Assembly: GCF_018555685.1 (NCBI RefSeq)
Contig: NZ_JAFLWW010000006.1
Location: 124,001 to 188,000, forward strand
Length of the DNA: 64,000 bases
Direction of reading: 5' to 3'
Source of the DNA: Aminobacter anthyllidis
GTDB taxonomy: Bacteria; Pseudomonadota; Alphaproteobacteria; Rhizobiales; Rhizobiaceae
The notes under the pieces were generated by a model that was given only the letters and a program-made list of their open reading frames with translations, did not search any database and had not been told where the DNA came from. Below are positions 1 through 64,000 of the stretch, one piece after another. How positions within the stretch are numbered: position 1 is the first letter of the stretch; each line of letters opens with the position of its first letter. The translations under genes were made by a program, and so were the position numbers.

Positions 1-24
1 AAATACTCAGTATACTGTCTTTAT
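1..24. promoter_or_regulatory. Operator-like box, class A (CTCAGTATAC)
   Basis: The first bases of the window contain ACTCAGTATACTG, with the perfect palindrome CAGTATACTG at 8-17, ending 22 bases before the monooxygenase start. The same ACTCAGTATAC string recurs at 6319-6329, next to the MarR gene, and a shorter TCAGTATAC match occurs at 14869-14877. MarR proteins bind short dyads of this kind, so the MarR protein encoded at 6500 is the first candidate ligand. The window edge cuts off any sequence further upstream. Confidence 0.5.
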
Positions 25-39
25 CTGGTGGAGAGCCAC

Positions 40-1287
40 ATGGACGTGATGATCATCGGGGCAGGCATAGGCGGGCTGACACTGGCGCTGATGCTGCACA
101 AGGCGGGCGTTCGGTTCCGCGTCTACGAAAGCGCGCAGGAGATCAAGCCGGTCGGCGTCGGCATCTCGATCCTGCCGCATGCCAGCCGCCAGCTGACCGA
201 GCTTGGCCTGCAGGATGCGCTGGCCGAGGTCGCGGTCACGGCGCGCGAATCCTGCTTCTTCAACCGCTTCGGCCAGCTGATCTACAAGGAGCCGGTCGGC
301 ACCTTTGCCGGCTACGACTACCCGCAGTTCCAGATCCATCGCGGCGACCTGCAGCAGATACTCTACCAGGCGCTGGTCGAGCGGGCCGGCCCCGAATGCG
401 TTGTCACCGGCTGGAAATGCATCGATGTCGAGCAGTCCGATACCGCCGCCACCGCCCGCTTCGTCGACGGCCGCACTGGCGAGGACCGACCCGTCCAGCA
501 TGGTGTGGCCGTTGTCGGCTGCGACGGCATCCACTCCGTCGTGCGCCGCAAGCTCGTGCCCGACGATGGCGGCCCGATCTATTCCGGCGTCAACATGTGG
601 CGCGGCACGACCTGGTGGCAGCCCTTTCTCGGCGGCGCGAGCTATGTCCGCGCCGGCTGGCTGACGCATGGCAAGATGGTCATCTATCCGATCCGCAACA
701 AGCTCGATGCCGAGGGGCGTCAGCTGATCAACTGGGTCGCCGAGATCGAGACGCCTGACTATCACCAGCAGGACTGGAACCGCCGCGGCCGGCTCGACGA
801 TTTCATCGGCGCCTTCGCCGACTGGCGCTTCGATTTCCTCGACGTGCCAGGCCTGATCCGCGGCACCGAGGCGATCCTCGAATATCCGATGGTCGACAAG
901 GACCCGCTCGCCCGCTGGAGCTTTGGCCGCATCACGCTGCTCGGCGATGCGGCGCATCCGATGTATCCGCGCGGTTCCAACGGCGCCGGCCAGGCCATCC
1001 TCGACGCGCGCGCGCTGGCCGACAGCTTTGCATCGGGCGGCGACGTCGCAAGCGTGCTCAAGTCCTACGAGGACAAGCGGCTGGAGGCGACGGCGACTGT
1101 CGTGCGCACCAACCGCACCACCCCGCCCGACGTCATCCTCAAGGAGGTCTACGAGCGCACCGGCGACCGGCCGTTCGCGCGGCTCGACGACGTCATCACC
1201 CAGGATGAGCTGGCGGCGCTTTCGAACAGCTACAAGAAGGTCGCCGGCTACGACAAGGCGACGGTGGCCGAGCGGCGAAGGGCGTGA
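40..1287 (+). CDS. PhzS-like FAD-dependent aromatic monooxygenase
   Basis: Class A flavoprotein hydroxylase (415 aa) that would use NAD(P)H and O2 to hydroxylate an aromatic ring in the cytoplasm. Visible signatures are the N-terminal Rossmann motif GAGIGG (residues 7-12), the mid-protein DG motif GCDGIHS, and the FAD-ribityl GD motif LLGDAAHPMYPRGSNGAG. From memory, the closest described relative in motif layout is the phenazine enzyme PhzS, with salicylate and 3-hydroxybenzoate hydroxylases as wider family; the substrate cannot be read from sequence. ATG 40 is preferred to the in-frame GTG at 28 because GGTGGAGAG lies just upstream of it. A class A operator precedes it, linking it to the MarR/ABM/isomerase group at 5266-7048. 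Confidence 0.85.
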   Translation: MDVMIIGAGIGGLTLALMLHKAGVRFRVYESAQEIKPVGVGISILPHASRQLTELGLQDALAEVAVTARESCFFNRFGQLIYKEPVGTFAGYDYPQFQIHRGDLQQILYQALVERAGPECVVTGWKCIDVEQSDTAATARFVDGRTGEDRPVQHGVAVVGCDGIHSVVRRKLVPDDGGPIYSGVNMWRGTTWWQPFLGGASYVRAGWLTHGKMVIYPIRNKLDAEGRQLINWVAEIETPDYHQQDWNRRGRLDDFIGAFADWRFDFLDVPGLIRGTEAILEYPMVDKDPLARWSFGRITLLGDAAHPMYPRGSNGAGQAILDARALADSFASGGDVASVLKSYEDKRLEATATVVRTNRTTPPDVILKEVYERTGDRPFARLDDVITQDELAALSNSYKKVAGYDKATVAERRRA

Positions 1288-1343
1288 GGGGAAGGCGTTT
1301 TAGGACCTTGACGAGGCGTCACTGATGCAAGACCGCTATTGAA

Positions 1344-1393
1344 GGGACGCTTCCGTCCCAAACATCCGTAGCCGACCGCTCAACGGGATGTTT
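1344..1393. other. Tandem stem-loops in 3' flank
   Basis: Two inverted repeats follow the monooxygenase gene: GGGACG-CTTC-CGTCCC (1344-1359), a perfect 6-bp stem with a tetraloop, and AAACATCC (1360-1367) paired with GGATGTTT (1386-1393). There is no T-run, so this is not a classic intrinsic terminator. It may stabilise an mRNA end or assist termination. The remaining 1394-1560 stretch is AT-rich before the next gene and may hold its promoter; no clear -35/-10 pair was assigned. Confidence 0.4.
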
Positions 1394-1575
1394 GCGCTTG
1401 GCCCTCAATCAGCCGGGCCCTGAGCCCGCCGTGCGTCTCTAAATAACCCGTCTTCGCCAAAAGTTAAATTTTCAAAAAATCAGATAATTGTGGAAATATC
1501 GGAACGGATGTTCCTTGCTATCCGTTGTGGTTACGGCGGTGTTTTTGTCGCCCACCAATAACAAGGAATATGAAT

Positions 1576-1953
1576 ATGAAGCGCATTGCATTGGGAATTT
1601 CAGCTGTACTTATGACCGCGGGGATGGGTTTTGCAGCTGAGCCGGCAATGATGGCGAAGACACCGAAGGGTGAAATATACACGAACATGAAGGGCATGAC
1701 GCTCTATACGTTCGACAAGGACAAGGCCGGTGCATCAAGCTGTTACGATGCCTGCGCAACAAGCTGGCCGGCGCTCGAGGCTGACGCCAAGGCAAAGGCC
1801 GATGGCGCATGGACTGTGATTGACCGTACAGACGGCACCAAGATGTGGGCGTATGATGGAAAGCCGCTCTACACCTATGCCAAGGACAAGAAGGCCGGCG
1901 ACATGAACGGCGAAGGCGTTGGCGGTGTCTGGCATATGGCCAAGGCCAGCTAG
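1576..1953 (+). CDS. Secreted YxxxxD-repeat protein (COG4315)
   Basis: Small exported protein of 125 aa with a Sec signal peptide (residues 1-20, cleavage after GFA) and two copies of the Tyr-x4-Asp repeat typical of PF03640: LYTFDKD, followed by a Cys pair and a WP motif, and later KPLYTYAKDKKAGD with a C-terminal GVWH. Members are periplasmic or lipid-anchored proteins of unknown biochemical role. There is no lipobox here, so a soluble periplasmic form is expected. ATG 1576 is chosen over 1570 because AAGGA at 1563-1567 gives a normal 8-base spacing; a TTG-started extension to 1525 is unlikely. Monocistronic by context. Confidence 0.85.
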   Translation: MKRIALGISAVLMTAGMGFAAEPAMMAKTPKGEIYTNMKGMTLYTFDKDKAGASSCYDACATSWPALEADAKAKADGAWTVIDRTDGTKMWAYDGKPLYTYAKDKKAGDMNGEGVGGVWHMAKAS

Positions 1954-2006
1954 TCATTATTGTCGGCGGCGTCCAAGGGCGCCGCATCCCTGTGTTTTTT
2001 GAAACC

Positions 2007-2052
2007 GCGTATCGTGCTTTCCGAAAATCGCTTCCGATTTTCGGGCCGAGCG
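2007..2052. repeat. Palindromic intergenic repeat (CCGAAAATCG type)
   Basis: An inverted repeat built from TTTCCGAAAATCG and CCGATTTTCGG, preceded by ATCGTGC, lies in the leader of the next gene. The same element, in opposite orientation, occurs at 39601-39644 between aglA and aglK. Such elements are dispersed in Mesorhizobium-type genomes. It ends about 20 bases before the start codon of the FMN-binding protein and could fold in its mRNA leader. Confidence 0.75.
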
Positions 2053-2072
2053 GCAAGCCGAGGAGGCAAGCC

Positions 2073-2537
2073 ATGGTCGTACAGGAGATGACGCGCGAGG
2101 AAAGTATCGCCATGCTGTTGTCACGCCGGCTAGCCCGGTTGGCCTGCGTCAGGGACAACCAGCCGTATCTGGTGCCGTGCCATTACGCATTTTCCGACAA
2201 TCATCTCTACAGCTTTGCGCTGCCAGGGAAGAAGATCGACTGGATGCGGCAGAATGCACATGTGTGTGTTCAGGTCGACGAATTGGGCGCCAATCGCCAA
2301 TGGCGCAGCGTCGTCGTTTACGGCCGGTTTGAAGAGTTGCCGGAGACCCCGCAATGGCACCGGGAGCGGATGCATGCCTGGTCATTGCTTGAACAGCACG
2401 CTAACTGGTGGGAGCCAGGAAGCCTGAAGCCCCCGTTCGCTTCAGCCGAGACCGGATCGGCACTGATATTCTACCGGATCAAGATCGACAGCATCACCGG
2501 CCGGCATGCACATGACGAAGACGACGGATCCGGCTAA
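2073..2537 (+). CDS. PNPOx-like FMN-binding split-barrel protein
   Basis: A 154-aa protein of the pyridoxamine-5'-phosphate-oxidase-like split-barrel family (FMN or heme-utilisation type). It starts with a helix (MTREES), followed by the strand pattern LARLACVRDNQPYLVPCHYAF, in which the flavin-binding edge of the fold normally lies, then VCVQVDEL and VVVYGRFEEL. These proteins are usually FMN- or F420-dependent reductases or flavin-sequestering proteins; the substrate is unknown. The ATG at 2073 has a strong AGGAGG site just upstream, so the longer reading back to 1992, which runs through the palindromic repeat, is rejected. It stands alone between unrelated genes. Confidence 0.8.
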   Translation: MVVQEMTREESIAMLLSRRLARLACVRDNQPYLVPCHYAFSDNHLYSFALPGKKIDWMRQNAHVCVQVDELGANRQWRSVVVYGRFEELPETPQWHRERMHAWSLLEQHANWWEPGSLKPPFASAETGSALIFYRIKIDSITGRHAHDEDDGSG

Positions 2538-2579
2538 GAACAAGCATCTTGATGACGTGGTTGGCTGCATACTGTTTCG

Positions 2580-3941
2580 ATGATTCTTGACTCGCCTCCC
2601 ACGCACGAACTTGCGCCAGATCCATCAACGCTTGCCGATGACGCCTTGCTCGACATCGTGCAGCGGCAGACCGTGCGCTACTTCTGGGAAGGCGGCCATC
2701 CCGCCAGTGGGCTTGCGCGGGATCGCCTGAAGACGACAGGCAACGAGCCAAACGATCTCGTTGCGATCGGAGGCTCCGGCTTCGGCATCATGGCGATCAT
2801 CGTCGCGGTCGAGCGCGGCTGGCTCGATCGTATTGAAGCGCTGGGCCGTCTGCACCGAATGCTCGATTTGCTGGAGGCATCGCCGCGCTACCACGGCATG
2901 TTCCCGCATTTCATCAACGGCAGTACGGGCGACACCATTCCGTTCCGACGAAAGGACGATGGCGCCGACCTCGTCGAGACGACGTTTCTGTTCCAGGGCC
3001 TGATTTGCGCGCGCGAATATCTGGACCGGGCGGCAGGCGAGGAACAGCGTTTTCGCGGACGCGTGGATGCGCTGCTGGCGCAGGCCGAATGGGGCTGGTT
3101 TCAGCGGAAAGGCAAGCTCTATTGGCACTGGAGCCCGAAGCACCAATGGGCAATGAACACCCCGATCGAAGGCTGGAACGAGTGCCTGCTGGCTTTCGTG
3201 CTGGCGGCGGGATCACAACATCACGCAATCGACCCAGATTGCTACCACAACGGCTTTGCGGCCGGGCCGGGTTTTCATAACAGTCGTGAACATCACGGCA
3301 TCGTATTGCCGCTCGGGATGGATTTTGGCGGGCCGCTGTTTTTCGCGCACTATTCCTTCTGCGGCCTCGATCCACGCGGCCTGAAAGACCGCCATGCCGA
3401 TTATTGGGAGCAAAATGTCCGCCACGCGCGGATCAATCATCGGCATTGCGTGCTCAACCCCCATGGCCATCACGGTTACGGTCCCGATTGCTGGGGGCTT
3501 ACCGCGTCGCATGGGCCGACGGGTTATGTTGCGCATGCGCCCGACCGGGACGTTGGCGTCATCACGCCGAGTGCCGCCCTGTCGAGCTTTCCCTACATGC
3601 CCGCTCAGGCGATGTCCGCCTTGCGCGGTTTCCTGGCCAGGCCGAGGAAGCGCATCTGGGGCCGCTTCGGTTTTGTCGATGCGTTCTGCGAAAACCAGAA
3701 CTGGTACGCGCGAACCTACCTTGCCATCAATCAGGGCCCGATTGTCGCGATGATCGAGAACCATCGGACTGGGCTTTTGTGGAAACTGTTCATGGGCGCG
3801 CCGGAAGTTCGTCTCGGGATGGCCCGGCTCGGCTTCATCGAATCGATGCCGAAAGGGCTGATGCACGTGAGAGCGCAAGCCGACTGCCCTGCTGTGCCCC
3901 AAAGGGCGAGCGGCGACCTGCGCGGTCGCGCCTGGAGCTAG
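2580..3941 (+). CDS. Glucoamylase-like protein (PF10091, COG5368)
   Basis: A 453-aa protein of the bacterial glycoamylase-like family, an alpha/alpha-toroid fold related to cyclic beta-glucan-processing enzymes. The N-terminal QRQTVRYFWEGGHP motif followed by GSGFGIMAI, the central LYWHWSPKHQWAMNTPIEGW, and the C-terminal GRFGFVDAF and NQGPIVAMIENHRTGLLW are hallmarks of the family. No signal peptide is present, so it is probably cytoplasmic. It may act on glucans or oligosaccharides, but the reaction is not established for stand-alone members. ATG 2580 begins 42 bases after the previous stop with no strong ribosome site visible. Confidence 0.8.
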   Translation: MILDSPPTHELAPDPSTLADDALLDIVQRQTVRYFWEGGHPASGLARDRLKTTGNEPNDLVAIGGSGFGIMAIIVAVERGWLDRIEALGRLHRMLDLLEASPRYHGMFPHFINGSTGDTIPFRRKDDGADLVETTFLFQGLICAREYLDRAAGEEQRFRGRVDALLAQAEWGWFQRKGKLYWHWSPKHQWAMNTPIEGWNECLLAFVLAAGSQHHAIDPDCYHNGFAAGPGFHNSREHHGIVLPLGMDFGGPLFFAHYSFCGLDPRGLKDRHADYWEQNVRHARINHRHCVLNPHGHHGYGPDCWGLTASHGPTGYVAHAPDRDVGVITPSAALSSFPYMPAQAMSALRGFLARPRKRIWGRFGFVDAFCENQNWYARTYLAINQGPIVAMIENHRTGLLWKLFMGAPEVRLGMARLGFIESMPKGLMHVRAQADCPAVPQRASGDLRGRAWS

Positions 3942-4024
3942 GCGAAAAATGCGGTTCTGATCTGCTCCCGTGATGCACCGGGCAGCATTTCCGGTCGCCG
4001 CGTGGCAGGCCCCGGATTTCCCAC

Positions 4025-4216
4025 CTATGAGGGTGGCAGCCGCTTCGGTCGTGACATGCTCATCCCGGTGAGTAGCGCCTCGCTGATGCTTTGCGAGTAG
4101 GACGCAGTTTCCTCGAGGCCTGAGAAGTGGTTCAGTCGGATCGTGCTGCCCTTCTTGCTCATCACGATGCCAACTTTACGAAGCTGTTCCTGAACTTGCC
4201 GGTATGTAAGGGGCAC
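4025..4216 (-). CDS. Small hypothetical protein, 63 aa
   Basis: Not recognised. The GTG start at 4216 is preceded on the minus strand by AAGGAGAA at a good distance, which is the main reason to accept it. The product begins with MPLTYRQVQEQLRKVGIVMSK, an amphipathic helix-strand pattern, followed by a basic patch and a Ser-rich tail; the opening resembles the small dsRBD-like HicA fold only superficially. No partner toxin or antitoxin gene is adjacent. The flanking 3942-4607 region is otherwise without convincing genes. Confidence 0.45.
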   Translation of the reverse strand: MPLTYRQVQEQLRKVGIVMSKKGSTIRLNHFSGLEETASYSQSISEALLTGMSMSRPKRLPPS

Positions 4217-4239
4217 TGGTTCTCCTTCATGGCGCTAGC

Positions 4240-4590
4240 CGGTCATCGACGAGGACTTAACCCCTGGCGATTGCCATTTCGCAGGCGAGCGCCACGTCCG
4301 AGATCGGCTTTGGGCACCAAACGGGGGTGGCACGGCAATGCTGCGCAAGATCGCGCGCACAAATATTAGCATAGCATGAAAGACACCCTGCGGCTGGCAT
4401 TTTACCGCCGCGGGGCAGTGGCCGAGCCAGACAGGACGCCGGGTTCGCTGCAACGTCGGCAGCCGATGATCTGCGCCAATCGTGGGCGCGGCTGGTTGGC
4501 GCCCCTCGTGTGGCAATTAGCCGAGTGCGATCCATCTTTTCTGCAATGTTGCCGCAAGGCTGTCGGTTTAGTCATGGCATTGCTGTCGGG
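4240..4590. other. Gene-poor intergenic stretch
   Basis: About 350 bases upstream of the methyltransferase without a convincing gene. The overlapping open frames on both strands have no ribosome sites and no recognisable protein pattern. No repeat, RNA gene or clear promoter was assigned here. Confidence 0.5.
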
Positions 4591-4607
4591 GTGGAGGAGC
4601 ATGCTGC

Positions 4608-5246
4608 ATGAGCATTTCGAGCGACGCTCGTTTCTGGGACCGGTCGTCACGCAGATATGCCAAATCGGCCGTTGCCGATCAGGACGGTTATGCACGCACG
4701 CTGGATCGGACACGTTCGCTGCTGCGCGCCGGCGACCAGGTTCTGGAGCTTGGCTGCGGCACCGGATCGACGGCGATGCTGCTTGCCGGCGACGTGAAAA
4801 CCTATCTCGCGACGGATTTTTCGCCTGCGATGATCGCGATCGCCGAGGAAAAGCGCCTGGTATGCCCCATAAGGGGGCTCGATTTCCTGACCGCGACGGC
4901 CGAGGCTCCCGAACTCGGGTCCGGGCAGTTCGAGGTGGTTCTCGGCTTCAACTATTTGCATCTGGTACGCGATCTGCCCGGCACCTTGCGGCGCATCCAT
5001 GTGCTGCTCGCCAGCGACGGCCTGTTCGTCTCCAAGACGCCTTGCCTCAGTGACATGAACCCGCTGATCCGCCTCGCGCTGCTGCCGGTGATGCGTGCCA
5101 CTGGCCTTGCGCCCCATGCCGGCGCCTTCAGCACGGCGGAACTGGTCAGGCTCGTCTCGTCCGCTGGCTTCGAGGTCGTCGCGACCGAAAACCACGCGAC
5201 AAAGGGCAACGATGTCAGGCCTTACATCGTCGCGCGCAAGCGGTGA
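4608..5246 (+). CDS. Class I SAM-dependent methyltransferase
   Basis: A 212-aa Rossmann-fold methyltransferase. Motif I VLELGCGTGS sits at residues 45-54, an acidic motif II region follows (LATDFSPAMI), and motif IV appears as EVVLGFNYLHLV. The short C-terminal part with KTPCLSD and a GLAPHAGAFS loop is typical of small ubiquinone/phospholipid-like methyltransferases (UbiE-like branch), but the acceptor substrate is not inferable. GGAGGAG at 4594-4599 gives the ribosome site for ATG 4608; an ATG at 4601 is out of frame. It converges on the isomerase gene with a 19-base gap. Confidence 0.85.
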   Translation: MSISSDARFWDRSSRRYAKSAVADQDGYARTLDRTRSLLRAGDQVLELGCGTGSTAMLLAGDVKTYLATDFSPAMIAIAEEKRLVCPIRGLDFLTATAEAPELGSGQFEVVLGFNYLHLVRDLPGTLRRIHVLLASDGLFVSKTPCLSDMNPLIRLALLPVMRATGLAPHAGAFSTAELVRLVSSAGFEVVATENHATKGNDVRPYIVARKR

Positions 5247-5265
5247 TTGCCGAGGCTTGCCGTGC

Positions 5266-5907
5266 CTAGAATGCGTCGGCCTGCAAGCTTGGATGTGCCG
5301 CCTCAAAGGCCGGCAGCGCGGCGGCGCGGTCGGCAATGGCGACCGACAACGGGAAGGCGGCCAGGTCGCACAGGAAGCGCCGGGCATTGGCCACCTGCGG
5401 CACCAGGCAGATGTCGGCGATGGTGACGGTGTCGCCGAGGCAGCAGCTGCCCGACAGGCCTGATGCTGCAAGCGTCTCCTCGAACGAGCGGAAGCCCTCC
5501 GCGATCCAGTGGCGGTACCATTCGCTGGCGTCGTCGTCCGACAGCTGCCAGCGTGCCTTCAGGTATTTCAGCACCCGCACATTGTTGAGCGGGTGGATGT
5601 CGCAGCCGATGACCTGGGCGAGGCCCCTGACATAGGCGCGCCCGCTGGCATCACCGGGCAGCAGCGGCGGTTCGGGATGCGTCTCGTCGAGATATTCGAG
5701 CACGGCGAGGCTCTGGGCGAAGACCTTGCCGTCCTCGACCAGCGCCGGCACCAGCCCTTGCGGGTTGAGCGCCATGTAGTCGGGCGTGCGGTGCGCCATG
5801 TTGGGCAGGCTGACAAAGCGGGGCTCCCAGTCGAGTCCCTTGAGCGCGAGCGCGATGCGCAGCCGATACGAGGTCGACGACCTGAAGAAAGTGTAGAGCG
5901 TGCGCAT
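5266..5907 (-). CDS. maiA: Maleylpyruvate/maleylacetoacetate isomerase (zeta-class GST)
   Basis: GSH-dependent cis-trans isomerase of 213 aa. The N-terminal FRSSTSYRLRIAL matches the zeta-GST signature, with Thr where the maleylacetoacetate enzymes have Cys; gentisate-pathway maleylpyruvate isomerases (NagL type) also carry Thr here. The internal GCDIHPLNN is another hallmark shared with NagL. It would isomerise the ring-fission product of gentisate or homogentisate to the fumaryl form. The fissioning dioxygenase and the hydrolase are not in this window. It lies 11 bases downstream of the ABM protein gene on the same strand and shares its class A operator. The start at 5907 has GAGGGCGAG upstream. 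Confidence 0.85.
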   Translation of the reverse strand: MRTLYTFFRSSTSYRLRIALALKGLDWEPRFVSLPNMAHRTPDYMALNPQGLVPALVEDGKVFAQSLAVLEYLDETHPEPPLLPGDASGRAYVRGLAQVIGCDIHPLNNVRVLKYLKARWQLSDDDASEWYRHWIAEGFRSFEETLAASGLSGSCCLGDTVTIADICLVPQVANARRFLCDLAAFPLSVAIADRAAALPAFEAAHPSLQADAF

Positions 5908-5918
5908 CGGGCTCGCCC

Positions 5919-6287
5919 TCAGTGCGCCGCGGCGTTGAGGATCTCGTCGGGCGTTGAGGAGACGACCTCGACATATTTGGGCACGAACTTGCGTCCCTCG
6001 ATCAGGCCGACGAAAGCCGGCTTGAGTTCTTCCGCCAGCACCTTGCGGATCTTGGCGTGCTCGACGATGTCCGACCATTCGGCAATGAGGAAGAAGCGCT
6101 GCGGGTCCTCGGTGTCGCGGCACAGCACGCCGTCCTTCACCTGGGCCCATGATTTGTGCATCGGGTTGCCGTCGGAATAGTCGAACTCCTCGAACAGCCG
6201 GACGAATTCGTCCTCGCGGCCGGCTTCGACGCGGAAGTCGTAGATGTGCAGGAAGTTGCCTTTTGTCGCCAGTGGTTCCTGGGCCAT
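5919..6287 (-). CDS. ABM-fold (antibiotic biosynthesis monooxygenase-like) protein
   Basis: A 122-aa dimeric alpha+beta-barrel type protein. The pattern LHIYDFRVEAGREDEFVRLF at the start and RFFLIAEWSD with the following helix fit the ABM/quinol monooxygenase family; family members act without cofactors on phenolic or quinol substrates, or only as stress proteins. ATG 6287 follows a strong AAAGGAGAG, so the upstream in-frame ATG at 6314 is rejected. It is the first gene of the ABM-maiA pair and is divergent from the MarR regulator across a gap carrying the CTCAGTATAC box. A role in handling a hydroxylated aromatic made by the flavin monooxygenase is inferred from shared control only. Confidence 0.75.
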   Translation of the reverse strand: MAQEPLATKGNFLHIYDFRVEAGREDEFVRLFEEFDYSDGNPMHKSWAQVKDGVLCRDTEDPQRFFLIAEWSDIVEHAKIRKVLAEELKPAFVGLIEGRKFVPKYVEVVSSTPDEILNAAAH

Positions 6288-6312
6288 GGAGCTCTCCTTT
6301 TCTCGTGTTCCC

Positions 6313-6337
6313 AATATTACTCAGTATACCGCCTTTT
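6313..6337. promoter_or_regulatory. Operator-like box, class A, between ABM gene and marR
   Basis: ACTCAGTATAC at 6319-6329 is identical over 11 bases to the box at the left edge of the window, and a similar CTTTTAT tail follows in both. It lies 26 bases before the ABM gene and upstream of the MarR gene, an arrangement typical of an autoregulated MarR-family repressor controlling a divergent catabolic gene. Binding is inferred. Confidence 0.55.
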
Positions 6338-6499
6338 ATTGTGCGCGCAAGACGCAACGCCTTGCCGGACAAGGGCTTGGTGGTGGCTTCGTCCCCTTCG
6401 ATCTCCGCTTGAGCGGGGGAAAACATGAGGCGGTACCGCTCTTTCCCGTCGACCCTGCAAGGGCTAGACAGGGAGCAATCGGAAGCGAGGACACAAAGC

Positions 6500-7048
6500 G
6501 TGGCCAAGTCGGCGAAGACGGAAAAGAAAAAGGCCGCCGCAGTCGAAGGCGCGCTCAATCCGGAATTGCAGCAGCTGATCGAGCGGCTGCCGCTGTGGAA
6601 GCGGCCGGGCTATCTCATCCGCCGGCTGCACCAGGTCCATTACGCGCTGTTCTTCGAGGAGTGCCAGGAGTTCGGCATCACCCCGGTGCAGTACGGGCTG
6701 CTCACCATCCTCTCCGGCAATCCCGATTCCGACCAGATCTCGCTTGCCCAGGCGCTCGGCATCGACCGCACCAATGTCGCCGACGTGCTGACGCGGCTGG
6801 CCCAGCGCGGGCTTGTCGAGCGCACCCGCAGCATCGAGGACAAGCGCATGGTGCTGGCGCGGCTGGCACCGGAAGGCGAGAAACTTGTCGCGGCCATGCA
6901 TCCGGCGATGAGCCGGGCGCAGGAGCGGCTGCTCGACACGCTCGGCGAGCGCGAGCGCGAGGCGTTCCTGGCGACGTTGCTCAAGCTGCTCGAGGCCAAC
7001 AACAAATATGGCCGCGCCGCACTCGCCACGTCGAAGTTCGGCGACTGA
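6500..7048 (+). CDS. MarR family transcriptional regulator
   Basis: A winged-helix regulator of 182 aa. An N-terminal Lys-rich tail is followed by the dimerisation helix (RPGYLIRRLHQVHYALFFEE) and the HTH: ITPVQYGLLTIL, then ISLAQALGIDRTNVADVLTR as helices 3-4, then a wing containing DKRMVLARLAPEG. Homologues often repress aromatic-catabolism genes and release DNA on binding a pathway compound. GTG 6500 is preferred because GCGAGGA precedes it; ATG 6425 would add 25 residues without family support. The CTCAGTATAC box in its upstream region suggests self-control and control of the ABM-maiA pair and the monooxygenase at 40. Confidence 0.85.
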   Translation: MAKSAKTEKKKAAAVEGALNPELQQLIERLPLWKRPGYLIRRLHQVHYALFFEECQEFGITPVQYGLLTILSGNPDSDQISLAQALGIDRTNVADVLTRLAQRGLVERTRSIEDKRMVLARLAPEGEKLVAAMHPAMSRAQERLLDTLGEREREAFLATLLKLLEANNKYGRAALATSKFGD

Positions 7049-7081
7049 CTGACAGCCGTCAGATAGCCGACACGCCGCCGA

Positions 7082-8083
7082 TTACCTGTTCCAGCAGGCG
7101 ACGAGATGGCGGGGCGACCGTTCCGTGAGCTTCGGTGCGTCCTTGCGGCACTGCTCGGTCGCCAGCGGGCAGCGCGTCGAGAAGCGGCAACCGGGCGGCG
7201 GGTTGACGAGGTCGGGAACCTCACCGCCATAGACGATGCGCTTGCGCTGGCGTTGCGTGCGCGGATCGGGCACCGGCACCGCCGATAAAAGCGCCTCGGT
7301 ATAGGGGTGGATCGGATGGTCGTAGAGGTCGTCGCGGTCAGCGATCTCGACCATGCGCCCGGCATAGAGGATCGCCACCCGGTGCGAGATGTGGCGCACC
7401 ACCGACAGGTCGTGGGCGATGAACAAATAGCCGAGGCCGAGCTCCTTCTGCAGGTCCTGCATCAGGTTGACAACCTGTGCCCGAACCGACACGTCGAGCG
7501 CCGACACAGGCTCGTCGGCGACGATGAACTCGGGCTGCAACGCCAGCGCCCGGGCGATGCCGATGCGCTGGCGCTGCCCCCCGGAAAAAGCGTGCGGGAA
7601 ACGGTCATGCGCGTCGGCGGGCAGGCCAACGACGCGCAGAAGCTCGGTGATGCGGTCGCGTGCCTCGTCAACGTGGCGGATCAGCCCGTGCACCAGCAGC
7701 GGCTCGGCGACGATGTCGATCACCCGCATGCGCGGGTTGAGGCTGGAATAGGGGTCCTGGAACACCAGCTGCATGTTGCGGCGAAGCTTGCGCAGCGCCT
7801 CGCCATCGGTCCGGGTGATGTCGTTGCCCTTGAACACGATCTTGCCGGCCGATGTCTTGATGCGGCGTAGCACGGCGCGGCCGGTGGTGGTCTTGCCGGA
7901 ACCGGATTCACCGACAAGTCCAAGCGTCTCGCCGGCATGGAGGTCGAAGGAAATGTCCTGCAGCGCGTCGAAGGATTTCGGCCTTCCCCAAAAGCCCTGG
8001 GCGCCGGTCTCGTAGGTGACACCTAAGCCCTGGACGCTGAGCAGCGGGGCATGCGGCGCCGGGGCTGATACGGGATTGAGCAT
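7082..8083 (-). CDS. Peptide/opine-type ABC transporter ATPase (DppF/OppF)
   Basis: Second ATPase of a dipeptide-type importer, 333 aa. Walker A GESGSGKTT, Q-loop VFQDPYSSLNPRM, signature SGGQRQR and Walker B FIVADEPVSALD are all intact. The C-terminal oligopeptide-transporter extension with the Cys cluster typical of the family is present (GCRFSTRCPLATEQC). Its start at 8083 lies 9 bases after the stop of the upstream ATPase gene. It is the last gene of the five-gene importer operon read leftwards from 12643. Confidence 0.92.
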   Translation of the reverse strand: MLNPVSAPAPHAPLLSVQGLGVTYETGAQGFWGRPKSFDALQDISFDLHAGETLGLVGESGSGKTTTGRAVLRRIKTSAGKIVFKGNDITRTDGEALRKLRRNMQLVFQDPYSSLNPRMRVIDIVAEPLLVHGLIRHVDEARDRITELLRVVGLPADAHDRFPHAFSGGQRQRIGIARALALQPEFIVADEPVSALDVSVRAQVVNLMQDLQKELGLGYLFIAHDLSVVRHISHRVAILYAGRMVEIADRDDLYDHPIHPYTEALLSAVPVPDPRTQRQRKRIVYGGEVPDLVNPPPGCRFSTRCPLATEQCRKDAPKLTERSPRHLVACWNR

Positions 8084-8092
8084 CGGTGCTTC

Positions 8093-9120
<1,028 letters not shown>

Positions 9121-9124
<4 letters not shown>

Positions 9125-10137
9125 GACCGTCCTCCATGGCTGCGGGCTGCTGGGGTGGGCTGGCGGCGCTTGCTGCGAGCCGCCGCCTTGGCGCGCTGGT
9201 AGGCAAAGCGTTTCTCGCGCTCCTGCGGGTCGGTGGTGACGCGCACCCAGGAGGCGAACAGGTTGACCGCAAGCACTGTGGTCGCGATCGACAGGCCGGG
9301 GAAGGTGATCAGCCACCAGGCGACGAAGATGTAGTCCCGGCCATTGGCGACATCGAGGCCCCAGCTGGTTGCCGGCGGTTGTACGCCAAGGCCAAGGAAT
9401 GACAGCGCGGCTTCGGCCAGCACGATGTTGGTGAATTCGAGGATTCCGAGCGTCAAAAGCGGCGACGTCAGGTTGGGCAGGATATGGCGGAAGATGACCC
9501 GCGAAGTGCGGCAGCCGATCATTTCGGCCGCTTCGACATAAGGCGTCTGCCTGACCGACAGCACGATGCCGCGCACGACGCGGGCATAGACCATCCAGTT
9601 GGTGACGGCGAGCACGATCACCATCGTCGTCATGCTTGGGCCGATCACCGAGATGACCAGCAGGATCAGCAGCAGGCCGGGGAAGGCGACCTGCACGTCG
9701 ACGATGCGCATGATGACCGCGTCGGTGCGTCCGCCCTTGAAGCCCGACCACAGGCCGAGCACGACGCCGAACGTGCCGGCGAAGAGCACCACCAGGACAC
9801 CGACGATCAGCGAGGCCCGGGCGCCATAGATAACACGAGAAAGCACGTCGCGGCCGAGATGGTCGGTGCCGAGAAGATGCTCCCACGTGCCCTTTGGCAG
9901 CCATGCCGGCGGCTTGAGCCGCGACATCACCGATTGCGCGGCGGGATCGTAAGGTGCGATCAGCGGCGCGAAGATCGCCATCAGGACAAGCGCCACGATG
10001 ACTGCGAAGCCAAGCGTGCCGAGCTTGTCCTGCCACAGTTCCCGGCCGAGTTCGTCGAGCTTCGCCATCAGCGTCGGGCGCTGCACGGCTTTGCGGGTGG
10101 TCGCCACCGGCGTCGTCACAGGCATGGGGATAGCCAT
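9121..10137 (-). CDS. ABC transporter permease (DppC-like)
   Basis: A 338-aa inner-membrane permease with the DppC N-terminal region, a first helix around LGFAVIVALVLMAIFAPLIA, and the conserved lumenal motif YDPAAQ. The core follows with GTDHLGRDVLSRVIYGAR, and the EAA loop is around EAAEMIGCRTSRVIFRHILP, where the ATPases dock. It pairs with the DppB-like protein encoded just upstream; the two genes are separated by one base. It would form the translocation path for peptides or peptide-like compounds. Confidence 0.92.
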
Positions 10138-10138
10138 G

Positions 10139-11059
10139 TCAAGCCAACCTTATGCGTGGGTCGATGAGTTTGTAGATGACATCGAGGCCGACATTGATGA
10201 TCACGATCAGCACGGCCACGATGAAGACGATAGCCTGCAGCAAAAACAGGTCGCTTTTCTGGATCGCCTGCATCGCCGTCAGCCCAAGTCCGGGCCAGGC
10301 GAACACAGTCTCGACGACCACGGTGTAGCCGGCGAGCGCGCTGATCAGCTCCCAGCCGGCCAACGTGACGAATGGCACCAGCGTGTTGCGCATGGCATGC
10401 ACCATGACGACGCGCCTGAAATGCAGGCCCTTGGCGCGGGCGGTGCGGACATATTGCTGGTTCAGTTCGTCGATCATCGACGAACGCACCAGCATCACCA
10501 GCCGTGCCAGCGACGGCAGGGCAAGCGTGATCGCTGGCAGGATGTAGTATCGCGCCCCGCCCATGCCCGAAGTCGGCAGCCAGCCGAGCGTCACGGCGAA
10601 GAACACGATCATCAAAAGGCCGAACCAGAACTGCGGCAGCGACAGGCCGAACAGGCCGACAAACACTGTCGTTCTATCGACCCAGCCACCTGGACGGAGG
10701 GCTGCGATGGCACCGAGCGGCAGCGACAAAAGGATCGCCAGGCCAAGGCCGGCGCCGATCAGCTTCAGCGTGTTGGGCAACCGTTCGAGCACGACGTCCA
10801 GGGCCGGCCGGCGCTGCCACAGGCTTTCGCCGAAATCGAGCCGGGCCATGTCGCCGACGAAGTCGACGAACTGCGCCCCGATGGGACGGTCGAGGCCGAT
10901 CTGCTGGGCAAAGGCCGCGCGCTGCGCATCGGTCGCCGATAGCGGCAGCATCACCTTGACCGGATCGCCGACCATGCGTGTGGCGATGAAAACGATCAAG
11001 GTCACGCCGATGACGACAAGGAGACCTTGTCCGATGCGGCGGAGCAGAAAACCACCCAT
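10139..11059 (-). CDS. ABC transporter permease (DppB-like)
   Basis: A 306-aa permease with about six membrane helices. The N-terminal LLRRIGQGLLVVIGVTLIVF helix and the extracytoplasmic GDPVKVMLP are typical of DppB, as is the EAA loop (YVRTARAKGLHFRRVVMVHA). The ATG at 11059 is chosen because GAGAGGA lies between it and the alternative ATG at 11071. It follows the substrate-binding protein gene after about 100 bases, consistent with one operon with a processed or attenuated junction. Confidence 0.92.
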   Translation of the reverse strand: MGGFLLRRIGQGLLVVIGVTLIVFIATRMVGDPVKVMLPLSATDAQRAAFAQQIGLDRPIGAQFVDFVGDMARLDFGESLWQRRPALDVVLERLPNTLKLIGAGLGLAILLSLPLGAIAALRPGGWVDRTTVFVGLFGLSLPQFWFGLLMIVFFAVTLGWLPTSGMGGARYYILPAITLALPSLARLVMLVRSSMIDELNQQYVRTARAKGLHFRRVVMVHAMRNTLVPFVTLAGWELISALAGYTVVVETVFAWPGLGLTAMQAIQKSDLFLLQAIVFIVAVLIVIINVGLDVIYKLIDPRIRLA

Positions 11060-11158
11060 ATTCCTCTCCATTGGCTGGAGCCGGCTACCCCTTGTTGAGC
11101 CGGCTCCAGAACTGTTGGGGTTCGCTTATGTTTTTGTTCGAACCCGCAATTGTCGCTG

Positions 11159-12643
11159 TTACTCCGTGACCTTCATCTCCTTGACGAGGAGCTTGGAGTC
11201 GACGCGCGGTTGCCATTCGAGTCGCTTGGAGAAGCCGTAAATGTCTTGCTGGTTGAGCAGCGGGACGAGGTACGACAGGTCGTACGACTTCTTGGTGATG
11301 GCGTCATACATGGCCTGGCGCTTCTCGATGTCGGTCTCGGTCCTGGCGGCGCTGATCTGGTCCGACATTTCCTGGTCGCTGTTGGACGCGGAACTCGCCT
11401 TGCTCTGCAGCACGGCCGTCATTTCACGGTCGACGTCGAGCAGTTCGTTGGAGTTCGACAGGAAGATCGCATCCGGCCGCGTGTTCTTGTCGAACAGCTG
11501 GTTGAGATATTCGCCGAAGTCCTCGATCTTGATGTCGACATTGAGCCCGGTTTCCTTCCAGTAGGCGCCGACGGCCTCGATCAGCTCGCGGTCCTTGAGC
11601 CAGCGTCCGGCCTCGCCGACGAGCTTGATGGTCTTGCCCTCGGCGCCCGCTTCCTTGATCAGGGCCTTCGCCTTGTCGAGGTCGAACACGTAGTCGGGCA
11701 GCGCCTTGTTGTAGCCGAAGGCCTTGGGGTTGACGACCTGGCCCTTGGCCGGCGTAGCGTAGCCGCCGAACAGGCTCTCGGCCAGCGCCTTGCGGTCGAC
11801 CGAAATGTTCAGGGCCTCGCGGACGCGCGGATCCTTGGTCACCTCGTTGTCGGTCGATACGATCATGAGGGTCGTTTCGAGGCCGCTGACGGCTGCGAAT
11901 TTCGGCGCCTGCTGGGCGAACTCCGGCAACAGGTTGGTGATGACGTCGAGCTCGCCGGCCATCAGGCCGGAAAGGCGCGTGCCGGATTCCCCGACGAAGC
12001 GGTAGGTCACCTTGTCGATCGACGCTGCATCGCCCCAATAGTCGGCGTTTTTCTCCAGCACGATGTCCTGGCCGCGGCTCCAGCTGGTGAACTTGTAGGG
12101 GCCGGTGCCAACCGGTGCTTCGGCGAACTTGGCGTCGGCCGCATAGGTCGCGGGGATCATCTTCATCCAGTACATGCGCGATGGCAGGATCGGATCCGGA
12201 CCCGAGGTGAGGATGCGCACGGTGAGGTCGTCGACCTTCTCGGCGCCGGTGATGGTGCCGAAATAGGCGGCCTGCTCCGACTTCAGCGCGGGATCGATGA
12301 CGCGCTTGACGCTGTTGACGACGGCATCGGCATTGAACGCCTCGCCATTGTGGAACTTGATGTCGGGCCTGAGCTTGAATTCCCAGGTCTTCGCGTCGAC
12401 CTGCGTCGGCGCCGCTGCCGCGAGCCCTGCGATCAACTCGCCGTCGGGCGTGCGCGCCATCAGCGTCTCATAGACATTGTCGTTGATGGCGCGTTCGCCG
12501 CCATCGTCGCGTATCTGCGGATCGAGCGTCGAAGGCTCCGATCCGATCGCGATGGTGATGTCGGCGGCGAGCGCCGACAGCGGGGAAAGTGCCATGATTG
12601 CCGCAACCGCGGCGCTACTTGCCAGTTTCGTCAGTAAGTTCAT
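11159..12643 (-). CDS. ABC transporter substrate-binding protein, SBP_bac_5 family
   Basis: Periplasmic binding protein of 494 aa, the specificity component of the importer. A signal peptide (residues 1-26, ending LSALAA) is followed by the family opening DITIAIGSEPSTLDPQ and the lobe motif RPDIKFHNGEAFNADAVV. The family binds di/oligopeptides, opines, nickel or glutathione-like compounds; no ligand can be named. It is the first gene of the leftward operon 12643-7082. An operator of the diiron-oxygenase regulon (12928-12950) lies about 285 bases upstream, suggesting the imported compound feeds that pathway. An alternative ATG at 12655 would add four residues. Confidence 0.92.
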   Translation of the reverse strand: MNLLTKLASSAAVAAIMALSPLSALAADITIAIGSEPSTLDPQIRDDGGERAINDNVYETLMARTPDGELIAGLAAAAPTQVDAKTWEFKLRPDIKFHNGEAFNADAVVNSVKRVIDPALKSEQAAYFGTITGAEKVDDLTVRILTSGPDPILPSRMYWMKMIPATYAADAKFAEAPVGTGPYKFTSWSRGQDIVLEKNADYWGDAASIDKVTYRFVGESGTRLSGLMAGELDVITNLLPEFAQQAPKFAAVSGLETTLMIVSTDNEVTKDPRVREALNISVDRKALAESLFGGYATPAKGQVVNPKAFGYNKALPDYVFDLDKAKALIKEAGAEGKTIKLVGEAGRWLKDRELIEAVGAYWKETGLNVDIKIEDFGEYLNQLFDKNTRPDAIFLSNSNELLDVDREMTAVLQSKASSASNSDQEMSDQISAARTETDIEKRQAMYDAITKKSYDLSYLVPLLNQQDIYGFSKRLEWQPRVDSKLLVKEMKVTE

Positions 12644-12659
12644 TGGTCCACCCATTCGC

Positions 12660-13300
12660 CAAAGACAACAAAATCGACCTGATGCGCGCAGTCTGTGCTG
12701 CGTTGATAGTGCGGGCCGCCACATCCCTCGGCCAGAAGAGTGGATTGTATGCAATCGACTGTCAAGCGATTGTTGATCAACTTTACTGGCGATGCCGTCC
12801 GGGAATTGAACGGACCGCCATTTTCCTCAGTAAATTATTGAAAATGCACAAAATTTAGAACGTGATTGCTGAAATTTCGTTCATGAATGGCATCTCGTTA
12901 TCCTGATCAATCGCGATTTCTGGCAATTTCTTGCATATAGTATACCAAAAATGACAAGCAAATGGCTTATGCGATCGACGTCCTGGCAGACTGGGTGGCA
13001 TCGAATCCGGGAAATACAACACCGCGCCAGATACCGGCATGACAGTGTTCGGCCGCAAGAGTGCAAAATCTGCCCGCGTGTTGGTGCAGGGGGCGGTTCT
13101 ATCCTGTTTGGCTGATCTCGGCAGCGACACGCAATTGCAGCGCTATACTGATTGCGGGCAAGAAAGTGCTTTCTTGCGCTGTTATCGCGTTTCTCGGCAA
13201 CCCAGCCGCCGACCAGCATGCCGGCGGGCGGTGCTTGCCCTGGGCATGGCGATCGGAGTGACTGGTGCGGGTTCGAGGTGGGTGACCGCCGTCGCGCGGC
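12660..13300. other. Long intergenic region between amidase and importer operons
   Basis: About 640 bases without a convincing gene. Its left half (12720-12960) is AT-rich and promoter-like and contains the class B operator at 12928-12950. The right half is GC-rich, with open frames on both strands that lack ribosome sites and family patterns; it may be decayed coding sequence or an mRNA leader. A small RNA cannot be excluded. Confidence 0.5.
12928..12950. promoter_or_regulatory. Operator-like palindrome, class B, upstream of importer
   Basis: The right arm GTATACCAAAA (12940-12950) is a perfect match to the best half-site of the regulon palindrome, and the left arm matches 7 of 11 bases, with A at the centre (12939). 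The same dyad precedes the two diiron oxygenase genes (18611-18633, 28043-28065). It is placed to control the leftward transporter operon. The GntR/FCD protein encoded at 32147 is the likely ligand, by inference. Confidence 0.55.
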
Positions 13301-13302
13301 TA

Positions 13303-14673
13303 TCAGCCGAAATAGCGCGGCGGCAGCTTGAGCGGATCGGGATCGAGCCGCTCGAACATGGCGGCGATATCGAACAGCCGGTCTTCCGTGCCGGCCGCGC
13401 CGACGATCTGCAGTCCCGACGGCATGCCGTTGCCGGCCTTGCCGAACGGAAAGGCGAGCGCGGGATGCCCGGTCAGGTTGGCCAGGATGTTTGGGATCGG
13501 CTCTTCGAGGAAGTAGAACTTGTCGACGGTCCTGAGCGGTCCCGCCGATGCCAGAGCGCCGGGCATCAGGATCGCATCGACAGTACCGAGGCTGCTGTCG
13601 AGCCTTTGCCTGAGCACCGCCCGCATTTTCTGCGCCGCGGCGAGGTCGGCGGCACCAAGGCATTCGCCCGCAAGCGCGCGTCCCCGGAACATCTCGCCGA
13701 AAGCGGAAAAATTGCCGCGCACCTCGTCGCCATACTGTGCCGCGATCTCGGCCATCATCACCACCGCGCCCGGGGCGTGAAAAGTTTCGAGCGGCGGCAG
13801 GTCGAGCTCGACGACGGTCCCGCCATGGTCAGCGAACAGCGCAAGCGCGCCTTGCAGCGCCGCTGCCATTTCGGGGCGCAGCTTTTCGCCCAGGCCCCAG
13901 CCGCAACTGGAGACGCCGAGCCGCATGCCGGCAAAGGACGGCGCTTCGACGGAAGCCGGCCGCTTCGCCCTGGTGCCCGACATCGCGGCATACAGGGCGC
14001 GGCAATCCTCGACCCGCGCGCCGATCGGCCCGCAATGGTCCATCGAGCGCGCCAGCGTGTCGACGCCTTCCACCGAAACGACGCCGAAGCCCGGCTTGAA
14101 GCCGACCATGCCGCACATGGTGGCCGGCAGGCGGATCGAGCCGGCGGTGTCGGTCGCCACCGAGCCCATGCACAACCCGCCGGCGACGGTGACCCCCGAA
14201 CCGCTCGACGAGCCGCCAGGGAACATCTCCAGGTTCCATGGGTTGCGCGCTGGCGGGAATGGCAGGTCGAAGGATGGACCGCCGAAGGCCAGTTCATGGC
14301 AATTGGCCTTGCCGAGGATGATCGCGCCCGCCTCGACAAGCTTGCGCACGACGGGCGCATCCTGCGTCGGCCTGCGGCCGAGCCGCGAATGCGAGGCGCC
14401 GGTGTTGGGCATGGAGGCGACCTCGACGATGTCCTTGACCGAGATCGGCACGCCAGCGAGTGGGCCGACGGCCTCTCCGGCGGAGAGGCTTTCGTCCAGC
14501 CCTCGTGCCTGCGCCAGCGCTGCCTCTTCGGCGACATGGACGTAGCCGGAAAGCTCGCCGTCGAAACGTGCGATCCGGTCAAGGAAATAGCTGGTCACTT
14601 CAACGGCCGAGATATCGCGCCGGGAAACGGTAGCGGCGAGGTCAGCGACGGGCAGGCACTCCAGTCGGTTCAT
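13303..14673 (-). CDS. Amidase signature family protein (GatA/AtzE-like)
   Basis: A 456-aa amidase-signature hydrolase. The Ser-cisSer-Lys triad is readable: Lys in VPISVKDIVE, cis-Ser in PGGSSSGSGVTVA, and the nucleophile Ser in TDTAGSIRLPA. It should hydrolyse a C-N amide bond of a small substrate in the cytoplasm. Overall layout resembles GatA and the biuret-type hydrolases AtzE/AtzF, rather than fatty acid amide hydrolases. Its ATG overlaps the stop of a 52-codon gene (14670-14828) in an ATGA junction, as expected for an amidase and a small helper subunit. The operon faces the divergent FAD oxidase across a TCAGTATAC box. Confidence 0.88.
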   Translation of the reverse strand: MNRLECLPVADLAATVSRRDISAVEVTSYFLDRIARFDGELSGYVHVAEEAALAQARGLDESLSAGEAVGPLAGVPISVKDIVEVASMPNTGASHSRLGRRPTQDAPVVRKLVEAGAIILGKANCHELAFGGPSFDLPFPPARNPWNLEMFPGGSSSGSGVTVAGGLCMGSVATDTAGSIRLPATMCGMVGFKPGFGVVSVEGVDTLARSMDHCGPIGARVEDCRALYAAMSGTRAKRPASVEAPSFAGMRLGVSSCGWGLGEKLRPEMAAALQGALALFADHGGTVVELDLPPLETFHAPGAVVMMAEIAAQYGDEVRGNFSAFGEMFRGRALAGECLGAADLAAAQKMRAVLRQRLDSSLGTVDAILMPGALASAGPLRTVDKFYFLEEPIPNILANLTGHPALAFPFGKAGNGMPSGLQIVGAAGTEDRLFDIAAMFERLDPDPLKLPPRYFG

Positions 14674-14828
14674 CGGCCGTTCTCTTTTTCATGCGCGCGG
14701 GCCAGTTCGGCGACGCGTTTGGCCAGTCGTTCGAGCACGGCGATGCCACGGGCGAAATCTGCCGCCTCGCTGGCGCTTGCCTCGGGCGGCAGCGTGATCG
14801 CTTGGGGTTTCGGGGCGGGTGGGGTCAC
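14670..14828 (-). CDS. Small helical protein, candidate AtzG/GatC-like amidase partner
   Basis: A 52-aa product starting at GTG 14828 with AAAGG about eight bases upstream. The sequence has a Pro-rich opening (TPPAPKPQAITLPPEAS) and then one or two amphipathic helices ending ERLAKRVAELARAHEKENGR. It ends in an ATGA overlap with the amidase start, implying coupled translation and an assembly role. GatC and AtzG are short helical proteins that wrap around GatA/AtzE-type amidases and are encoded beside them; this fits in size class, position and helix content, but no sequence match was tested. It is shorter than usual AtzG (about 65-70 aa). Confidence 0.6.
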   Translation of the reverse strand: MTPPAPKPQAITLPPEASASEAADFARGIAVLERLAKRVAELARAHEKENGR

Positions 14829-14861
14829 GTCGCGCGCCTTTCTTGAATGGCCGAGAAATTG

Positions 14862-14886
14862 GAATTGATCAGTATACGTCTGTTAT
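14862..14886. promoter_or_regulatory. Operator-like box, class A, between amidase and FAD oxidase operons
   Basis: TCAGTATAC at 14869-14877 matches the core of the boxes at the window start and at 6320, followed by a similar T-rich tail (TGTTATG). It sits in the 100-base gap between the leftward amidase pair and the rightward oxidase, placed to control both. The left arm is weaker than in the other two copies. Confidence 0.4.
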
Positions 14887-14929
14887 GCATTGTTGGAAGT
14901 GACTGGGTTGGAACCGGTCGGGGGATCAG

Positions 14930-16198
14930 GTGGGCAGCGTGAAGCAGAATGAAAAGCCGTTCGACGTGGCCGTTGTCGGCGGCGGCATCGTCGGGCTGTC
15001 GGTGGCGCTTGAAGCGCAGTCGCGTGGCCTTTCCGTCGCCATCGTCGATCCCGGTGTCGCCGAGGCCCGCGCATCCTACGGCAATGCCGGCGTGCTCAGC
15101 CGTGGCTCGATCTTTCCGATGGCCGCGCCCGGCATCCGCTCCCGCTTGCCGCGTTATGCGTTGGGGCGCGACATTGCGGTGCGGGCGCGCCTCGGCTCGT
15201 TGCCCTTCATGCTGCCCTGGCTGACGCGATTTCTGCTCGCCGCCGAAGAGGGAGCCTGGCGCCGCGCGGCGGCGGCGCTCAACCCGATGGTCGCCGAGGC
15301 GTTCGACCGTCATGTCGCCATGGCCGATCTCGTCGGCGGCCGGCACCTGATCAAGCGCAACGGCTGGCTCCGGCTCTACCGCAGCCAGCAGGCCTTCGCC
15401 GGCAGTGCGCTGGAACGCGAGGTACTGTCGGAAAACGGCGTCCGCATCGATTGCCTTGGCGAAGACGAGATCCGCCAGCTCGAGCCGCATCTTGCCCACC
15501 GCTTTTCCAATGGCATCTTCTTTCCCGACACAGGCTCGGTCGAAAGCCCGGGTGAACTGGTCGAGCTCTATCGTACTGCCGCCGAAGGTCGAGGCGCGGT
15601 GCTTGTCACCGGCAGGGCCGACAACATCCTTGATGCCGGCGAGAACATGGCGGTCATGGTGGCTGGCCGCGGAATCGAAGGCCGCCACGTCGTGCTCGCC
15701 GCCGGTGCTCATTCGGCAGTGCTGGCGAGACCGCTCGGCTATCGATTTCCGCTTGCCGCCGAGCGCGGCTATCACCGCCATTTCGCGCTGGCCGACGGCG
15801 TCGAGCTGCGCCGCCCGGTCTACGATGCCGCCGGCGGCTACGTGCTGTCGCCGATGAACGGCAAGGTGCGCCTGCTCTCGGGCGTCGAGTTGGCCCGGCC
15901 CGACGATCCGGCCAACACCGCGCAGATCGAGGCCATCGAGCCCGATGCGCGCCAGACGCTGCGCTTCACCACGCCTGTCGAGGACAAGCCCTGGCTCGGC
16001 AGCCGCCCATCGACGCCCGATGGCTTGCCGGTGATCGGCCGTGCCGCCCGCCATCCCAGGCTGATCTTCGCCTTCGGCCACGGCCATATCGGCTTCGCCA
16101 ACGGTCCGATGACCGGAGCGATCGTCGCCAGCCTGGTCCAGGGCGAACGGCCTTTGGTACCGATAGCGGCCTTTGCTCCGGCGCGCTTCGGCGGCTAG
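14930..16198 (+). CDS. FAD-dependent amine/D-amino-acid oxidoreductase (DAO family)
   Basis: A 422-aa flavoprotein of the DAO family (DadA-like). The N-terminal dinucleotide motif VVGGGIVGLSVALEA lies near residues 15-29, with SYGNAGVLS shortly after as in D-amino-acid dehydrogenases. The C-terminal TPDGLPVIGRA and FGHGHIGFANGP form the second flavin-contacting segment. It would oxidise an amine or amino acid to an imine with electrons passed to the respiratory chain or O2. GTG 14930 and GTG 14939 are both possible starts, and neither has a textbook ribosome site. It is divergent from the amidase operon, suggesting that deacylation and amine oxidation are successive steps. Confidence 0.87.
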   Translation: MGSVKQNEKPFDVAVVGGGIVGLSVALEAQSRGLSVAIVDPGVAEARASYGNAGVLSRGSIFPMAAPGIRSRLPRYALGRDIAVRARLGSLPFMLPWLTRFLLAAEEGAWRRAAAALNPMVAEAFDRHVAMADLVGGRHLIKRNGWLRLYRSQQAFAGSALEREVLSENGVRIDCLGEDEIRQLEPHLAHRFSNGIFFPDTGSVESPGELVELYRTAAEGRGAVLVTGRADNILDAGENMAVMVAGRGIEGRHVVLAAGAHSAVLARPLGYRFPLAAERGYHRHFALADGVELRRPVYDAAGGYVLSPMNGKVRLLSGVELARPDDPANTAQIEAIEPDARQTLRFTTPVEDKPWLGSRPSTPDGLPVIGRAARHPRLIFAFGHGHIGFANGPMTGAIVASLVQGERPLVPIAAFAPARFGG

Positions 16199-16212
16199 GC
16201 AACGAAGGGTCG

Positions 16213-16977
16213 TCACGGCAGCGTCAAGCCGCCGTCGACATGCAGCGACTGGCCGGTGATCTGCCTGGCATCGCGCGACAGCAAAAACAGGATCGCCGCC
16301 GCCACGTCGGCCGGCTCGGTCAGCCGCCCTGTCGGGGTCACGGCGACGGCCTTTTCGAGTGCCGAGGTCGTCGCGGCGAAGTGGCCGGTCGGATCCTTGC
16401 GGGTGAAGCCCGGCACGACGCAATTCACCGTCACGCCTTTCGGCGCGAGCTGGACGGCCATCGATTTCGCCAGCGCCTCGAGCGCGCCCTTGGCGGCCGA
16501 CGTCGCCGGAAAATGGATGTCGGCGGTGCCAAATATGTGGGCGACGAAGGAACTCACCACCACGACGCGTCCGCAGTTAGAGGCGACAAGGTCGGCAAGT
16601 GCTGCATCGACAAGGCGCAGCAGCGCGGTCGGCATCGTTTCGAAAGCCTGGGTGAGATCTTCCGGCCTGACTTCGCCGAGTGTCGAGCGCGTGGCCTGGG
16701 CCGCGTTGCTGACGATCTGGTCGACCCGCCCGAAGCGGGCGCGGGCGGCTGCGACCATGGCTGCGGGCACAGCCGGATCGGCAAGGTCGCCAAGCACGAT
16801 CTCGGTCATCGCCCCCGAAGCCTGGCAGGTCTCGGCGACGGCCTTCAATCCGTCGGCGTTCTTGCGAGTATGCAGCACGAGCCCCATTCCAGGCGCTGCC
16901 AGCCGCCGAGCCGTTTCGGCGCCGATGCCGCTGCCGGCGCCTGTGATGAGCACGATGCGATCGAATGATGTGGTCAA
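16213..16977 (-). CDS. SDR family protein lacking the catalytic tyrosine
   Basis: A 254-aa short-chain dehydrogenase/reductase fold. Cofactor motif TGAGSGIG (12-19), the NAAQ analogue of NNAG (91-94), the catalytic-type Ser in VVVVSSF (about 142-143) and the C-terminal VDGG are present. In the usual YxxxK motif the Lys is kept (K163, in TSAAKGALEAL) but Thr159 replaces Tyr; the codon is ACG, two changes from a Tyr codon. It may be inactive as a dehydrogenase or use another chemistry. It converges on the oxidase gene with a 14-base gap and lies 45 bases downstream of the gamma-glutamyltransferase-like gene. Confidence 0.85.
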   Translation of the reverse strand: MTTSFDRIVLITGAGSGIGAETARRLAAPGMGLVLHTRKNADGLKAVAETCQASGAMTEIVLGDLADPAVPAAMVAAARARFGRVDQIVSNAAQATRSTLGEVRPEDLTQAFETMPTALLRLVDAALADLVASNCGRVVVVSSFVAHIFGTADIHFPATSAAKGALEALAKSMAVQLAPKGVTVNCVVPGFTRKDPTGHFAATTSALEKAVAVTPTGRLTEPADVAAAILFLLSRDARQITGQSLHVDGGLTLP

Positions 16978-17022
16978 GGTTTTGTCCCCGAGTGATTGAG
17001 ATCGATGTTGCAGGCGGTCGGC

Positions 17023-18495
17023 TCAGGCGCCTAGGGCCACGCCGTCCTTGCGCTTGTCAGAGCCGCCGAGCAGGCTGCCGTCGTCGTCGCGCACAACGAA
17101 CTGCGCGCCGCCGAAGTCGCTGCGACCGGCGAGTTCGCCGGCGCCTTCCGGATCGCTGTAGCCGGCCTCGCGCAGTGTCTTGACGACCGCATCGGCCGTT
17201 CCCGGCTCGATCGCCAGCGCCTTGTCGCCCTCCAGCCGCCAGCGCGGCGCGTCGATCGCCGCCTGCAGCTTTTCGCCCCAGGCGGCGAGACGCACCAGAA
17301 GTTGCACATGGCCCTGCGGCTGCATCGCGCCGCCGACGACACCGAAGCCGGCATGGAAGCGCCCGTCCTTCAGCGCCGCACCCGGCACCACAGTGTGATA
17401 GGGCCGCCTGGCCGGCGCCGGTCCGTTGACGTGGCCGGGCTCGGAAAAGCCAGAACCGCGGTTCTGCAGCACAAAGCCGCAATCAGGCACGGCGATGCCG
17501 GAGCCGAAGCGCTTGAAGACGCTGGTCATCAGCGTCACCGCAAGCCCATCGCGGTCGACGACCACGGTCGCGACAGTGTTTCCGGCGGGATCGGCGACGG
17601 TTTTTTTGGCTTGCGCCATGGCCCGTCCGACGGCTTCTACCATCGCCAGCGTGGTGGCCGGATCGTCACGGTCGAGCGCTAGGACGTCAAGTTCTTCCAG
17701 CGCATCGAGCACGGCGACACCATGCGTATTGGGCGGGCATTCGAGAACCGTCAGGCCGCGGAACTTGCGTTCGAGCGGCAATACGAAATCGCCATGATGC
17801 CTGGCGAAGTCCTGCGCCGCCAGCACACCGCCCTGGGCCTGGTTCGCTGCTGCCGCCTGCCGTGCCGGGGCGCCGAGATAAAAGGCATCGGGCCCGTCGG
17901 CCACGATTGCCCGCAATATTGCCGCAAGCTCGGGATTGGCGAAACGCTCGCCCGCGCGTGGCGTGTTGCCTGCGCGATAGAGCTTGGCGCAGGCGGGATC
18001 GCGTTTGATCACCGGTTCGAACACCGCCCATTCGCGGGCGGTTATCGGCAGGACGGCAAAGCCATGCTCGGCGAGCGCGATGGCCGGAGCGAGCAATTGG
18101 GCAAAGGGCAGGCGGCCGTAGCGGGCGTGCAGGTCGAACCAGCCGCGCACCGCGCCGGGCACGGTGACCGACAAGGCGTGCCGCTCCGGGATACGCTGGT
18201 TCGGCAGCTTCTCGATCACCTCGGCCGAAAGTGCGGCCGGCGATCGTCCGCTGCCGTTGTAGCTGATGGCGTGGCCATCTGGCTCGACCAGCATCGCCAG
18301 CAAGTCGCCGCCTATGCCGGTCGCCATCGGCTCGACCACGCCGAGGATGGCGTCGGCTGCGATCGCCGCATCGACGGCGGAACCGCCCGCCGCCAGCATG
18401 TCCTGGGCAGCGCGAGCCGCCAGCGGGTGGCCGGTCGCCACCATCGCGGTGGCGCTGCGGACGCCGATGCCGGCATGTGTTTCGGAGCTGTCCAT
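17023..18495 (-). CDS. Gamma-glutamyltransferase family protein (Ntn hydrolase)
   Basis: A 490-aa member of the gamma-glutamyltranspeptidase superfamily. The opening GHPLAARAAQDMLAAGGSAVDAAIA and VEPMATGIGGDLL are the classic N-terminal motifs. The processing nucleophile would be the Thr in GNTVATVVVDRDG (about residue 307), where the precursor self-cleaves into large and small subunits; the later GSGFSEPGHVNGPAPARRPYHT is the small-subunit core. No signal peptide is seen, unlike periplasmic GGT, so a cytoplasmic enzyme cleaving a gamma-glutamyl or related amide is likely. It is divergent from the first diiron oxygenase gene and shares its control region. Confidence 0.88.
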   Translation of the reverse strand: MDSSETHAGIGVRSATAMVATGHPLAARAAQDMLAAGGSAVDAAIAADAILGVVEPMATGIGGDLLAMLVEPDGHAISYNGSGRSPAALSAEVIEKLPNQRIPERHALSVTVPGAVRGWFDLHARYGRLPFAQLLAPAIALAEHGFAVLPITAREWAVFEPVIKRDPACAKLYRAGNTPRAGERFANPELAAILRAIVADGPDAFYLGAPARQAAAANQAQGGVLAAQDFARHHGDFVLPLERKFRGLTVLECPPNTHGVAVLDALEELDVLALDRDDPATTLAMVEAVGRAMAQAKKTVADPAGNTVATVVVDRDGLAVTLMTSVFKRFGSGIAVPDCGFVLQNRGSGFSEPGHVNGPAPARRPYHTVVPGAALKDGRFHAGFGVVGGAMQPQGHVQLLVRLAAWGEKLQAAIDAPRWRLEGDKALAIEPGTADAVVKTLREAGYSDPEGAGELAGRSDFGGAQFVVRDDDGSLLGGSDKRKDGVALGA

Positions 18496-18537
18496 TCCTG
18501 TCTCCCGAGCCCTGACTTTGGCGCCTGATCATCGCCA

Positions 18538-18560
18538 GCGCAACATACTGTATGCGCAGT
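18538..18560. promoter_or_regulatory. Weak class B half-palindrome near GGT start
   Basis: The 9-base palindrome ATACTGTAT (18545-18553) reproduces the core of the class B operator, but the outer arms do not match. It lies about 45 bases upstream of the leftward gamma-glutamyltransferase gene and 60 bases from the better copy at 18611. It may be a second, lower-affinity site that lets one regulator span the divergent promoters. Confidence 0.35.
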
Positions 18561-18610
18561 GCGGCAAGCGGACCTGTCGCAACAGTAGAATGCGGCTTGC
18601 GTCGATGTCA

Positions 18611-18633
18611 ATTTGGTATACAGTATTCTAAAT
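18611..18633. promoter_or_regulatory. Operator-like palindrome, class B, upstream of diiron oxygenase 1
   Basis: ATTTGGTATAC - A - GTATTCTAAAT: two 11-base arms around a central A (18622) with two mismatches. It ends 28 bases before the oxygenase start codon, so a bound protein would block or position RNA polymerase. A nearly identical site precedes the paralogous gene at 28100. Arms of the form TTGGTATAC fit GntR/FCD-type operators in general size and symmetry. Confidence 0.65.
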
Positions 18634-18661
18634 CGAGTTTGAGAATCGACAGGGGATCCGA

Positions 18662-19420
18662 ATGACTGTTGCAATGAACCCGGACGAATTTCGCACCGCG
18701 CTGGAAGATGCCATCAAGGGCAAGAGCGCCAACAAGTCGCCCTTCAGCATGGCATGGGCGAGCGGCAAGCTCAGCCGCGACCATCTCTCGCGTTGGGCCG
18801 AAAACCACTATCACTATGTCGGGCCGTTCGCTGATTACCTCGGCTACATCTACGCCCGCATGCCCGAGCAGTATGTCGAGGCCAAGGATTTCCTGCTCGC
18901 CAACATGTACGAGGAAGAGATCGGCGGCGACCGCCACACCGACCTCCTGATCCGCTTCGGCGAGGCTTGCGGCACATCCCGCGAGCGCATGACCGACCAG
19001 GAGAACATGTCGCCGACGACGCGTGGCCTGCAGAGCTGGTGCTATGCGGTGGCGATGCGCGAAGACCCCATCGTCGCCGTTGCCGGCCTTGTCGTCGGCC
19101 TCGAATCCCAGGTGCCGTCGATCTACCGCAAGCAGACGCCGACCCTGCGCGACAGCTACGGCTTCACCGACGAGGAAGTCGAGTTCTTCGACCTGCACAT
19201 CGTCTCCGACGAGATCCATGGCGAACGCGGCTACCAGATCGTGCTTGAGCACGCCCGCACCGTCGAGATGCAGCAGCGCTGCCTCAGGATCTGCGAGGTC
19301 GGCGCCCAGATGCGGCTGCTCTACACCACGGCACTCTACAACGACTATGTCGCCGGCGACGTGAAGCTTGGGCGGGTGGCGCCGATGGAGCCGGAACTCG
19401 CCGGCATCGGCGGCGTCTGA
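18662..19420 (+). CDS. Heme-oxygenase-like diiron oxygenase (HDO; PqqC/CADD/UndA fold), copy 1
   Basis: A 252-aa all-helical protein of the TenA/PqqC/CADD superfamily. The six expected iron ligands are readable: E85 and H92 in EEEIGGDRH, E148 in VGLESQVP, and H179, D183, H186 in HIVSDEIH. Their spacing (7, 56, 31, 4, 3) closely follows that of the CADD diiron site, which supports an Fe/Fe oxygenase rather than a TenA thiaminase. Such enzymes cleave C-C bonds or oxidise N in small amines and amino acids. It is followed at once by a ferredoxin gene, which suggests external electron supply. GGGGATC precedes ATG 18662. It is about 93% identical to the product at 28100 over the first 231 residues, diverging only in the tail. 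Confidence 0.8.
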   Translation: MTVAMNPDEFRTALEDAIKGKSANKSPFSMAWASGKLSRDHLSRWAENHYHYVGPFADYLGYIYARMPEQYVEAKDFLLANMYEEEIGGDRHTDLLIRFGEACGTSRERMTDQENMSPTTRGLQSWCYAVAMREDPIVAVAGLVVGLESQVPSIYRKQTPTLRDSYGFTDEEVEFFDLHIVSDEIHGERGYQIVLEHARTVEMQQRCLRICEVGAQMRLLYTTALYNDYVAGDVKLGRVAPMEPELAGIGGV

Positions 19421-19429
19421 GCAACGCAC

Positions 19430-19738
19430 ATGCCGACAGTCGTGATCCACAGCAAGGGCGAGGCCTATAGCGGCGAGGTCAAGGAGGACACCAACCTCGT
19501 CGTCCGAGCCGGCATCAAGCAGTTTCCCTATCCGCACCTCGCCTACAAATGCGGCATGGGAAAATGCGGCACCTGCGCCAGCCGCATCCTGGCTGGCGCC
19601 GAACACCTGCCGCCGCCCAACTGGAAGGAAAAGAAGCAGCTCGGCGACAAGATCGACGAGGGCTTCCGGCTCGTCTGCCAGCTGTGGATCAAGCACGACA
19701 TCGAGCTTCGCCAGGAGAAGGTGACGGAGCAGTCCTAA
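19430..19738 (+). CDS. Plant-type [2Fe-2S] ferredoxin 1
   Basis: A 102-aa ferredoxin with cluster ligands C41, C46, C49 and C83 (pattern YKCGMGKCGTC, then LVCQ). The beta-grasp start VVIHSKGEAYSG is typical. It begins nine bases after the oxygenase stop codon, so it is co-transcribed and probably the direct electron donor to the diiron enzyme. The Lys-rich insert between the third and fourth Cys (NWKEKKQLGDK) is longer than in housekeeping ferredoxins and could form the docking face. Confidence 0.88.
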   Translation: MPTVVIHSKGEAYSGEVKEDTNLVVRAGIKQFPYPHLAYKCGMGKCGTCASRILAGAEHLPPPNWKEKKQLGDKIDEGFRLVCQLWIKHDIELRQEKVTEQS

Positions 19739-19837
19739 CCAGAAGATACGCCGCCTGCGTGGCGGCAGGAAAAAACTACGGCCGTGGTGCGCCCGTGCAC
19801 CCGGTCGTGCGAGCAAAAATCAGCATGAGGTGGACAA

Positions 19838-20137
19838 ATGTATGTGGTTCTGACGACCAAGCCGGGCGAGTTCCGGACCGAGATGAGCCCCGGCGTGCAG
19901 CCGGTCGAGACCTACGACTACATCTTCTATGGCCGCAAGCGCGCGAGCTTCACCATCGCGAAACTCACCGACCAGGTGCAGACCCGCATCCGCATCGTCG
20001 AGGATGAGCCGCCACAGATCGAAAACAACGTGCCTTGCAAGCTGTTCGAGAAGTTCGATTCGGTCGAGGAAGCCCGCCACGAACTCAAGACGCTGACCAC
20101 CTACGGCAGCATGGACATCCAGCTCAAGCGCGTCTGA
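19838..20137 (+). CDS. Conserved-looking 99-aa protein between two ferredoxins
   Basis: Not recognised. A soluble protein without signal peptide or membrane segment, preceded by a good GAGGTGG site. It starts with a beta strand (MYVVLTTKPGEFRTE), has a YDYIFYGRKRASFTIAKL segment of alternating pattern, one Cys (NVPCKLF), and a C-terminal helix-strand (SVEEARHELKTLTTYG, then MDIQLKRV). Its place between two ferredoxin genes and downstream of the diiron oxygenase suggests a small effector or coupling subunit, comparable in role only to the small regulatory proteins of multicomponent monooxygenases. That role is inference from position. Confidence 0.75.
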   Translation: MYVVLTTKPGEFRTEMSPGVQPVETYDYIFYGRKRASFTIAKLTDQVQTRIRIVEDEPPQIENNVPCKLFEKFDSVEEARHELKTLTTYGSMDIQLKRV

Positions 20138-20190
20138 CGCCTTGGCCGGCCGCCGTTCCTTCCAGCATCTCCCACGCCCCGAATGCGCCG

Positions 20191-20484
20191 ATGATCACCA
20201 TCACCTTCATCACCAATGACGGCAAGCAGGCGACCGCGCCCGACAACAGCAATCTGCTGCGCGTGTCGCTGCGTGAAAAGGGCGGCATCCCGTTCAAATG
20301 CGGCGGCGGGTTGTGCGGCACCTGCAAGTGCAGGATCGAGACCGGCATCGAGAACACCGACGCGGTCAAGCCCAAGGAACGCAACCACCTGACGCCGGAT
20401 GACCTCGCCGCCGGCTTCCGCATGGCCTGCCAGACCTTCGTGCTCGGCGACATCAGCGTCTCCTGGGTTCCCAAGGCACGCTGA
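20191..20484 (+). CDS. Plant-type [2Fe-2S] ferredoxin 2
   Basis: A 97-aa ferredoxin with ligands C37, C42, C45 and C80 in FKCGGGLCGTCKC and RMACQ; an extra Cys lies at 47. It has the HLTPDDLAAGFRMACQ segment common to ferredoxins of oxygenase systems. The start ATG 20191 is 53 bases after the preceding gene and has no strong ribosome site. Having two unlike ferredoxins in one operon suggests either two electron-transfer steps or one partner for each oxygenase. Confidence 0.87.
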   Translation: MITITFITNDGKQATAPDNSNLLRVSLREKGGIPFKCGGGLCGTCKCRIETGIENTDAVKPKERNHLTPDDLAAGFRMACQTFVLGDISVSWVPKAR

Positions 20485-20529
20485 GACGCATTCTCCGAAA
20501 GCAGAACGACCTCGAAAGCAAGATGACCG

Positions 20530-21984
20530 ATGACTGAGCGACACCTGAACTACATCGCCGGTGAATGGCAGCCCGCTTTCGGCGGCGCCACCTTCGAGGA
20601 CCGCAATCCGGCCGACGAGCGCGACCTGATCGGCCTTTTCCCCGACTCCGCTGCCACCGACGTCGCCGCGGCGGTGGCATCGGTTGCGTCCGCATGGCCG
20701 GCCTGGGCGGCGCAGTCGCCCGAGGTGCGCGCCGACGTGCTGTTCAAGGCCGCCGACCTGATGTCGCTGCGCGCCGACACGATTGCCGCCGAGCTGACCC
20801 GCGAAGAGGGCAAGACGCTCAACGAAGCGCGCAATGAAGCCCGGCGCATCGCCGCCAACTTCCGGCTTTATGCCGGCGAGGCGCTGCGCCTCAACGGCGA
20901 GACCTATCCCAGCGAGGTCGCCCAGCTCGTGCTGTCGCTGCGCCAGCCGGTCGGCGTCGTTGCCGTTATCACGCCGTGGAATTTCCCGCTGTCGATGGCC
21001 GCGCGAAAGCTCGGCCCCGCACTGGCCGCCGGCAACGGCGTCGTCTTCAAGCCGTCCGAGATCACGCCGCTGATGGGCCAGCGCCTGGTCGAGGTGCTGC
21101 TTGATGCCGGCCTGCCGCCGAAGCTCGTCGCCCTCGTCCAGGGCAAGGGCGCCAAGGTCGGCCAGGCGATTACCGCTCAGGCCGGCGTCGATGCGCTGAC
21201 CTTTACCGGCTCTTACGCGGTCGGCAAGCAGATCGCCGCGTCGCTTTCCACCGACACCCGCGTCCAGCTCGAAATGGGCGGCAAGAACGCCACCGTCATC
21301 CTGGCTGACGCCAGCATCGACAAGGCGGTTGCGACGATCGAGCGTGGCGCCTTCGGCCTCACCGGCCAGGCCTGCACCGGCACCAGCCGCGTGCTCGTTG
21401 CCCGCCCGCTCTATGCCGAGCTCGTGGCTCGGCTGGAGAAATCCGCCGCCGCCATCAAGGTCGGCCCGGGCACATCAGAGGGCGTGCAGATGGGGCCGCT
21501 CGCCACCCGCGCGCAATACGACAAGGTGCGCGCCTATGTCGGCATCGCCCGCGACGAGGGCGGCCGGGTCGTCGGCGGCGATGCGCTGCCCGAAACCGAT
21601 CCGGCGCTGGCGCATGGCTATTTCGTCCGCCCGGCGGTTGTTTCCGACCTGCCTGAAAACAGCCGGCTGTGGCGCGAGGAAATCTTCGGACCGGTGGTCG
21701 CCATCCGTCCGATCGACAGTCTCGACGAGGCGATCCGGCTGGCCGACGACACCGAATACGGCCTCGCCGTTTCGCTCGTCACCGGCGACCTGCCATCGGT
21801 GCTGCGCTTTGCCCGCGAGACCCAGCACGGCATCGTCAAGGTCAACAGCCCGACGACGGGCGTTTCGCTCAACGCACCCTTCGGCGGCCTCAAGCATTCG
21901 AGCAACCAGGCGGCAAAGGAGCAGGGCGGCGCCAACGTCATGGACTTCTACAGCCGCATCAAGACCATCTATCTTGGGGCCTGA
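20530..21984 (+). CDS. NAD(P)-dependent aldehyde dehydrogenase
   Basis: A 484-aa ALDH with an intact active site: catalytic Cys282 in GLTGQACTGTSR, general base Glu248 in QLEMGGKNATVI, and the cofactor loop TPWNFPLSMAARKLGPALAAGN. The GQACTGTSR form is typical of the succinate- and 2-oxoglutarate-semialdehyde branch, so a small semialdehyde substrate is plausible. It follows the ferredoxin gene after 45 bases in the same direction. In context it would oxidise the aldehyde released by oxidative C-N or C-C cleavage by the diiron oxygenase. Confidence 0.92.
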   Translation: MTERHLNYIAGEWQPAFGGATFEDRNPADERDLIGLFPDSAATDVAAAVASVASAWPAWAAQSPEVRADVLFKAADLMSLRADTIAAELTREEGKTLNEARNEARRIAANFRLYAGEALRLNGETYPSEVAQLVLSLRQPVGVVAVITPWNFPLSMAARKLGPALAAGNGVVFKPSEITPLMGQRLVEVLLDAGLPPKLVALVQGKGAKVGQAITAQAGVDALTFTGSYAVGKQIAASLSTDTRVQLEMGGKNATVILADASIDKAVATIERGAFGLTGQACTGTSRVLVARPLYAELVARLEKSAAAIKVGPGTSEGVQMGPLATRAQYDKVRAYVGIARDEGGRVVGGDALPETDPALAHGYFVRPAVVSDLPENSRLWREEIFGPVVAIRPIDSLDEAIRLADDTEYGLAVSLVTGDLPSVLRFARETQHGIVKVNSPTTGVSLNAPFGGLKHSSNQAAKEQGGANVMDFYSRIKTIYLGA

Positions 21985-21985
21985 C

Positions 21986-22741
21986 ATGCTTGACAGCCTG
22001 ATGTCGTTGATGCCCGGCAGCTTCGTGCCGGGTCATCTTTTCGGCATGGGCGCGATGGTGTTTGTCGCGGCATTGCTCCAGGGCATAGGCGGGCTCGGCT
22101 TCGCCATGGTCTCGGCGCCGCTCGCCGTACTGTTCTTTCCCGAGATGGCGCCCGGGCCGCTGCTGGTGCTTGGCGCGGGCCTTGCGCTGCTTGGCGTGAT
22201 GCGCGATTTCGACGCCGTCGACTGGGCCTCGGTCACCACGCTGATGGTCGGCCGCGCAGGGGGCACGCTGCTTGCCGGCGCCACGCTAGCCGCACTGCCC
22301 ACCAACGCCTTCTCGATCGTCTTTGCGCTGTTGATCCTCGTCGGCGTCGGCCTCAGCTTTGCCGGCTGGAAGGTCAGGGCCTCGCATCCCAACATGGCGC
22401 TGGCCGGCCTCGCCTCCGGGCTGATGGGCACCATCACCTCGTCGGGCGCGCCGCCCTTCGCCATCGTCATGCAATATGTGCCGCCACGCGAGATGCGGGC
22501 CACCGTCAGCTGCGTCTTCTTCGCCGGCGCCATCCTGTCGCTGCTGATGCTGGCCTATGTCGACCGCTTCACCCTCCCGCAATTCTGGCTCGGCATCCTG
22601 CTGTTTCCGCTGATGCTCGGCGGCTTCTTCGTCTCGAGCCGCTTCGTCGGTTATTTGTCGCCGCGCGGCGTTCGCATGCTGCTGCTCACCATGTCGGGTC
22701 TCGGCGCGCTCGGCATTCTCGCCCGGACGCTGGTGCCATGA
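21986..22741 (+). CDS. TauE/SafE family membrane transporter
   Basis: A 251-aa integral membrane protein with seven to eight helices in two repeats, including LQGIGGLGFAMVSAPLAVLFFP and GLASGLMGTITSSGAPPFAIVM, the internal duplicated motif of this family. Homologues export organic sulfur compounds, sulfite or organic acids; the cargo is not known here. It starts one base after the dehydrogenase gene and ends in an ATGA overlap with the cyclodeaminase homologue, so it belongs to the same operon and may remove a toxic product or take up a substrate. Confidence 0.88.
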   Translation: MLDSLMSLMPGSFVPGHLFGMGAMVFVAALLQGIGGLGFAMVSAPLAVLFFPEMAPGPLLVLGAGLALLGVMRDFDAVDWASVTTLMVGRAGGTLLAGATLAALPTNAFSIVFALLILVGVGLSFAGWKVRASHPNMALAGLASGLMGTITSSGAPPFAIVMQYVPPREMRATVSCVFFAGAILSLLMLAYVDRFTLPQFWLGILLFPLMLGGFFVSSRFVGYLSPRGVRMLLLTMSGLGALGILARTLVP

Positions 22742-23652
22742 TCCACGTCACTGACCAGATGGTCGAAGCCGTGGTCAGCGCCGCCGACGCCCGCGCCGTA
22801 TTGGCCGATGCCTTCCGGCAGTTTGGCCAGGGTGACGCGGCGATGCAGGCGCGCATCCGCAGCGAGGCCGGCGGCGTCAAGCTGTCGACTTTGGGCGCCG
22901 TCATCCCCGGCCAGGAGGTTCTGGGCGCCAAGGTCTACAGCACGATCAAGGGCCAGTTTTCGTTTGTCATCCTGCTGTTCTCGTCGGTCGACGGGCGCGC
23001 GCTCGCCACTTTCGACGCCGGCGCCATCACCCGACTCCGGACCGCCGGCTGCTCGGTCATCGCGGCCCAGCATCTCGCGCGTCCTGAGGCGTCGACACTT
23101 GCCGTCTTCGGATCGGGACCGCTCGGCCGGGCGCACGCTATGCAACTCGCCGAGGTCTTCCCGCTCAGGCAGGTGCTGCTCGTCAGCCGCTCGTCCGACC
23201 CGGCTCTGGCCGCCGAACTGGAAGCCGCTTGCGGCATCCCGACCCGCATGGCTTTGGCCAACGAAGCGGCCGCCGAAGCCGACATCGTCGTCACAGCCTC
23301 TCGCTCCGCAACCGCACTGTTTCCTGGCGACCTGCTCAAGCCCGGTTGCTTCGCCGCCGCCGTCGGCTCGAGCCTGCCCAACACCCGCGAGCTCGACGAC
23401 CGGGCGATGGCGCGTGCTTCGCTCGTCGCCGTCGAGTGGCGCGACCAGAGCCTGCGCGAGGCCGGCGACCTCGTGCTTGCCGATCCGGAAGCGTTGCCTC
23501 GGGACAAGATGGTCGAACTCGGCGAGCTTCTCGCCGGCAAGGCGCGCGGCCGCGCGACCGACGACGAGATCACCATCTACAAGTCGGTCGGCGTTGGCTT
23601 GCAGGACATCGCGCTGGCGGGCCTGGCCTACAGGCGGATTGTCGGCGGCTAG
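22738..23652 (+). CDS. Ornithine cyclodeaminase/mu-crystallin family protein
   Basis: A 304-aa NAD(P)-binding protein. The Rossmann motif FGSGPLGRAHAMQL, the N-terminal LSTLGAVIPGQEVLGAKVYS and the conserved DAGAITRLRTAG segment are family hallmarks. Members act as ornithine cyclodeaminases, ketimine reductases, or alanine/N-alkyl amino acid dehydrogenases. In this operon a ketimine or cyclic imine formed from an oxidised amine would be a fitting substrate. It is the last gene of the operon that starts with diiron oxygenase 1. Confidence 0.88.
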   Translation: MIHVTDQMVEAVVSAADARAVLADAFRQFGQGDAAMQARIRSEAGGVKLSTLGAVIPGQEVLGAKVYSTIKGQFSFVILLFSSVDGRALATFDAGAITRLRTAGCSVIAAQHLARPEASTLAVFGSGPLGRAHAMQLAEVFPLRQVLLVSRSSDPALAAELEAACGIPTRMALANEAAAEADIVVTASRSATALFPGDLLKPGCFAAAVGSSLPNTRELDDRAMARASLVAVEWRDQSLREAGDLVLADPEALPRDKMVELGELLAGKARGRATDDEITIYKSVGVGLQDIALAGLAYRRIVGG

Positions 23653-23778
23653 CTACGATCACGCCAAGCGACTTGTACCAGTCGCGATGATCACAAGGCA
23701 CGTTGCCATGACGGCATCTGTTGATCGGCCTCGGCGGTCAAGCGCAGAGCAGCCGCTCCGGGCGTGTGATCGGCTTCA

Positions 23779-24084
23779 TTACTGGTTCTTGAAGCAGCGC
23801 AGCTCGACTTCGTTGCGATAGTCTTCGACAGCGCGCTGCTGCATTGGCGTGGTCGAGAATCGTGGATGCTCATAGGCCGCCAGAATTTCATCCCGCGTGC
23901 CGGCGCCGGGCGCCTTCTCCAGGTGCAACTGGCCGCTCAGCGGAAGACCTGCCTGCCGAGCGGACATGATGGTTGCCGCCCAGGACCCCCTCAGGTGGCA
24001 AATCTGGTCCGGGCTGTGGTTGTTGGACAACGCTTGCGCGGGAAGGAGCGCCAACAGCAAGATGGTAAGAACTGTCCTGCGCAC
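23779..24084 (-). CDS. Small secreted hypothetical protein
   Basis: Not recognised. From GTG 24084 it gives about 101 aa: a signal peptide (RRTVLTILLLALLPAQALS), then a mature domain with one Cys pair (QICHL and ELRCF) and a PMQQRAVEDYRNEVELRC end. An AGGAGG lies 11 bases upstream of this GTG; the alternative ATG 24117 has no ribosome site. The Cys spacing suggests one disulfide in the periplasm. It is the last of three small exported-protein genes on this strand near the subtilase operon. Confidence 0.6.
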   Translation of the reverse strand: MRRTVLTILLLALLPAQALSNNHSPDQICHLRGSWAATIMSARQAGLPLSGQLHLEKAPGAGTRDEILAAYEHPRFSTTPMQQRAVEDYRNEVELRCFKNQ

Positions 24085-24137
24085 TGCTGGGCAAACCTCC
24101 TGTAACGGCGAGCGCATATTGGGAAAGTCTGGTGCGC

Positions 24138-24482
24138 TCAGCGCCCCTGCAGCACGCGGATCAGCTTGCTGTTGTCGGCTGTGCTGGAATCGAGGTTGCG
24201 GTAGTCCTGGTAGGTGATGCGGTTGCTGGCCATGCCGTTGATCATGCGCTTGCAGAATGTTTGCGCGTAGGTGCTCGGATTGATGTTGAACACCGCGGCC
24301 ATCTCGGCCTTGTCCTTGGCCGAGCGTGCGTTCTCGTCCTTGATGCAGCTCGCCATGATCTCGCGCTTCAGCGAGGGACTGCCGCTGAGGGCCGTCTGCG
24401 CGGTCTTGTATTCGCCTTGCGACATGGTCGTGCAGCCCGCGACAATTGCGGAAAGGCCAAGCAAGATTACCCTACGGATCAT
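24138..24482 (-). CDS. Small putative lipoprotein
   Basis: About 114 aa from ATG 24482. The start MIRRVILLGLSAIVAGC has a lipobox (VAGC), so a lipid-anchored periplasmic protein is expected. The mature part carries two further Cys residues (MASCIKDENARS and TFCKRM) in an otherwise helical, Lys-rich sequence of about 95 residues. No family recognised. It lies about 55 bases upstream of the small secreted gene on the same strand; both could share a transcript. An in-frame ATG at 24491 adds three residues. Confidence 0.7.
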   Translation of the reverse strand: MIRRVILLGLSAIVAGCTTMSQGEYKTAQTALSGSPSLKREIMASCIKDENARSAKDKAEMAAVFNINPSTYAQTFCKRMINGMASNRITYQDYRNLDSSTADNSKLIRVLQGR

Positions 24483-24712
24483 GTCGTGCATCCAGATGCG
24501 AAAATGATTGAAGCAAATGATCAGAACAGGTCGCCTACTGCAACAGGTCAGGCGCGCTCGTCAACTGACAGTTGAAAATAATGTGGTTCAGCGGTTTGCA
24601 TGAATCCAAAACGATCGCACGCTCAGTGTTATTTAGAATAAGCTATATTAGAAAATATTGAGCGATCTATGCCTCGTCTTGTCGCAGCGCGACCGGCGGC
24701 GTAGCTATGCGA

Positions 24713-24970
24713 TCACCAGCCCAGCTGGCTTCCGCAGACGATGAGGTAGCATTCGGCGTAACGCTTGTACTCCGGCGTGCCGTATGCCGGCATCGTACCG
24801 CTGTCGTTGTAGCTGTCGAGCAAGCTGGCGCACATGACCTTCTCGAATGGCGGCCAGGAACTGACGGCCAGGGCTTGTGGCGACGCCAGCGCAATGGCGG
24901 CGAGGATGAAGCATCCCAGGCTGGCAGCTGCAAAAAGAGAAGCGTTGCGCATGGAGATGACCATGTACAT
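24713..24970 (-). CDS. Small secreted hypothetical protein
   Basis: An 85-aa product (79 aa from the ATG at 24952) with a clear signal peptide (LFAAASLGCFILAAIALASPQALA) and a short mature part with three Cys (VMCASLL, AECYLIVCGS). Not recognised. The three small genes at 23779-24970 share size, export signals and Cys pairs but no obvious sequence repeats. The 24492-24712 gap is AT-rich and could hold a promoter for the leftward lipoprotein gene. Confidence 0.6.
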   Translation of the reverse strand: MYMVISMRNASLFAAASLGCFILAAIALASPQALAVSSWPPFEKVMCASLLDSYNDSGTMPAYGTPEYKRYAECYLIVCGSQLGW

Positions 24971-25137
24971 GGTCGCAACATCGCCGGCAATGGGAGAGCA
25001 ATGTCATGATGAACGGAGTAATTCATCGCCGCGATGGTGAAAGCACCAAGATGCGTGGCAGACCAAGCGACGCGGCACAAGGATGAGTGTCGGCTGAGAG
25101 CGCCGCTGGCCTCGCGCAGTTCTGCGCCACGCTTTGT

Positions 25138-26649
25138 CTATTCCTTCGTTGCCTCAGCCGCCTTGGTGTTGATCAGGCCGAAGCCGAAGTCGGTGTCGCG
25201 GCCCTTGTCGCCGAGGTCGGTGGCGGTGCTGGCAAGCGCCTTTTCGATCGAGTCTGCGCTGCGCTCCGGTTCGTTGTGCAGCAGGTTGGCGATCGCGCCG
25301 CTGACGACGGCCGCGGCAAACGACGTGCCGGTGACGAGGTCGGTGCCGCCGCCGACAGGGGCCATCAGGTCGACGCCGGGCGCCGAGATGTAGACGTAGG
25401 GGCCGCGGTTGGCCTGCTTCATGATCGCGTCCTTGGCGTCCGTAGCTGTGACCGCGATCACCCCCTTGTAGGCGGCGGGATAGCCATAGGGCGCGCCCGG
25501 GCCGTTGTTGCCGGCGGCAGCGACAAGGATCATGCCGCGTGCGCGGGCGCCCCGGCTGGCCTGCTCCAGCAGCGCGTTCTTGGGCCCGACAAAACTCATA
25601 TTGACGATCTGGACGTTCTGCTCGGCGGCCCAGTCGAGGGCGTTGAGAATGATCTCCATTGTCGACTTGCCGCCTTCGAACGCGCGGGCGTGGAAAATCT
25701 TCGACCCCGGCGCCATGCCCTTGAAGTCGCCGGTGCCTGATATCAGCCCGGCCACCGAGGTGGCGTGGTCGCGGGCGGTGACTGCAACGCCCGGCATGGC
25801 GTCGAAGCTTTGCGCGATGACGCCCTTGAGCGCCGGATGGGTTTCGTCGATCGCCGTATCGATGACCGCGACATTGACGTTTTCGCCATTCGCCGCCGCC
25901 TCGTCGAGCGAGATGCGCTGGAAGGCGAAGCTGGGCGCTGCCGCTGCCTGCTGCAGCTCGTAGATGTGGTTGGGCTCGCGCGCGCTGGTGCGGCCATCGC
26001 CGGCCAGTTGCGCCAGCACCACGCCGACCGGACGGCCGTCGGGAATGCCGAAGCGCACGAGGCTGGTGCCGAGCAAGGCCGACTGGCGCTGCGAGCGGAT
26101 TTCAAGGCCATAGGCGGCGGCGAGGGCCTGCGCATCGGCCGCGCCGCCATCGACTGTCACCAGCACCTCGTCGGGCACGAAGGCGCCCGAGATGGCACGC
26201 GGCGGCGCGGTGATGGCGGGGCCGGGCGGCGCAGCGTCGGCTGCAGGAGGTGTCGGCGGCGGAGATCCGGCCTGCCCGCCACCGCCGGTAGGGGCGGCAC
26301 CGCCGGCGGGATCGCGCAGCGGGTTGGGCGTCGGCACTGGCGTTGCCGGCTGGCCGCCCGAGGCGACGCCGGGAAAGTCGCCGGGATTGGGAAACAGGTC
26401 GACGATCAGCTCGGGCAGGCCGACGGCGCCGGGCAGGCCACTGCCGCCCGAGGCACCACCCGGGGCGGCGCCGCCAGGTGCCGGGCCACCCGGTTGCAGG
26501 CAATTGGCGTTGCCGGCCGCAGTCGTCTGGTTGAGGCAGTCGAGCTGCTGCGGCGTCAGGCTGGGGTCGTTGGTCTGGGCGAAAACAGGCGTGGCGGCGA
26601 ACAATGCCGCCGCCAGCACAAGCCGTGCAAATCGCCTCGACGTCATCAT
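25138..26649 (-). CDS. Secreted subtilisin-like serine protease (S8)
   Basis: A 503-aa exported protease. It has a signal peptide (1-25), a Pro/Gly-rich low-complexity region (about 52-150), an inhibitor-like prodomain (about 157-235), then the catalytic domain. The triad is Asp264 (AVIDTAIDETHP), His295 (ARDHATSVAG) and Ser443 (GTSFAAAVVSG), with the oxyanion Asn in AAAGNNGPG (about 381). Its ATG overlaps the stop of the anti-sigma gene in an ATGA junction, so it is the third gene of a sigma/anti-sigma/protease operon. Linked synthesis suggests that the protease takes part in or is an output of the ECF pathway. Confidence 0.92.
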   Translation of the reverse strand: MMTSRRFARLVLAAALFAATPVFAQTNDPSLTPQQLDCLNQTTAAGNANCLQPGGPAPGGAAPGGASGGSGLPGAVGLPELIVDLFPNPGDFPGVASGGQPATPVPTPNPLRDPAGGAAPTGGGGQAGSPPPTPPAADAAPPGPAITAPPRAISGAFVPDEVLVTVDGGAADAQALAAAYGLEIRSQRQSALLGTSLVRFGIPDGRPVGVVLAQLAGDGRTSAREPNHIYELQQAAAAPSFAFQRISLDEAAANGENVNVAVIDTAIDETHPALKGVIAQSFDAMPGVAVTARDHATSVAGLISGTGDFKGMAPGSKIFHARAFEGGKSTMEIILNALDWAAEQNVQIVNMSFVGPKNALLEQASRGARARGMILVAAAGNNGPGAPYGYPAAYKGVIAVTATDAKDAIMKQANRGPYVYISAPGVDLMAPVGGGTDLVTGTSFAAAVVSGAIANLLHNEPERSADSIEKALASTATDLGDKGRDTDFGFGLINTKAAEATKE

Positions 26650-27308
26650 CCAGCCGGTTTCCTTCCTGCCGTTACCGTGTCGGCAAAGGGTGCCGCCGCG
26701 ATGACGCCGACGATGCGATCGTAGTCGGCGACCGTCTCGGCCGGGATGGCGATGCGGAACACGCCGCTTGCCGTCGGGCCGTCGATGATCGAAGCGCCAT
26801 TGTCGCCGAGCAGGCTGGCGATGTCGGCCATCTTGGCATCCGGCTTGAACGTCACCAGCGCGAAGGGCAGCTTCGCCTGGTCCTCGCCGGTCCCGGCAAC
26901 CTGGACATCGTTGCCACGGCCACCGGGCTCGAGCACCGACTGGACCATGACCAGCGCCAGCAAAGCCGCCGCTGCTCCCCAGGCGACGCCCACCGGCAGG
27001 CCCATGAAACGTTCCCAGACGCGCGACAGCAGCGATTGTGCCTGCGGCTCGCGAACCGGACCGGCCTCGGTGTCGAGCAGCTTGGAGAAGCGGCTCAGCG
27101 CATCGGCGGGCGGCCGGATCGCCTCGTTGGAGGCCATCGTGCCGGAGAATTCGGCCTCGGCGGCTTCAAGGGCAGCGGGTGCCGCCGGATCGCTGGCGAG
27201 CCAGTCTTCGACAGTTGCCAGTTCCGACCCTTCGAGCGTGCCGTTCAGATAGAACGGCAGTAGCGTTTCGATCTCGTCGCGGCGCGACATCTTTTCGGCA
27301 GCGCTCAT
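26646..27308 (-). CDS. Membrane-anchored anti-sigma factor
   Basis: A 220-aa protein with a cytoplasmic N-terminal helical domain (RRDEIETLLPFYLNGTLEGSE, typical of anti-sigma domains lacking the zinc motif). One membrane helix lies near residues 103-122 (GVAWGAAAALLALVMVQSVL), and a periplasmic C-terminal domain follows. That domain (LPFALVTFKPDAKMADIASL ... GVFRIAIPAETVADYDRIV) has the beta-alpha-beta pattern of subtilase propeptide-type domains. ATG 27308 overlaps the sigma factor stop (ATGA), and its own stop overlaps the protease start, so all three are translationally coupled. Confidence 0.82.
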   Translation of the reverse strand: MSAAEKMSRRDEIETLLPFYLNGTLEGSELATVEDWLASDPAAPAALEAAEAEFSGTMASNEAIRPPADALSRFSKLLDTEAGPVREPQAQSLLSRVWERFMGLPVGVAWGAAAALLALVMVQSVLEPGGRGNDVQVAGTGEDQAKLPFALVTFKPDAKMADIASLLGDNGASIIDGPTASGVFRIAIPAETVADYDRIVGVIAAAPFADTVTAGRKPAG

Positions 27309-27877
27309 GGCCAGCCCCTGTCGTATCCGGCGGCCTTCAAGGCTTCGCCGAGTTTCTTGCGGGCATAAAACATCCGCGTCTTCACGGTGGCGACCGGAAT
27401 GTCGAGCACCTCGCCGATCTCGGTGACCGATTTGCCATGGTAATAGGCCAGGTCGATGACAGTGCGATGCTCCTCGGCAAGCGCATCGACGAAGCGGCGT
27501 AGGGCTGCACCCTTGTCCGTCTTCATCGTCGCCACTTCGGGCGTGTCGTTGTCGTCGGGCACCGCCGCCGCATCGTCGTCGTCGAGCCACTCTTCCTTGC
27601 GCTTGCGCAGCGACGACAGCGCCTTGAAACGCGCTATGCCGAGCAGCCAGGTCGAGACTTCCGAGCGGCCTTCGAATTTCGGCGCCTGGCGCCACAATTC
27701 GAGAAACACTTCATTGGCTACGTCATCCGCCATCGCTTCCGACCCCGTCTGGCGCGCCACGAAACGGTAGACCCGTGCGTGGTGCCGCGTGAACAGGAGC
27801 CGCAAAGCGGCGCGGTCGCCGTTCGCGACGCGGCTCACGAGATCACGATCGGACATGGGGTCTGATGCGATGTTCAT
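27305..27877 (-). CDS. ECF sigma factor
   Basis: A 190-aa sigma-70-family factor of the extracytoplasmic group. Region 2 is readable (ARVYRFVARQTGS, then ADDVANEVFLELWR), followed by STWLLGIARFKALSSLRKR (region 2.4). After an acidic linker comes region 4 (LAEEHRTVIDLAYYHGKSV and IPVATVKTRMFYARKKLGEA). No sigma-1.1 domain is present. It is first in the operon with its anti-sigma factor and a subtilase. A GTG-started form from 27937 is possible but lacks a ribosome site. No EcfG-type promoter was identified directly upstream. Confidence 0.9.
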   Translation of the reverse strand: MNIASDPMSDRDLVSRVANGDRAALRLLFTRHHARVYRFVARQTGSEAMADDVANEVFLELWRQAPKFEGRSEVSTWLLGIARFKALSSLRKRKEEWLDDDDAAAVPDDNDTPEVATMKTDKGAALRRFVDALAEEHRTVIDLAYYHGKSVTEIGEVLDIPVATVKTRMFYARKKLGEALKAAGYDRGWP

Positions 27878-28042
27878 GGCCGGTGCTACCGCCGGGCTCC
27901 TGTCTGCTTGGTCGTTGTTGGCCGCAAAAAGGTTCACCGGAATGTTTCGGATGAAAGAAAGCTAGCCGAACTTCCGCGGCATGGCCAGTCCGCCGCGCCA
28001 CCACACTGTCGGCATCCTTTACCGGCCCTTGCGCTCAAGCTA

Positions 28043-28065
28043 TTTTGGTATACAGTATTCCAAAA
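28043..28065. promoter_or_regulatory. Operator-like palindrome, class B, best copy
   Basis: TTTTGGTATAC (28043-28053), central A (28054), then GTATTCCAAAA (28055-28065): a 23-base dyad with a single mismatch. It ends 34 bases before the start codon of diiron oxygenase 2 and matches the site at 18611 closely. This copy defines the consensus for the regulon. Its symmetry and length fit a dimeric winged-helix regulator; the GntR/FCD gene four genes downstream is the natural candidate. Confidence 0.7.
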
Positions 28066-28099
28066 TGGCTTTGCAGACGATATCTCAAGGGAGCACTGA

Positions 28100-28828
28100 A
28101 TGACCGTTGCAATGAATCCGGACGAGTTCCGCACGGCGCTCGAAAACGCCATCAAGGGCAAGAGCGCCAACAAGTCGCCATTCAGCGTCGGCTGGGCGAG
28201 CGGCAAGCTCAGCCGCGAGCATCTCGCCCGCTGGGCCGAGAACCACTACCACTATGTCGGGCCGTTCGCCGATTACCTCGGCTACATCTACGCCCGCATG
28301 CCGGAGGGCTACACCGAGGCCAAGGATTTCCTGCTCGCCAACATGTATGAGGAAGAGATCGGCGGCGATCGCCACACCGACCTGCTCGTCCGCTTCGGCG
28401 AAGCCTGCGGCACGACGGGCGACAGGATGCGCGACCCCGACAACATGTCGCCGACGACCCGCGCCCTGCAGAGCTGGTGTTATGCGGTGGCGATGCGCGA
28501 AGACCCCATCGTCGCGGTTGCCGGCCTCGTCGTCGGTCTCGAATCCCAGGTGCCGTCGATCTACCGCAAGCAGACGCCGACGCTGCGCGACAAGTATGGC
28601 TTCACCGACGAGGAGGTCGAGTTCTTCGACCTGCACATCGTCTCTGACGAGATCCATGGCGAGCGCGGCTACCAGATCGTTCTGGAGCATGCCCGCACGG
28701 TCGAGATGCAGCAGCGCTGCCTCAAGATCTGCGAGGTCGGCGCCCAGATGCGGCTGCTCTACACCACGGCACTCTACAACGACTATGTCGCGGCCGAACT
28801 GCCGCTCGAGGAACTCCTCGCCGCCTGA
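28100..28828 (+). CDS. Heme-oxygenase-like diiron oxygenase (HDO), copy 2
   Basis: A 242-aa paralogue of the product at 18662 with 17 differences counted over the first 231 residues (about 93% identity). All six predicted iron ligands (E85, H92, E148, H179, D183, H186) are unchanged. Six of the differences cluster at residues 106-115, a surface-type loop, and the C-terminal tail is replaced by a shorter acidic one (AAELPLEELLAA). Its operon supplies the reductase while copy 1 supplies the ferredoxins, so the two loci are complementary. AAGGGAGC lies about eight bases before ATG 28100. Confidence 0.82.
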   Translation: MTVAMNPDEFRTALENAIKGKSANKSPFSVGWASGKLSREHLARWAENHYHYVGPFADYLGYIYARMPEGYTEAKDFLLANMYEEEIGGDRHTDLLVRFGEACGTTGDRMRDPDNMSPTTRALQSWCYAVAMREDPIVAVAGLVVGLESQVPSIYRKQTPTLRDKYGFTDEEVEFFDLHIVSDEIHGERGYQIVLEHARTVEMQQRCLKICEVGAQMRLLYTTALYNDYVAAELPLEELLAA

Positions 28829-28921
28829 TCCCGCCATAGTGGGGAGCGCGCGGGGCGGCAAGCCTGCCGCGTGCGTTCCCCCAGTGGCCCAAAATACCAA
28901 CCATTGCCGGACGAAAACGAC

Positions 28922-29401
28922 GTGAAACAGGTCCTGAAACTCGAACTTGAAGAAGCCCGTGTGATGGTGGCCGCGGCGGTCGCCAAGGCGCTGGAGCTCA
29001 ACGTTCCAGAAACCGTCTGCATCGCCGATGACGGCGGCTATCCGATCGCGCTGGAGCGCATGAACGGCGCGCGCGTCACTGGCCCGCAGATCGCCTGGAA
29101 CAAGGCCTTCACCGCCGCCGGCCACAAGCGCTCGACGCATCTGTTCACCACCCCGCCGAATGGCCCGGCGCTGCCCGGCAACGAAGCCTTCGGCATCCAG
29201 CTCAGCTTCGAGGGCCGCTTCGCTGCCTTCGTCGGAGGCTTTCCCGTCGTCGTCGACGGCGAGGTGATCGGCGGCGTCGGCCTGAGCGGCGGAAACGGCG
29301 AGCAAGACATTGCCTGCGGCGTCGCGGCACTCGCCGCATTGCAGGCCATGCTGGAACCCTTGGGGCACAAGGTCATGGTCCAGGCCGACATCAAGAAGTG
29401 A
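28922..29401 (+). CDS. GlcG/HbpS-like (DUF336) protein
   Basis: A 159-aa protein from GTG 28922. The order of motifs fits the GlcG/HbpS family: LELEEARVMVAAAVAKALEL, then ADDGGYPIALERM, a central TGPQIAWNKAFTAA, and the C-terminal VDGEVIGGVGLSGGNGEQD. Members bind heme, cobalamin or small ligands, or occur as accessory subunits next to oxidoreductases; their chemistry is poorly defined. It lies between the second diiron oxygenase and the reductase and overlaps the longest reading of the latter, hence one operon. A role in iron or cofactor handling for the oxygenase is an inference. Confidence 0.8.
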   Translation: MKQVLKLELEEARVMVAAAVAKALELNVPETVCIADDGGYPIALERMNGARVTGPQIAWNKAFTAAGHKRSTHLFTTPPNGPALPGNEAFGIQLSFEGRFAAFVGGFPVVVDGEVIGGVGLSGGNGEQDIACGVAALAALQAMLEPLGHKVMVQADIKK

Positions 29402-29442
29402 CCGAAGCGGCAGCGCCGCATCCAACCGTTCAGGAGACATGG

Positions 29443-30456
29443 ATGGACCATGTTGTGCGCGTCCTCGAAACCGAGGACCAGTTTACTGTTGGCTCGGAAG
29501 AATCCGTGCTGATGGCGGCGATCCGCCAGGGCGTTCAGCTGCTGCATGACTGCACCGAAGGCGGCTGCGGCACCTGCCGTATCAGGCTGATGGAAGGCTG
29601 CGTCCGCTACGAGGAATACCCGCTGGCGCTGACGCCGGAGGACGAGGAGGAGGGCTTCGCGCTCGCCTGCCAGGCGCGGCCCGAAAGCGACCTGCTGATC
29701 TCGACCGAACGGCCGATGGAACCGTGCTCCGACCCCGAACGGTATACCGCGACCGTGGAATCGGTCCGCCATCTCGGCCGCGACGTCGTCCACCTGACGC
29801 TTGCCATCCCCGGCGCCGAGCAACTGGTCTACCGGCCCGGGCAGTATCTCAACCTGCTGCTCGCCGACGGCAACAAGCGCAGCTTCTCCATGGCTTCGGT
29901 GCCCAACGGCAAGACCGTCGACCTGCACATCCGCCGCGTCCGCGACGGCCATTTCACCGGCGGCCAGCTGCTGCGGCTCAGCCCCGGCGACAGGCTCGAC
30001 GTCGAACTGCCGCACGGCCTGTTCTGCTGCCGCAAGGAGGATTTCAGGCCCATCCTGATGGTGGCGACCGGCACCGGCCTGGCGCCGATCAAGAGCATAC
30101 TGGAATCGCTGATGGACGATCCCGATTGTCCGCCCGTGTCGCTCTACTGGGGCATGCGCAGCGAGGAGGACCTCTACCTGCACGACGAGATCCAGTCCTG
30201 GGGCGAGCGCCTGTGCGACTTCCAGTACATCCCGGTGCTGTCGCGGCCTGGCCCGTCATGGACAGGCCGGCAGGGTTACGTCCAGGAGGTCGCCACCGAA
30301 GACATCGGCGACTTCTCCGAGCACGCCATCTACATGTGCGGCTCGCCCAACATGATTTCGAGCGCCAAAAAACTGTTCGTCGAGCGCGGCGCCAATCCCG
30401 GCTTCATCTACGCCGACGCCTTCAATTTCCAGCACACGCTCGTGCCGGCCGAATAG
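29443..30456 (+). CDS. 2Fe-2S/FAD NAD(P)H-dependent oxygenase reductase
   Basis: A 337-aa electron-transfer protein. An N-terminal plant-type ferredoxin domain has ligands C37, C42, C45 and C76. It is followed by an FNR module with the FAD motif RSFS (146-149), the nucleotide-binding GTGLAP (210-215) and the terminal CGSPNMI. This is the layout of reductases for phenol, benzoate or alkane oxygenases. It would move electrons from NAD(P)H to ferredoxins 1/2 or straight to the diiron oxygenases. ATG 29443 is preceded by CAGGAGA; a GTG 45 bases upstream overlaps the GlcG stop and is less likely. Confidence 0.9.
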   Translation: MDHVVRVLETEDQFTVGSEESVLMAAIRQGVQLLHDCTEGGCGTCRIRLMEGCVRYEEYPLALTPEDEEEGFALACQARPESDLLISTERPMEPCSDPERYTATVESVRHLGRDVVHLTLAIPGAEQLVYRPGQYLNLLLADGNKRSFSMASVPNGKTVDLHIRRVRDGHFTGGQLLRLSPGDRLDVELPHGLFCCRKEDFRPILMVATGTGLAPIKSILESLMDDPDCPPVSLYWGMRSEEDLYLHDEIQSWGERLCDFQYIPVLSRPGPSWTGRQGYVQEVATEDIGDFSEHAIYMCGSPNMISSAKKLFVERGANPGFIYADAFNFQHTLVPAE

Positions 30457-30478
30457 CGCCAGACAACAGTCGCGGGCG

Positions 30479-32053
30479 ATGGGCAACATGGAAATCTCGG
30501 TCGAAACGCCCGCCGGCCGCCTCGCCGGGCGACGGCATGACGGCGTCGACCATTTCCTCGGCATTCCCTATGCGGCCGCCCCCGTCGGTCCTTTCAAGCT
30601 GCGCTCGCCCAGGCCGGCGCCGAACTGGGCCGGCATGCGGCCGGCCGATCATGTTGGTGCTGCCGCGCCGCAACATCTCGCGGGCAGCCAGACCTGGCTC
30701 AACGAGCCGATCGCGCGCATGGACGAGGATTGCCTGACGCTGAATGTCTGGGCGCCTGCCGATGCCAGCGATGCCCCCGTCCTGGTCTGGTTCCATGGCG
30801 GGGCGACGCGCAACGGCCATGGGGGCGCTGCCGCCTGCGACGGTTTTCGCCTCGCAAGCGAGCACGGTATCGTCGTCGTCACGGTGAACTACCGGCTCGG
30901 GCCGCTGGGTGGTCTGGCGCATCCTGATCTCACCGACCCGGAAACCGGGACCTGCGCCAACTGGGGCCTGCAGGACAAGATCGCGAGCCTGAGCTGGGTG
31001 CGCGAGAGCATCTCAGCCTTCGGCGGCGATCCCCGCAAGGTGACGATAGCAGGCCAATCTTCAGGTGCTGCCAACGTCGTCTTGATTGCCCAGAATCCTG
31101 ATTGCCGCAGCCTGTTCCGCGCCGTCATCGCCCAGAGCCCGCCGCTGTTCCAGCCGCCGATGTTCGTCGGGCTCGACGCCGCGGTCGAATACACCGAGGC
31201 GGTGGCAGCGTCCCTCGGCACCTCGGTCGCGGGCTTGCGCGATCTCGACGGCACCGACCTCGTCCGCCGCGAAGCCGCATTGCTGCGCGACGCCGATTTC
31301 GCCAGGCGGTTCCCCAGGCCGCGCACCGCGCCGACGCTCGACGGGGCGCTCGTCCACGCCTGGCCGCATGATGGCGTGCTCGCCGACGTGCCGCTGCTGA
31401 TCGGCTTCACCCGCGACGAGGCAAGATTCTGGTACGACCTCGCTCTGCCCGACGGCACCAGGCTTTCGGCGCTTTCGCCTCCCGGGGCCGGCGCGCCGGT
31501 CGACGTCGCGCTCGCGCGGCTGATCGCGCTGCATTATCCCTTCGAACCGGCGCCGTCGCCCGCGGCGATCCTCGCCGGCTACCGCGCCACTATGCCCAAC
31601 GCCGGCTCCGATGCGATCTGGCTGGCGATCTATTCCGACCTCGTCTTCCGCGCGCCGATCTGGCGTTGCGCTGCCCGGCACGCGCGGCGCGGCCCGCCCG
31701 TCTTTCTCTACGACTTCGCCTGGCCGCTCGCGGTTACCGGCGGCACGCCTCACGCAGCCTGCGTGCCATTCGTCTTCGGCACCCATCGCCATCCGCATCT
31801 TGCCGCCAAGATCGGCGCGAATGAGACCGCCGATGGCCTTTCCGGGGCCATGATGGCTGCCTGGGCGGCATTCGTCCGTGATGGTACGCCGGCAACGCCA
31901 ACTCTCGATTGGCCGGCCCTCAACCCCGGGTTGCCAGCCGACACTTCTGCTGCAATGACAATGGATGGCAACGGTATGCTGTTTGGGCCGCTTTATGGCG
32001 CAGCGCGGCTCGCTTCCTGGCCGGCGATCGGCATTTTGGATGGCGCGGATTGA
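30479..32053 (+). CDS. Type B carboxylesterase
   Basis: A 524-aa alpha/beta hydrolase of the carboxylesterase type B group. The nucleophile elbow is GQSSGAA (Ser at about residue 192), preceded by the oxyanion-loop motif WFHGGATRNGHGG. The acid is probably the Glu in GFTRDEARFW and the base the His in CVPFVFGTHRHPH. N-terminal FLGIPYAAAPVGPFKLRSP is a family hallmark. No signal peptide is present. It may hydrolyse an ester or carbamate form of the substrate before oxidation. The start could be ATG 30479 or 30488. It is the last enzyme gene before the regulator. Confidence 0.88.
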   Translation: MGNMEISVETPAGRLAGRRHDGVDHFLGIPYAAAPVGPFKLRSPRPAPNWAGMRPADHVGAAAPQHLAGSQTWLNEPIARMDEDCLTLNVWAPADASDAPVLVWFHGGATRNGHGGAAACDGFRLASEHGIVVVTVNYRLGPLGGLAHPDLTDPETGTCANWGLQDKIASLSWVRESISAFGGDPRKVTIAGQSSGAANVVLIAQNPDCRSLFRAVIAQSPPLFQPPMFVGLDAAVEYTEAVAASLGTSVAGLRDLDGTDLVRREAALLRDADFARRFPRPRTAPTLDGALVHAWPHDGVLADVPLLIGFTRDEARFWYDLALPDGTRLSALSPPGAGAPVDVALARLIALHYPFEPAPSPAAILAGYRATMPNAGSDAIWLAIYSDLVFRAPIWRCAARHARRGPPVFLYDFAWPLAVTGGTPHAACVPFVFGTHRHPHLAAKIGANETADGLSGAMMAAWAAFVRDGTPATPTLDWPALNPGLPADTSAAMTMDGNGMLFGPLYGAARLASWPAIGILDGAD

Positions 32054-32069
32054 ATATTGTACTCCAAAG
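32047..32069. promoter_or_regulatory. Weak class B operator upstream of gntR
   Basis: AATATTGTACTCCAAAG resembles the right half of the class B dyad (8 of 11 bases match GTATACCAAAA when aligned at 32059), while the left arm matches about 5 of 11. It overlaps the esterase stop codon and lies 78 bases before the regulator start, which would allow autoregulation. Confidence 0.35.
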
Positions 32070-32146
32070 CCCGGACGCTGTATCATCTGGCACAAGGCGT
32101 TGCTTCCGCAGGTTGATTCGACCCTTGCCACAGGAAGTGTAAGACC

Positions 32147-32788
32147 ATGACCGTCGTACTCGGGGAAATCCACGCTCCGCTCACCAAGCTGATCACCGCA
32201 GCGCTGCGCGAACGCATCGTCAGTGGCGAAATCGGCGTTGGCGAAAGGCTGGTCGAAGGCCGCCTCTCCGAGGAGATGGGTGTGTCGCGCATGCCGGTGC
32301 GCGAGGCGCTGCGCGAGCTTGCCGCCGAGGGCATCGTCACCATCGAGCCGCGCCGCGGCGCGTCGGTCACGGTGTTCAGCGAAGACCAGAAGCGCGAGCT
32401 GGTCGAGGTTCGCGCCACGCTCGAGGCGCTCAACGCCAAGCTGGCCGCCAAGCGCCACGATCCCGAACAGATCGCCGCCTTGCAGCGCATCCTCGACGAC
32501 GGCGCCAAGCTTGCCGACACCGACGATCCGGTGCTGTTGTCGCGCCAGAACACCGAGTTCCACGAGGCGCTGGCGACGGTCGCCGCCAATTCCGTGCTGC
32601 AGGACATGGTGCGTTCGCTGCGCGACCGCACGGTGATGCTGTTCGCGCCGATCAGCAAGCGTCGCGGCCGCCAGAACTGGGAAGAGCATGCCGGCATCCT
32701 GCGCGCGGTGATCGCCGGCGACAGCGAGCTCGCCGCCCTGCTTGCCGCCCGCCACGTCTACAACGCCGCCGAGATGCCGCAGGAATAG
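32147..32788 (+). CDS. GntR family regulator, FCD (FadR) subfamily
   Basis: A 213-aa regulator with an N-terminal winged helix (LTKLITAALRERIVSGEI, then SEEMGVSRMPVREALRELAA and a wing RRGASVTVF) and a helical FCD ligand domain. The metal-type histidines are visible in NTEFHEAL, WEEHAGIL and AARHVYNA, so it probably binds a carboxylate ligand through a divalent metal. FCD regulators usually repress catabolic operons and respond to an intermediate. It is the best candidate to read the palindromes at 12928, 18611 and 28043. AGGAAG precedes ATG 32147. Confidence 0.92.
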   Translation: MTVVLGEIHAPLTKLITAALRERIVSGEIGVGERLVEGRLSEEMGVSRMPVREALRELAAEGIVTIEPRRGASVTVFSEDQKRELVEVRATLEALNAKLAAKRHDPEQIAALQRILDDGAKLADTDDPVLLSRQNTEFHEALATVAANSVLQDMVRSLRDRTVMLFAPISKRRGRQNWEEHAGILRAVIAGDSELAALLAARHVYNAAEMPQE

Positions 32789-32801
32789 CGGTCGCGCGTT
32801 T

Positions 32802-33821
32802 CTACCGCACCCCTGAAATAGACCCGCGCACCACCAGGTCGACCGGCCAGACCTCGCCGCGCGCCCCGTCTTCCAGACCCGAGATTCGTGCCGCCAGCCG
32901 CTCCGCCACGCGGGCACCGGCAGCGCGGATCGACGAGCGCGTCGTGGTCAGCGGCACCGAAAAATGCTCGGGCTTCAGCCAGTGAAACACGTCGTCGTGG
33001 CTCACCAGCGAGAGATCCCGCGGCATCGTCAGATTGAGGTCGCGCGCCGCGCGCACGATGCCGAGTGCCATCAGCAGGCTCGAGCAGACGATCGCCGTCG
33101 GCGCGTCGGATCCCTCCAGCAGCCGGCGCGCGGCGCGATAGCCGTTCTCCTCGGTCATGGCTACCGAGCGGATGTTCCTGGGCTCGAGCACCAGCCCGCT
33201 TTCCGCCAGCGCGCGTCTCACGCCGCGCTCGCGGAAGATGGCGAAGGTCTGTGTGTCGTCGCCATTGATCAGCGCCACCCGCTTGTGGCCGAGCTGGACG
33301 AGCAGCCGCGTCGCGTCGTGGAAGGCGCCTTCATTGTCGATGTCGATGAACGGATAGTCGAAATCGAGCCCTTCGCTGCGGCCATGCACGATGAAGGGGA
33401 TGCCGAGCTGGTGGGCAAGCGCCACGCGCTTGTCGGCGTTGTAGGGAGCCGAGATGTAGAGCGCGTCGACCTGCTTGTTGGCGACGATGCGCCGGTAGGT
33501 CGTCTCCTCGTCCTGGGCGTCTGCCGGGCTCAGCACCAGGTCGAGCTCGTGGCCGCGGGCATAGTCGCCGAGGCCGGAGAGGAACTCGACGAAATGTGGA
33601 TCGATGTCGACGGCGGCACCTGTCGGCATGACGTAGCCGATCATGCCGGCCTTGCCGGTCGCCAGCCTGCGCGCGCTTGGGTTCGGCCGGTAGCCGTGAC
33701 GCTTGGCGGCGTCGGTGACCCGGCGGCGCGTCTCTTCGCTGACCTCGGGATAGCCGTTCAGCGCACGGCTCACCGTCGTCTGCGAAAGTTCGAGCATCAG
33801 CGACAGTTGCTTGAGGTTCAC
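32802..33821 (-). CDS. aglR: LacI family repressor of alpha-glucoside utilisation
   Basis: A 339-aa LacI/GalR regulator. The HTH reads LKQLSLMLELSQTTVSRALN followed by the hinge region (YRPNPSARRLATGKAGMIGYV), and the periplasmic-binding-type sugar domain follows. It is divergent from aglE, the arrangement known for aglR in Sinorhizobium, and the two operator-like CAAAGCGCTTTG sites lie between them. GTG 33821 is preferred because GGAG lies six bases upstream and it gives the standard LacI length; longer in-frame readings cross the operator. It ends 14 bases from the convergent GntR gene. Confidence 0.9.
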   Translation of the reverse strand: MNLKQLSLMLELSQTTVSRALNGYPEVSEETRRRVTDAAKRHGYRPNPSARRLATGKAGMIGYVMPTGAAVDIDPHFVEFLSGLGDYARGHELDLVLSPADAQDEETTYRRIVANKQVDALYISAPYNADKRVALAHQLGIPFIVHGRSEGLDFDYPFIDIDNEGAFHDATRLLVQLGHKRVALINGDDTQTFAIFRERGVRRALAESGLVLEPRNIRSVAMTEENGYRAARRLLEGSDAPTAIVCSSLLMALGIVRAARDLNLTMPRDLSLVSHDDVFHWLKPEHFSVPLTTTRSSIRAAGARVAERLAARISGLEDGARGEVWPVDLVVRGSISGVR

Positions 33822-33836
33822 CTCGACTCCAATTCC

Positions 33837-33848
33837 CAAAGCGCTTTC
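33837..33848. promoter_or_regulatory. AglR-type operator near aglR start
   Basis: CAAAGCGCTTTC, one base short of a perfect 12-base palindrome with central CG as usual for LacI-family sites. It ends 16 bases before the aglR start codon, so it fits autorepression. Confidence 0.65.
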
Positions 33849-34048
33849 AATTGAGCTCCCTCCGATCGTCGGGCGAAGCAGGCGCGTCACGCCAGCAAGA
33901 ATACGCGCCAGAATGCTTGCTTTGAAGCGAAATCTACTAGTGCGATGCCCAAAAAGCATGTTGCAGCGCACGCTCCTGCCAAGTTTAAATCGATTAGTTG
34001 GCCAAGCCTCTTGACTCCTGACAATTCCGGTGGCGTGATGAGGGCATC

Positions 34049-34060
34049 CAAAGCGCTTTG
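34049..34060. promoter_or_regulatory. AglR-type operator upstream of aglE
   Basis: CAAAGCGCTTTG is a perfect 12-base palindrome. A CTTGAC -35-like element at 34010-34015 places the expected transcription start near 34045, so a bound repressor would sit on the start of the aglE transcript. It is 117 bases before the aglE start codon. Confidence 0.7.
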
Positions 34061-34176
34061 AAATGCCGTTGCGTGATGTATTGCAGCTTGCGCAAGACTG
34101 GGGCACAGTTCGGGGCGGTGCAGGCGGGCGGAATGGAGGTTCCGTCCGGAGTTTTCGATCCACTGGGAGGAAGACC

Positions 34177-35532
34177 ATGAGGAAGACCCTGTTGCTGGGC
34201 GTGGCTTTTGCTGCCGTCGCCCTGAGCGCGCCCGCGTCGGCGGAGCTGAAGTTCAAGCCGGGCGAGGACGCCCGTTTCACCTGGGCAAATTTCGACGAAC
34301 TCAAGAAGGTCGACCTGAAGGGCGAGACGCTCTCGATCTTCGGGCCGTGGCGCGGCGAAGACGAAGCGCTGGCGCGTTCGGTGCTCGACTATTTCAGCGA
34401 GGCCACCGGCGCCACGATCAATTATTCGTCGTCCGAGAATTACGAACAGCAGATCGTCATCGACACCCAGGCCGGCAGCCCGCCCAACATTGCCATCCTG
34501 CCGCAGCCGGGCCTGATCCAGGATCTGGCCTCGAAGGGCCTGCTGACCCCCCTCGACGAGGGCACCGCCAGTTTCGTCAAGGAAAACTACGGCGCCGGCC
34601 AGTCCTGGGTCGATCTCGGCACCTACAAGGACAAGGAAGGCAAGCCCGGTTTCTACGGCTTTCCCTTCAAGGCCGACCTGAAGTCGCTGGTCTGGTACGT
34701 GCCGGAAAACTTCGAGGAAGCCGGCTACACCGTTCCCAAGACCTGGGAGGAGATGCAGGCACTGACCGACAAGATCGTCGCCGACGGCGGCGTGCCGTGG
34801 TGCATCGGCCTGGGTTCGGGGGGTGCCACCGGCTGGCCGGCCACCGACTGGGTTGAAGACATCATGCTGCGCACCCAGGCGCCCGACGTCTACGACAAGT
34901 GGACCAAGAACGAGATCCCGTTCAACGATCCGGCTGTGGTCAACGCGCTCGACATCTTCGCCAAGATCGCCACCAACGACAAGTATGTCGACGGCGGCAA
35001 GGCAGCCGTTGCCGCAACCGACTTCCGCGACAGCCCCAAGGGCCTGTTTGCGGTTCCGCCCAAATGCTACCTGCACCGCCAGGCATCGTTCATCTCGTCC
35101 TTCTTCCCTGAGGGCACCAAGCTCGGCGAGGGCGCGGACTTCTTCTACCTGCCGCCCTATGCCGCCAAGCCCGAGCTCGGCAATCCTGTCCTCGGCGGCG
35201 GCACGCTGTTCACCATCGCCAAGGACTCCAAGTCGGCGCGCGCCTTCATCGACTTCCTGAAGATGCCGCTGGCCCACGAGATCTGGATGGCGCAGTCGGG
35301 CTTCCTGACCCCGCTCAAGACGGCGAACAAGGAGGCCTATGCCAACGAAGCGCTGAAGAAGCAGGGCGACATTCTGGTCAATGCCTCGACCTTCCGCTTC
35401 GACGGCTCCGACCTGATGCCCGGCAAGATCGGCGCCGGCGCCTTCTGGACCGGCATGATCGACCTCGTCGGCGGCAAGCCCGCAGCCGATGTCGCCGCCG
35501 ACATCCAGAAGAGCTGGGACGCGATCAAGTAG
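34177..35532 (+). CDS. aglE: Alpha-glucoside ABC transporter substrate-binding protein
   Basis: A 451-aa periplasmic binding protein of the CUT1 group with a signal peptide (MRKTLLLGVAFAAVALSAPA). The sugar-binding fold is shown by GPWRGEDEALARSVLDYFSE and ILPQPGLIQDLASKG. In Sinorhizobium meliloti AglE takes up sucrose, maltose and trehalose; the same order aglE-F-G-A-K is kept here. GGGAGGAAG precedes ATG 34177. It is the first gene of the operon. Confidence 0.93.
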   Translation: MRKTLLLGVAFAAVALSAPASAELKFKPGEDARFTWANFDELKKVDLKGETLSIFGPWRGEDEALARSVLDYFSEATGATINYSSSENYEQQIVIDTQAGSPPNIAILPQPGLIQDLASKGLLTPLDEGTASFVKENYGAGQSWVDLGTYKDKEGKPGFYGFPFKADLKSLVWYVPENFEEAGYTVPKTWEEMQALTDKIVADGGVPWCIGLGSGGATGWPATDWVEDIMLRTQAPDVYDKWTKNEIPFNDPAVVNALDIFAKIATNDKYVDGGKAAVAATDFRDSPKGLFAVPPKCYLHRQASFISSFFPEGTKLGEGADFFYLPPYAAKPELGNPVLGGGTLFTIAKDSKSARAFIDFLKMPLAHEIWMAQSGFLTPLKTANKEAYANEALKKQGDILVNASTFRFDGSDLMPGKIGAGAFWTGMIDLVGGKPAADVAADIQKSWDAIK

Positions 35533-35559
35533 GCTTGGCGCAAGCCAAGCCCTCTACCG

Positions 35560-35640
35560 GCCGCTCCGCGGCCACCTTCTCCCCGCCGGGGAGAAGGTCC
35601 GGCGGCGCCGCTCCCGGTTCCCCCTCCCGCCGGGAGTGGG
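35560..35640. repeat. Palindromic repeat in aglE-aglF gap
   Basis: The gap holds ACCTTCTCCCCGCCGGGGAG and its mirror (stem CCTTCTCCCC/GGGGAGAAGG, 35576-35601), flanked by further GC-rich inverted sequence. It is a partial copy of the element found at 41821-41945 and inside polA. Lying after the binding-protein gene, it could stabilise the aglE mRNA 3' end and reduce read-through to the permeases, as REP elements do in other binding-protein operons. Confidence 0.7.
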
Positions 35641-35750
35641 CTGCCCCGGGGTGTTACGGAGAACACCCGGAGTCGCGGAGAACGGTTGAGGCCGGCGTCC
35701 ATCAACACTGGCAGTCTGCTCGAACCAGCCCGTTGAAAGGGACTGATCCC

Positions 35751-36767
35751 ATGACGGCACAGATACTTTCGGCCATTTTCACCATCATCATCGGCGTCGG
35801 CGGTTGCGTCGTCTACTACTGGGGCGCCAACAAGATCCTCGACGCGGTGTTTCCGTCGCGCGGCGTCTCGGGTGCCGCCGCGGTCGACAATCTTCGCCGC
35901 CAGGGCCTGATCCGGCCATGGCTGTTCGTCGGCCCGGCCATGCTGATCGTCACCGTCTATCTCGTCTATCCGGTGATCGAGACGCTCAGGCTCTCCTTCA
36001 TGGACCGCGGCGGCGAGAACTTCGTCGGTTTTGCCAACTACAGCTGGGCGTTCGGCGACCGTGAGTTTCGCAACTCGATCTTCAACAACCTGCTCTGGCT
36101 CGCTGTCGTTCCGGCCGCCTGCACCTTCTTCGGCCTGATCATCGCCGTGCTCACCGACAAGATCTGGTGGGGCAATATCGCCAAAAGCCTGGTCTTCCTG
36201 CCGCTCGCCATCTCGTTTGTCGGCGCCAGCGTCATCTGGAAATTCGTCTACGAGTACCGCGCCGAAGGCCAGACCCAGATCGGTATTCTGAACGCTGCCG
36301 TGCAGTATCTCGGCGGCAACCCGCAGGTGTGGATCTCGACGCCATTCTGGAACAACTTCTTCCTGATGGTGATCCTGATCTGGATCCAGACCGGCTTTGC
36401 CATGGTCATCCTGTCGTCGGCGCTGCGCGGCATTCCCGAGGAGACCATCGAGGCGGCCGTCATCGACGGCGCCAACCCGTTCCAGATTTTCTGGAAGATC
36501 ATGGTGCCGCAGATCTGGGGCTCGATCGCGGTTGTCTGGACCACAATCACCATCCTCGTGCTCAAGGTCTTCGACATCGTTTTGACAATGACCAACGGCC
36601 AGTGGAACAGCCAGGTGCTGGCCAATCTGATGTTCGACTGGATGTTCCGAGGCGGTGGCGATTTCGGCCGCGGTGCGGCAATCGCCGTCATCATCATGCT
36701 CGCTGTCGTTCCGATCATGATCTGGAACATTCGCCAGGCCAATCGCGAAGGCGGGGGAGGGCACTGA
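35751..36767 (+). CDS. aglF: Alpha-glucoside ABC transporter permease
   Basis: A 338-aa CUT1 permease (MalF role). It has an N-terminal membrane helix (LSAIFTIIIGVGGCVVYYW), a cytoplasmic segment, then the core with six helices including PWLFVGPAMLIVTVYLVYPV. The EAA loop is around EAAVIDGANPFQIFWKIMVP and docks the ATPase AglK. It starts about 220 bases after aglE, the gap being filled by a palindromic repeat, and is followed by aglG after one base. Confidence 0.93.
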   Translation: MTAQILSAIFTIIIGVGGCVVYYWGANKILDAVFPSRGVSGAAAVDNLRRQGLIRPWLFVGPAMLIVTVYLVYPVIETLRLSFMDRGGENFVGFANYSWAFGDREFRNSIFNNLLWLAVVPAACTFFGLIIAVLTDKIWWGNIAKSLVFLPLAISFVGASVIWKFVYEYRAEGQTQIGILNAAVQYLGGNPQVWISTPFWNNFFLMVILIWIQTGFAMVILSSALRGIPEETIEAAVIDGANPFQIFWKIMVPQIWGSIAVVWTTITILVLKVFDIVLTMTNGQWNSQVLANLMFDWMFRGGGDFGRGAAIAVIIMLAVVPIMIWNIRQANREGGGGH

Positions 36768-36768
36768 C

Positions 36769-37923
36769 ATGGCAAGCTCAAGCGGAAAGTCCTTCCTCGG
36801 CCGCTTCGGCGTCCACATCGCGGTGTTCGTCTTCGTCGCCATCTGGACGATTCCGACGCTTGGCATCCTGGTCAGCTCTCTGCGCGACAAGGATCAGCTT
36901 ATTGTCTCGGGCTGGTGGACCGCACTCTCGACCTCGTCGCAGACGGAAGCCGGCCGCCTGCCGGGTGCTTCGGCCCAGATCGAAAAGGACGGGAAATTCG
37001 TCATCGAAGGCAACATCTTCGGTGACGGTCCGGCTCGCAACATCAGCGCCTTCGGCATCAAGGCGCAGCAACCGACGCAATACGAAGCCGGCACGGTTGC
37101 CGATCTCGGCGAGGGCGTTTCGCTTCAGCTCAACGCCGACGGTTCCTTCGTCATGCAGTCGCCCAAAGCCTTCGAGGGCGACCGCGGCCAGCGCGTCTAC
37201 TACGCATCGTCGGCACCACCGCGCTTCACCACCGACAACTACCAGACAGTGCTGTTTTCAGAAGGCATCGGCCGTTCGTTCATCAACTCGCTGACGGTGA
37301 CCATTCCGGCGACCATCATCCCGATCCTGATCGCCGCCTACGCAGCGTATGCGCTCGCCTGGATGCGTTTTCCCGGCCGTGCGCTTTTGATCGCCGTCAT
37401 CATCGGCCTGCTGGTCGTGCCACTGCAGATGTCGTTGATCCCGCTGCTCAAGCTCTACAATGGCGTTGGCCTGTTCTTCGGCGTGCCGGCCAAGACCTAT
37501 CTCGGCATTTGGCTCGCGCATACCGGCTTCGGCTTGCCCTTCGCCATCTATCTCCTGCGCAGCTACATCGCAGGTCTCCCGCGCGAGATCATGGAATCCG
37601 CCCGCATCGACGGCGCCAGTGACTTCGAGATCTTCGTCAAGATCGTGCTGCCGCTGTCCTTCCCGGTGCTGGCCTCCTTCGCCATCTTCCAGTTCCTCTG
37701 GGTCTGGAACGACCTTCTCGTGGCGATGGTCTTCCTCGGCTCAGGCTCCGACCAGCTGGTGCTCACCGGCAAGCTCAACGCGCTCCTCGGCTCGCGCGGC
37801 GGCGATTGGGAAATCCTCACCACCTCGGCCTTCGTCACCATCATCGTGCCGCTGATCGTGTTCTTCTCGCTTCAACGTTATTTCGTCCGCGGCCTGCTCG
37901 CGGGTTCAGTCAAGGGAGGCTAG
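36769..37923 (+). CDS. aglG: Alpha-glucoside ABC transporter permease
   Basis: A 384-aa MalG-type permease. The first membrane helix (FVFVAIWTIPTLGILVSSL) is followed by an unusually large periplasmic domain of about 130 residues, then the core helices with FINSLTVTIPATIIPILIAA and the EAA loop ESARIDGASDFEIFVKIVLP. The periplasmic insert is characteristic of the Agl subtype of this family. It begins one base after aglF and ends five bases before aglA, so translation is tightly linked. Confidence 0.93.
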   Translation: MASSSGKSFLGRFGVHIAVFVFVAIWTIPTLGILVSSLRDKDQLIVSGWWTALSTSSQTEAGRLPGASAQIEKDGKFVIEGNIFGDGPARNISAFGIKAQQPTQYEAGTVADLGEGVSLQLNADGSFVMQSPKAFEGDRGQRVYYASSAPPRFTTDNYQTVLFSEGIGRSFINSLTVTIPATIIPILIAAYAAYALAWMRFPGRALLIAVIIGLLVVPLQMSLIPLLKLYNGVGLFFGVPAKTYLGIWLAHTGFGLPFAIYLLRSYIAGLPREIMESARIDGASDFEIFVKIVLPLSFPVLASFAIFQFLWVWNDLLVAMVFLGSGSDQLVLTGKLNALLGSRGGDWEILTTSAFVTIIVPLIVFFSLQRYFVRGLLAGSVKGG

Positions 37924-37927
37924 CTCG

Positions 37928-39592
37928 ATGCAAGCCGCAATGCGCAAGATCGAAAACCCTGAAATCGCAGTGGACCGCGACTGGTGGCGGGGGGCGGTGA
38001 TCTACCAGATCTACCCCCGCAGCTACCAGGACTCCAATGGCGACGGCATCGGCGATCTCCAGGGAATCATCGAGCGGTTGCCGCACATCGCCGACCTCGG
38101 CGCGGACGCGGTCTGGATCTCGCCCTTCTTCAAGTCGCCGATGAAGGATTTCGGCTACGACATCTCCGACTATCTCGACATCGACCCGATGTTCGGCACG
38201 CTTGATGACTTCGACGCCATGATCGCTGAGGCGCATCGCCTCGGCCTCAAGGTGATGATCGATGGCGTCATCTCGCACACCTCCGACCTGCACCCCTGGT
38301 TCAAGGAAAGCCGTTCGAGCCGCGACAACGCCAAGGCCGACTGGTACGTCTGGGCCGACGCCAAGCCGGACGGCAGCCCGCCCAACAACTGGCTGTCGAT
38401 CTTCGGCGGCTCGGCCTGGCAATGGGACACCAGGCGCATGCAGTATTACCTGCACAACTTCCTGTCCGAGCAGCCCGACCTCAACTTCCACAACCGCGAC
38501 GTCCAGGACGCGCTGCTCGACGTCGCCCGCTTCTGGCTCGACCGCGGCGTCGACGGCTTCCGCCTCGACACCATCAATTTCTACTTTCACTCCGCCGGGC
38601 TCGAAGACAATCCCGCATTGCCGCCGGAACAGCGCAACGACCAGACCGCACCGGCGGTGAACCCCTACAATTTCCAGGACCACATCTACGACAAGAGCCG
38701 GCCCGAGAACCTCGAATTCCTCGCCCGCTTCCGCGCCGTGCTCGACGAATACCCGGCGGCTGCGGCCGTCGGCGAAGTCGGCGACTCCCAGCGTGGGCTC
38801 GAGGTCGTCGCCTCCTACACCGCCGGCGGCGACAAGGTGCAGATGTGCTACGCCTTCGACTTCCTCGCACCGGAGAAGATCACCGCCGCCAAGGTCCGCA
38901 CCGTGCTCGAGGACTTCGGCAAGGCTGCAGCAGACGGCTGGTCGTGCTGGGCCTTCTCCAACCACGACGTCGTCCGCCACGCCTCGCGCTGGGGCATGGG
39001 CGAGGCCGATGGCACCGCCTATCTCAAGGTGATTTCGGCACTGATGATGTCGCTACGCGGCTCGGTCTGCATCTACCAGGGCGAGGAACTTGGCCTGACC
39101 GAAGCCGGCCTCGCCTTCGAGGATTTGCAGGACCCCTACGGCATACGCTTCTGGCCCGAATTCAAGGGCCGCGACGGTTGCCGCACGCCGATGGTCTGGA
39201 ACAAGGACGCCAAAAATGGCGGCTTCTCCTCAGCCAAGCCGTGGCTGCCGGTGCCGGCGGACCATCTGACCAAGGCTGTCGACACGCAGGAGGGCGACGC
39301 CGCCTCGCTGCTCGAACATTACCGCCGCTTCCTCGCCTTCCGCCGCGCCCATCCCGCACTCGCCAAGGGCGACATCTCGTTCCTCAAGGCCGATGGCGAC
39401 ACCGTTGCCTTCACCCGTAGGGAAGGCAACGAGGAGATCGTCTGCGTCTTCAATCTTGGCAGCACAGCGGCTAACGTCGACCTCGGAGGTCGAGGCCTGC
39501 AGCCATTGCCGGGATACGGACTCGATGGAAATGCCAATGCCGGCGCAGTCCGGCTCGGTGGTTACGGCGCCTGGTTCGGGCGTTTCGTCTGA
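37928..39592 (+). CDS. aglA: Alpha-glucosidase, GH13
   Basis: A 554-aa cytoplasmic glycoside hydrolase of family 13. Conserved regions are readable: region I DGVISHTS (112-119), region II GFRLDTINF with nucleophile Asp214, region III AVGEVGD with acid/base Glu283, and region IV FSNHDVVR with Asp347. N-terminal AVIYQIYPRSYQDSNGDGIG is the usual oligo-1,6/alpha-glucosidase opening. It hydrolyses imported sucrose, maltose or trehalose-like sugars to hexoses. A second ATG at 37940 is possible. It lies inside the transport operon. Confidence 0.93.
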   Translation: MQAAMRKIENPEIAVDRDWWRGAVIYQIYPRSYQDSNGDGIGDLQGIIERLPHIADLGADAVWISPFFKSPMKDFGYDISDYLDIDPMFGTLDDFDAMIAEAHRLGLKVMIDGVISHTSDLHPWFKESRSSRDNAKADWYVWADAKPDGSPPNNWLSIFGGSAWQWDTRRMQYYLHNFLSEQPDLNFHNRDVQDALLDVARFWLDRGVDGFRLDTINFYFHSAGLEDNPALPPEQRNDQTAPAVNPYNFQDHIYDKSRPENLEFLARFRAVLDEYPAAAAVGEVGDSQRGLEVVASYTAGGDKVQMCYAFDFLAPEKITAAKVRTVLEDFGKAAADGWSCWAFSNHDVVRHASRWGMGEADGTAYLKVISALMMSLRGSVCIYQGEELGLTEAGLAFEDLQDPYGIRFWPEFKGRDGCRTPMVWNKDAKNGGFSSAKPWLPVPADHLTKAVDTQEGDAASLLEHYRRFLAFRRAHPALAKGDISFLKADGDTVAFTRREGNEEIVCVFNLGSTAANVDLGGRGLQPLPGYGLDGNANAGAVRLGGYGAWFGRFV

Positions 39593-39600
39593 CCGCCACC

Positions 39601-39700
39601 GCATCGGTCCGAAAATCGGTTCGATTTTCGGAAAGCACGATGCGGAGATTCAAAGTGCTGGAGCGTCCTTTGCGCGTCCAAGTGGACGCGCGGCGCTCCA
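39601..39700. repeat. Composite palindromic element between aglA and aglK
   Basis: Two palindromes in tandem fill the gap: CCGAAAATCG-GTT-CGATTTTCGG with GCATCG/CGATGC flanks (39601-39644), then GCGCGTCC-AAGT-GGACGCGC inside GAGCG/GCGCTC arms (39661-39698). The first is the same element as at 2007-2052 in reverse. Two large palindromes in a unit of about 100 bases recall the RIME class of Rhizobium; this is a comparison of architecture only. It ends about 12 bases before the aglK ribosome site. Confidence 0.75.
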
Positions 39701-39726
39701 GAGAAAGAAAAATCTGGGAGGAAACC

Positions 39727-40839
<1,113 letters not shown>

Positions 40840-40846
40840 CCGCCTT

Positions 40847-40964
40847 TACCCTCCCCCTTGTGGGGAGGGTCGGCGCTGAAAGCGCCGGGGTGGGGGTAGG
40901 TGGTGGTGGTTCACCCCCACCCCGCTCCGCTTCGCGGATCGACCCTCCCCACAAGGGGAGGGGA
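40847..40964. repeat. Large inverted repeat between convergent aglK and sitD
   Basis: ACCCTCCCCCTTGTGGGGAG (from 40848) and its inverse CGACCCTCCCCACAAGGGGA (from 40940) flank a centre with its own hairpins (GGCGCTGAAAGCGCC and a GGTGGGGG/CCCCCACC pair). Each arm is a hairpin and the arms also pair with each other. It may act as a bidirectional transcription barrier between the convergent operons. A related element is at 55611-55755. Confidence 0.8.
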
Positions 40965-40971
40965 GCCCAGC

Positions 40972-41817
40972 TCAATCCGCCGCCATCACCTGCCGCTCGC
41001 GCAGCGCTGTCCGGCGCTTCGAGACGAAGAAGGCGGCGACGAACGCAAGGCTCATCAACAGCACGATTGTCGGCGCCGGCGCGCTGTCGATGAAGAAGCT
41101 GACATACACGCCAAAAAACGAGCACAGCACCGCCACCAGCACCGACACCATCAGCATGCGCTCGAAGCGGTCGGTGAGCAGGTAGGCGATCGCGCCCGGC
41201 GCGATCAGCATCGCGATCGCGATGATGATGCCAACGGCCTTTAAGGCGCCGACGATGGTCAGCGACAGGATCGTCAGCAGCCCGTAGTGCAACAGCTTCA
41301 CCGGCAGGCCGATCGCCTGCGCGTGCTGCGGGTCGAAGGCGTGCAGCAACAGATCCCGCCGAAACAGGCCAATGGCACCTGTGGCGATCAGCGCGATCAC
41401 GGCCGTCTGGCCGACATCGCTCCAGCTCACGCCCAGCATGTCGCCGAACAGGATGTGGTCGAGATGCACGTCGGTCTGGATCTTGGTGTAGAGCACGATG
41501 CCGAGGCCGAACATGCCGGAGAAGACGATACCCATGACGGTGTCTTCCTTGATCCGGCTGTTCTGCTTGAGGTAGCCGGTCGCCAGCGCGCAGGTCATGC
41601 CGGCGGCAAAGGCGCCGACCGCCAGCGGCAGGCCGGCGATATAGGCCAGCACCACGCCAGGCAGCACCGCGTGGCTGATGGCGTCGCCCATCAGCGACCA
41701 GCCCTTGAGCACCAGGAAACACGACAGCAGCGCCATCGGCACCGCGACCAGCAGGGCGATGACGAACGCCTGCTGCATGAACGGGAAGGCGACGGGGAGG
41801 AAGAGGTTTTCGATCAT
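40972..41817 (-). CDS. sitD: Manganese/iron ABC transporter permease
   Basis: A 281-aa ABC-3 family permease with about eight helices. LLSCFLVLKGWSLMGDAISH at the start and AVGIIIAIAMLIAPGAIAYL near the middle are family hallmarks and occur in similar form in SitC. It would form a heterodimer channel with SitC. ATG 41817 follows a palindromic repeat that fills the gap to sitC, so sitD expression may be partly uncoupled from the other three genes. Confidence 0.9.
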   Translation of the reverse strand: MIENLFLPVAFPFMQQAFVIALLVAVPMALLSCFLVLKGWSLMGDAISHAVLPGVVLAYIAGLPLAVGAFAAGMTCALATGYLKQNSRIKEDTVMGIVFSGMFGLGIVLYTKIQTDVHLDHILFGDMLGVSWSDVGQTAVIALIATGAIGLFRRDLLLHAFDPQHAQAIGLPVKLLHYGLLTILSLTIVGALKAVGIIIAIAMLIAPGAIAYLLTDRFERMLMVSVLVAVLCSFFGVYVSFFIDSAPAPTIVLLMSLAFVAAFFVSKRRTALRERQVMAAD

Positions 41818-41820
41818 GAA

Positions 41821-41945
41821 TGTTCGCCCCTCATCCGCCTGCCGGCACCTTCTCCCCGCAGGCGGGGAGAAGGGACGAGCTTCGACGTTGACGCCCCCCT
41901 CGCCCCGTTTACGGGGAGAGGGTAAGGGTGAGGGGCAACTGCGAC
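41821..41945. repeat. Palindromic repeat element between sitC and sitD
   Basis: A unit of about 120 bases made of two hairpins: CCTTCTCCCC-GCAGGC-GGGGAGAAGG and CCCCGTTTACGGGGAGAGGG with a CCCTCACCCTTACCC-type flank. The inverse of this unit is nearly identical to the block inside polA at 60121-60249, and a fragment is at 35560-35640. It is intergenic here, showing its normal habitat. Confidence 0.85.
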
Positions 41946-41959
41946 GGTCGGATAGTAGC

Positions 41960-42820
41960 TCATACCCCCGCCTCCAGTTCCAGCCTTGCCCGCCGCCGCG
42001 ACGCAAGCAGCCCGTGCTTGGGTGCGAAGACAAACGCGATCAGGAAGATCAGCGTCTGGGCGACAACGATGATGCCCCCCGTTGCGCCGTCGAGGAAATA
42101 GCTGGCATAGGCGCCGACGAAGCTGGTGATCGAACCGATGGCGACGCTGATCATGATCAGCCGGGGAAAGCGGTCGGTGAGCAGATAGGCAGTCGCCCCC
42201 GGCGTCACCACCATGGCGATGACCAGGAAGGCGCCGACAGTCTGCAAAGCCGCCACCGTAGAGGCCGACAGCAGCATGAAAAACAGCACCTTGAGCAAAT
42301 CGGGCCTGAGCCCGATCGAACGGGCATGGTTTTCGTCGAAGAAGGCGACCATCAGGTCTTTCCACTTGGCGAGCAGGATGGCCAGCGAAATGCCGCCGAT
42401 CAGCACCAGTTGCAGCGTGTCCGAAGGCGTGATCGCCAGGATGTTGCCGAGCACGATGGTCTGGATGTTCACCGAGGCAGGCGACAGCGAGATCATGAAC
42501 AGGCCAAGCCCGAAGAAGGAGGTGAAGATCAGCCCGATGATGGCGTCTTCCTTGAGCTTTGTGCGCTGGTTGAGGAACAGCATCGCGCCCGCCGCCAACC
42601 CGCCCGAGATGAACGCGCCAAGCGCAAAGGGCAGGCCGAGCATGTAGGCGCCGGCGACGCCTGGCACGATCGAATGCGAGAGCGCGTCGCCGATCAGCGA
42701 CCAGCCCTTGAGCATCAGATAGGCGGAGAGGAAGGCGCAGACGCCGCCGACAAGGGCGGACACCCACATGGCATTGAGCATGTAGCCGTAGCCGAACGGC
42801 TCCAGGAGCATGGCGATCAT
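41960..42820 (-). CDS. sitC: Manganese/iron ABC transporter permease
   Basis: A 286-aa ABC-3 permease. [20 protein letters not shown] opens it, followed by [20 protein letters not shown] and [20 protein letters not shown], the motif pair also seen in SitD. Its ATG at 42820 overlaps the ATPase stop codon in an ATGA junction. With SitB and SitA it makes the standard Mn2+ importer of rhizobia, important under oxidative stress and in symbiosis in related species. Confidence 0.9.
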
Positions 42821-43731
42821 TTCTTGCGCCCGCCCTTCTTGGCCGCACCGTCATTGCCGTTGTCGTCGCCATAGATGACAAAGGGGCGCTCGTCGTCGGT
42901 CAAGACAGTCACCTGGCGCGTGTCGGCGGCGTCCTGGTGCAGTTCGGCGCCGCCGAGGATGAACTGGCGCAGTACCCCACCAAAGGCCTTTTCGAGATTG
43001 GCCTTTGTGAAGGTTTCAGCCGTCAGCCCGGAGGCAAGGACAGTGCGATTGACCAGCACGGCGCGGTCGCAGAAGCGCGGCACCGAACCCAGATTATGCG
43101 TCGAAACCAGCATCACCCGGCCCTCGTCGCGCAGGCCCTGCAACAGCGTGATGATCGCTTCTTCGGTGCGCACGTCGACGCCGGTGAACGGCTCGTCGAG
43201 CAGGATGACCTGGCCTTCCTGGGCAAGGGCGCGGGCCAGGAAAACGCGTTTCTTCTGCCCGCCCGACAACTCGCCGATCTGGCGCTTGCGGAAGTCGGCC
43301 ATGCCGACGCGTTCTAAAGCTGCATCCACCGCCTCGCGGTCAACAGTGCGGGTCATGCGGAAGAAGTTCATGTGGCCGTAGCGGCCCATCATGACCACGT
43401 CTTCGACCAAAACAGGAAAGTTCCAGTCGACATCCTCGCTCTGCGGCACATAGGCAACGAGGTTCTTCTTCAGCGCTTCGCGCGCCGGCTCGCCGAAGAT
43501 GGACACGCTGCCTGTGGCGAGCGGAACGAACCCCATGATCGACTTGAACAGGGTCGACTTCCCTGAGCCATTGACCCCGACAAGTGCCGTGATGGTGCCG
43601 CGCGGAATGGCGAAGGAGGCGTTGCGGAGCGCAGTGTGGCCGTTGCGGTAGGTCACCGAGATGTTGTCGACACGCAGGCCGTCGCCGCCCTGCGCAGTGG
43701 TGGCGGGGCGGCCTTTCAGCGGCACATTCAT
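42817..43731 (-). CDS. sitB: Manganese/iron ABC transporter ATPase
   Basis: A 304-aa ATPase. Walker [11 protein letters not shown]-loop [10 protein letters not shown] (the VPQ form is typical of metal importers), signature LSGGQKKR and Walker [13 protein letters not shown] are present. The C-terminal tail is Asp/Asn-rich and then Lys-rich ([17 protein letters not shown]), an unusual low-complexity end. The start at 43731 overlaps the sitA stop (ATGA). Confidence 0.92.
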
Positions 43732-44636
43732 TGGGCGAGCCCCTTGACGATGGTCTGGGTGGTGACGCTGAGCAGGTCGAGATAGGTCGGCACCGGGCCG
43801 GTGGCGTCGCTCAGCGAGTCGACATACAGCACGCCGCCATATTTGGCGCCGGTCTCCCGCGCCACCTGCTCGGCAGGCTTCGACGACACCGTGCTTTCGC
43901 TGAACACCGCCGGAATGCTGTTGGCCTTGACGAGGTCGATCACCTTGCGCACCTGCTGGGGCGTACCTTGCTGGTCGGCATTGATCGGCCAAAGATAGAC
44001 CTCCTTCAGGCCGAAGTCGCGCGCCAGATAGGAGAAGGCGCCTTCGCTGGTGGCGAGCCAGCGCCGCTGCTCGGGAATGGTCTCGATGGCCTTGTGGATC
44101 GGCGCTACGGTCGCCTTGATCTTCTCGGCATAGGCCGCGGCGTTTTTGGCGTAGACCTCCGCATTTTTCGGGTCCTTGGCGGCAAACGCCTTGCGGATGT
44201 TTTCGACATAGATGAGCGCTGCCTCGGGCGACATCCAGGCATGCGGATTGGGCTTGCCGGTATAAGGCCCTTCGGCGATGCCCATCGGCGCCACGCCATC
44301 CGACACCACGGCCTGCGTTACGCCATCCAGGTTTTCGAAGAACTTCTCGAACCACAATTCGAGGTTCAGCCCGTTCCACAGCACCAGGTCGGCCTTCTGG
44401 GCCCGGATGATGTCACCCGGCGTCGGCTGGTAATTGTGGATCTCGGCATTGGGCTTGGTGATCGATTCCACCTCGGCGGCGTCGCCGGCGACGTTGCGGG
44501 CGATGTCGGCAATGACGGTAAAGGTGGTGACCACCTTCATCTTGCCGCCGGCCTCGCTCTCCTGCGAGCAGGCCGATAGTCCGAGCATAACCGCCAGCAT
44601 GGCGATGGCGGCAAGGGTGAAACGAAGCGCTGTCAT
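43728..44636 (-). CDS. sitA: Manganese-binding lipoprotein (SitA/PsaA type)
   Basis: A 302-aa cluster A-I metal-binding protein. A lipobox (LSAC) follows the N-terminal helix. Predicted metal ligands are His67 (EIHNYQ), His132 (NPHAWMSP), Glu198 (TSEGAFSY) and Asp273 (YVDSLSD). The spacing between the last three (66 and 75) equals that in the manganese protein PsaA, and there is no His-rich loop as in ZnuA, so Mn2+/Fe2+ is preferred over zinc. ATG 44636 begins the mature reading; the longer frame to 44699 runs into the promoter. Confidence 0.92.
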
Positions 44637-44715
44637 GGAAATCCCGTTCGAAAAGCCGCGCCGAACGGGCGGCAGGTACGATGCCTTACCTAATGGCACG
44701 TCGCGGCCTTGTCAA

Positions 44716-44736
44716 TGCAATTGCAAATCGTTTGCA
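44716..44736. promoter_or_regulatory. Mur-box-like palindrome upstream of sitA
   Basis: Two overlapping palindromes: TGCAATTGCA (44716-44725) and TGCAAA-TCG-TTTGCA (44722-44736). They lie about 80 bases before sitA. In Rhizobium the Mn-responsive regulator Mur binds A/T-rich TGCAAAT-type sites at the sit promoter, and a mur gene is present 1.2 kb away. Assignment is by analogy. Confidence 0.65.
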
Positions 44737-44835
44737 AGTAGAAATGCAGCTGCCGGCTGGCGTGCATCCAATTGGCGGCTGGCGCGTTGTCGTTCTTTCC
44801 AGCCCCAACGCCAGTCTCAACCAGGGAGAACGATC

Positions 44836-45081
44836 GTGTCCTCAGATATTCGCGAGCATATGGAAGTGATCGGCGCCGACGGCGTCCACATCGGCACTGT
44901 CGACAGGGTCGAGAACGGCCGCATCAAGCTGACCAGGAAGGACAGCGGCGAAGGCAGCCACCGTGGCCACCACCACTATATTTCCACCGCTCTCGTCGCC
45001 GAGACCGAAGGCAACAAGGTACGGCTGTCGGCCAATGCCGATGTCGCGGTGACGTTCGAGGAAGAGGGCAAGTTGGGCTGA
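44836..45081 (+). CDS. DUF2171 domain protein
   Basis: An 81-aa cytoplasmic protein. DIREHMEVIGADGVHIGTVD at the start and RIKLTRKDSGEGSHRGHHHY in the middle match the DUF2171 domain, related to PRC-barrel-like stress proteins. Function unknown. The start is GTG 44836 with AGGGAGAA upstream. It is divergent from sitA, and the Mur-box-like site lies between the two genes, so metal control is possible. Confidence 0.82.
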   Translation: MSSDIREHMEVIGADGVHIGTVDRVENGRIKLTRKDSGEGSHRGHHHYISTALVAETEGNKVRLSANADVAVTFEEEGKLG

Positions 45082-45394
45082 GCTCTAAGGCTAAAGATAA
45101 CCCACCGCCGCGCCGGCGGACTTTGATTGGCTGATGGAAGGCTTTTCCACGCCGGAAGATTCTTCTTGGGCGTCGAATAGCCGGCATGAAAGCGGGTTGG
45201 CGAGGAGCGCAACAATCACGAAGTTGCCTGTGACCGTTAGCATAGCGGAATGGTCACGGCATGCCGTGATGTCGAAGCTGCCGCTGTGGTGCAGAGCCGC
45301 AAGCGACGACGCCAAAACTGTCACCCTCTGTCAGCATCCACCGTGGATAGCCGCCCCCGTTTCTCCACACCCTCGAAACCTGCCGTACAATTCT

Positions 45395-45620
45395 TCCCAG
45401 TTCCTCCCATGGGAACGCCGGTCGCGACGGTGATCTGTGGGGAGGAACCGGCGCCTCCGATCTTGGGCTAACGTGGCTCTTGATCCGGGGAGGTTCTGTC
45501 CAAGGGTTCCCCTCCGGGCACTACGGCCCGGGTGCGCTGGACGATGCGCTAGTGGGACCGCAAACAGGCGCCAATGCCTCAAGCGGTCTGCGGAAGCGGA
45601 ACGGACGGGAACAGAAATCG
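45395..45620. ncRNA. Candidate structured RNA or leader, family unknown
   Basis: A gene-free stretch rich in stable stems. GTTCCTCCC (45401-45409) pairs perfectly with GGGAGGAAC (45441-45449) around an inner CGCCG/CGGTG hairpin. CCGGGC-ACTACG-GCCCGG forms a hairpin at 45514-45531, and GGGGA/TCCCC arms lie at 45487-45513. No open frame here has a ribosome site and protein-like pattern. It was compared from memory with 6S, SRP, RNase P and tmRNA signatures without a match. Strand and boundaries are unknown. Confidence 0.3.
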
Positions 45621-45717
45621 CCGGCGGTGCGCGAGGTTCGTTCCACATACTATCAATCGGAAGGCATGGCCTCGCGCCCCGCTTCCCGAAATACCTCCTG
45701 CAAGGGAGCGTTCCTTG

Positions 45718-45847
45718 ACAATGGCCAGACCGGAAACGGGGCGTGGCGGTGAAGAAACTTGGCTCACCCTCATCCTGAGCTTGTCGAAGGATGCGCTTGT
45801 CGAAGGATGACAATAGCCAGGCGCGAAAGCGGGCGTGGCGGTGAAGA
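45718..45847. repeat. Direct repeats in the mur upstream gap
   Basis: A 38-base unit beginning ACAATGGCCAG and ending GCGTGGCGGTGAAGA (45718-45755) recurs with a few changes at 45810-45847. Between them CTTGTCGAAGGATG occurs twice in tandem (45779-45792, 45796-45809), next to CATCCTGAG, with which it can form a hairpin. This is a typical dispersed intergenic sequence of Mesorhizobium-type genomes. Bases 45082-45394 show nothing assignable. Confidence 0.7.
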
Positions 45848-45921
45848 TCTGCATCTTCTTCTGGGGATGAACGCCGACATAATCTTTTGCAACTGAGTGT
45901 CATCTGGCACATAGTCGCACC

Positions 45922-46362
45922 ATGACGAAGACTGCGACAAAGCCTGTTCCCAGGAAGCCCGATTACGAGAAAGCGCTGCGCAAGGCGGGCATCCGCATCA
46001 CGCGTCCGCGCAAGATCATCCTGAACATATTGGGCGAGACGGAAGACCATCCCGACGCGCTGGAAATCTTCCGCCGTGCTGAACAGATCGACAAGAGCAT
46101 CTCGCTGTCGACGGTCTATCGGACGATGAAACTTCTGGAGGAAATGGGCGCCATCCACCGCCACGCCTTCGAGGGTGGACCGTCGCGCTTCGAGCAGGCC
46201 GGTGGCGACCACCACGATCACCTGATCGACATGGACACTGGCGACGTCATCGAATTCCGCTCCGACCGCATCGAGCAATTGCAGCAGGAAATCGCCCGCC
46301 AGCTTGGCTATGACATCGTCCATCACCGGCTCGAGCTTTACGGCCGACGCCGCAAGGATTGA
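45922..46362 (+). CDS. mur: Fur family regulator, Mur (manganese uptake regulator) type
   Basis: A 146-aa metalloregulator. The winged helix comprises [18 protein letters not shown] and [16 protein letters not shown], followed by the metal site [19 protein letters not shown]. The C-terminal CxxC zinc motifs of Zur are absent, and Asp replaces the usual Cys after HHDHLI. In rhizobia the Fur-like gene near sitABCD encodes Mur, a Mn2+-responsive repressor of sit genes, which is the likely role. ATG 45922 has no strong ribosome site. Confidence 0.85.
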
Positions 46363-46497
46363 TGACGCTGGGTCAGGCCACGACGAGTTGATCGCCAAGC
46401 AACGCGTCCCGCCGGGTGTCGAGTTGACCTTGTCACTGGCGCGGTCAATCATGCCGCGACTTTCGAAGAGCGCAATCAGCAGACAGGAATGGCGATC

Positions 46498-47919
46498 ATG
46501 GAAAAAGCCGAAATCGGACTGATCGGATTGGGCACTATGGGCTCGAACCTGGCGCTCAACATCGCCGAAAAAGGCCACCGCATCGCTGTCTTCAACCGGA
46601 CGCCGGCCCGCACCCAGGCGTTTGTCGAATCTGCCGGCGCGTTGCGCGACATGGTGGTGCCCTGCGCCTCGATCGAAGAGCTGACCGATGCCATCCGCCC
46701 GCCACGTCCCGTCATCATCATGGTGCTGGCGGGCACCCCGGTCGACGAACAGATCGCGGCACTGCGCGGCGTCATGTCGGCCAACGACATCATCATCGAC
46801 GCCGGCAACGCCAATTTCCGTGACACCATGCGCCGCTTCAAGGAGCTCGAGGGTTCGGGCCTGACCTTCATCGGCATGGGCGTTTCGGGCGGCGAGGAGG
46901 GCGCGCGCCACGGTCCTTCGATCATGGTCGGCGGCACGCCTGAATCCTACCAGCGTGTCGAAGGCGTGCTGACCGCGATCTCGGCCAAGTTCAAGGGCGA
47001 GCCCTGTGCCGCCTGGCTCGGCACCGATGGTGCCGGCCACTTCGTCAAGACCATCCACAACGGCATCGAATATGCCGACATGCAGATGATCGCCGAAATC
47101 TACGGCATCCTGCGCGACGGGCTTGGCATGAGGCCCAAAGAGATCGCCCCGGTCTTCGCCGGCTGGAACAAGGGCCGTCTCGAATCCTACCTGATCGAGA
47201 TCACCGCATCCGTGCTCGAAGCCGACGATCCCAAGACCGGGCGTCCGGTAGTCGACATCATCCTCGACCGGGCCGGGCAGAAGGGCACCGGCAAATGGTC
47301 GGTGATCGAGGCGCAGCAGCTCGGCATCCCGGCGACGGCGATCGAGGCGGCGGTCGCGGCGCGCGTGCTGTCGTCGATGAAGGACGAGCGGCTGGCGGCC
47401 GAGAAGGCCTATGGCGCCAACGCGCTGAAGTTCGCAGGCGACCGGGGCGACGTGCTTGGCGATCTCGAGCTTGCGTTGTTTGCCGGCAAGATCGCCGCCT
47501 ATGCTCAAGGGTTTGCGGTGATGGCGGGCGCTTCGAAGGAGTTCGGCTGGAACCTGCCGATGCCGACGATCGCCAAGATCTGGCGCGCCGGCTGCATCAT
47601 CCGCTCGCAGTTCCTCGACACCATCGCCGAGGCCTTCGGCAAGGCTGACCCGTCGACAAACCTTCTGATGGTGCCGGCCTTCGTCGAGATGATGGGCAAG
47701 GCGCATCCCTCGCTGCGCCGCATTGTTGCCCGTGCCGCCGAAGCAGGACTGCCGGTGCCGGCGCTGTCGTCAGCACTTGCCTATTTCGACGGCTATCGCC
47801 AGGGCCGCGGCTCGACCGACCTGACCCAGGCGCAGCGCGATTTCTTCGGCGCCCACGGCTTCGAGCGCATCGATGCGCCGGGCGCGTTCCACGGCCCGTG
47901 GGGTAGCGGTGCGGCTTAA
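46498..47919 (+). CDS. gnd: 6-phosphogluconate dehydrogenase, decarboxylating
   Basis: A 473-aa NADP enzyme of the oxidative pentose phosphate pathway, converting 6-phosphogluconate to ribulose-5-phosphate and CO2. N-terminal GLIGLGTMGSNLALNIAEKG binds the cofactor, followed by FNRTPAR. The catalytic region has GVSGGEEGARHGPSIMVGG and the Lys-containing GAGHFVKTIHNGIEYADMQ; the C-terminal domain ends GAFHGPWG. ATG 46498 has AGGA at a better distance than the in-frame ATG at 46489. It converges on the LacI gene, and the two stop codons share the sequence TTAA. Confidence 0.94.
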   Translation: MEKAEIGLIGLGTMGSNLALNIAEKGHRIAVFNRTPARTQAFVESAGALRDMVVPCASIEELTDAIRPPRPVIIMVLAGTPVDEQIAALRGVMSANDIIIDAGNANFRDTMRRFKELEGSGLTFIGMGVSGGEEGARHGPSIMVGGTPESYQRVEGVLTAISAKFKGEPCAAWLGTDGAGHFVKTIHNGIEYADMQMIAEIYGILRDGLGMRPKEIAPVFAGWNKGRLESYLIEITASVLEADDPKTGRPVVDIILDRAGQKGTGKWSVIEAQQLGIPATAIEAAVAARVLSSMKDERLAAEKAYGANALKFAGDRGDVLGDLELALFAGKIAAYAQGFAVMAGASKEFGWNLPMPTIAKIWRAGCIIRSQFLDTIAEAFGKADPSTNLLMVPAFVEMMGKAHPSLRRIVARAAEAGLPVPALSSALAYFDGYRQGRGSTDLTQAQRDFFGAHGFERIDAPGAFHGPWGSGAA

Positions 47920-48971
47920 GCCTCGTAGGCCTCGACCGCGCTCGGCTGGCTGAGGCTCTGCAGCGCGGCGATGTCGCGGCCGGCGATGCGGCCGAGTACC
48001 GCGCGGGCGAGCTCCGCGCCGGCCAGTCGCACGTCTTCATTGACGACATAAAGCTGCGGCCTGAGCAGGTGCAGCAGCTTTGACGACTGCTTGGAGACGA
48101 TGTCGACGTCCTGGCCGAGCTTGAAGCCCGCATCCTCGACACCGGCGACCAGCGCAAACGTGCCGGCGCCCGCGCCGCTGACGAAGCCATCGGGGCGGTT
48201 CGGCCGGCGCATCAGTTCTGATGTGACCGCACGGATGTCTTCGATCGAGTGGTCGACAGTCGCCGTGGGGAACGGCACCTCGCTGAGACCGTGTTCCATC
48301 AAGGCGTCGGCAAAGCCGTCGCGCATGTGCCTGTAGTAGCTGAGGTTGGAAGGCGGCGCGAGCAGCGCCAGTCGCTTGCGCCCGAGGGCGGCGAGCTTCT
48401 TCACCGCCTCGACCGAATAGGCGTGGTTGTCGAAATCATGGAACGGGTGGTCGATGCCCATATGGGTGCGGCCATGGGTGGCGAATGGCATGCCGCGCTC
48501 GGTCATGTAGCGCACGCGTTTGTCGTCGGGCTCGGTGCGCGAGATGATGACGCCGTCAGCGGACGCGGTCTCGACGACATAACGCACCGGCTCGAGCGGA
48601 TCGTTGTTGCGCGAATAGGGCGTGACGACGAGATGATAGGGCGTCTGCGCCAGGGCTTCGGAGATGCCGTAGATCAGATCGGAGACGAAGCCGCCGATTT
48701 GCTCTTCGGTGTTGAGCACCAGGGAGATGACGTTGGTCTTGCCGGTGCGCAGGCGCACGCCGGCGCGGTTGGGCCGATAGCCGATCTGGCGGGCGACGAG
48801 CTGCACCCGCTGCCTGGTCGCCGCGCCGATTTCGGGCGCATCCTTGAGCGCCCGCGACACCGTGGTGACGCCGAGGCCGGTCATGAAGGCGATGGTCTTC
48901 AGCGTCGGCGGATTGGCCTCCCCGCCAGCGGTCGGTTCGGCACTTTCGTCCGGCGGTGTCTTGTCGTTCAT
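47916..48971 (-). CDS. LacI family transcriptional regulator
   Basis: A 351-aa repressor with a 20-residue acidic, disordered N-terminal extension (DKTPPDESAEPTAGGEANPP). The HTH reads LKTIAFMTGLGVTTVSRALK and the hinge YRPNRAGVRLRTGKTNVISL, followed by the sugar-binding domain. It is divergent from the CUT1 sugar transporter gene, and two CTGTAACGTTTCAG sites lie in between. It therefore most likely controls the 49335-57003 operon and itself. The inducer is unknown. Confidence 0.9.
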   Translation of the reverse strand: MNDKTPPDESAEPTAGGEANPPTLKTIAFMTGLGVTTVSRALKDAPEIGAATRQRVQLVARQIGYRPNRAGVRLRTGKTNVISLVLNTEEQIGGFVSDLIYGISEALAQTPYHLVVTPYSRNNDPLEPVRYVVETASADGVIISRTEPDDKRVRYMTERGMPFATHGRTHMGIDHPFHDFDNHAYSVEAVKKLAALGRKRLALLAPPSNLSYYRHMRDGFADALMEHGLSEVPFPTATVDHSIEDIRAVTSELMRRPNRPDGFVSGAGAGTFALVAGVEDAGFKLGQDVDIVSKQSSKLLHLLRPQLYVVNEDVRLAGAELARAVLGRIAGRDIAALQSLSQPSAVEAYEA

Positions 48972-49049
48972 GGCCGTTGCCCCGCCATATTATCTGCTCG
49001 GCGCATATCGCATTTGCATGATGAACCTTGCAAGCGCTTACCGCAATAA

Positions 49050-49063
49050 CTGTAACGTTTCAG
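49050..49063. promoter_or_regulatory. LacI-type operator near the regulator gene
   Basis: CTGTAACGTTTCAG, a 14-base site symmetric except at one position on each side (core AACGTT with CTG/CAG ends). An identical copy is at 49304-49317. The central CG is typical of LacI-family operators. It lies 79 bases upstream of the lacI-type start codon. Confidence 0.7.
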
Positions 49064-49303
49064 GTTGTGCTAATTTTGCCCAAAACCGGGCCTTCGCCGA
49101 GTCGGTGGCGCGCCCGGGTATCGTGCATTGCAGCACCGGTAGTTGTCGTTGATTCATCTGTACATTCTGCTTGATAATGCTGCATCGCAGCGGCTTTTGC
49201 TAAGCCTGGAGGTCGTCGTCAAGATTGCCGCTTTAGTTCGGGTAGCGAAGAAAATCACGGGATACCCATTGCGGCGCCCAAAAACATCGCATAACGTCCG
49301 CAC

Positions 49304-49317
49304 CTGTAACGTTTCAG
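49304..49317. promoter_or_regulatory. LacI-type operator near the binding-protein gene
   Basis: A second, identical CTGTAACGTTTCAG, 18 bases before the start codon of the sugar-binding protein gene and just ahead of its ribosome site. The two copies are 254 bases apart, so loop formation by a tetramer or two dimers is conceivable. Confidence 0.7.
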
Positions 49318-49334
49318 ATTCAGGGAGGAGTACG

Positions 49335-50573
49335 ATGCGTTATAGGCTGACGACCGCTGCATTTGCGGCAGGAGTCGTGTTTGGGGCTGTTGGTTCGGCC
49401 TCCGCGACCGATCTTGAAGTGACGCACTGGTGGACCTCCGGCGGCGAGGCGGCGGCGGTTGCCGAACTTGCCAAGGCCTTCGACGCCACCGGCAACAAAT
49501 GGATCGATGGTGCGATTGCCGGTTCCGGCGACATCGCCCGGCCGATCATGATCAGCCGCATCACCGGCGGCGACCCGATGGGCGCGACCCAGTTCAACCA
49601 CGGCCGCCAGGCGGAGGAGCTTGTCCAGGCCGGCTTGATGCGCGACTTCACCGAACTGGCCGAGAAGGAAGGCTGGACCAAGTTCATCCATCCCAAGAGC
49701 CTGCTCGACGGCTGCACGCTCGACGGCAAGATCTACTGCGTGCCGGTCAACATCCACTCGCAGCAATGGCTGTGGCTGTCGAACAAGGCGTTTGCCGACG
49801 CAGGCGTCGCCGTTCCCAAGAACTGGGACGAGTTCGTGGCGGCGGCTCCGGCGCTGGAAAAGGCCGGTGTCGTGCCGCTCGCCATCGGCCAGCAGCCCTG
49901 GCAGACGACGCTCGCCTTCCAGGTGATTCTCGTCGCGCTTGCCGGTCCGGAAACGTTCCAGAAAGTGTTCGGCGACAAGGACGCGACTTTGGCCGCCGGC
50001 GCCGAAATGGCCAAGGTCTTCGCCGCCGCCGACCAGGCGCGCAATATGTCGGCCAAGTCCAACGTCCAGGAATGGAACCAGGCCACCAGCCTGGTGATCA
50101 ACGGCAAGGCCGGCGGGCAGATCATGGGCGACTGGGCCCAGGGCGAGTTCCAGGTCGCGGGCCAGGTTGCCGGCAAGGACTACACCTGCCTGCCCGGCCT
50201 CGGCGTCAACGAGATCATCTCGACCGGCGGCGATGCCTTCTACTTCCCCAAGCAGACCGACCCCGAGAAGGCCAAGGCACAGGAAGCCCTTGCCTCGGTG
50301 ATGCTGTCGCCGGCGACGCAGGTTGCTTTCAATCTCAAGAAGGGCTCGCTGCCGGTGCGTGGCGACGTCGACCTGAACGCCGCCAACGACTGCATGAAGA
50401 AGGGGCTTGAGATCCTTGCCAAGGGCAACATCATCCCGGCGCCCGACCAGCTGATGTCGGCCGATGGCGTGACCCAGGTCAACGACCTGTTCGTCGAGTT
50501 CTTCGCCAACAAGGAGCTTTCGGCAGCGGACGCGCAGAAGCGTTTTGCCGAAATCATCGCCGCTGCGGACTAG
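49335..50573 (+). CDS. CUT1 sugar ABC transporter substrate-binding protein
   Basis: A 412-aa periplasmic sugar-binding protein. After the signal peptide (ending GSASA), the mature part opens TDLEVTHWWTSGGEAAAVAE, the form seen in glucose/mannose-type (GtsA-like) binding proteins. The ligand cannot be fixed from this, and the downstream isomerase/dehydrogenase genes suggest a modified or less common sugar. GGGAGGAG precedes ATG 49335, with the LacI operator immediately upstream. Confidence 0.92.
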   Translation: MRYRLTTAAFAAGVVFGAVGSASATDLEVTHWWTSGGEAAAVAELAKAFDATGNKWIDGAIAGSGDIARPIMISRITGGDPMGATQFNHGRQAEELVQAGLMRDFTELAEKEGWTKFIHPKSLLDGCTLDGKIYCVPVNIHSQQWLWLSNKAFADAGVAVPKNWDEFVAAAPALEKAGVVPLAIGQQPWQTTLAFQVILVALAGPETFQKVFGDKDATLAAGAEMAKVFAAADQARNMSAKSNVQEWNQATSLVINGKAGGQIMGDWAQGEFQVAGQVAGKDYTCLPGLGVNEIISTGGDAFYFPKQTDPEKAKAQEALASVMLSPATQVAFNLKKGSLPVRGDVDLNAANDCMKKGLEILAKGNIIPAPDQLMSADGVTQVNDLFVEFFANKELSAADAQKRFAEIIAAAD

Positions 50574-50699
50574 GGCAGGCTCTCCGGGTTTCCCGACCCG
50601 GTCCCTGCTTGAGATGCTGCAGTCATGACAGCGGCGTTCTGCCGGCCCCGACGTGTCGGGACCGGCAGATTGCCACACGATCCGGATGGGTGCCGACCG

Positions 50700-51602
50700 A
50701 TGACCCCGATGTATCAGGGCCGACCGAGCCGGTTGTTTCGCAACCTGAACGCCAAGATCGCCTCGATCCCGATGATCCTGACCGCGCTGGTCATTTTCGT
50801 CGGCGGCACCGCGTGGACCGTGTTTTATTCCTTCACCAATTCCAAGCTTCTGCCGCGCGCAAGCTTCGTCGGCCTCGAGCAATATGAGCGCCTGTGGGCG
50901 ACGCCGCGCTGGCTGACGGCGGTCGAAAACATCGCCATCTACGGGGTCTGCACCTTGGTCTTCTCGCTGGTCATCGGCTTCCTGCTGGCGGCGCTGATGG
51001 ACCAGAAGATCCGCTTCGAAAACACCTTCCGCACGATCTTCCTCTATCCTTTTGCGCTGTCCTTCATCGTCACCGGGCTTGCCTGGCAGTGGATCCTCAA
51101 CCCGAATTTCGGCATCCAGCAGGTGGTGCGCAATCTCGGCTGGACGAGCTTCACCTTCGATCCGCTCTACGATGCAGACATCGTCATCTACGGCATCCTG
51201 ATCGCCGGGCTGTGGCAGGGCACCGGGCTGATCATGTGCCTGATGCTGGCCGGGCTGCGCGGCATCGACGCCGATATCTGGAAGGCCGCCCGCGTCGACG
51301 GCATCCCGACCTGGAAGACCTATGTCTTCATCGTCATTCCGATGATGCGGCCGGTGCTGGTCACGACGCTGGTCATCATCGCAAGCGGCATCGTCAAGGT
51401 CTACGACCTCGTCGTCGCCCAGACCAGCGGCGGTCCGGGCATCGCCTCGGAGGTGCCGGCGAAATACGTCTACAACTACATGTTCCTGGCGCAGAACCTG
51501 GGCCAGGGCTTCGCCGCCTCGACGATGATGCTGCTTTCGGTGGTCATCGTCGTCGTGCCCTGGGCGTATCTCGAATTCGGGGGCAAGCGGCGCCATGGTT
51601 GA
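50700..51602 (+). CDS. CUT1 sugar ABC transporter permease (MalF role)
   Basis: A 300-aa permease with six predicted helices. IASIPMILTALVIFVGGTAW starts the membrane part, and the EAA loop is KAARVDGIPTWKTYVFIVIP. ATG 50700 fits the family length; the longer reading from 50625 adds an uncharged, Cys-containing extension with no counterpart in the family. The 50574-50699 gap holds GC-rich inverted sequence, as is usual after a binding-protein gene. Confidence 0.9.
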   Translation: MTPMYQGRPSRLFRNLNAKIASIPMILTALVIFVGGTAWTVFYSFTNSKLLPRASFVGLEQYERLWATPRWLTAVENIAIYGVCTLVFSLVIGFLLAALMDQKIRFENTFRTIFLYPFALSFIVTGLAWQWILNPNFGIQQVVRNLGWTSFTFDPLYDADIVIYGILIAGLWQGTGLIMCLMLAGLRGIDADIWKAARVDGIPTWKTYVFIVIPMMRPVLVTTLVIIASGIVKVYDLVVAQTSGGPGIASEVPAKYVYNYMFLAQNLGQGFAASTMMLLSVVIVVVPWAYLEFGGKRRHG

Positions 51603-52548
51603 GCAGGTTTTCCGCGCAGTGCCCGACATGGCGGCAGTCGCGCCGGCGGCAAGCAGCGCTGGCGGTCTTGTCGGACCCAGCGGTCCAAGACCGCGGCGCA
51701 CATTCTCCCGCCGCAACATCTTCATCTACGGCACGCTCTTCGTCGTCGCGATCTACTACCTGCTGCCGCTCTACGTCATGGTGGTGACGTCGCTGAAAGG
51801 CATGCCCGAGATCAGGTTCGGCAACATCTTCTCGCCGCCTGTCGAGATCACTTTCGAGCCCTGGGTCAAGGCGTGGTCGACGGCCTGCACGGGTCTCAAC
51901 TGCGACGGGCTTTCGCGCGGTTTCTGGAACTCGGTGCGCATCACCGTGCCGTCGGTGTTCCTGTCGATCGCCATTGCCTCGGTCAACGGCTACGCGCTCG
52001 CCAACTGGCGCTTCAAGGGCGCCGAGGTGTTCTTCACCGTGCTCGTCGTAGGCGCCTTCATCCCCTACCAGGTGATGCTCTACCCGATCGTCATCGTGCT
52101 ACGCGAGATCGGGCTCTATGGCAGCCTGTGGGGGCTGGTGCTGGTGCACACCATCTTCGGCATGCCGATCCTGACGCTGTTGTTCCGCAACTATTTCGCC
52201 TCGCTGCCGGAAGAACTGTTCAAGGCCGCGCGCGTCGATGGCGCCGGATTCTGGACCATCTACCTCAGGATCATGCTGCCGATGTCGCTGCCGATCTTTG
52301 TCGTCGCCATCATCCTGCAGGTCACCGGCATCTGGAACGATTTCCTGTTCGGCGTCGTCTACACCAAGCCCGACACCTACCCGATGACGGTCCAGCTCAA
52401 CAACATCGTCAACGCCGTGCAGGGCGTGAAGGAATACAACGTCAACATGGCGGCGACACTGCTGACGGGTCTGGTTCCGCTTGTGATCTATTTCGTTTCC
52501 GGCAAGCTTTTCGTCCGCGGCATCGCCGCTGGCGCGGTGAAGGGATGA
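51595..52548 (+). CDS. CUT1 sugar ABC transporter permease (MalG role)
   Basis: A 317-aa permease whose start overlaps the end of the preceding gene by eight bases. After a disordered N-terminal stretch of about 35 residues comes the first helix (NIFIYGTLFVVAIYYLLPLY). The EAA loop KAARVDGAGFWTIYLRIMLP and the C-terminal SGKLFVRGIAAGAVKG are typical of the family. Confidence 0.92.
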   Translation: MVEQVFRAVPDMAAVAPAASSAGGLVGPSGPRPRRTFSRRNIFIYGTLFVVAIYYLLPLYVMVVTSLKGMPEIRFGNIFSPPVEITFEPWVKAWSTACTGLNCDGLSRGFWNSVRITVPSVFLSIAIASVNGYALANWRFKGAEVFFTVLVVGAFIPYQVMLYPIVIVLREIGLYGSLWGLVLVHTIFGMPILTLLFRNYFASLPEELFKAARVDGAGFWTIYLRIMLPMSLPIFVVAIILQVTGIWNDFLFGVVYTKPDTYPMTVQLNNIVNAVQGVKEYNVNMAATLLTGLVPLVIYFVSGKLFVRGIAAGAVKG

Positions 52549-52552
52549 GGCG

Positions 52553-53635
52553 ATGACGAGTGTCGTGGTCAAGGATGTCTCGCTCAGCTTCGGCGCCTAT
52601 GACGTGCTGAAGGAGCTCAATCTCGACGTGCCGGAGGGTGAGTTCCTGGTGCTGCTCGGTCCCTCGGGCTGCGGCAAGTCCACCCTGCTCAACTGCATCG
52701 CCGGCCTGCTCGATGTCTCCGACGGACAGATATTCATCAAGGGCAAGAACGTCACCTGGGAGGAGCCCAAGGACCGCGGCATCGGCATGGTGTTCCAGTC
52801 CTATGCGCTCTATCCGCAGATGACGGTGGAGGGAAACCTGTCCTTCGGCCTGAAGACGGCGGGCATGGCGAAGGACGAGATCGCAAGACGTATCGCCCGC
52901 GCAGCCGAGATTCTGCAGATCGAGCCGCTGCTCAAGCGCAAGCCGGCGGCGCTGTCAGGCGGCCAGCGCCAGCGCGTGGCGATCGGCCGGGCACTGGTGC
53001 GTGATGTCGACGTTTTCCTGTTCGACGAGCCGCTATCCAACCTCGACGCCAAGCTGCGCTCGGAGCTGCGCGTCGAGATCAAGCGGCTGCACCAGAAGCT
53101 CGCCAACACCATGATCTACGTCACCCATGACCAGATCGAGGCGATGACGCTGGCTGACCGTATCGCCGTGATGAGGGGCGGCGTGATCCAGCAGCTCGAC
53201 GCGCCGCAGGTGATCTACAATCGCCCGGTCAATCGCTTCGTCGCCGGCTTCCTCGGCTCGCCCGGCATGAATTTTCTCGACGGCGAGATCGAAGGCGGTG
53301 CGGAGCCGGCCTTTGCCATTGCCGGAGCAAAGATCCCGCTCGATCGTTATGGCTTCGACGCCGTCGCGGCTCCCGGCAAGGCGGTGCTGGGTATCCGCCC
53401 CGAACACATCGCACTCGGCGACGTGGCGCGCGCCATGCCGTTTTCGGCTGATGCCGGCGTCGAGCTGGTCGAACCAATGGGCTCTGACACGCTGGTCTGG
53501 ACGAAGCTCGGCGGCCAGGGTTTCGCCTTTCGCGTCGAGGCCGAGCGCCATCTGGCATCTGGCGATCAGTTGCGCATCGGCTTCGACCCGGCGCGCGCCT
53601 CGTTGTTCGACGGCCAAAGCGGCAATCGCATCTGA
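52553..53635 (+). CDS. CUT1 sugar ABC transporter ATPase (UgpC/MalK type)
   Basis: A 360-aa ATPase with Walker A GPSGCGKST, Q-loop MVFQSYALYPQM, signature LSGGQRQR, Walker B VFLFDEPLSNLD and H-loop THDQ. The C-terminal regulatory domain (AVLGIRPEHIALG) is that of multi-sugar ATPases. It starts four bases after the permease stop codon. Confidence 0.93.
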   Translation: MTSVVVKDVSLSFGAYDVLKELNLDVPEGEFLVLLGPSGCGKSTLLNCIAGLLDVSDGQIFIKGKNVTWEEPKDRGIGMVFQSYALYPQMTVEGNLSFGLKTAGMAKDEIARRIARAAEILQIEPLLKRKPAALSGGQRQRVAIGRALVRDVDVFLFDEPLSNLDAKLRSELRVEIKRLHQKLANTMIYVTHDQIEAMTLADRIAVMRGGVIQQLDAPQVIYNRPVNRFVAGFLGSPGMNFLDGEIEGGAEPAFAIAGAKIPLDRYGFDAVAAPGKAVLGIRPEHIALGDVARAMPFSADAGVELVEPMGSDTLVWTKLGGQGFAFRVEAERHLASGDQLRIGFDPARASLFDGQSGNRI

Positions 53636-53661
53636 CATCCCCCAAGCAAACGGACAGAACC

Positions 53662-54408
53662 ATGGACTGGTCATTCCAACTCTACAGCGCCCGCAACTTC
53701 CAACCCTGGGACAAGGTGCTCAAGACACTGGGTGCCCTCGGCTACACCCAGGTCGAGGGCTTTGGTGCGGTCTACGAAGAGCCCGAGGCTTTTCGCGCCG
53801 AGCTCGACAAGAACGGTCTCGCCATGCCGAGCGGTCATTTCGGCTTCGACATGCTGGAACAGGACTTCGCCAAGGCGGTCGACATTGCCCGCACGCTCGG
53901 CATGAAGCTGATTGCCTGCCCCTGGCTCGAGCCGGCGGAGCGGCCGACCGACGCCGAAGGCTGGCGGGCGTTCGGCAATCGCCTCGCCGCCATCGGAGCC
54001 AAGGCCAGGGACGCTGGCTTCGACTTCGCCTGGCACAACCATGACTTCGAGTTCGTGCCGGTTGAGGGTGGGCTGGTGCCGCAGCGCCTCATCCTGGAAG
54101 CCGCGCCTGATATCGGATGGGAGGTCGACATTGCCTGGGTGATCCGTGGCGGCTCCGACCCGTTGCACTGGATCGAGGAGTTCGGCCCGCGCATCCTGGC
54201 TGTCCACGTCAAGGATATCGCGCCGCAGGGCGAGGCGGCCAACGAGGACGGCTGGTCCGATGTCGGCCACGGCACGGTCGACTGGGCCGGGCTGGTGACG
54301 GCTTTGCGCAAGAACACGCCGGCGAAGTATTTTGTCATGGAACACGACAACCCGGCTGATTTCGACCGCTTCGCAAGCCGTTCGATCGCAGCCGCCAAGA
54401 CCTTCTAG
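53662..54408 (+). CDS. Sugar phosphate isomerase/epimerase (TIM-barrel)
   Basis: A 248-aa protein of the xylose-isomerase-like TIM-barrel family (AP endonuclease 2 fold). Readable pieces include QVEGFGAVYEEPEAFRAEL, FAWHNHDFEFVPVEGGLVPQ, with the His/Glu-type metal site, and AVHVKDIAPQG near the C-terminus with the conserved HVKD. It would epimerise or isomerise, or dehydrate, a keto-sugar intermediate. It sits between the transporter genes and a Gfo/Idh/MocA dehydrogenase, a pairing common in inositol- and disaccharide-oxidation operons (3-keto-sugar pathways). Confidence 0.87.
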   Translation: MDWSFQLYSARNFQPWDKVLKTLGALGYTQVEGFGAVYEEPEAFRAELDKNGLAMPSGHFGFDMLEQDFAKAVDIARTLGMKLIACPWLEPAERPTDAEGWRAFGNRLAAIGAKARDAGFDFAWHNHDFEFVPVEGGLVPQRLILEAAPDIGWEVDIAWVIRGGSDPLHWIEEFGPRILAVHVKDIAPQGEAANEDGWSDVGHGTVDWAGLVTALRKNTPAKYFVMEHDNPADFDRFASRSIAAAKTF

Positions 54409-54420
54409 GGGGAGCAGCAT

Positions 54421-55557
54421 ATGGCAAGGAAACTCGGGGTCGGGGTGATCGGCTGCGGCAACATCTCGAAGACCTATTTCAAGCATGCGCCTGAATTCAA
54501 AGGCATCGAGATGCGCGCCTGCGCCGACATCAACATGGATGCGGCCAGGGCGAGGGCAAGGGAGTTCAAGCTGCGTGCCGAGACCGTCGATGACCTGCTC
54601 AAGGCCAAGGACATTGACATCGTTGTTAACCTGACCATTCCGGCGGTGCACTACGAGGTGTCGAAGCAGGCGATCGACGCCGGCAAGCATGTCTATTCGG
54701 AAAAGCCCTTCGTGCTGGCGATCAAGGACGGGCTCGACCTCAAGAAGCGCGCCGACAAGAAGGGCGTGCGCATCGGCTCGGCGCCCGATACCTTCCTCGG
54801 CGGCTCGCACCAGCTGGCGCGGCACCTGATCGACTCGGGCAAGGTAGGCAAGATCACCTCGGGCACCTGCCATGTGATGAGCCACGGCATGGAGCACTGG
54901 CACCCCAATCCCGACTTCTTCTTCCAGCCCGGCGGCGGACCGATCCTCGATCTCGGGCCGTATTACATCGCCAATCTGGTCCAGCTGATCGGGCCGGTGA
55001 AACGCGTGGCAGCACTGGCCTCGATCCCGGCCAAGGAACGCACCATCTCGTCCAAGCCGCGCGCCGGTGAAAAGATCCCGGTGACGACGCCGACGACGAT
55101 CCTGGCGCTGATGGAGTTCGAGAACGGGGCGGCATTCACCTTCAACGCCAGCTGGGACGTGTGGGACAGCGGCCATGCGCCGATGGAGCTTTATGGCGAG
55201 CAAGGCACCATCCACATGCCGGACCCCAACTTCTTCGGCGGTGATCTCAGCTACACCAGGGGTGAAAAGGCGGTGAAGACGCTCCCGAAATGGGACCATC
55301 CGTTCTCGGTGGCCAACGAAAAGCACCCGCACGGCATGATGGCCAACTACCGCGCCGCGGGCCTGGCCGACATGGCGCTGGCGATCATGCAGAGCCGGCC
55401 ACACCGCTGTTCGCTGGAACTTGCCAACCACGTCATCGACATCATGACCGGCATCCTGAAGTCGGGCGAGACGAAGAAGTTCGTCGAGATGCAGACGACC
55501 TGCGAACGGCCCGAGCCGCTGGGGCCCGCTGCTGCAAGGGGGCTGCTGGCCAAGTAG
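54421..55557 (+). CDS. Gfo/Idh/MocA family oxidoreductase
   Basis: A 378-aa NAD(P)-dependent sugar dehydrogenase. The Rossmann motif GVIGCGNIS opens it, the family EKP motif is present (YSEKPFVLA), and the C-terminal domain has GGPILDLGPYYIANLVQLIG, whose Asp/His region carries the catalytic residues in this family. GGGGGAGCA precedes ATG 54421. It probably oxidises or reduces a ring hydroxyl of the imported sugar, working with the adjacent isomerase. Confidence 0.9.
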   Translation: MARKLGVGVIGCGNISKTYFKHAPEFKGIEMRACADINMDAARARAREFKLRAETVDDLLKAKDIDIVVNLTIPAVHYEVSKQAIDAGKHVYSEKPFVLAIKDGLDLKKRADKKGVRIGSAPDTFLGGSHQLARHLIDSGKVGKITSGTCHVMSHGMEHWHPNPDFFFQPGGGPILDLGPYYIANLVQLIGPVKRVAALASIPAKERTISSKPRAGEKIPVTTPTTILALMEFENGAAFTFNASWDVWDSGHAPMELYGEQGTIHMPDPNFFGGDLSYTRGEKAVKTLPKWDHPFSVANEKHPHGMMANYRAAGLADMALAIMQSRPHRCSLELANHVIDIMTGILKSGETKKFVEMQTTCERPEPLGPAAARGLLAK

Positions 55558-55604
55558 CTGTTGGTCGGTCTGGTCGTCGTTAGTTCGCCGACAGGGTTCA
55601 GCTC

Positions 55605-55760
55605 AGCAAATACCCCACCCCTAACCCCTCCCCACAAGGGGGAGGGGGACCTTGAGGCCCACCGAGCAATCTCTGCGGAAGCGTTGTCGGCCGAACGAAG
55701 GCTCCAGGGCGGGGTGTCCCCTCCCCCTTGTGGGGAGGGGTTAGGGGTGGGGGTACCCTT
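55605..55760. repeat. Inverted repeat of 35-base arms before the AKR gene
   Basis: Left arm 55611-55645 begins TACCCCACCCCTAACCCCTC; the right arm 55720-55755 is its inverse with one extra base. Each arm contains the CCCTCCCC-TTGTGG-type hairpin shared with the element at 40847. The spacer is about 74 bases. It separates the dehydrogenase from the aldo/keto reductase gene; bases 55761-55940 show no gene with a ribosome site. Confidence 0.8.
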
Positions 55761-55950
55761 GCCGCGCCCTGTCCACCCGACCGCGCCCAGGTGGACAGGT
55801 GGTGGTGCAACCAAGTATCTAGGTCGCGAAGCACCGTTGCTGGCTCCCATCTCGTCTCTCGCATGTCGCGTGGCGCCATGCATCGCGACCCTTCCCGCAA
55901 GTGGCAAGGTAGGGCGGCATCGGCGCCACGCCCAATCTGAAGGACCTGAT

Positions 55951-57003
55951 ATGTCTTATGCGCCCGCCCCGAACCGTTACGAAAACATGGTCTACAATCG
56001 CTGCGGCAGGTCGGGCCTCAAGCTGCCGGCGATCTCGCTTGGCCTGTGGCACAATTTCGGCGAGGACACGCCGCACAAGACCAAGCGCGCCATCTGCCAG
56101 AAGGCCTTCGACCTCGGCATCACTCATTTCGACCTCGCCAACAATTACGGCCCGCCGCCCGGCTCGGCCGAGACGGCCTTTGGCGACATCCTGCGCACCG
56201 ATTTTGCCGGCCTGCGTGACGAGATGATCATCTCGACCAAGGCTGGCTACGACATGTGGCCGGGGCCGTATGGCGAGTGGGGCAGCCGCAAATACGTGCT
56301 GGCGAGCCTCGACCAGAGCCTGAAGCGCATGGGCCTCGACTATGTCGACATCTTCTATTCGCACCGCTTCGACCCCGACACGCCGCTGGAAGAAACGATG
56401 GGCGCGCTCGACCATGCCGTGCGTTCCGGCAAGGCGCTTTATGCCGGCATTTCGTCATACAACGCCCAGCGCACCCGCGAGGCGGCCGACATCCTGCGCC
56501 AGCTCGGCACGCCCTGCCTGATCCACCAGCCGAGCTATTCGCTGATCAACCGCTGGGTCGAGGATGATGGCCTGCTCGACGCGCTCGACGGACTCGGCAT
56601 AGGTTCGATCGTGTTCTCGCCGCTGGCGCAGGGCATGCTGACCGGTAAGTACCTTGGCGGCGTGCCGGAAGGCAGCCGCGCGGCGCAAGGCAAGTCGCTG
56701 CGCCCAGCCTTCCTCAACGACAAGAACCTCGCCAACATCCGCGCGCTCAACGCGATTGCCGAGCGGCGCGGCCAGACCCTGGCGCAGATGGCGCTGGCCT
56801 GGGTGCTGCGCGGCGGCCGCGTGACGTCGGCGCTGATCGGCGCCAGCCGCCCCGAGCAGGTCGAGGATTGCGTCGGCGCGTTGAAGAACGCGGCCTTCAG
56901 CGAAGCCGAACTGGCCGAGATCGACACCTACGCCCGCGAGGCCGACATCAATCTGTGGGCGCGCTCGTCGGAGCGCGAAGGTCCGGCGCGGCAGAAGAAG
57001 TAA
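55951..57003 (+). CDS. Aldo/keto reductase, YghZ (L-glyceraldehyde 3-phosphate reductase) type
   Basis: A 350-aa AKR14-like enzyme. Catalytic tetrad members are visible: Asp and Tyr in HFDLANNYGPPPGSAE, Lys in ISTKAGYDMWPGPYG, and His in FYSHRFDPDTPLEE. The C-terminal LAWVLRGGRVTSALIGASRP is the NADPH-binding segment. It reduces small aldehydes such as L-glyceraldehyde 3-phosphate or methylglyoxal. The GAAGGA site supports ATG 55951. An operon link to the sugar genes is possible but interrupted by a large inverted repeat. Confidence 0.9.
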   Translation: MSYAPAPNRYENMVYNRCGRSGLKLPAISLGLWHNFGEDTPHKTKRAICQKAFDLGITHFDLANNYGPPPGSAETAFGDILRTDFAGLRDEMIISTKAGYDMWPGPYGEWGSRKYVLASLDQSLKRMGLDYVDIFYSHRFDPDTPLEETMGALDHAVRSGKALYAGISSYNAQRTREAADILRQLGTPCLIHQPSYSLINRWVEDDGLLDALDGLGIGSIVFSPLAQGMLTGKYLGGVPEGSRAAQGKSLRPAFLNDKNLANIRALNAIAERRGQTLAQMALAWVLRGGRVTSALIGASRPEQVEDCVGALKNAAFSEAELAEIDTYAREADINLWARSSEREGPARQKK

Positions 57004-57173
57004 GCCGGCGCGCTTAAGCTCCGAACGTGCAGGCGGCGGGCGTTCCCGCCGGTTGCCGTTGGGGCAGATTGTCTTTGCCGGCGGGACGCGCTAGCAAAAC
57101 CCTTGTCCTGTCGCCATCTTAGGCGATGGATTGTTCCGTCCGGCCACCTGGCCGGGCAACGAAGGATGAAAGC

Positions 57174-57587
57174 ATGGCGGCGCGGGTTACGCTGACGAAG
57201 AACCAGCAGAAGGTACTGGAGAAGCTGGAAGTGGCGACCGGGCCGCTCAGCGCCTACACGCTGCTCGACCAGCTGCGCGACGAGGGTTTTCGCGCGCCTT
57301 TGCAGGTCTACCGTGCCCTTGAATCGCTGATGAAGGACGGGTTCGTCCACCGCCTCGAAAGCCTGAATGCCTTTGTCGCCTGTACCGAGCCGCACGACCA
57401 CAGCCATCACAACCGCCGCATGACCGCCTTCGCCATCTGCGACGCTTGCGGCCAGGTCACCGAGATCTCGGACGAGGCGATCGGCAAGCAGCTCGACGAC
57501 TGGGTCGGGTCGACCGGTTTCGTCGCCAAGAAGGCGGTCATCGAGTTCCGCGGCACCTGCGCCAAATGCGCTGCGATCGCCGCCTAG
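57174..57587 (+). CDS. zur: Fur family zinc uptake regulator
   Basis: A 137-aa regulator. The winged helix includes TKNQQKVLEKLEVATGPLSA and APLQVYRALESLMKDGFVHR. The zinc sites follow: a His cluster (EPHDHSHHNRR) and two CxxC pairs, CDACG and the C-terminal CAKC, which mark Zur rather than Mur or Irr. It would repress zinc importers and ribosomal protein paralogues. GAAGGATG precedes ATG 57174. No target gene or Zur box was found in this window. Confidence 0.88.
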   Translation: MAARVTLTKNQQKVLEKLEVATGPLSAYTLLDQLRDEGFRAPLQVYRALESLMKDGFVHRLESLNAFVACTEPHDHSHHNRRMTAFAICDACGQVTEISDEAIGKQLDDWVGSTGFVAKKAVIEFRGTCAKCAAIAA

Positions 57588-57590
57588 CGG

Positions 57591-58220
57591 CTACCGCGCC
57601 GTCGAAAACGCGAACCAGATCGCCACCGCTGCCAGCAGTGCCGAAAGTGCGCGCCGAGCGATGCCTTCGATACGCGCGTCGTTGAGCAGCGGTTCGAGCC
57701 GGCTTGCCAGAACGACGATCAGCGCATGGATGCCGGTTGCGACCGCGACATAGATCGCGGTCAGCGTAATCGTCTGCGCAAGCACCGGACGGTCGGCGAC
57801 GATGAAGGTCGGCAGCACGGCGACGTAGAAGATCGCGGCCTTGGGATTGAGCAGGTTGGTCAAAAGCCCGCGGGTGAAATAGCGCCGGTCGGCACCAGCG
57901 TCATTGGCGACAGCCTCGCTGCGGCCGACCCAGCCTTCCCATGCAAGATAGAGCAGGAACAGCACGCCGGCCCAGCGCAGCCCATCGTAGAGCAGGTTCG
58001 AAGCCTGGATCAGCTCGGTGACGCCGAGCGCCGCGACCACGCCGAGGACAGCGAGGCCCAGCGCAATGCCCGCAACCGTGGCAAAGCCTGCCCGCCGGCC
58101 TTCGCTGGCCGAGACCAGCGCCAGATAGGTCATGTTCGGCCCCGGCGTCAGCTCGATGATCAGCGAGGTCAGCGCGAAGGACAGCAACGTCGAAAGGTTC
58201 GACGACGTTGCAAGCTCCAT
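57591..58220 (-). CDS. LysE/RhtB family exporter
   Basis: A 209-aa membrane protein with six predicted helices. FALTSLIIELTPGPNMTYLA holds the conserved TPGPN motif of the family; later FTRGLLTNLLNPKAAIFYVA holds the second NPK motif. Members export amino acids or their derivatives. It begins one base after the polA stop codon on the same strand, so it can be translated from the polA transcript, and it ends four bases from the convergent zur gene. Confidence 0.88.
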   Translation of the reverse strand: MELATSSNLSTLLSFALTSLIIELTPGPNMTYLALVSASEGRRAGFATVAGIALGLAVLGVVAALGVTELIQASNLLYDGLRWAGVLFLLYLAWEGWVGRSEAVANDAGADRRYFTRGLLTNLLNPKAAIFYVAVLPTFIVADRPVLAQTITLTAIYVAVATGIHALIVVLASRLEPLLNDARIEGIARRALSALLAAVAIWFAFSTAR

Positions 58221-58221
58221 C

Positions 58222-61200
58222 TCAGTGCGCCTCGTCCCAGTTGTCGGCGGCGCGGGCGTCGACATGCAGCGGCACCGACATCGACGCCGCCGGCATGGCG
58301 GCGTTTTCCATGACGTGGCGCACGACCGGGATCGTCGCTTCGACCTCGCTCTCGATGGTCTCGAAGATCAGTTCGTCGTGCACCTGCAGCAGCATGCGTG
58401 CCGACAGCCTGGCCGCGACCAGCGCGTCGTCCATGCGGATCATCGCGCGGCGGATGATGTCTGCGGCGGTGCCCTGCAGGCGGGCGTTGATCGAGGCGCG
58501 TTCGTTGAAGGCGCGCACCGAAGGGTTCGACGAGCGGATTTCCGGATAGTGGATGCGGCGGCCGAAGATGGTCTCGACATAGCCGTTGTCGCGGCAAAAC
58601 GCCTTGGTCTCGTCCATATAGGCGCGGATGCCGGGGAAGCGCTCGAAATACTTCTTGATGTAGTCGGAGGCCTCCTCGCGCGGGATCGACAGCTGGTTGG
58701 CGAGGCCGAAGGCCGAGATGCCGTAGATGATGCCGAAGTTGATCGCCTTGGCGCGGCGGCGCACTTCCGACGGCATGCCTTCGACCGGTACCGAAAACAT
58801 TTCCGACGCGGTCATGGAATGGATGTCGACACCGTCGGCGAAGGCTTGCTTGAGCTGGCCGATGTCGGCGACATGCGCAAGCACGCGCAGCTCGATCTGG
58901 CTGTAGTCGGCCGAGATCAGCTTGTTGCCCTTGTCGGCGATGAAGGCGGTGCGGATCTTGCGGCCCTCGGCGGTGCGGATCGGGATGTTCTGCAGGTTCG
59001 GGTCCGACGATGACAGGCGCCCCGTGGTGGTGGCGGCGAGCGCGTAGGAGGTGTGGACGCGCTTGGTCTCGGGGTTGATGAAGCCGGGCAGGGCGTCGGT
59101 GTAGGTCGATTTCAGCTTGGTCAGCTGGCGCCAGTCGACGATCTTGCGCGGCAGTTCGTGACCCTCCGCGGCGAGGTCTTCGAGCACCTGCGCCGAGGTC
59201 GACCACTGGCCGGTCTTGGTCTTGGTGCCACCGGGCAGGCCCATGCGGCCGAAAAGGATGTCGCCGAGCTGCTTGGGCGAGCCGATGTTGAAGCGTTCGC
59301 CGGCAAGCGTGTTGATCTCGTCTTCCAGCCGCGCCGCACCCTGGGCAAGCTCGCCCGACAGCCGCGACAGGATCTGCCGGTCGACCGAAATGCCGCGCTG
59401 CTCCATCTCAGCCAGTACCGGCACCAGCGGCCGCTCCAGCCTTTCGTAGACCGAGGTCAGCCCCTTGGCGGCGAGGCGCGGCTTGAGCACGCGCCACAGG
59501 CGCAGCGTCACGTCGGCATCCTCCGCGGCGTAGGCGGTCGCCTTGTCGATCTCGACCTGGTCGAAGCCGACGAAGCTCTTGCCGGAGCCGGCGATGTCCT
59601 TGAAGGCGATCGGCGTATGGCCGAGCCATTTCTCCGACAGCGGGTCCATGCCGTGGCCGCCATTGGTGCCGCCGTCGAGCACGTAGGACAACAGCATCGT
59701 GTCGTCGAACGGACGCACGTCGACGCCGTGGCGGTTCATCACCACCAGGTCGTATTTCAGGTTCTGCGCGATCTTCAGCACCGAGCCGTCTTCGAGCAGC
59801 GGCTTGAGCACGGCGAGGGCGTCGCGCACCGGAATCTGGTTTTCGACAAGCCCGCCGCCGAGCAGGTCGCCGCGCCCGCTCTTGTGGGCGAGCGGCACAT
59901 AAGCGGCGCGGCCGGGTGCGGTGGCGAAAGAAATGCCGACGAGCTCGGCCTGCATCGGATCGAGCGAATTGGTCTCGGTGTCGAATGCCATGACACCGGC
60001 CTCGGTCGCCTCGGCCACCCAGGCCTTCAGTGTCGCGAGGTCACGGATGGTGACATAGGCGGCGTGGTCGAATTTTTCCGCTGCCGCGGCTGCTGCCAGC
60101 TTGTTGGCGAGGGCTGTCGGGGTGTCTTGCCCCTCACCCTTACCCTCTCCCCGTAAGGACGGGGCGAGGGAGGCGTCGGCGTTGCGGCCATCCTCCTTCT
60201 CCCCATTTTTACGGGGAGAAGGTCCGGTAGGGGATGAGGGGCTCCAAACTGGCGTACCCGAGCCGACATCGGGCCCATGCGCATCCGCACCCCATTGCAC
60301 GGCAACAGGCACGGCCTCGATCTCGCCGGCCTCGGTACCGGTGGCTTCGGCGACGCGCCTGGTCAGCGAGGTGAACTCCATCGTCTTGAGGAAGCCGATC
60401 AGCTTTGGCCCGTTGGGCGGCTGCAGCACGAAGTCTTCGAGCGCATCGGTCACCGGCACGTCGAGCTTGAGCCGCACAAGTTCGCGCGAAATGCGCGCCT
60501 TGTCGGCATTGTCGATGATCGACTGGCGGCGCTTGTCCTGCTTGATCTCGCCGGCGCGGGCGAGCAGCGTGTCAAGGTCGCCGAACTGTTCGAGCAGCTG
60601 TGCTGCCGTCTTCGGTCCGATGCCGGGAACGCCGGGCACGTTGTCGACCGAGTCGCCGGTCAGCGCCTGCAGGTCGATCATCTTTTCGGGCGGCACGCCC
60701 CATTTCTCGATGACTTCGGGAATGTTGATCTGGCGGTCCTTCATCGGGTCGTACATCGTCACCGTCGGACCGACGAGCTGCATCAGATCCTTGTCGGATG
60801 AGACGATGGTGGTGTCGCCACCGGCCTCGCAGGCGAGCCTGGCGTAGGTCGCGATCAGATCGTCGGCCTCAAAGCCCTCCATCTCGATGCAAGGCAGCTC
60901 GAAGGCCTTGGTCGCCTGGCGGATCAGGCCGAACTGCGGGATCAGATCCTCGGGCGGCGCCGAGCGGTTGGCCTTGTATTCGGGGTACAGCTCGTTGCGG
61001 AAGGTCTTCGAAGAATAGTCGAAGATGACGGCGAAGTGGGTCGGCACGACACCGGCGTCGGTGTTGCGCGCGTCGAGCATCAGCTTCCACAACATGTTGC
61101 AGAAACCCGAGACCGCGCCGACCGGCAGCCCGTCGGACTTGCGGGTCAGCGGCGGCAGCGCGTGATAGGCGCGGAAGATGTAGCCGGAGCCGTCGACAAG

Positions 61201-61224
61201 GAAGAGATGATCGCCTTTTTTCAT
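58222..61224 (-). CDS. polA: DNA polymerase I with in-frame repeat-derived insert
   Basis: A 1000-aa repair and replication polymerase. Domain order: 5'-3' exonuclease (1 to about 290, with VDGSGYIFRAYHALPPL and DKDLMQL), a linker, 3'-5' exonuclease (about 395-575) and polymerase. The 3'-5' active site is kept: DTETNSLD (Exo I), NLKYDLVVMN (Exo II) and YAAEDADVTL (Exo III). The polymerase domain has RLSSSDPNLQNIPIRTAEGR, DYSQIELRVLAH (motif A), RRAKAINFGIIYG (motif B) and VHDELIFE (motif C). Residues about 325-367, Ser/Pro/Gly/Arg-rich, are encoded by a palindromic repeat (60121-60249). Confidence 0.95.
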   Translation of the reverse strand: MKKGDHLFLVDGSGYIFRAYHALPPLTRKSDGLPVGAVSGFCNMLWKLMLDARNTDAGVVPTHFAVIFDYSSKTFRNELYPEYKANRSAPPEDLIPQFGLIRQATKAFELPCIEMEGFEADDLIATYARLACEAGGDTTIVSSDKDLMQLVGPTVTMYDPMKDRQINIPEVIEKWGVPPEKMIDLQALTGDSVDNVPGVPGIGPKTAAQLLEQFGDLDTLLARAGEIKQDKRRQSIIDNADKARISRELVRLKLDVPVTDALEDFVLQPPNGPKLIGFLKTMEFTSLTRRVAEATGTEAGEIEAVPVAVQWGADAHGPDVGSGTPVWSPSSPTGPSPRKNGEKEDGRNADASLAPSLRGEGKGEGQDTPTALANKLAAAAAAEKFDHAAYVTIRDLATLKAWVAEATEAGVMAFDTETNSLDPMQAELVGISFATAPGRAAYVPLAHKSGRGDLLGGGLVENQIPVRDALAVLKPLLEDGSVLKIAQNLKYDLVVMNRHGVDVRPFDDTMLLSYVLDGGTNGGHGMDPLSEKWLGHTPIAFKDIAGSGKSFVGFDQVEIDKATAYAAEDADVTLRLWRVLKPRLAAKGLTSVYERLERPLVPVLAEMEQRGISVDRQILSRLSGELAQGAARLEDEINTLAGERFNIGSPKQLGDILFGRMGLPGGTKTKTGQWSTSAQVLEDLAAEGHELPRKIVDWRQLTKLKSTYTDALPGFINPETKRVHTSYALAATTTGRLSSSDPNLQNIPIRTAEGRKIRTAFIADKGNKLISADYSQIELRVLAHVADIGQLKQAFADGVDIHSMTASEMFSVPVEGMPSEVRRRAKAINFGIIYGISAFGLANQLSIPREEASDYIKKYFERFPGIRAYMDETKAFCRDNGYVETIFGRRIHYPEIRSSNPSVRAFNERASINARLQGTAADIIRRAMIRMDDALVAARLSARMLLQVHDELIFETIESEVEATIPVVRHVMENAAMPAASMSVPLHVDARAADNWDEAH
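60121..60249. repeat. Palindromic repeat element inserted in polA
   Basis: CCCTCACCCTTACCCTCTCC starts a block closely matching the inverse of the intergenic element 41821-41945, including the CTTCTCCCC/GGGGAGAAG hairpin. Translated in the polA frame it gives the linker segment with SPTGPSPRKNGEKEDGRNAD and SLRGEGKGEGQD. Length keeps the frame open and both flanking domains are intact, so the insertion is tolerated. Confidence 0.88.
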
Positions 61225-61323
61225 GGCGATACGGGTAACTTGGCACGGCGCGGCTGTCCATGGTCAAGCTGGCCTTGCCGCCGTCTACTGACAAGTCGTT
61301 GACGGGTATCGGGCGACTGGCGT

Positions 61324-61800
61324 CTAGATAGGCGCGAACCGCTTGGAGATGGTCTCTGGCCCCTCGCGATAGTCGGTGAAGCCTACCCCCTGATAGAATG
61401 CCTGGCCGCCGGTGTTTTCCTTCCGAATGGTCGCGTCGATGAAACTGACGCCTGCCTTCTTTGCCGCCTCCACTGTGTTGTCGAACAATGCCCGTCCAGC
61501 ACCTCGCTTGTGCGCGTGCGGATCGACGAAGGTTGCGATGACGCCCCAGTCGGCGGGCAGCCGATCGCCCGGCCAGTCCGGGTCGGACCAGTCGAGTGAC
61601 TGGAACCCCAGCAGTTGCTCGCCGTCCACCGCCACGAAGCAGCTGATTCCGAGTTTTGGCGAGATGAAGTAGTTGATGATGCGCGCTTCATCGAAACGCT
61701 CGCGATGCGCCGTCGTCCCACCGATCTCTATGATTTCGTTCAGGATTCGCGCCATCGCGCTTGCGTCTTGCGGCAGGGCGGCTCGGACATGCAGGGGCAT
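61324..61800 (-). CDS. GNAT family N-acetyltransferase
   Basis: A 158-aa acetyltransferase. The acetyl-CoA pyrophosphate loop is HKRGAGRALF (R-x-x-G-x-G/A form), preceded by GVIATFVDPHA, and C-terminal GGQAFYQGVGFTDYRE is the usual motif B. It resembles phosphinothricin/methionine-sulfoximine-type acetyltransferases in length and motif layout; the acceptor amine is unknown. ATG 61800 begins the frame. Stands alone upstream of polA on the same strand. Confidence 0.87.
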   Translation of the reverse strand: MPLHVRAALPQDASAMARILNEIIEIGGTTAHRERFDEARIINYFISPKLGISCFVAVDGEQLLGFQSLDWSDPDWPGDRLPADWGVIATFVDPHAHKRGAGRALFDNTVEAAKKAGVSFIDATIRKENTGGQAFYQGVGFTDYREGPETISKRFAPI

Positions 61801-61915
61801 GGTAGGTCATTCCAATGTTGGTTTTTCAGGATTTGCGCGAGACTAGGCGGGCCACGCCTGTTCTGCAAAGGGCGGGATTTTCTCTGCTGACGCTGAGCGC
61901 CTGCTTGCACCGATG

Positions 61916-62308
61916 TCAGGCGGCAGGAATCACCACGTCGCCGGACCGGTCCGGGGCCTGGGCGGCCTTGCGCTGCTTGAGCTTGTGGCCGACCGCGACG
62001 ATCGTCGAAATTGCCGGCAGGAATTCCTGCCCCAGCTCGGTCAGCCCGTATTCCACCGAAGGCGGCGATGTTGGCATCACGCGGCGCCAGACAGCACCCT
62101 TCTGCTCAAGGTCGCGCAGCCGCGCGGTCAGCACCTTTGCCGACACCACGGGGATGTCGTGGCGCAGTTCGCCGAAGCGGCGCGGGCCCGCGCTGAGATA
62201 CCAGATGATGTTGGGCGTCCAGGCGCCACCGAGCAGCGACATGCACTCGCTGAGCGGACAGGACTCAGGCGGCTCAGGGGCTCTGTTCTTGCGGACCTTC
62301 AGGGCCAT
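61916..62308 (-). CDS. HxlR family transcriptional regulator
   Basis: A 130-aa winged-helix regulator. The family opening CPLSECMSLLGGAWTPNIIW is followed by LSAGPRRFGELRHDIPVVSA, KVLTARLRDLEQKGAVWRRV and a wing ending YGLTELGQE. HxlR proteins often sense quinones or electrophiles through a Cys near the N-terminus, and Cys residues flank the first helix here. It is divergent from the GST operon across 142 bases that hold nested inverted repeats. Confidence 0.9.
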   Translation of the reverse strand: MALKVRKNRAPEPPESCPLSECMSLLGGAWTPNIIWYLSAGPRRFGELRHDIPVVSAKVLTARLRDLEQKGAVWRRVMPTSPPSVEYGLTELGQEFLPAISTIVAVGHKLKQRKAAQAPDRSGDVVIPAA

Positions 62309-62347
62309 GATCTTGTTGAGTTACCTCCAGGACACCGGCGTTACCGC

Positions 62348-62393
62348 TTGGATACCTGAAAGTGAAGGTAACCTCAAGTTACCAGGTATCCAA
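62348..62393. promoter_or_regulatory. Nested inverted repeats, HxlR-type operator region
   Basis: TTGGATACCTG (62348-62358) and CAGGTATCCAA (62383-62393) form a perfect 11-base inverted repeat. Inside it lies GGTAAC-CTCAA-GTTACC (62367-62383). The inner dyad is not concentric with the outer one, suggesting two overlapping protein sites. The region sits between the HxlR gene and the GST gene. Confidence 0.65.
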
Positions 62394-62450
62394 AGGTGAT
62401 GGCGGTCTGCTAGCCATGCCACGTCAACCCGTGACGCAAGGAATGCATCC

Positions 62451-63056
62451 ATGAAACTCTATTATTCACCCGGCGCCTGCTCGCTTTCCCCGCATATCGT
62501 GCTGCGCGAGCTGGGGCGTGATTTCGACATCGAGCGTGTCGACGTCGCCACCAAGGTGACCGAAAACGGTGCGGATTTCCGGGCGATCAACCCCAAAGGC
62601 TACGTGCCGGCGCTTCAGCTCGCTGATGGCGAGGTGCTGACCGAGGGGGCCGCGATCGTCCAGTACCTCGCCGACAGCAATGCAGCGCGGCACCTGGCGC
62701 CGGAGCCGGGTACGCTTGCGCGGGCCCGCCTGCAGGAGCACCTGAACTTCATCGCATCGGAACTGCACAAGGCTTTCGCGCCTCTGTTCCACGGTGCGAC
62801 TGGCGAAGCGAGGGACGCGGCCGCGGCGAATGTCGGGCGGCGCCTCGACCATCTGGAAAAGCAGTTCTCGGACGGCCGTGCCTATCTGCTCGGCGACGGT
62901 TTTTCGGTGGCGGATGCCTACCTCTTCGTCGTCGCCACCTGGACCGGCCCGACAGGGATCGGCCTGACGCAATGGCCGCGCCTGGCAGCCTTCGTCGAGC
63001 GCGTGCGCCAGCGTCCGTCGGTCGTGGCTGCCATGGCGGCGGAGGGACTGGCATGA
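62451..63056 (+). CDS. Glutathione S-transferase (GstA/beta-class type)
   Basis: A 201-aa GST. KLYYSPGACSLSPHIVLREL is the beta-class opening, with a Cys (residue 9) that in this class contacts glutathione. The N-capping and cis-Pro region is FRAINPKGYVPALQLADGEV, with LTEGAAIVQYLAD after it. It would conjugate or reduce electrophiles. It is first of a three-gene operon under the HxlR regulator and overlaps the next gene in an ATGA junction. Confidence 0.92.
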   Translation: MKLYYSPGACSLSPHIVLRELGRDFDIERVDVATKVTENGADFRAINPKGYVPALQLADGEVLTEGAAIVQYLADSNAARHLAPEPGTLARARLQEHLNFIASELHKAFAPLFHGATGEARDAAAANVGRRLDHLEKQFSDGRAYLLGDGFSVADAYLFVVATWTGPTGIGLTQWPRLAAFVERVRQRPSVVAAMAAEGLA

Positions 63057-63448
63057 ACGTGATGACGGACCACGCCGCTGCCTATGCTGAAGTGGCCGCG
63101 GCGCTCGCGGACTATTTCGACGGGCTCCATTTCAGCGACACCGAACGGCTCAGGAAGATATTTCACCCCGAGGCGATCTACGCTTGCGCGACCGAGGGCA
63201 AGCTTTTGCATCTGACCATGGCGGAGTACTTCCCGATCGTCGACAAGCGGCCGTCGCCGGCCAGCCGCTCGGAGCCCAGGGTCGACCGCATCGTTTCGAT
63301 CGAGTTCGCCGGTCCGGTGACGGCCTTCGCCAAGCTCAACTGTGCCATCGGCCCGAAGCATTTCACCGACTTCCTGACGCTGGTGAAGCTCGATGGCCGC
63401 TGGCAGATCATGGCGAAGGTTTTTCACTTCGACCTGCAGTCGAACTGA
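63053..63448 (+). CDS. NTF2-like (SnoaL/lumazine-binding-like) protein
   Basis: A 131-aa cone-fold protein. The helix AEVAAALADYFDGLHFSDTE, then LRKIFHPEAIYACATEGKLL, and the C-terminal sheet (KLNCAIGPKHFTDFLTLVKL, DGRWQIMAKVFHF) fit the NTF2-like family of small-molecule isomerases, hydrolases and binding proteins. Function unknown. Its start overlaps the GST stop codon and a tautomerase gene follows after 24 bases, so an electrophile or enone-processing role is likely for the operon. Confidence 0.82.
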   Translation: MNVMTDHAAAYAEVAAALADYFDGLHFSDTERLRKIFHPEAIYACATEGKLLHLTMAEYFPIVDKRPSPASRSEPRVDRIVSIEFAGPVTAFAKLNCAIGPKHFTDFLTLVKLDGRWQIMAKVFHFDLQSN

Positions 63449-63472
63449 GTGGTTGGAAGCGAGCGCACAAGA

Positions 63473-63682
63473 ATGCCTTACGTCAATATCAAGATCACCC
63501 GCGAAGGCGTGACCCCGGAGCAGAAAGCCGCGCTGATCAAGGGAACCACCGATCTTCTCGTCGACGTCCTGGACAAGGATCCGGCGACTACATTCGTGGT
63601 TATAAATGAAGTCGATTTGGAGGATTGGGGCGTCGGCGGAATGCCGGTCGAACAGTACCGTCGCGCGCTCGGCAAGGGCTGA
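63473..63682 (+). CDS. 4-oxalocrotonate tautomerase family protein
   Basis: A 69-aa tautomerase subunit. The catalytic Pro is residue 2 of the reading frame (MPYVNIKITREGVTPEQK), becoming the N-terminus after Met removal. The helix KAALIKGTTDLLVDVLDKD and the strand TTFVVINEVDLEDWGVGG, with the conserved region before the C-terminal helix, complete the fold. It is the last gene of the HxlR-controlled operon and would interconvert keto and enol forms of an unsaturated acid. Confidence 0.9.
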   Translation: MPYVNIKITREGVTPEQKAALIKGTTDLLVDVLDKDPATTFVVINEVDLEDWGVGGMPVEQYRRALGKG

Positions 63683-63739
63683 ACAGGGCGGCGGGCCGAT
63701 CACGCGCATGTTACAAAAGTGTAATCTTCGTGCCCTTGA

Positions 63740-63916
63740 ATCGCCACGTTCAAAGGAACAAATGTAGGGCATCGGCAGTTTTTGCCGAAGTCCGGTCTCA
63801 GGCCCGTCCCCCGCCTATCCGGACCCTGCGGCAGCCTCATCCCCCTCTCCGGGCTGCCGCACCGTTTAAGAATGTGCCGCCGTGGCTCCCCCCTCCACCA
63901 CGGCGGCACTTTTTTG
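63740..63916 (+). ncRNA. Candidate small RNA with three C-rich hairpin loops
   Basis: No gene fits here, but three hairpins follow one another: TCCGG/CCGGA (63791-63832), GCGGCAGCC/GGCTGCCGC (about 63828-63860) and the terminator stem GTGCCGCCGTGG/CCACGGCGGCAC. Each loop exposes a C-run (CGTCCCCCG, TCATCCCCCT, CTCCCCCCTCC), able to pair with Shine-Dalgarno sequences. A further short hairpin TCGGCA/TGCCGA lies at 63772-63788. A possible EcfG-type promoter has GGAAC at 63755 and AGTT at 63777; a TTGAAT -35 at 63736 is an alternative. The layout recalls the multi-hairpin anti-SD small RNAs of Rhizobiales (alpha-r14/cuckoo type), but identity was not tested. Confidence 0.5.
63874..63915 (+). terminator. 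Strong intrinsic terminator
   Basis: A perfect 12-bp stem, GTGCCGCCGTGG (63874-63885) with CCACGGCGGCAC (63898-63909), a 12-base C-rich loop and six T (63910-63915). It is the best rho-independent terminator of the window and ends a plus-strand transcript with no protein gene between 63683 and it. Bases 63916-64000 show nothing further. Confidence 0.9.
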
Positions 63917-64000
63917 TCCACTTCACAGAGCTTTCGCAGCGTCGGCCACTGGCCCAATCCTGCCGTCTTTTCGTTTTCCTGTTGGCCAACTAGGTTGCGC

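What the first reader, a model, noticed from the sequence alone, without database searches (positions are those of the whole stretch)
18611..30456. Split multicomponent oxygenase system built on a CADD/PqqC-fold diiron enzyme
Two operons together encode a heme-oxygenase-like diiron protein (two copies), two [2Fe-2S] ferredoxins, a 2Fe-2S/FAD reductase, a GlcG-like protein, an unknown 99-residue protein and an aldehyde dehydrogenase. Seen: all six iron-ligand residues with CADD-like spacing, all ferredoxin Cys sets and reductase motifs. Known: characterised HDO enzymes are mostly single-component or self-sacrificing. A dedicated NAD(P)H-reductase-ferredoxin chain would make this a true multicomponent HDO monooxygenase, a type I cannot match to a described pathway. 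Inference: the reductase of locus 2 serves the ferredoxins of locus 1.
Basis: partly seen in the sequence, partly recalled or inferred. Interest (0 to 1): 0.85.

Follow-up and report, generated by a model that had tools for sequence, protein, structure and literature searches.

The report
Multi-part diiron oxygenase gene system
A soil bacterium carries a conserved gene set that looks like an oxygen-using iron enzyme of the heme-oxygenase-like family with its own electron carriers and an unknown partner protein, a many-part layout that I found described for no enzyme of this family.

Summary
The genes are there as described. HDO keeps the six dimetal-ligand positions of CADD (30 of 30 aligned rows) but lacks both self-sacrifice residues. 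In 73 of 77 relative loci HDO lies within about 6 kb of ferredoxin A, a 99-aa protein (p99) and ferredoxin B, in that order; the other four are three contig ends and a second HDO copy. In two whole-genome samples p99 occurred only in HDO genomes (3 of 3, 6 of 7); the exception keeps both ferredoxins. The reductase is less universal (41 of 77). Both window operons carry the same rare palindrome upstream of HDO, so they look co-regulated. Best reading: a multicomponent HDO oxygenase, NAD(P)H -> reductase -> ferredoxin(s) -> diiron HDO, for catabolism of an unknown, perhaps N-containing, compound. One HDO-reductase pair is published (MboAB, PMC13185094); a review (PMC13108848) says HDOs studied so far need no protein effector, and p99 is a candidate for one. 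Activity, complexes and substrate are untested.

The parts
18613..18631 (.). palindromic operator-like site TTGGTATACAGTATTCTAA before HDO1 (core starts 44 bp before the start codon)
   Evidence: GNATACNGTATNC has 2 matches in the window, 0 in each of 100 shuffles
18545..18553 (.). further ATACTGTAT core between GGT and HDO1
18662..19420 (+). HDO1, heme-oxygenase-like diiron protein, 252 aa; ligand positions E85 H92 E148 H179 D183 H186
19430..19738 (+). ferredoxin A, [2Fe-2S] type, 102 aa
19838..20137 (+). p99, 99-aa protein of no known family; confident predicted fold without PDB match
20191..20484 (+). ferredoxin B, [2Fe-2S] type
20530..21984 (+). aldehyde dehydrogenase; best NCBIfam models are alpha-ketoglutaric semialdehyde / 2,5-dioxovalerate dehydrogenases, below their cut-offs
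21989..22741 (+). TauE/SafE-family permease
22738..23652 (+). ornithine cyclodeaminase / mu-crystallin family protein
17023..18495 (-). gamma-glutamyltransferase-family protein, divergent from HDO1
28045..28063 (.). palindromic operator-like site TTGGTATACAGTATTCCAA before HDO2 (core starts 50 bp before the start codon)
28100..28828 (+). HDO2, second copy, 89% identical to HDO1
28871..29401 (+). GlcG/HbpS-like protein
29398..30456 (+). [2Fe-2S]/FAD/NAD(P)H reductase, nearest NCBIfam models BenC and MmoC; overlaps GlcG by 4 nt
30479..32053 (+). carboxylesterase family protein
32147..32788 (+). GntR/FCD regulator, the likely binder of the palindrome (inference)

Best explanation
It is a multicomponent oxygenase whose catalytic part is a heme-oxygenase-like diiron protein instead of a ferritin-like hydroxylase or a Rieske enzyme. 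Proposed flow: NAD(P)H -> reductase (29398-30456) -> ferredoxin A and/or B -> diiron HDO, which activates O2 and oxidises a small molecule over many turnovers. p99 most likely binds HDO or a ferredoxin as a coupling or effector subunit. ALDH oxidises an aldehyde made downstream; the GntR protein controls both operons through the shared palindrome. Shown by sequence: the parts, the ligand set, the loss of the self-sacrifice pair, the conserved neighbourhood, the shared palindrome. Inferred: electron route, turnover, role of p99, GntR as the binder, catabolic purpose. The substrate is unknown; hydrolases of C-N bonds in several versions of the cluster (GGT family, amidase, isochorismatase, amidohydrolase) and the transporters suggest a nitrogen-containing amide or heterocycle, about 1 in 3.
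For: Ligands: E85, H92, E148, H179, D183, H186 align with CADD E81, H88, E142, H174, D178, H181 (ligand numbers recalled) and are invariant in 30 of 30 rows. CADD Y27 and K152 align with invariant S29 and Q158. HDO model (pLDDT only 73.6) matches PqqC (E 6.1e-8) and CADD (E 3.1e-7, TM 0.74/0.86) in Foldseek. FdA, p99 and FdB with HDO in 73 of 77 loci, always in that order on one strand (73 of 73), 66 of 73 with the trio within 2 kb of HDO, farthest 6.1 kb; of the other four, L013, L074 and L075 end at a contig edge and L007 is a second copy on the contig of L004, which has all three. Three of the six plasmid records with 80-90% HDO were looked at: 3 of 3 hold FdA, p99, FdB and reductase. Whole genomes: HDO in 3 of 297, p99 in the same 3, own genome included; HDO at 485 bits or more in 7 of 300 and p99 in 6 of these, the centre genome included; the seventh has HDO, GlcG, FdA, FdB without p99. 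p99 in 0 of 19 genomes that hold only distant HDO relatives. Reductase (>=200 bits) in 41 of 77 loci. Palindrome: 56 of 72 ATACNGTAT sites lie in the 2.2% of sequence up to 400 bp upstream of HDO, 155-fold; 64 of 72 lie up to 400 bp upstream of some cluster gene.
Against: No activity, iron or binding data. Reductase not found in the fetched stretch in 36 of 77 loci, among them the Bradyrhizobium and Acetobacteraceae/Roseomonadaceae ones, and no homologue at E<=1e-30 in 11 of 31 genomes, so there the donor must be another enzyme. Two ferredoxins are unexplained. One true HDO locus lacks p99. The 77 loci come from the best 80 of 486 hits, rich in Achromobacter and Bradyrhizobium, so they are not independent; the whole-genome samples hold few positives. 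46 of 77 loci have no exact palindrome core upstream of HDO. Catabolic neighbours differ between taxa (ALDH 60, TauE 41, OCD 19, GGT 10, carboxylesterase 2 of 77), so no single pathway emerges. Distant relatives (43% identity and lower) had no ferredoxin, p99 or reductase match in 4 of 4 stretches looked at (4 of the 19 genomes).
Confidence: 0.74

Rival explanations
1. A tetrapyrrole/heme-handling system: a true heme-oxygenase-type enzyme fed by ferredoxin and reductase (as in plants and cyanobacteria, recalled), with GlcG/HbpS as heme-binding helper.
For: Heme oxygenase fold; ferredoxin feeds plastid heme oxygenases (recalled); the GlcG family is Pfam 'Haem degrading protein HbpS-like'.
Against: Six dimetal-ligand positions are invariant; PqqC and CADD match better than the heme oxygenase HmuO (1.5e-4); neighbours include ALDH, esterase, hydrolases and a GntR regulator. 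I did not search for heme-uptake genes.
Confidence: 0.06
2. A biosynthetic or self-modifying HDO (pABA-synthase or PQQ-synthase like) whose ferredoxin neighbours serve other enzymes.
For: Best solved-sequence matches are CADD and other 4-aminobenzoate synthases, then PqqC.
Against: Sacrificial Tyr and Lys absent; scores far below the curated cut-offs for CADD (97.3 of 200 bits) and PqqC (53.5 of 240); co-conservation with ferredoxins.
Confidence: 0.08
3. The oxygenase is HDO plus the two ferredoxins (and p99), but electrons come from a general house-keeping reductase; the BenC-like reductase of operon 2 is accessory or serves something else.
For: Reductase missing from the fetched stretch in 36 of 77 loci and without homologue at E<=1e-30 in 11 of 31 genomes. 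In some Bradyrhizobium loci (7 loci in the clustering) a reductase with another domain order lies several kb away, beyond a GGDEF/EAL gene in L033.
Against: Reductase shares operon and palindrome with HDO2 here; present in 41 of 77 loci; some of the 36 are split clusters like this one, with the reductase elsewhere in the genome (L004, L005, L018).
Confidence: 0.2
4. p99 is not an effector but a substrate- or product-binding or assembly protein, or it is dispensable.
For: One true HDO locus lacks it (L175); its fold matches no solved effector.
Against: It lies between the two ferredoxin genes in 73 of 73 loci that hold all three.
Confidence: 0.5

Closest known systems
MboA-MboB acetylenase pair of mangotoxin biosynthesis (PMC13185094; section 8 and found passages read)
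   Same: HDO with a dedicated NADH-dependent [2Fe-2S]/flavin reductase needed for full turnover
   Different: No ferredoxin or p99-like part in the section read; it tailors a peptide in a biosynthetic pathway; sequence relation to the present HDO was not tested
CADD / NePabS pABA synthases (1rcw, 8va9; PMC11965152, passages read)
   Same: Same fold, same six ligand positions, nearest solved sequences
   Different: Self-sacrificing Tyr27 and Lys152 absent here; 24-25% identity; ferredoxin neighbours
PqqC pyrroloquinoline-quinone synthase
   Same: Same fold; best Foldseek match
   Different: PqqC works without metal (recalled); NCBIfam score 53.5 of 240 needed
Bacterial multicomponent monooxygenases (sMMO, toluene monooxygenases; recalled)
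   Same: Layout: oxygenase + reductase + ferredoxin and, if p99 is an effector, a small cofactor-free protein
   Different: The oxygenase is heme-oxygenase-like, not ferritin-like; p99 gave no fold match to a solved effector

Membership tests
[quoted passage not shown]
   Pfam PF14518 9.9e-36; Foldseek 75 PDB matches with E<=0.001, PqqC, CADD, UndA, FlcD and HrmI among the 50 shown; model pLDDT 73.6
[quoted passage not shown]
   E85 H92 E148 H179 D183 H186 invariant, 30 of 30 rows
[quoted passage not shown]
   needs protein
CADD-type self-sacrificing pABA synthase | sacrificial Tyr27 and Lys152 | tested here: not met
   S29 and Q158, invariant in 30 of 30 rows
CADD-type self-sacrificing pABA synthase | NCBIfam TIGR04305 score above cut-off 200 | tested here: not met
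   97.3 bits
PqqC | NCBIfam TIGR02111 score above cut-off 240 | tested here: not met
   53.5 bits
HDO with dedicated redox partner (MboAB kind) | reductase encoded with HDO | tested here: met
   operon 2 here; 41 of 77 loci
HDO with dedicated redox partner (MboAB kind) | partner required for turnover | not testable with these tools
   needs assay
Bacterial multicomponent monooxygenase | ferritin-like diiron hydroxylase | tested here: not met
   HDO fold instead
Bacterial multicomponent monooxygenase | MmoB/TmoD-type effector fold | tested here: not met
   p99 model pLDDT 91.7; Foldseek PDB: no match with E<=0.001, best E 0.17, antibody entries in the 50 rows shown of 1805 with E<=10

The most novel reading that the evidence does not exclude
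A convergent 'multicomponent monooxygenase' built on the heme-oxygenase fold: catalytic HDO, two [2Fe-2S] ferredoxins, an NAD(P)H reductase, and p99 as the first protein effector that gates O2 activation in an HDO, with a fold not matched by solved structures, working as the entry enzyme of an undescribed catabolic pathway in alpha- and betaproteobacteria.
Probability: 0.28. Interest if true: 0.88.

Novelty: new variant of a known kind. Interest (0 to 1): 0.71.

Why it matters
Published HDOs come mainly from natural-product biosynthesis, and the 2026 review (PMC13108848; section 5 read) states that HDOs studied to date need no protein effector as the ferritin-like multicomponent enzymes do. 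A widespread HDO family, strongly conserved (mean pairwise difference 0.108 in 68 loci, against 0.205-0.433 for GlcG, ferredoxins and p99), with fixed ferredoxin partners would show that this fold also acquired a full electron-transfer chain, probably for multi-turnover catabolism. It gives a ready set of parts for a reconstitution test.

Tried and rejected
Substrate by guilt of association: I looked at gene neighbours in several taxa; they differ too much to name one. Further palindrome copies in the own genome lie before a DapB-like gene, between katG-like and LysR-like genes, and before a sodium-symporter-like gene; these names are my reading of the letters, not family searches, and none settles the pathway. 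Literature searches listed no paper that I recognised as describing this gene set. The 510-aa transporter-like family found in 49 of 77 loci has no Pfam or NCBIfam match and no believable solved relative. p99 gave no believable PDB relative by sequence (best E 0.23) or fold. The HDO model is of modest quality, so I did not use its active-site geometry. Complexes could not be predicted with the tools. The 'viral' fold library was not run. Correlated distances among HDO, ferredoxins, p99 and GlcG (0.70-0.86) fit joint inheritance but shared species ancestry was not controlled for.
Full report
What is there. The window lies in contig C27 of genome G000; its HDO1 is 99% identical to that of Aminobacter carboxidus. 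Operon 1: HDO1, ferredoxin A, p99, ferredoxin B, ALDH, TauE permease, ornithine-cyclodeaminase-family protein. Operon 2: HDO2, GlcG, reductase, carboxylesterase, GntR regulator.

Active site. From the printed HMMER alignment with CADD, the six CADD ligand positions (numbers recalled) fall on E85, H92, E148, H179, D183 and H186; they are invariant in 30 of 30 rows and fall in columns at least 98% conserved among 68 distinct sequences. The two residues that CADD sacrifices, Tyr27 and Lys152 (PMC11965152, passages read), are S29 and Q158 here, both invariant. So this is not a CADD-type pABA synthase, and its scores are far under the curated cut-offs for CADD and PqqC. The AlphaFold model (pLDDT 73.6) matches PqqC and CADD best.

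Conserved gene set. A scan of genome contigs found 486 relatives; the best 80 gave 77 loci. Loci with a strong tblastn match, of 77: HDO 77, ferredoxin A 74, p99 73, ferredoxin B 73, GlcG 70, GntR 64, ALDH 60, reductase 41, TauE 41, OCD 19, GGT 10, carboxylesterase 2. Identity to the window proteins in these matches: HDO 85-100%, FdB 67-100, GlcG 70-98, FdA 57-98, p99 39-98, reductase 43-94, ALDH 44-97. Where FdA, p99 and FdB are all present (73 loci) they are in that order on one strand in 73 of 73; the trio starts a median 0.8 kb from HDO, over 2 kb in 7, at most 6.1 kb. The four loci without the full trio are three contig ends (L013, L074, L075) and L007, a second HDO copy on the contig of L004. 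These loci are not independent: many are Achromobacter and Bradyrhizobium.

Whole-genome samples. 297 genomes of the own order gave HDO in 3 (own genome included; E limit 1e-60) and p99 in the same 3 (E limit 1e-10). 300 genomes of the order of an Achromobacter genome that was itself chosen for its HDO and is counted in gave a match at E<=1e-10 in 16; 7 of these score 485 bits or more, all other matches 120 or less; p99 in 6 of the 7 and in none of the other 293 at E<=0.001. The exception (L175) has HDO, GlcG, ferredoxin A and ferredoxin B, the two ferredoxin genes adjoining, without p99. In 385 genomes of the class, 20 had an HDO relative at E<=1e-10; apart from the own genome 0 of the 19 had p99. 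Of these 19 I looked at four with about 10 kb flanks: no ferredoxin, p99 or reductase match at E<=1e-3, but the nearest (L113, 43% identical HDO) keeps a GlcG (57%) and a GntR (55%) relative and has a divergent Rieske-domain gene.

Reductase. Of the 31 genomes searched, 8 have a copy at 55% identity or more (in one of them split into two pieces), 12 only relatives with a best identity of 31-39%, and 11 none at E<=1e-30. In Aminobacter loci L004 and L005 and in L018 the reductase is in the genome but outside the fetched stretch, so 41 of 77 is a lower bound.

Regulation. The same palindrome, TTGGTATACAGTATTC(T/C)AA, stands before both HDO starts, its core 44 and 50 bp upstream. GNATACNGTATNC occurs twice in the window, never in 100 shuffles. 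In the 77 loci the core ATACNGTAT occurs 72 times; 56 of these lie within 400 bp upstream of an HDO gene, in 31 loci, a 155-fold enrichment. Of the other 16, 8 lie up to 400 bp before GGT/GlcG, TauE, GntR, SDR or FdB genes (the FdB one is inside the p99 gene region and may be chance), and 8 are in four Variovorax loci. There they lie before an SsuA/NMT1-type binding-protein gene, followed by ABC transporter genes and a RutB-like isochorismatase (read in L021 and L028). Six Achromobacter loci that I printed lack the exact core and carry a near-match (TAGACGGTATACAA) at about -72. This supports one regulon over both operons. That the GntR protein binds it is inference. 46 of 77 loci have no exact site upstream of HDO.

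Evolution. HDO is the slowest part (mean pairwise difference 0.108 in 68 loci, against 0.289 FdA, 0.433 p99, 0.239 FdB, 0.205 GlcG) and the distances correlate (0.70-0.86), as for genes inherited together; shared species ancestry alone could give that too. The Aminobacter copies fall in two groups that stay with their operon type; the copy-2 group is well supported (98/97), the copy-1 group less (88/94); the two Kaistia copies are identical over the residues used.

p99. AlphaFold with 42 rows gives pLDDT 91.7, pTM 0.82, a mostly beta fold with one helix. Foldseek against PDB gives nothing better than E 0.17, antibody entries in the 50 rows shown. The window's p99 has a single cysteine, so it is no iron-sulfur protein by itself. 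A small protein fixed between two ferredoxin genes recalls the effector proteins of multicomponent monooxygenases; this is analogy, not homology.

Against the literature. The review PMC13108848 (section 5 read; [quoted passage not shown] the search listing counts no 'ferredoxin' in it. PMC13185094 (section 8 read) presents MboAB as perhaps the first characterised dedicated HDO-redox partner pair. Nine searches of the open-access library showed me no paper on an HDO with its own ferredoxins or on this gene set; for most hits I saw only the listing, and most subscription papers are not held.

Verdict. The multicomponent idea is well supported for HDO plus ferredoxins (with p99 and GlcG), and partly for the reductase. 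Substrate and activity remain open.

Noticed in passing
L113 (G066:C1:524000-543900), about 8929-11640: A 43% HDO relative with GlcG and GntR relatives but no ferredoxin or p99 match; a Rieske-domain gene lies divergently upstream. It may be a sister system with another electron donor.
   Followed up: partly
L060:13567-15099, and a member in 48 other loci: A 510-aa membrane-protein-like family without Pfam, NCBIfam or believable PDB match, in 49 of 77 loci; candidate transporter of the unknown substrate.
   Followed up: partly
L021:2400-6060 (Variovorax): Two copies of the palindrome core before an SsuA/NMT1-type ABC transporter and a RutB-like isochorismatase; a regulon member that may tell the substrate.
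   Followed up: partly
window 7082-16977: Dipeptide-type ABC transporter genes, an amidase, a D-amino-acid-dehydrogenase-like protein and an SDR next to the GGT gene; similar transporter genes near HDO in a Mangrovicoccus (L010) and a Noviherbaspirillum (L063) locus.
   Followed up: partly
G000:C1:525524, C12:654833, C27:122979: Three more copies of the palindrome elsewhere in the genome, one about 1 kb before the window start.
   Followed up: partly
L085-L112 and other distant HDO relatives: HDO-like genes with about 25-35% identity, several in one genome (G157, G255, G886), some next to SDR genes; not studied.
   Followed up: no
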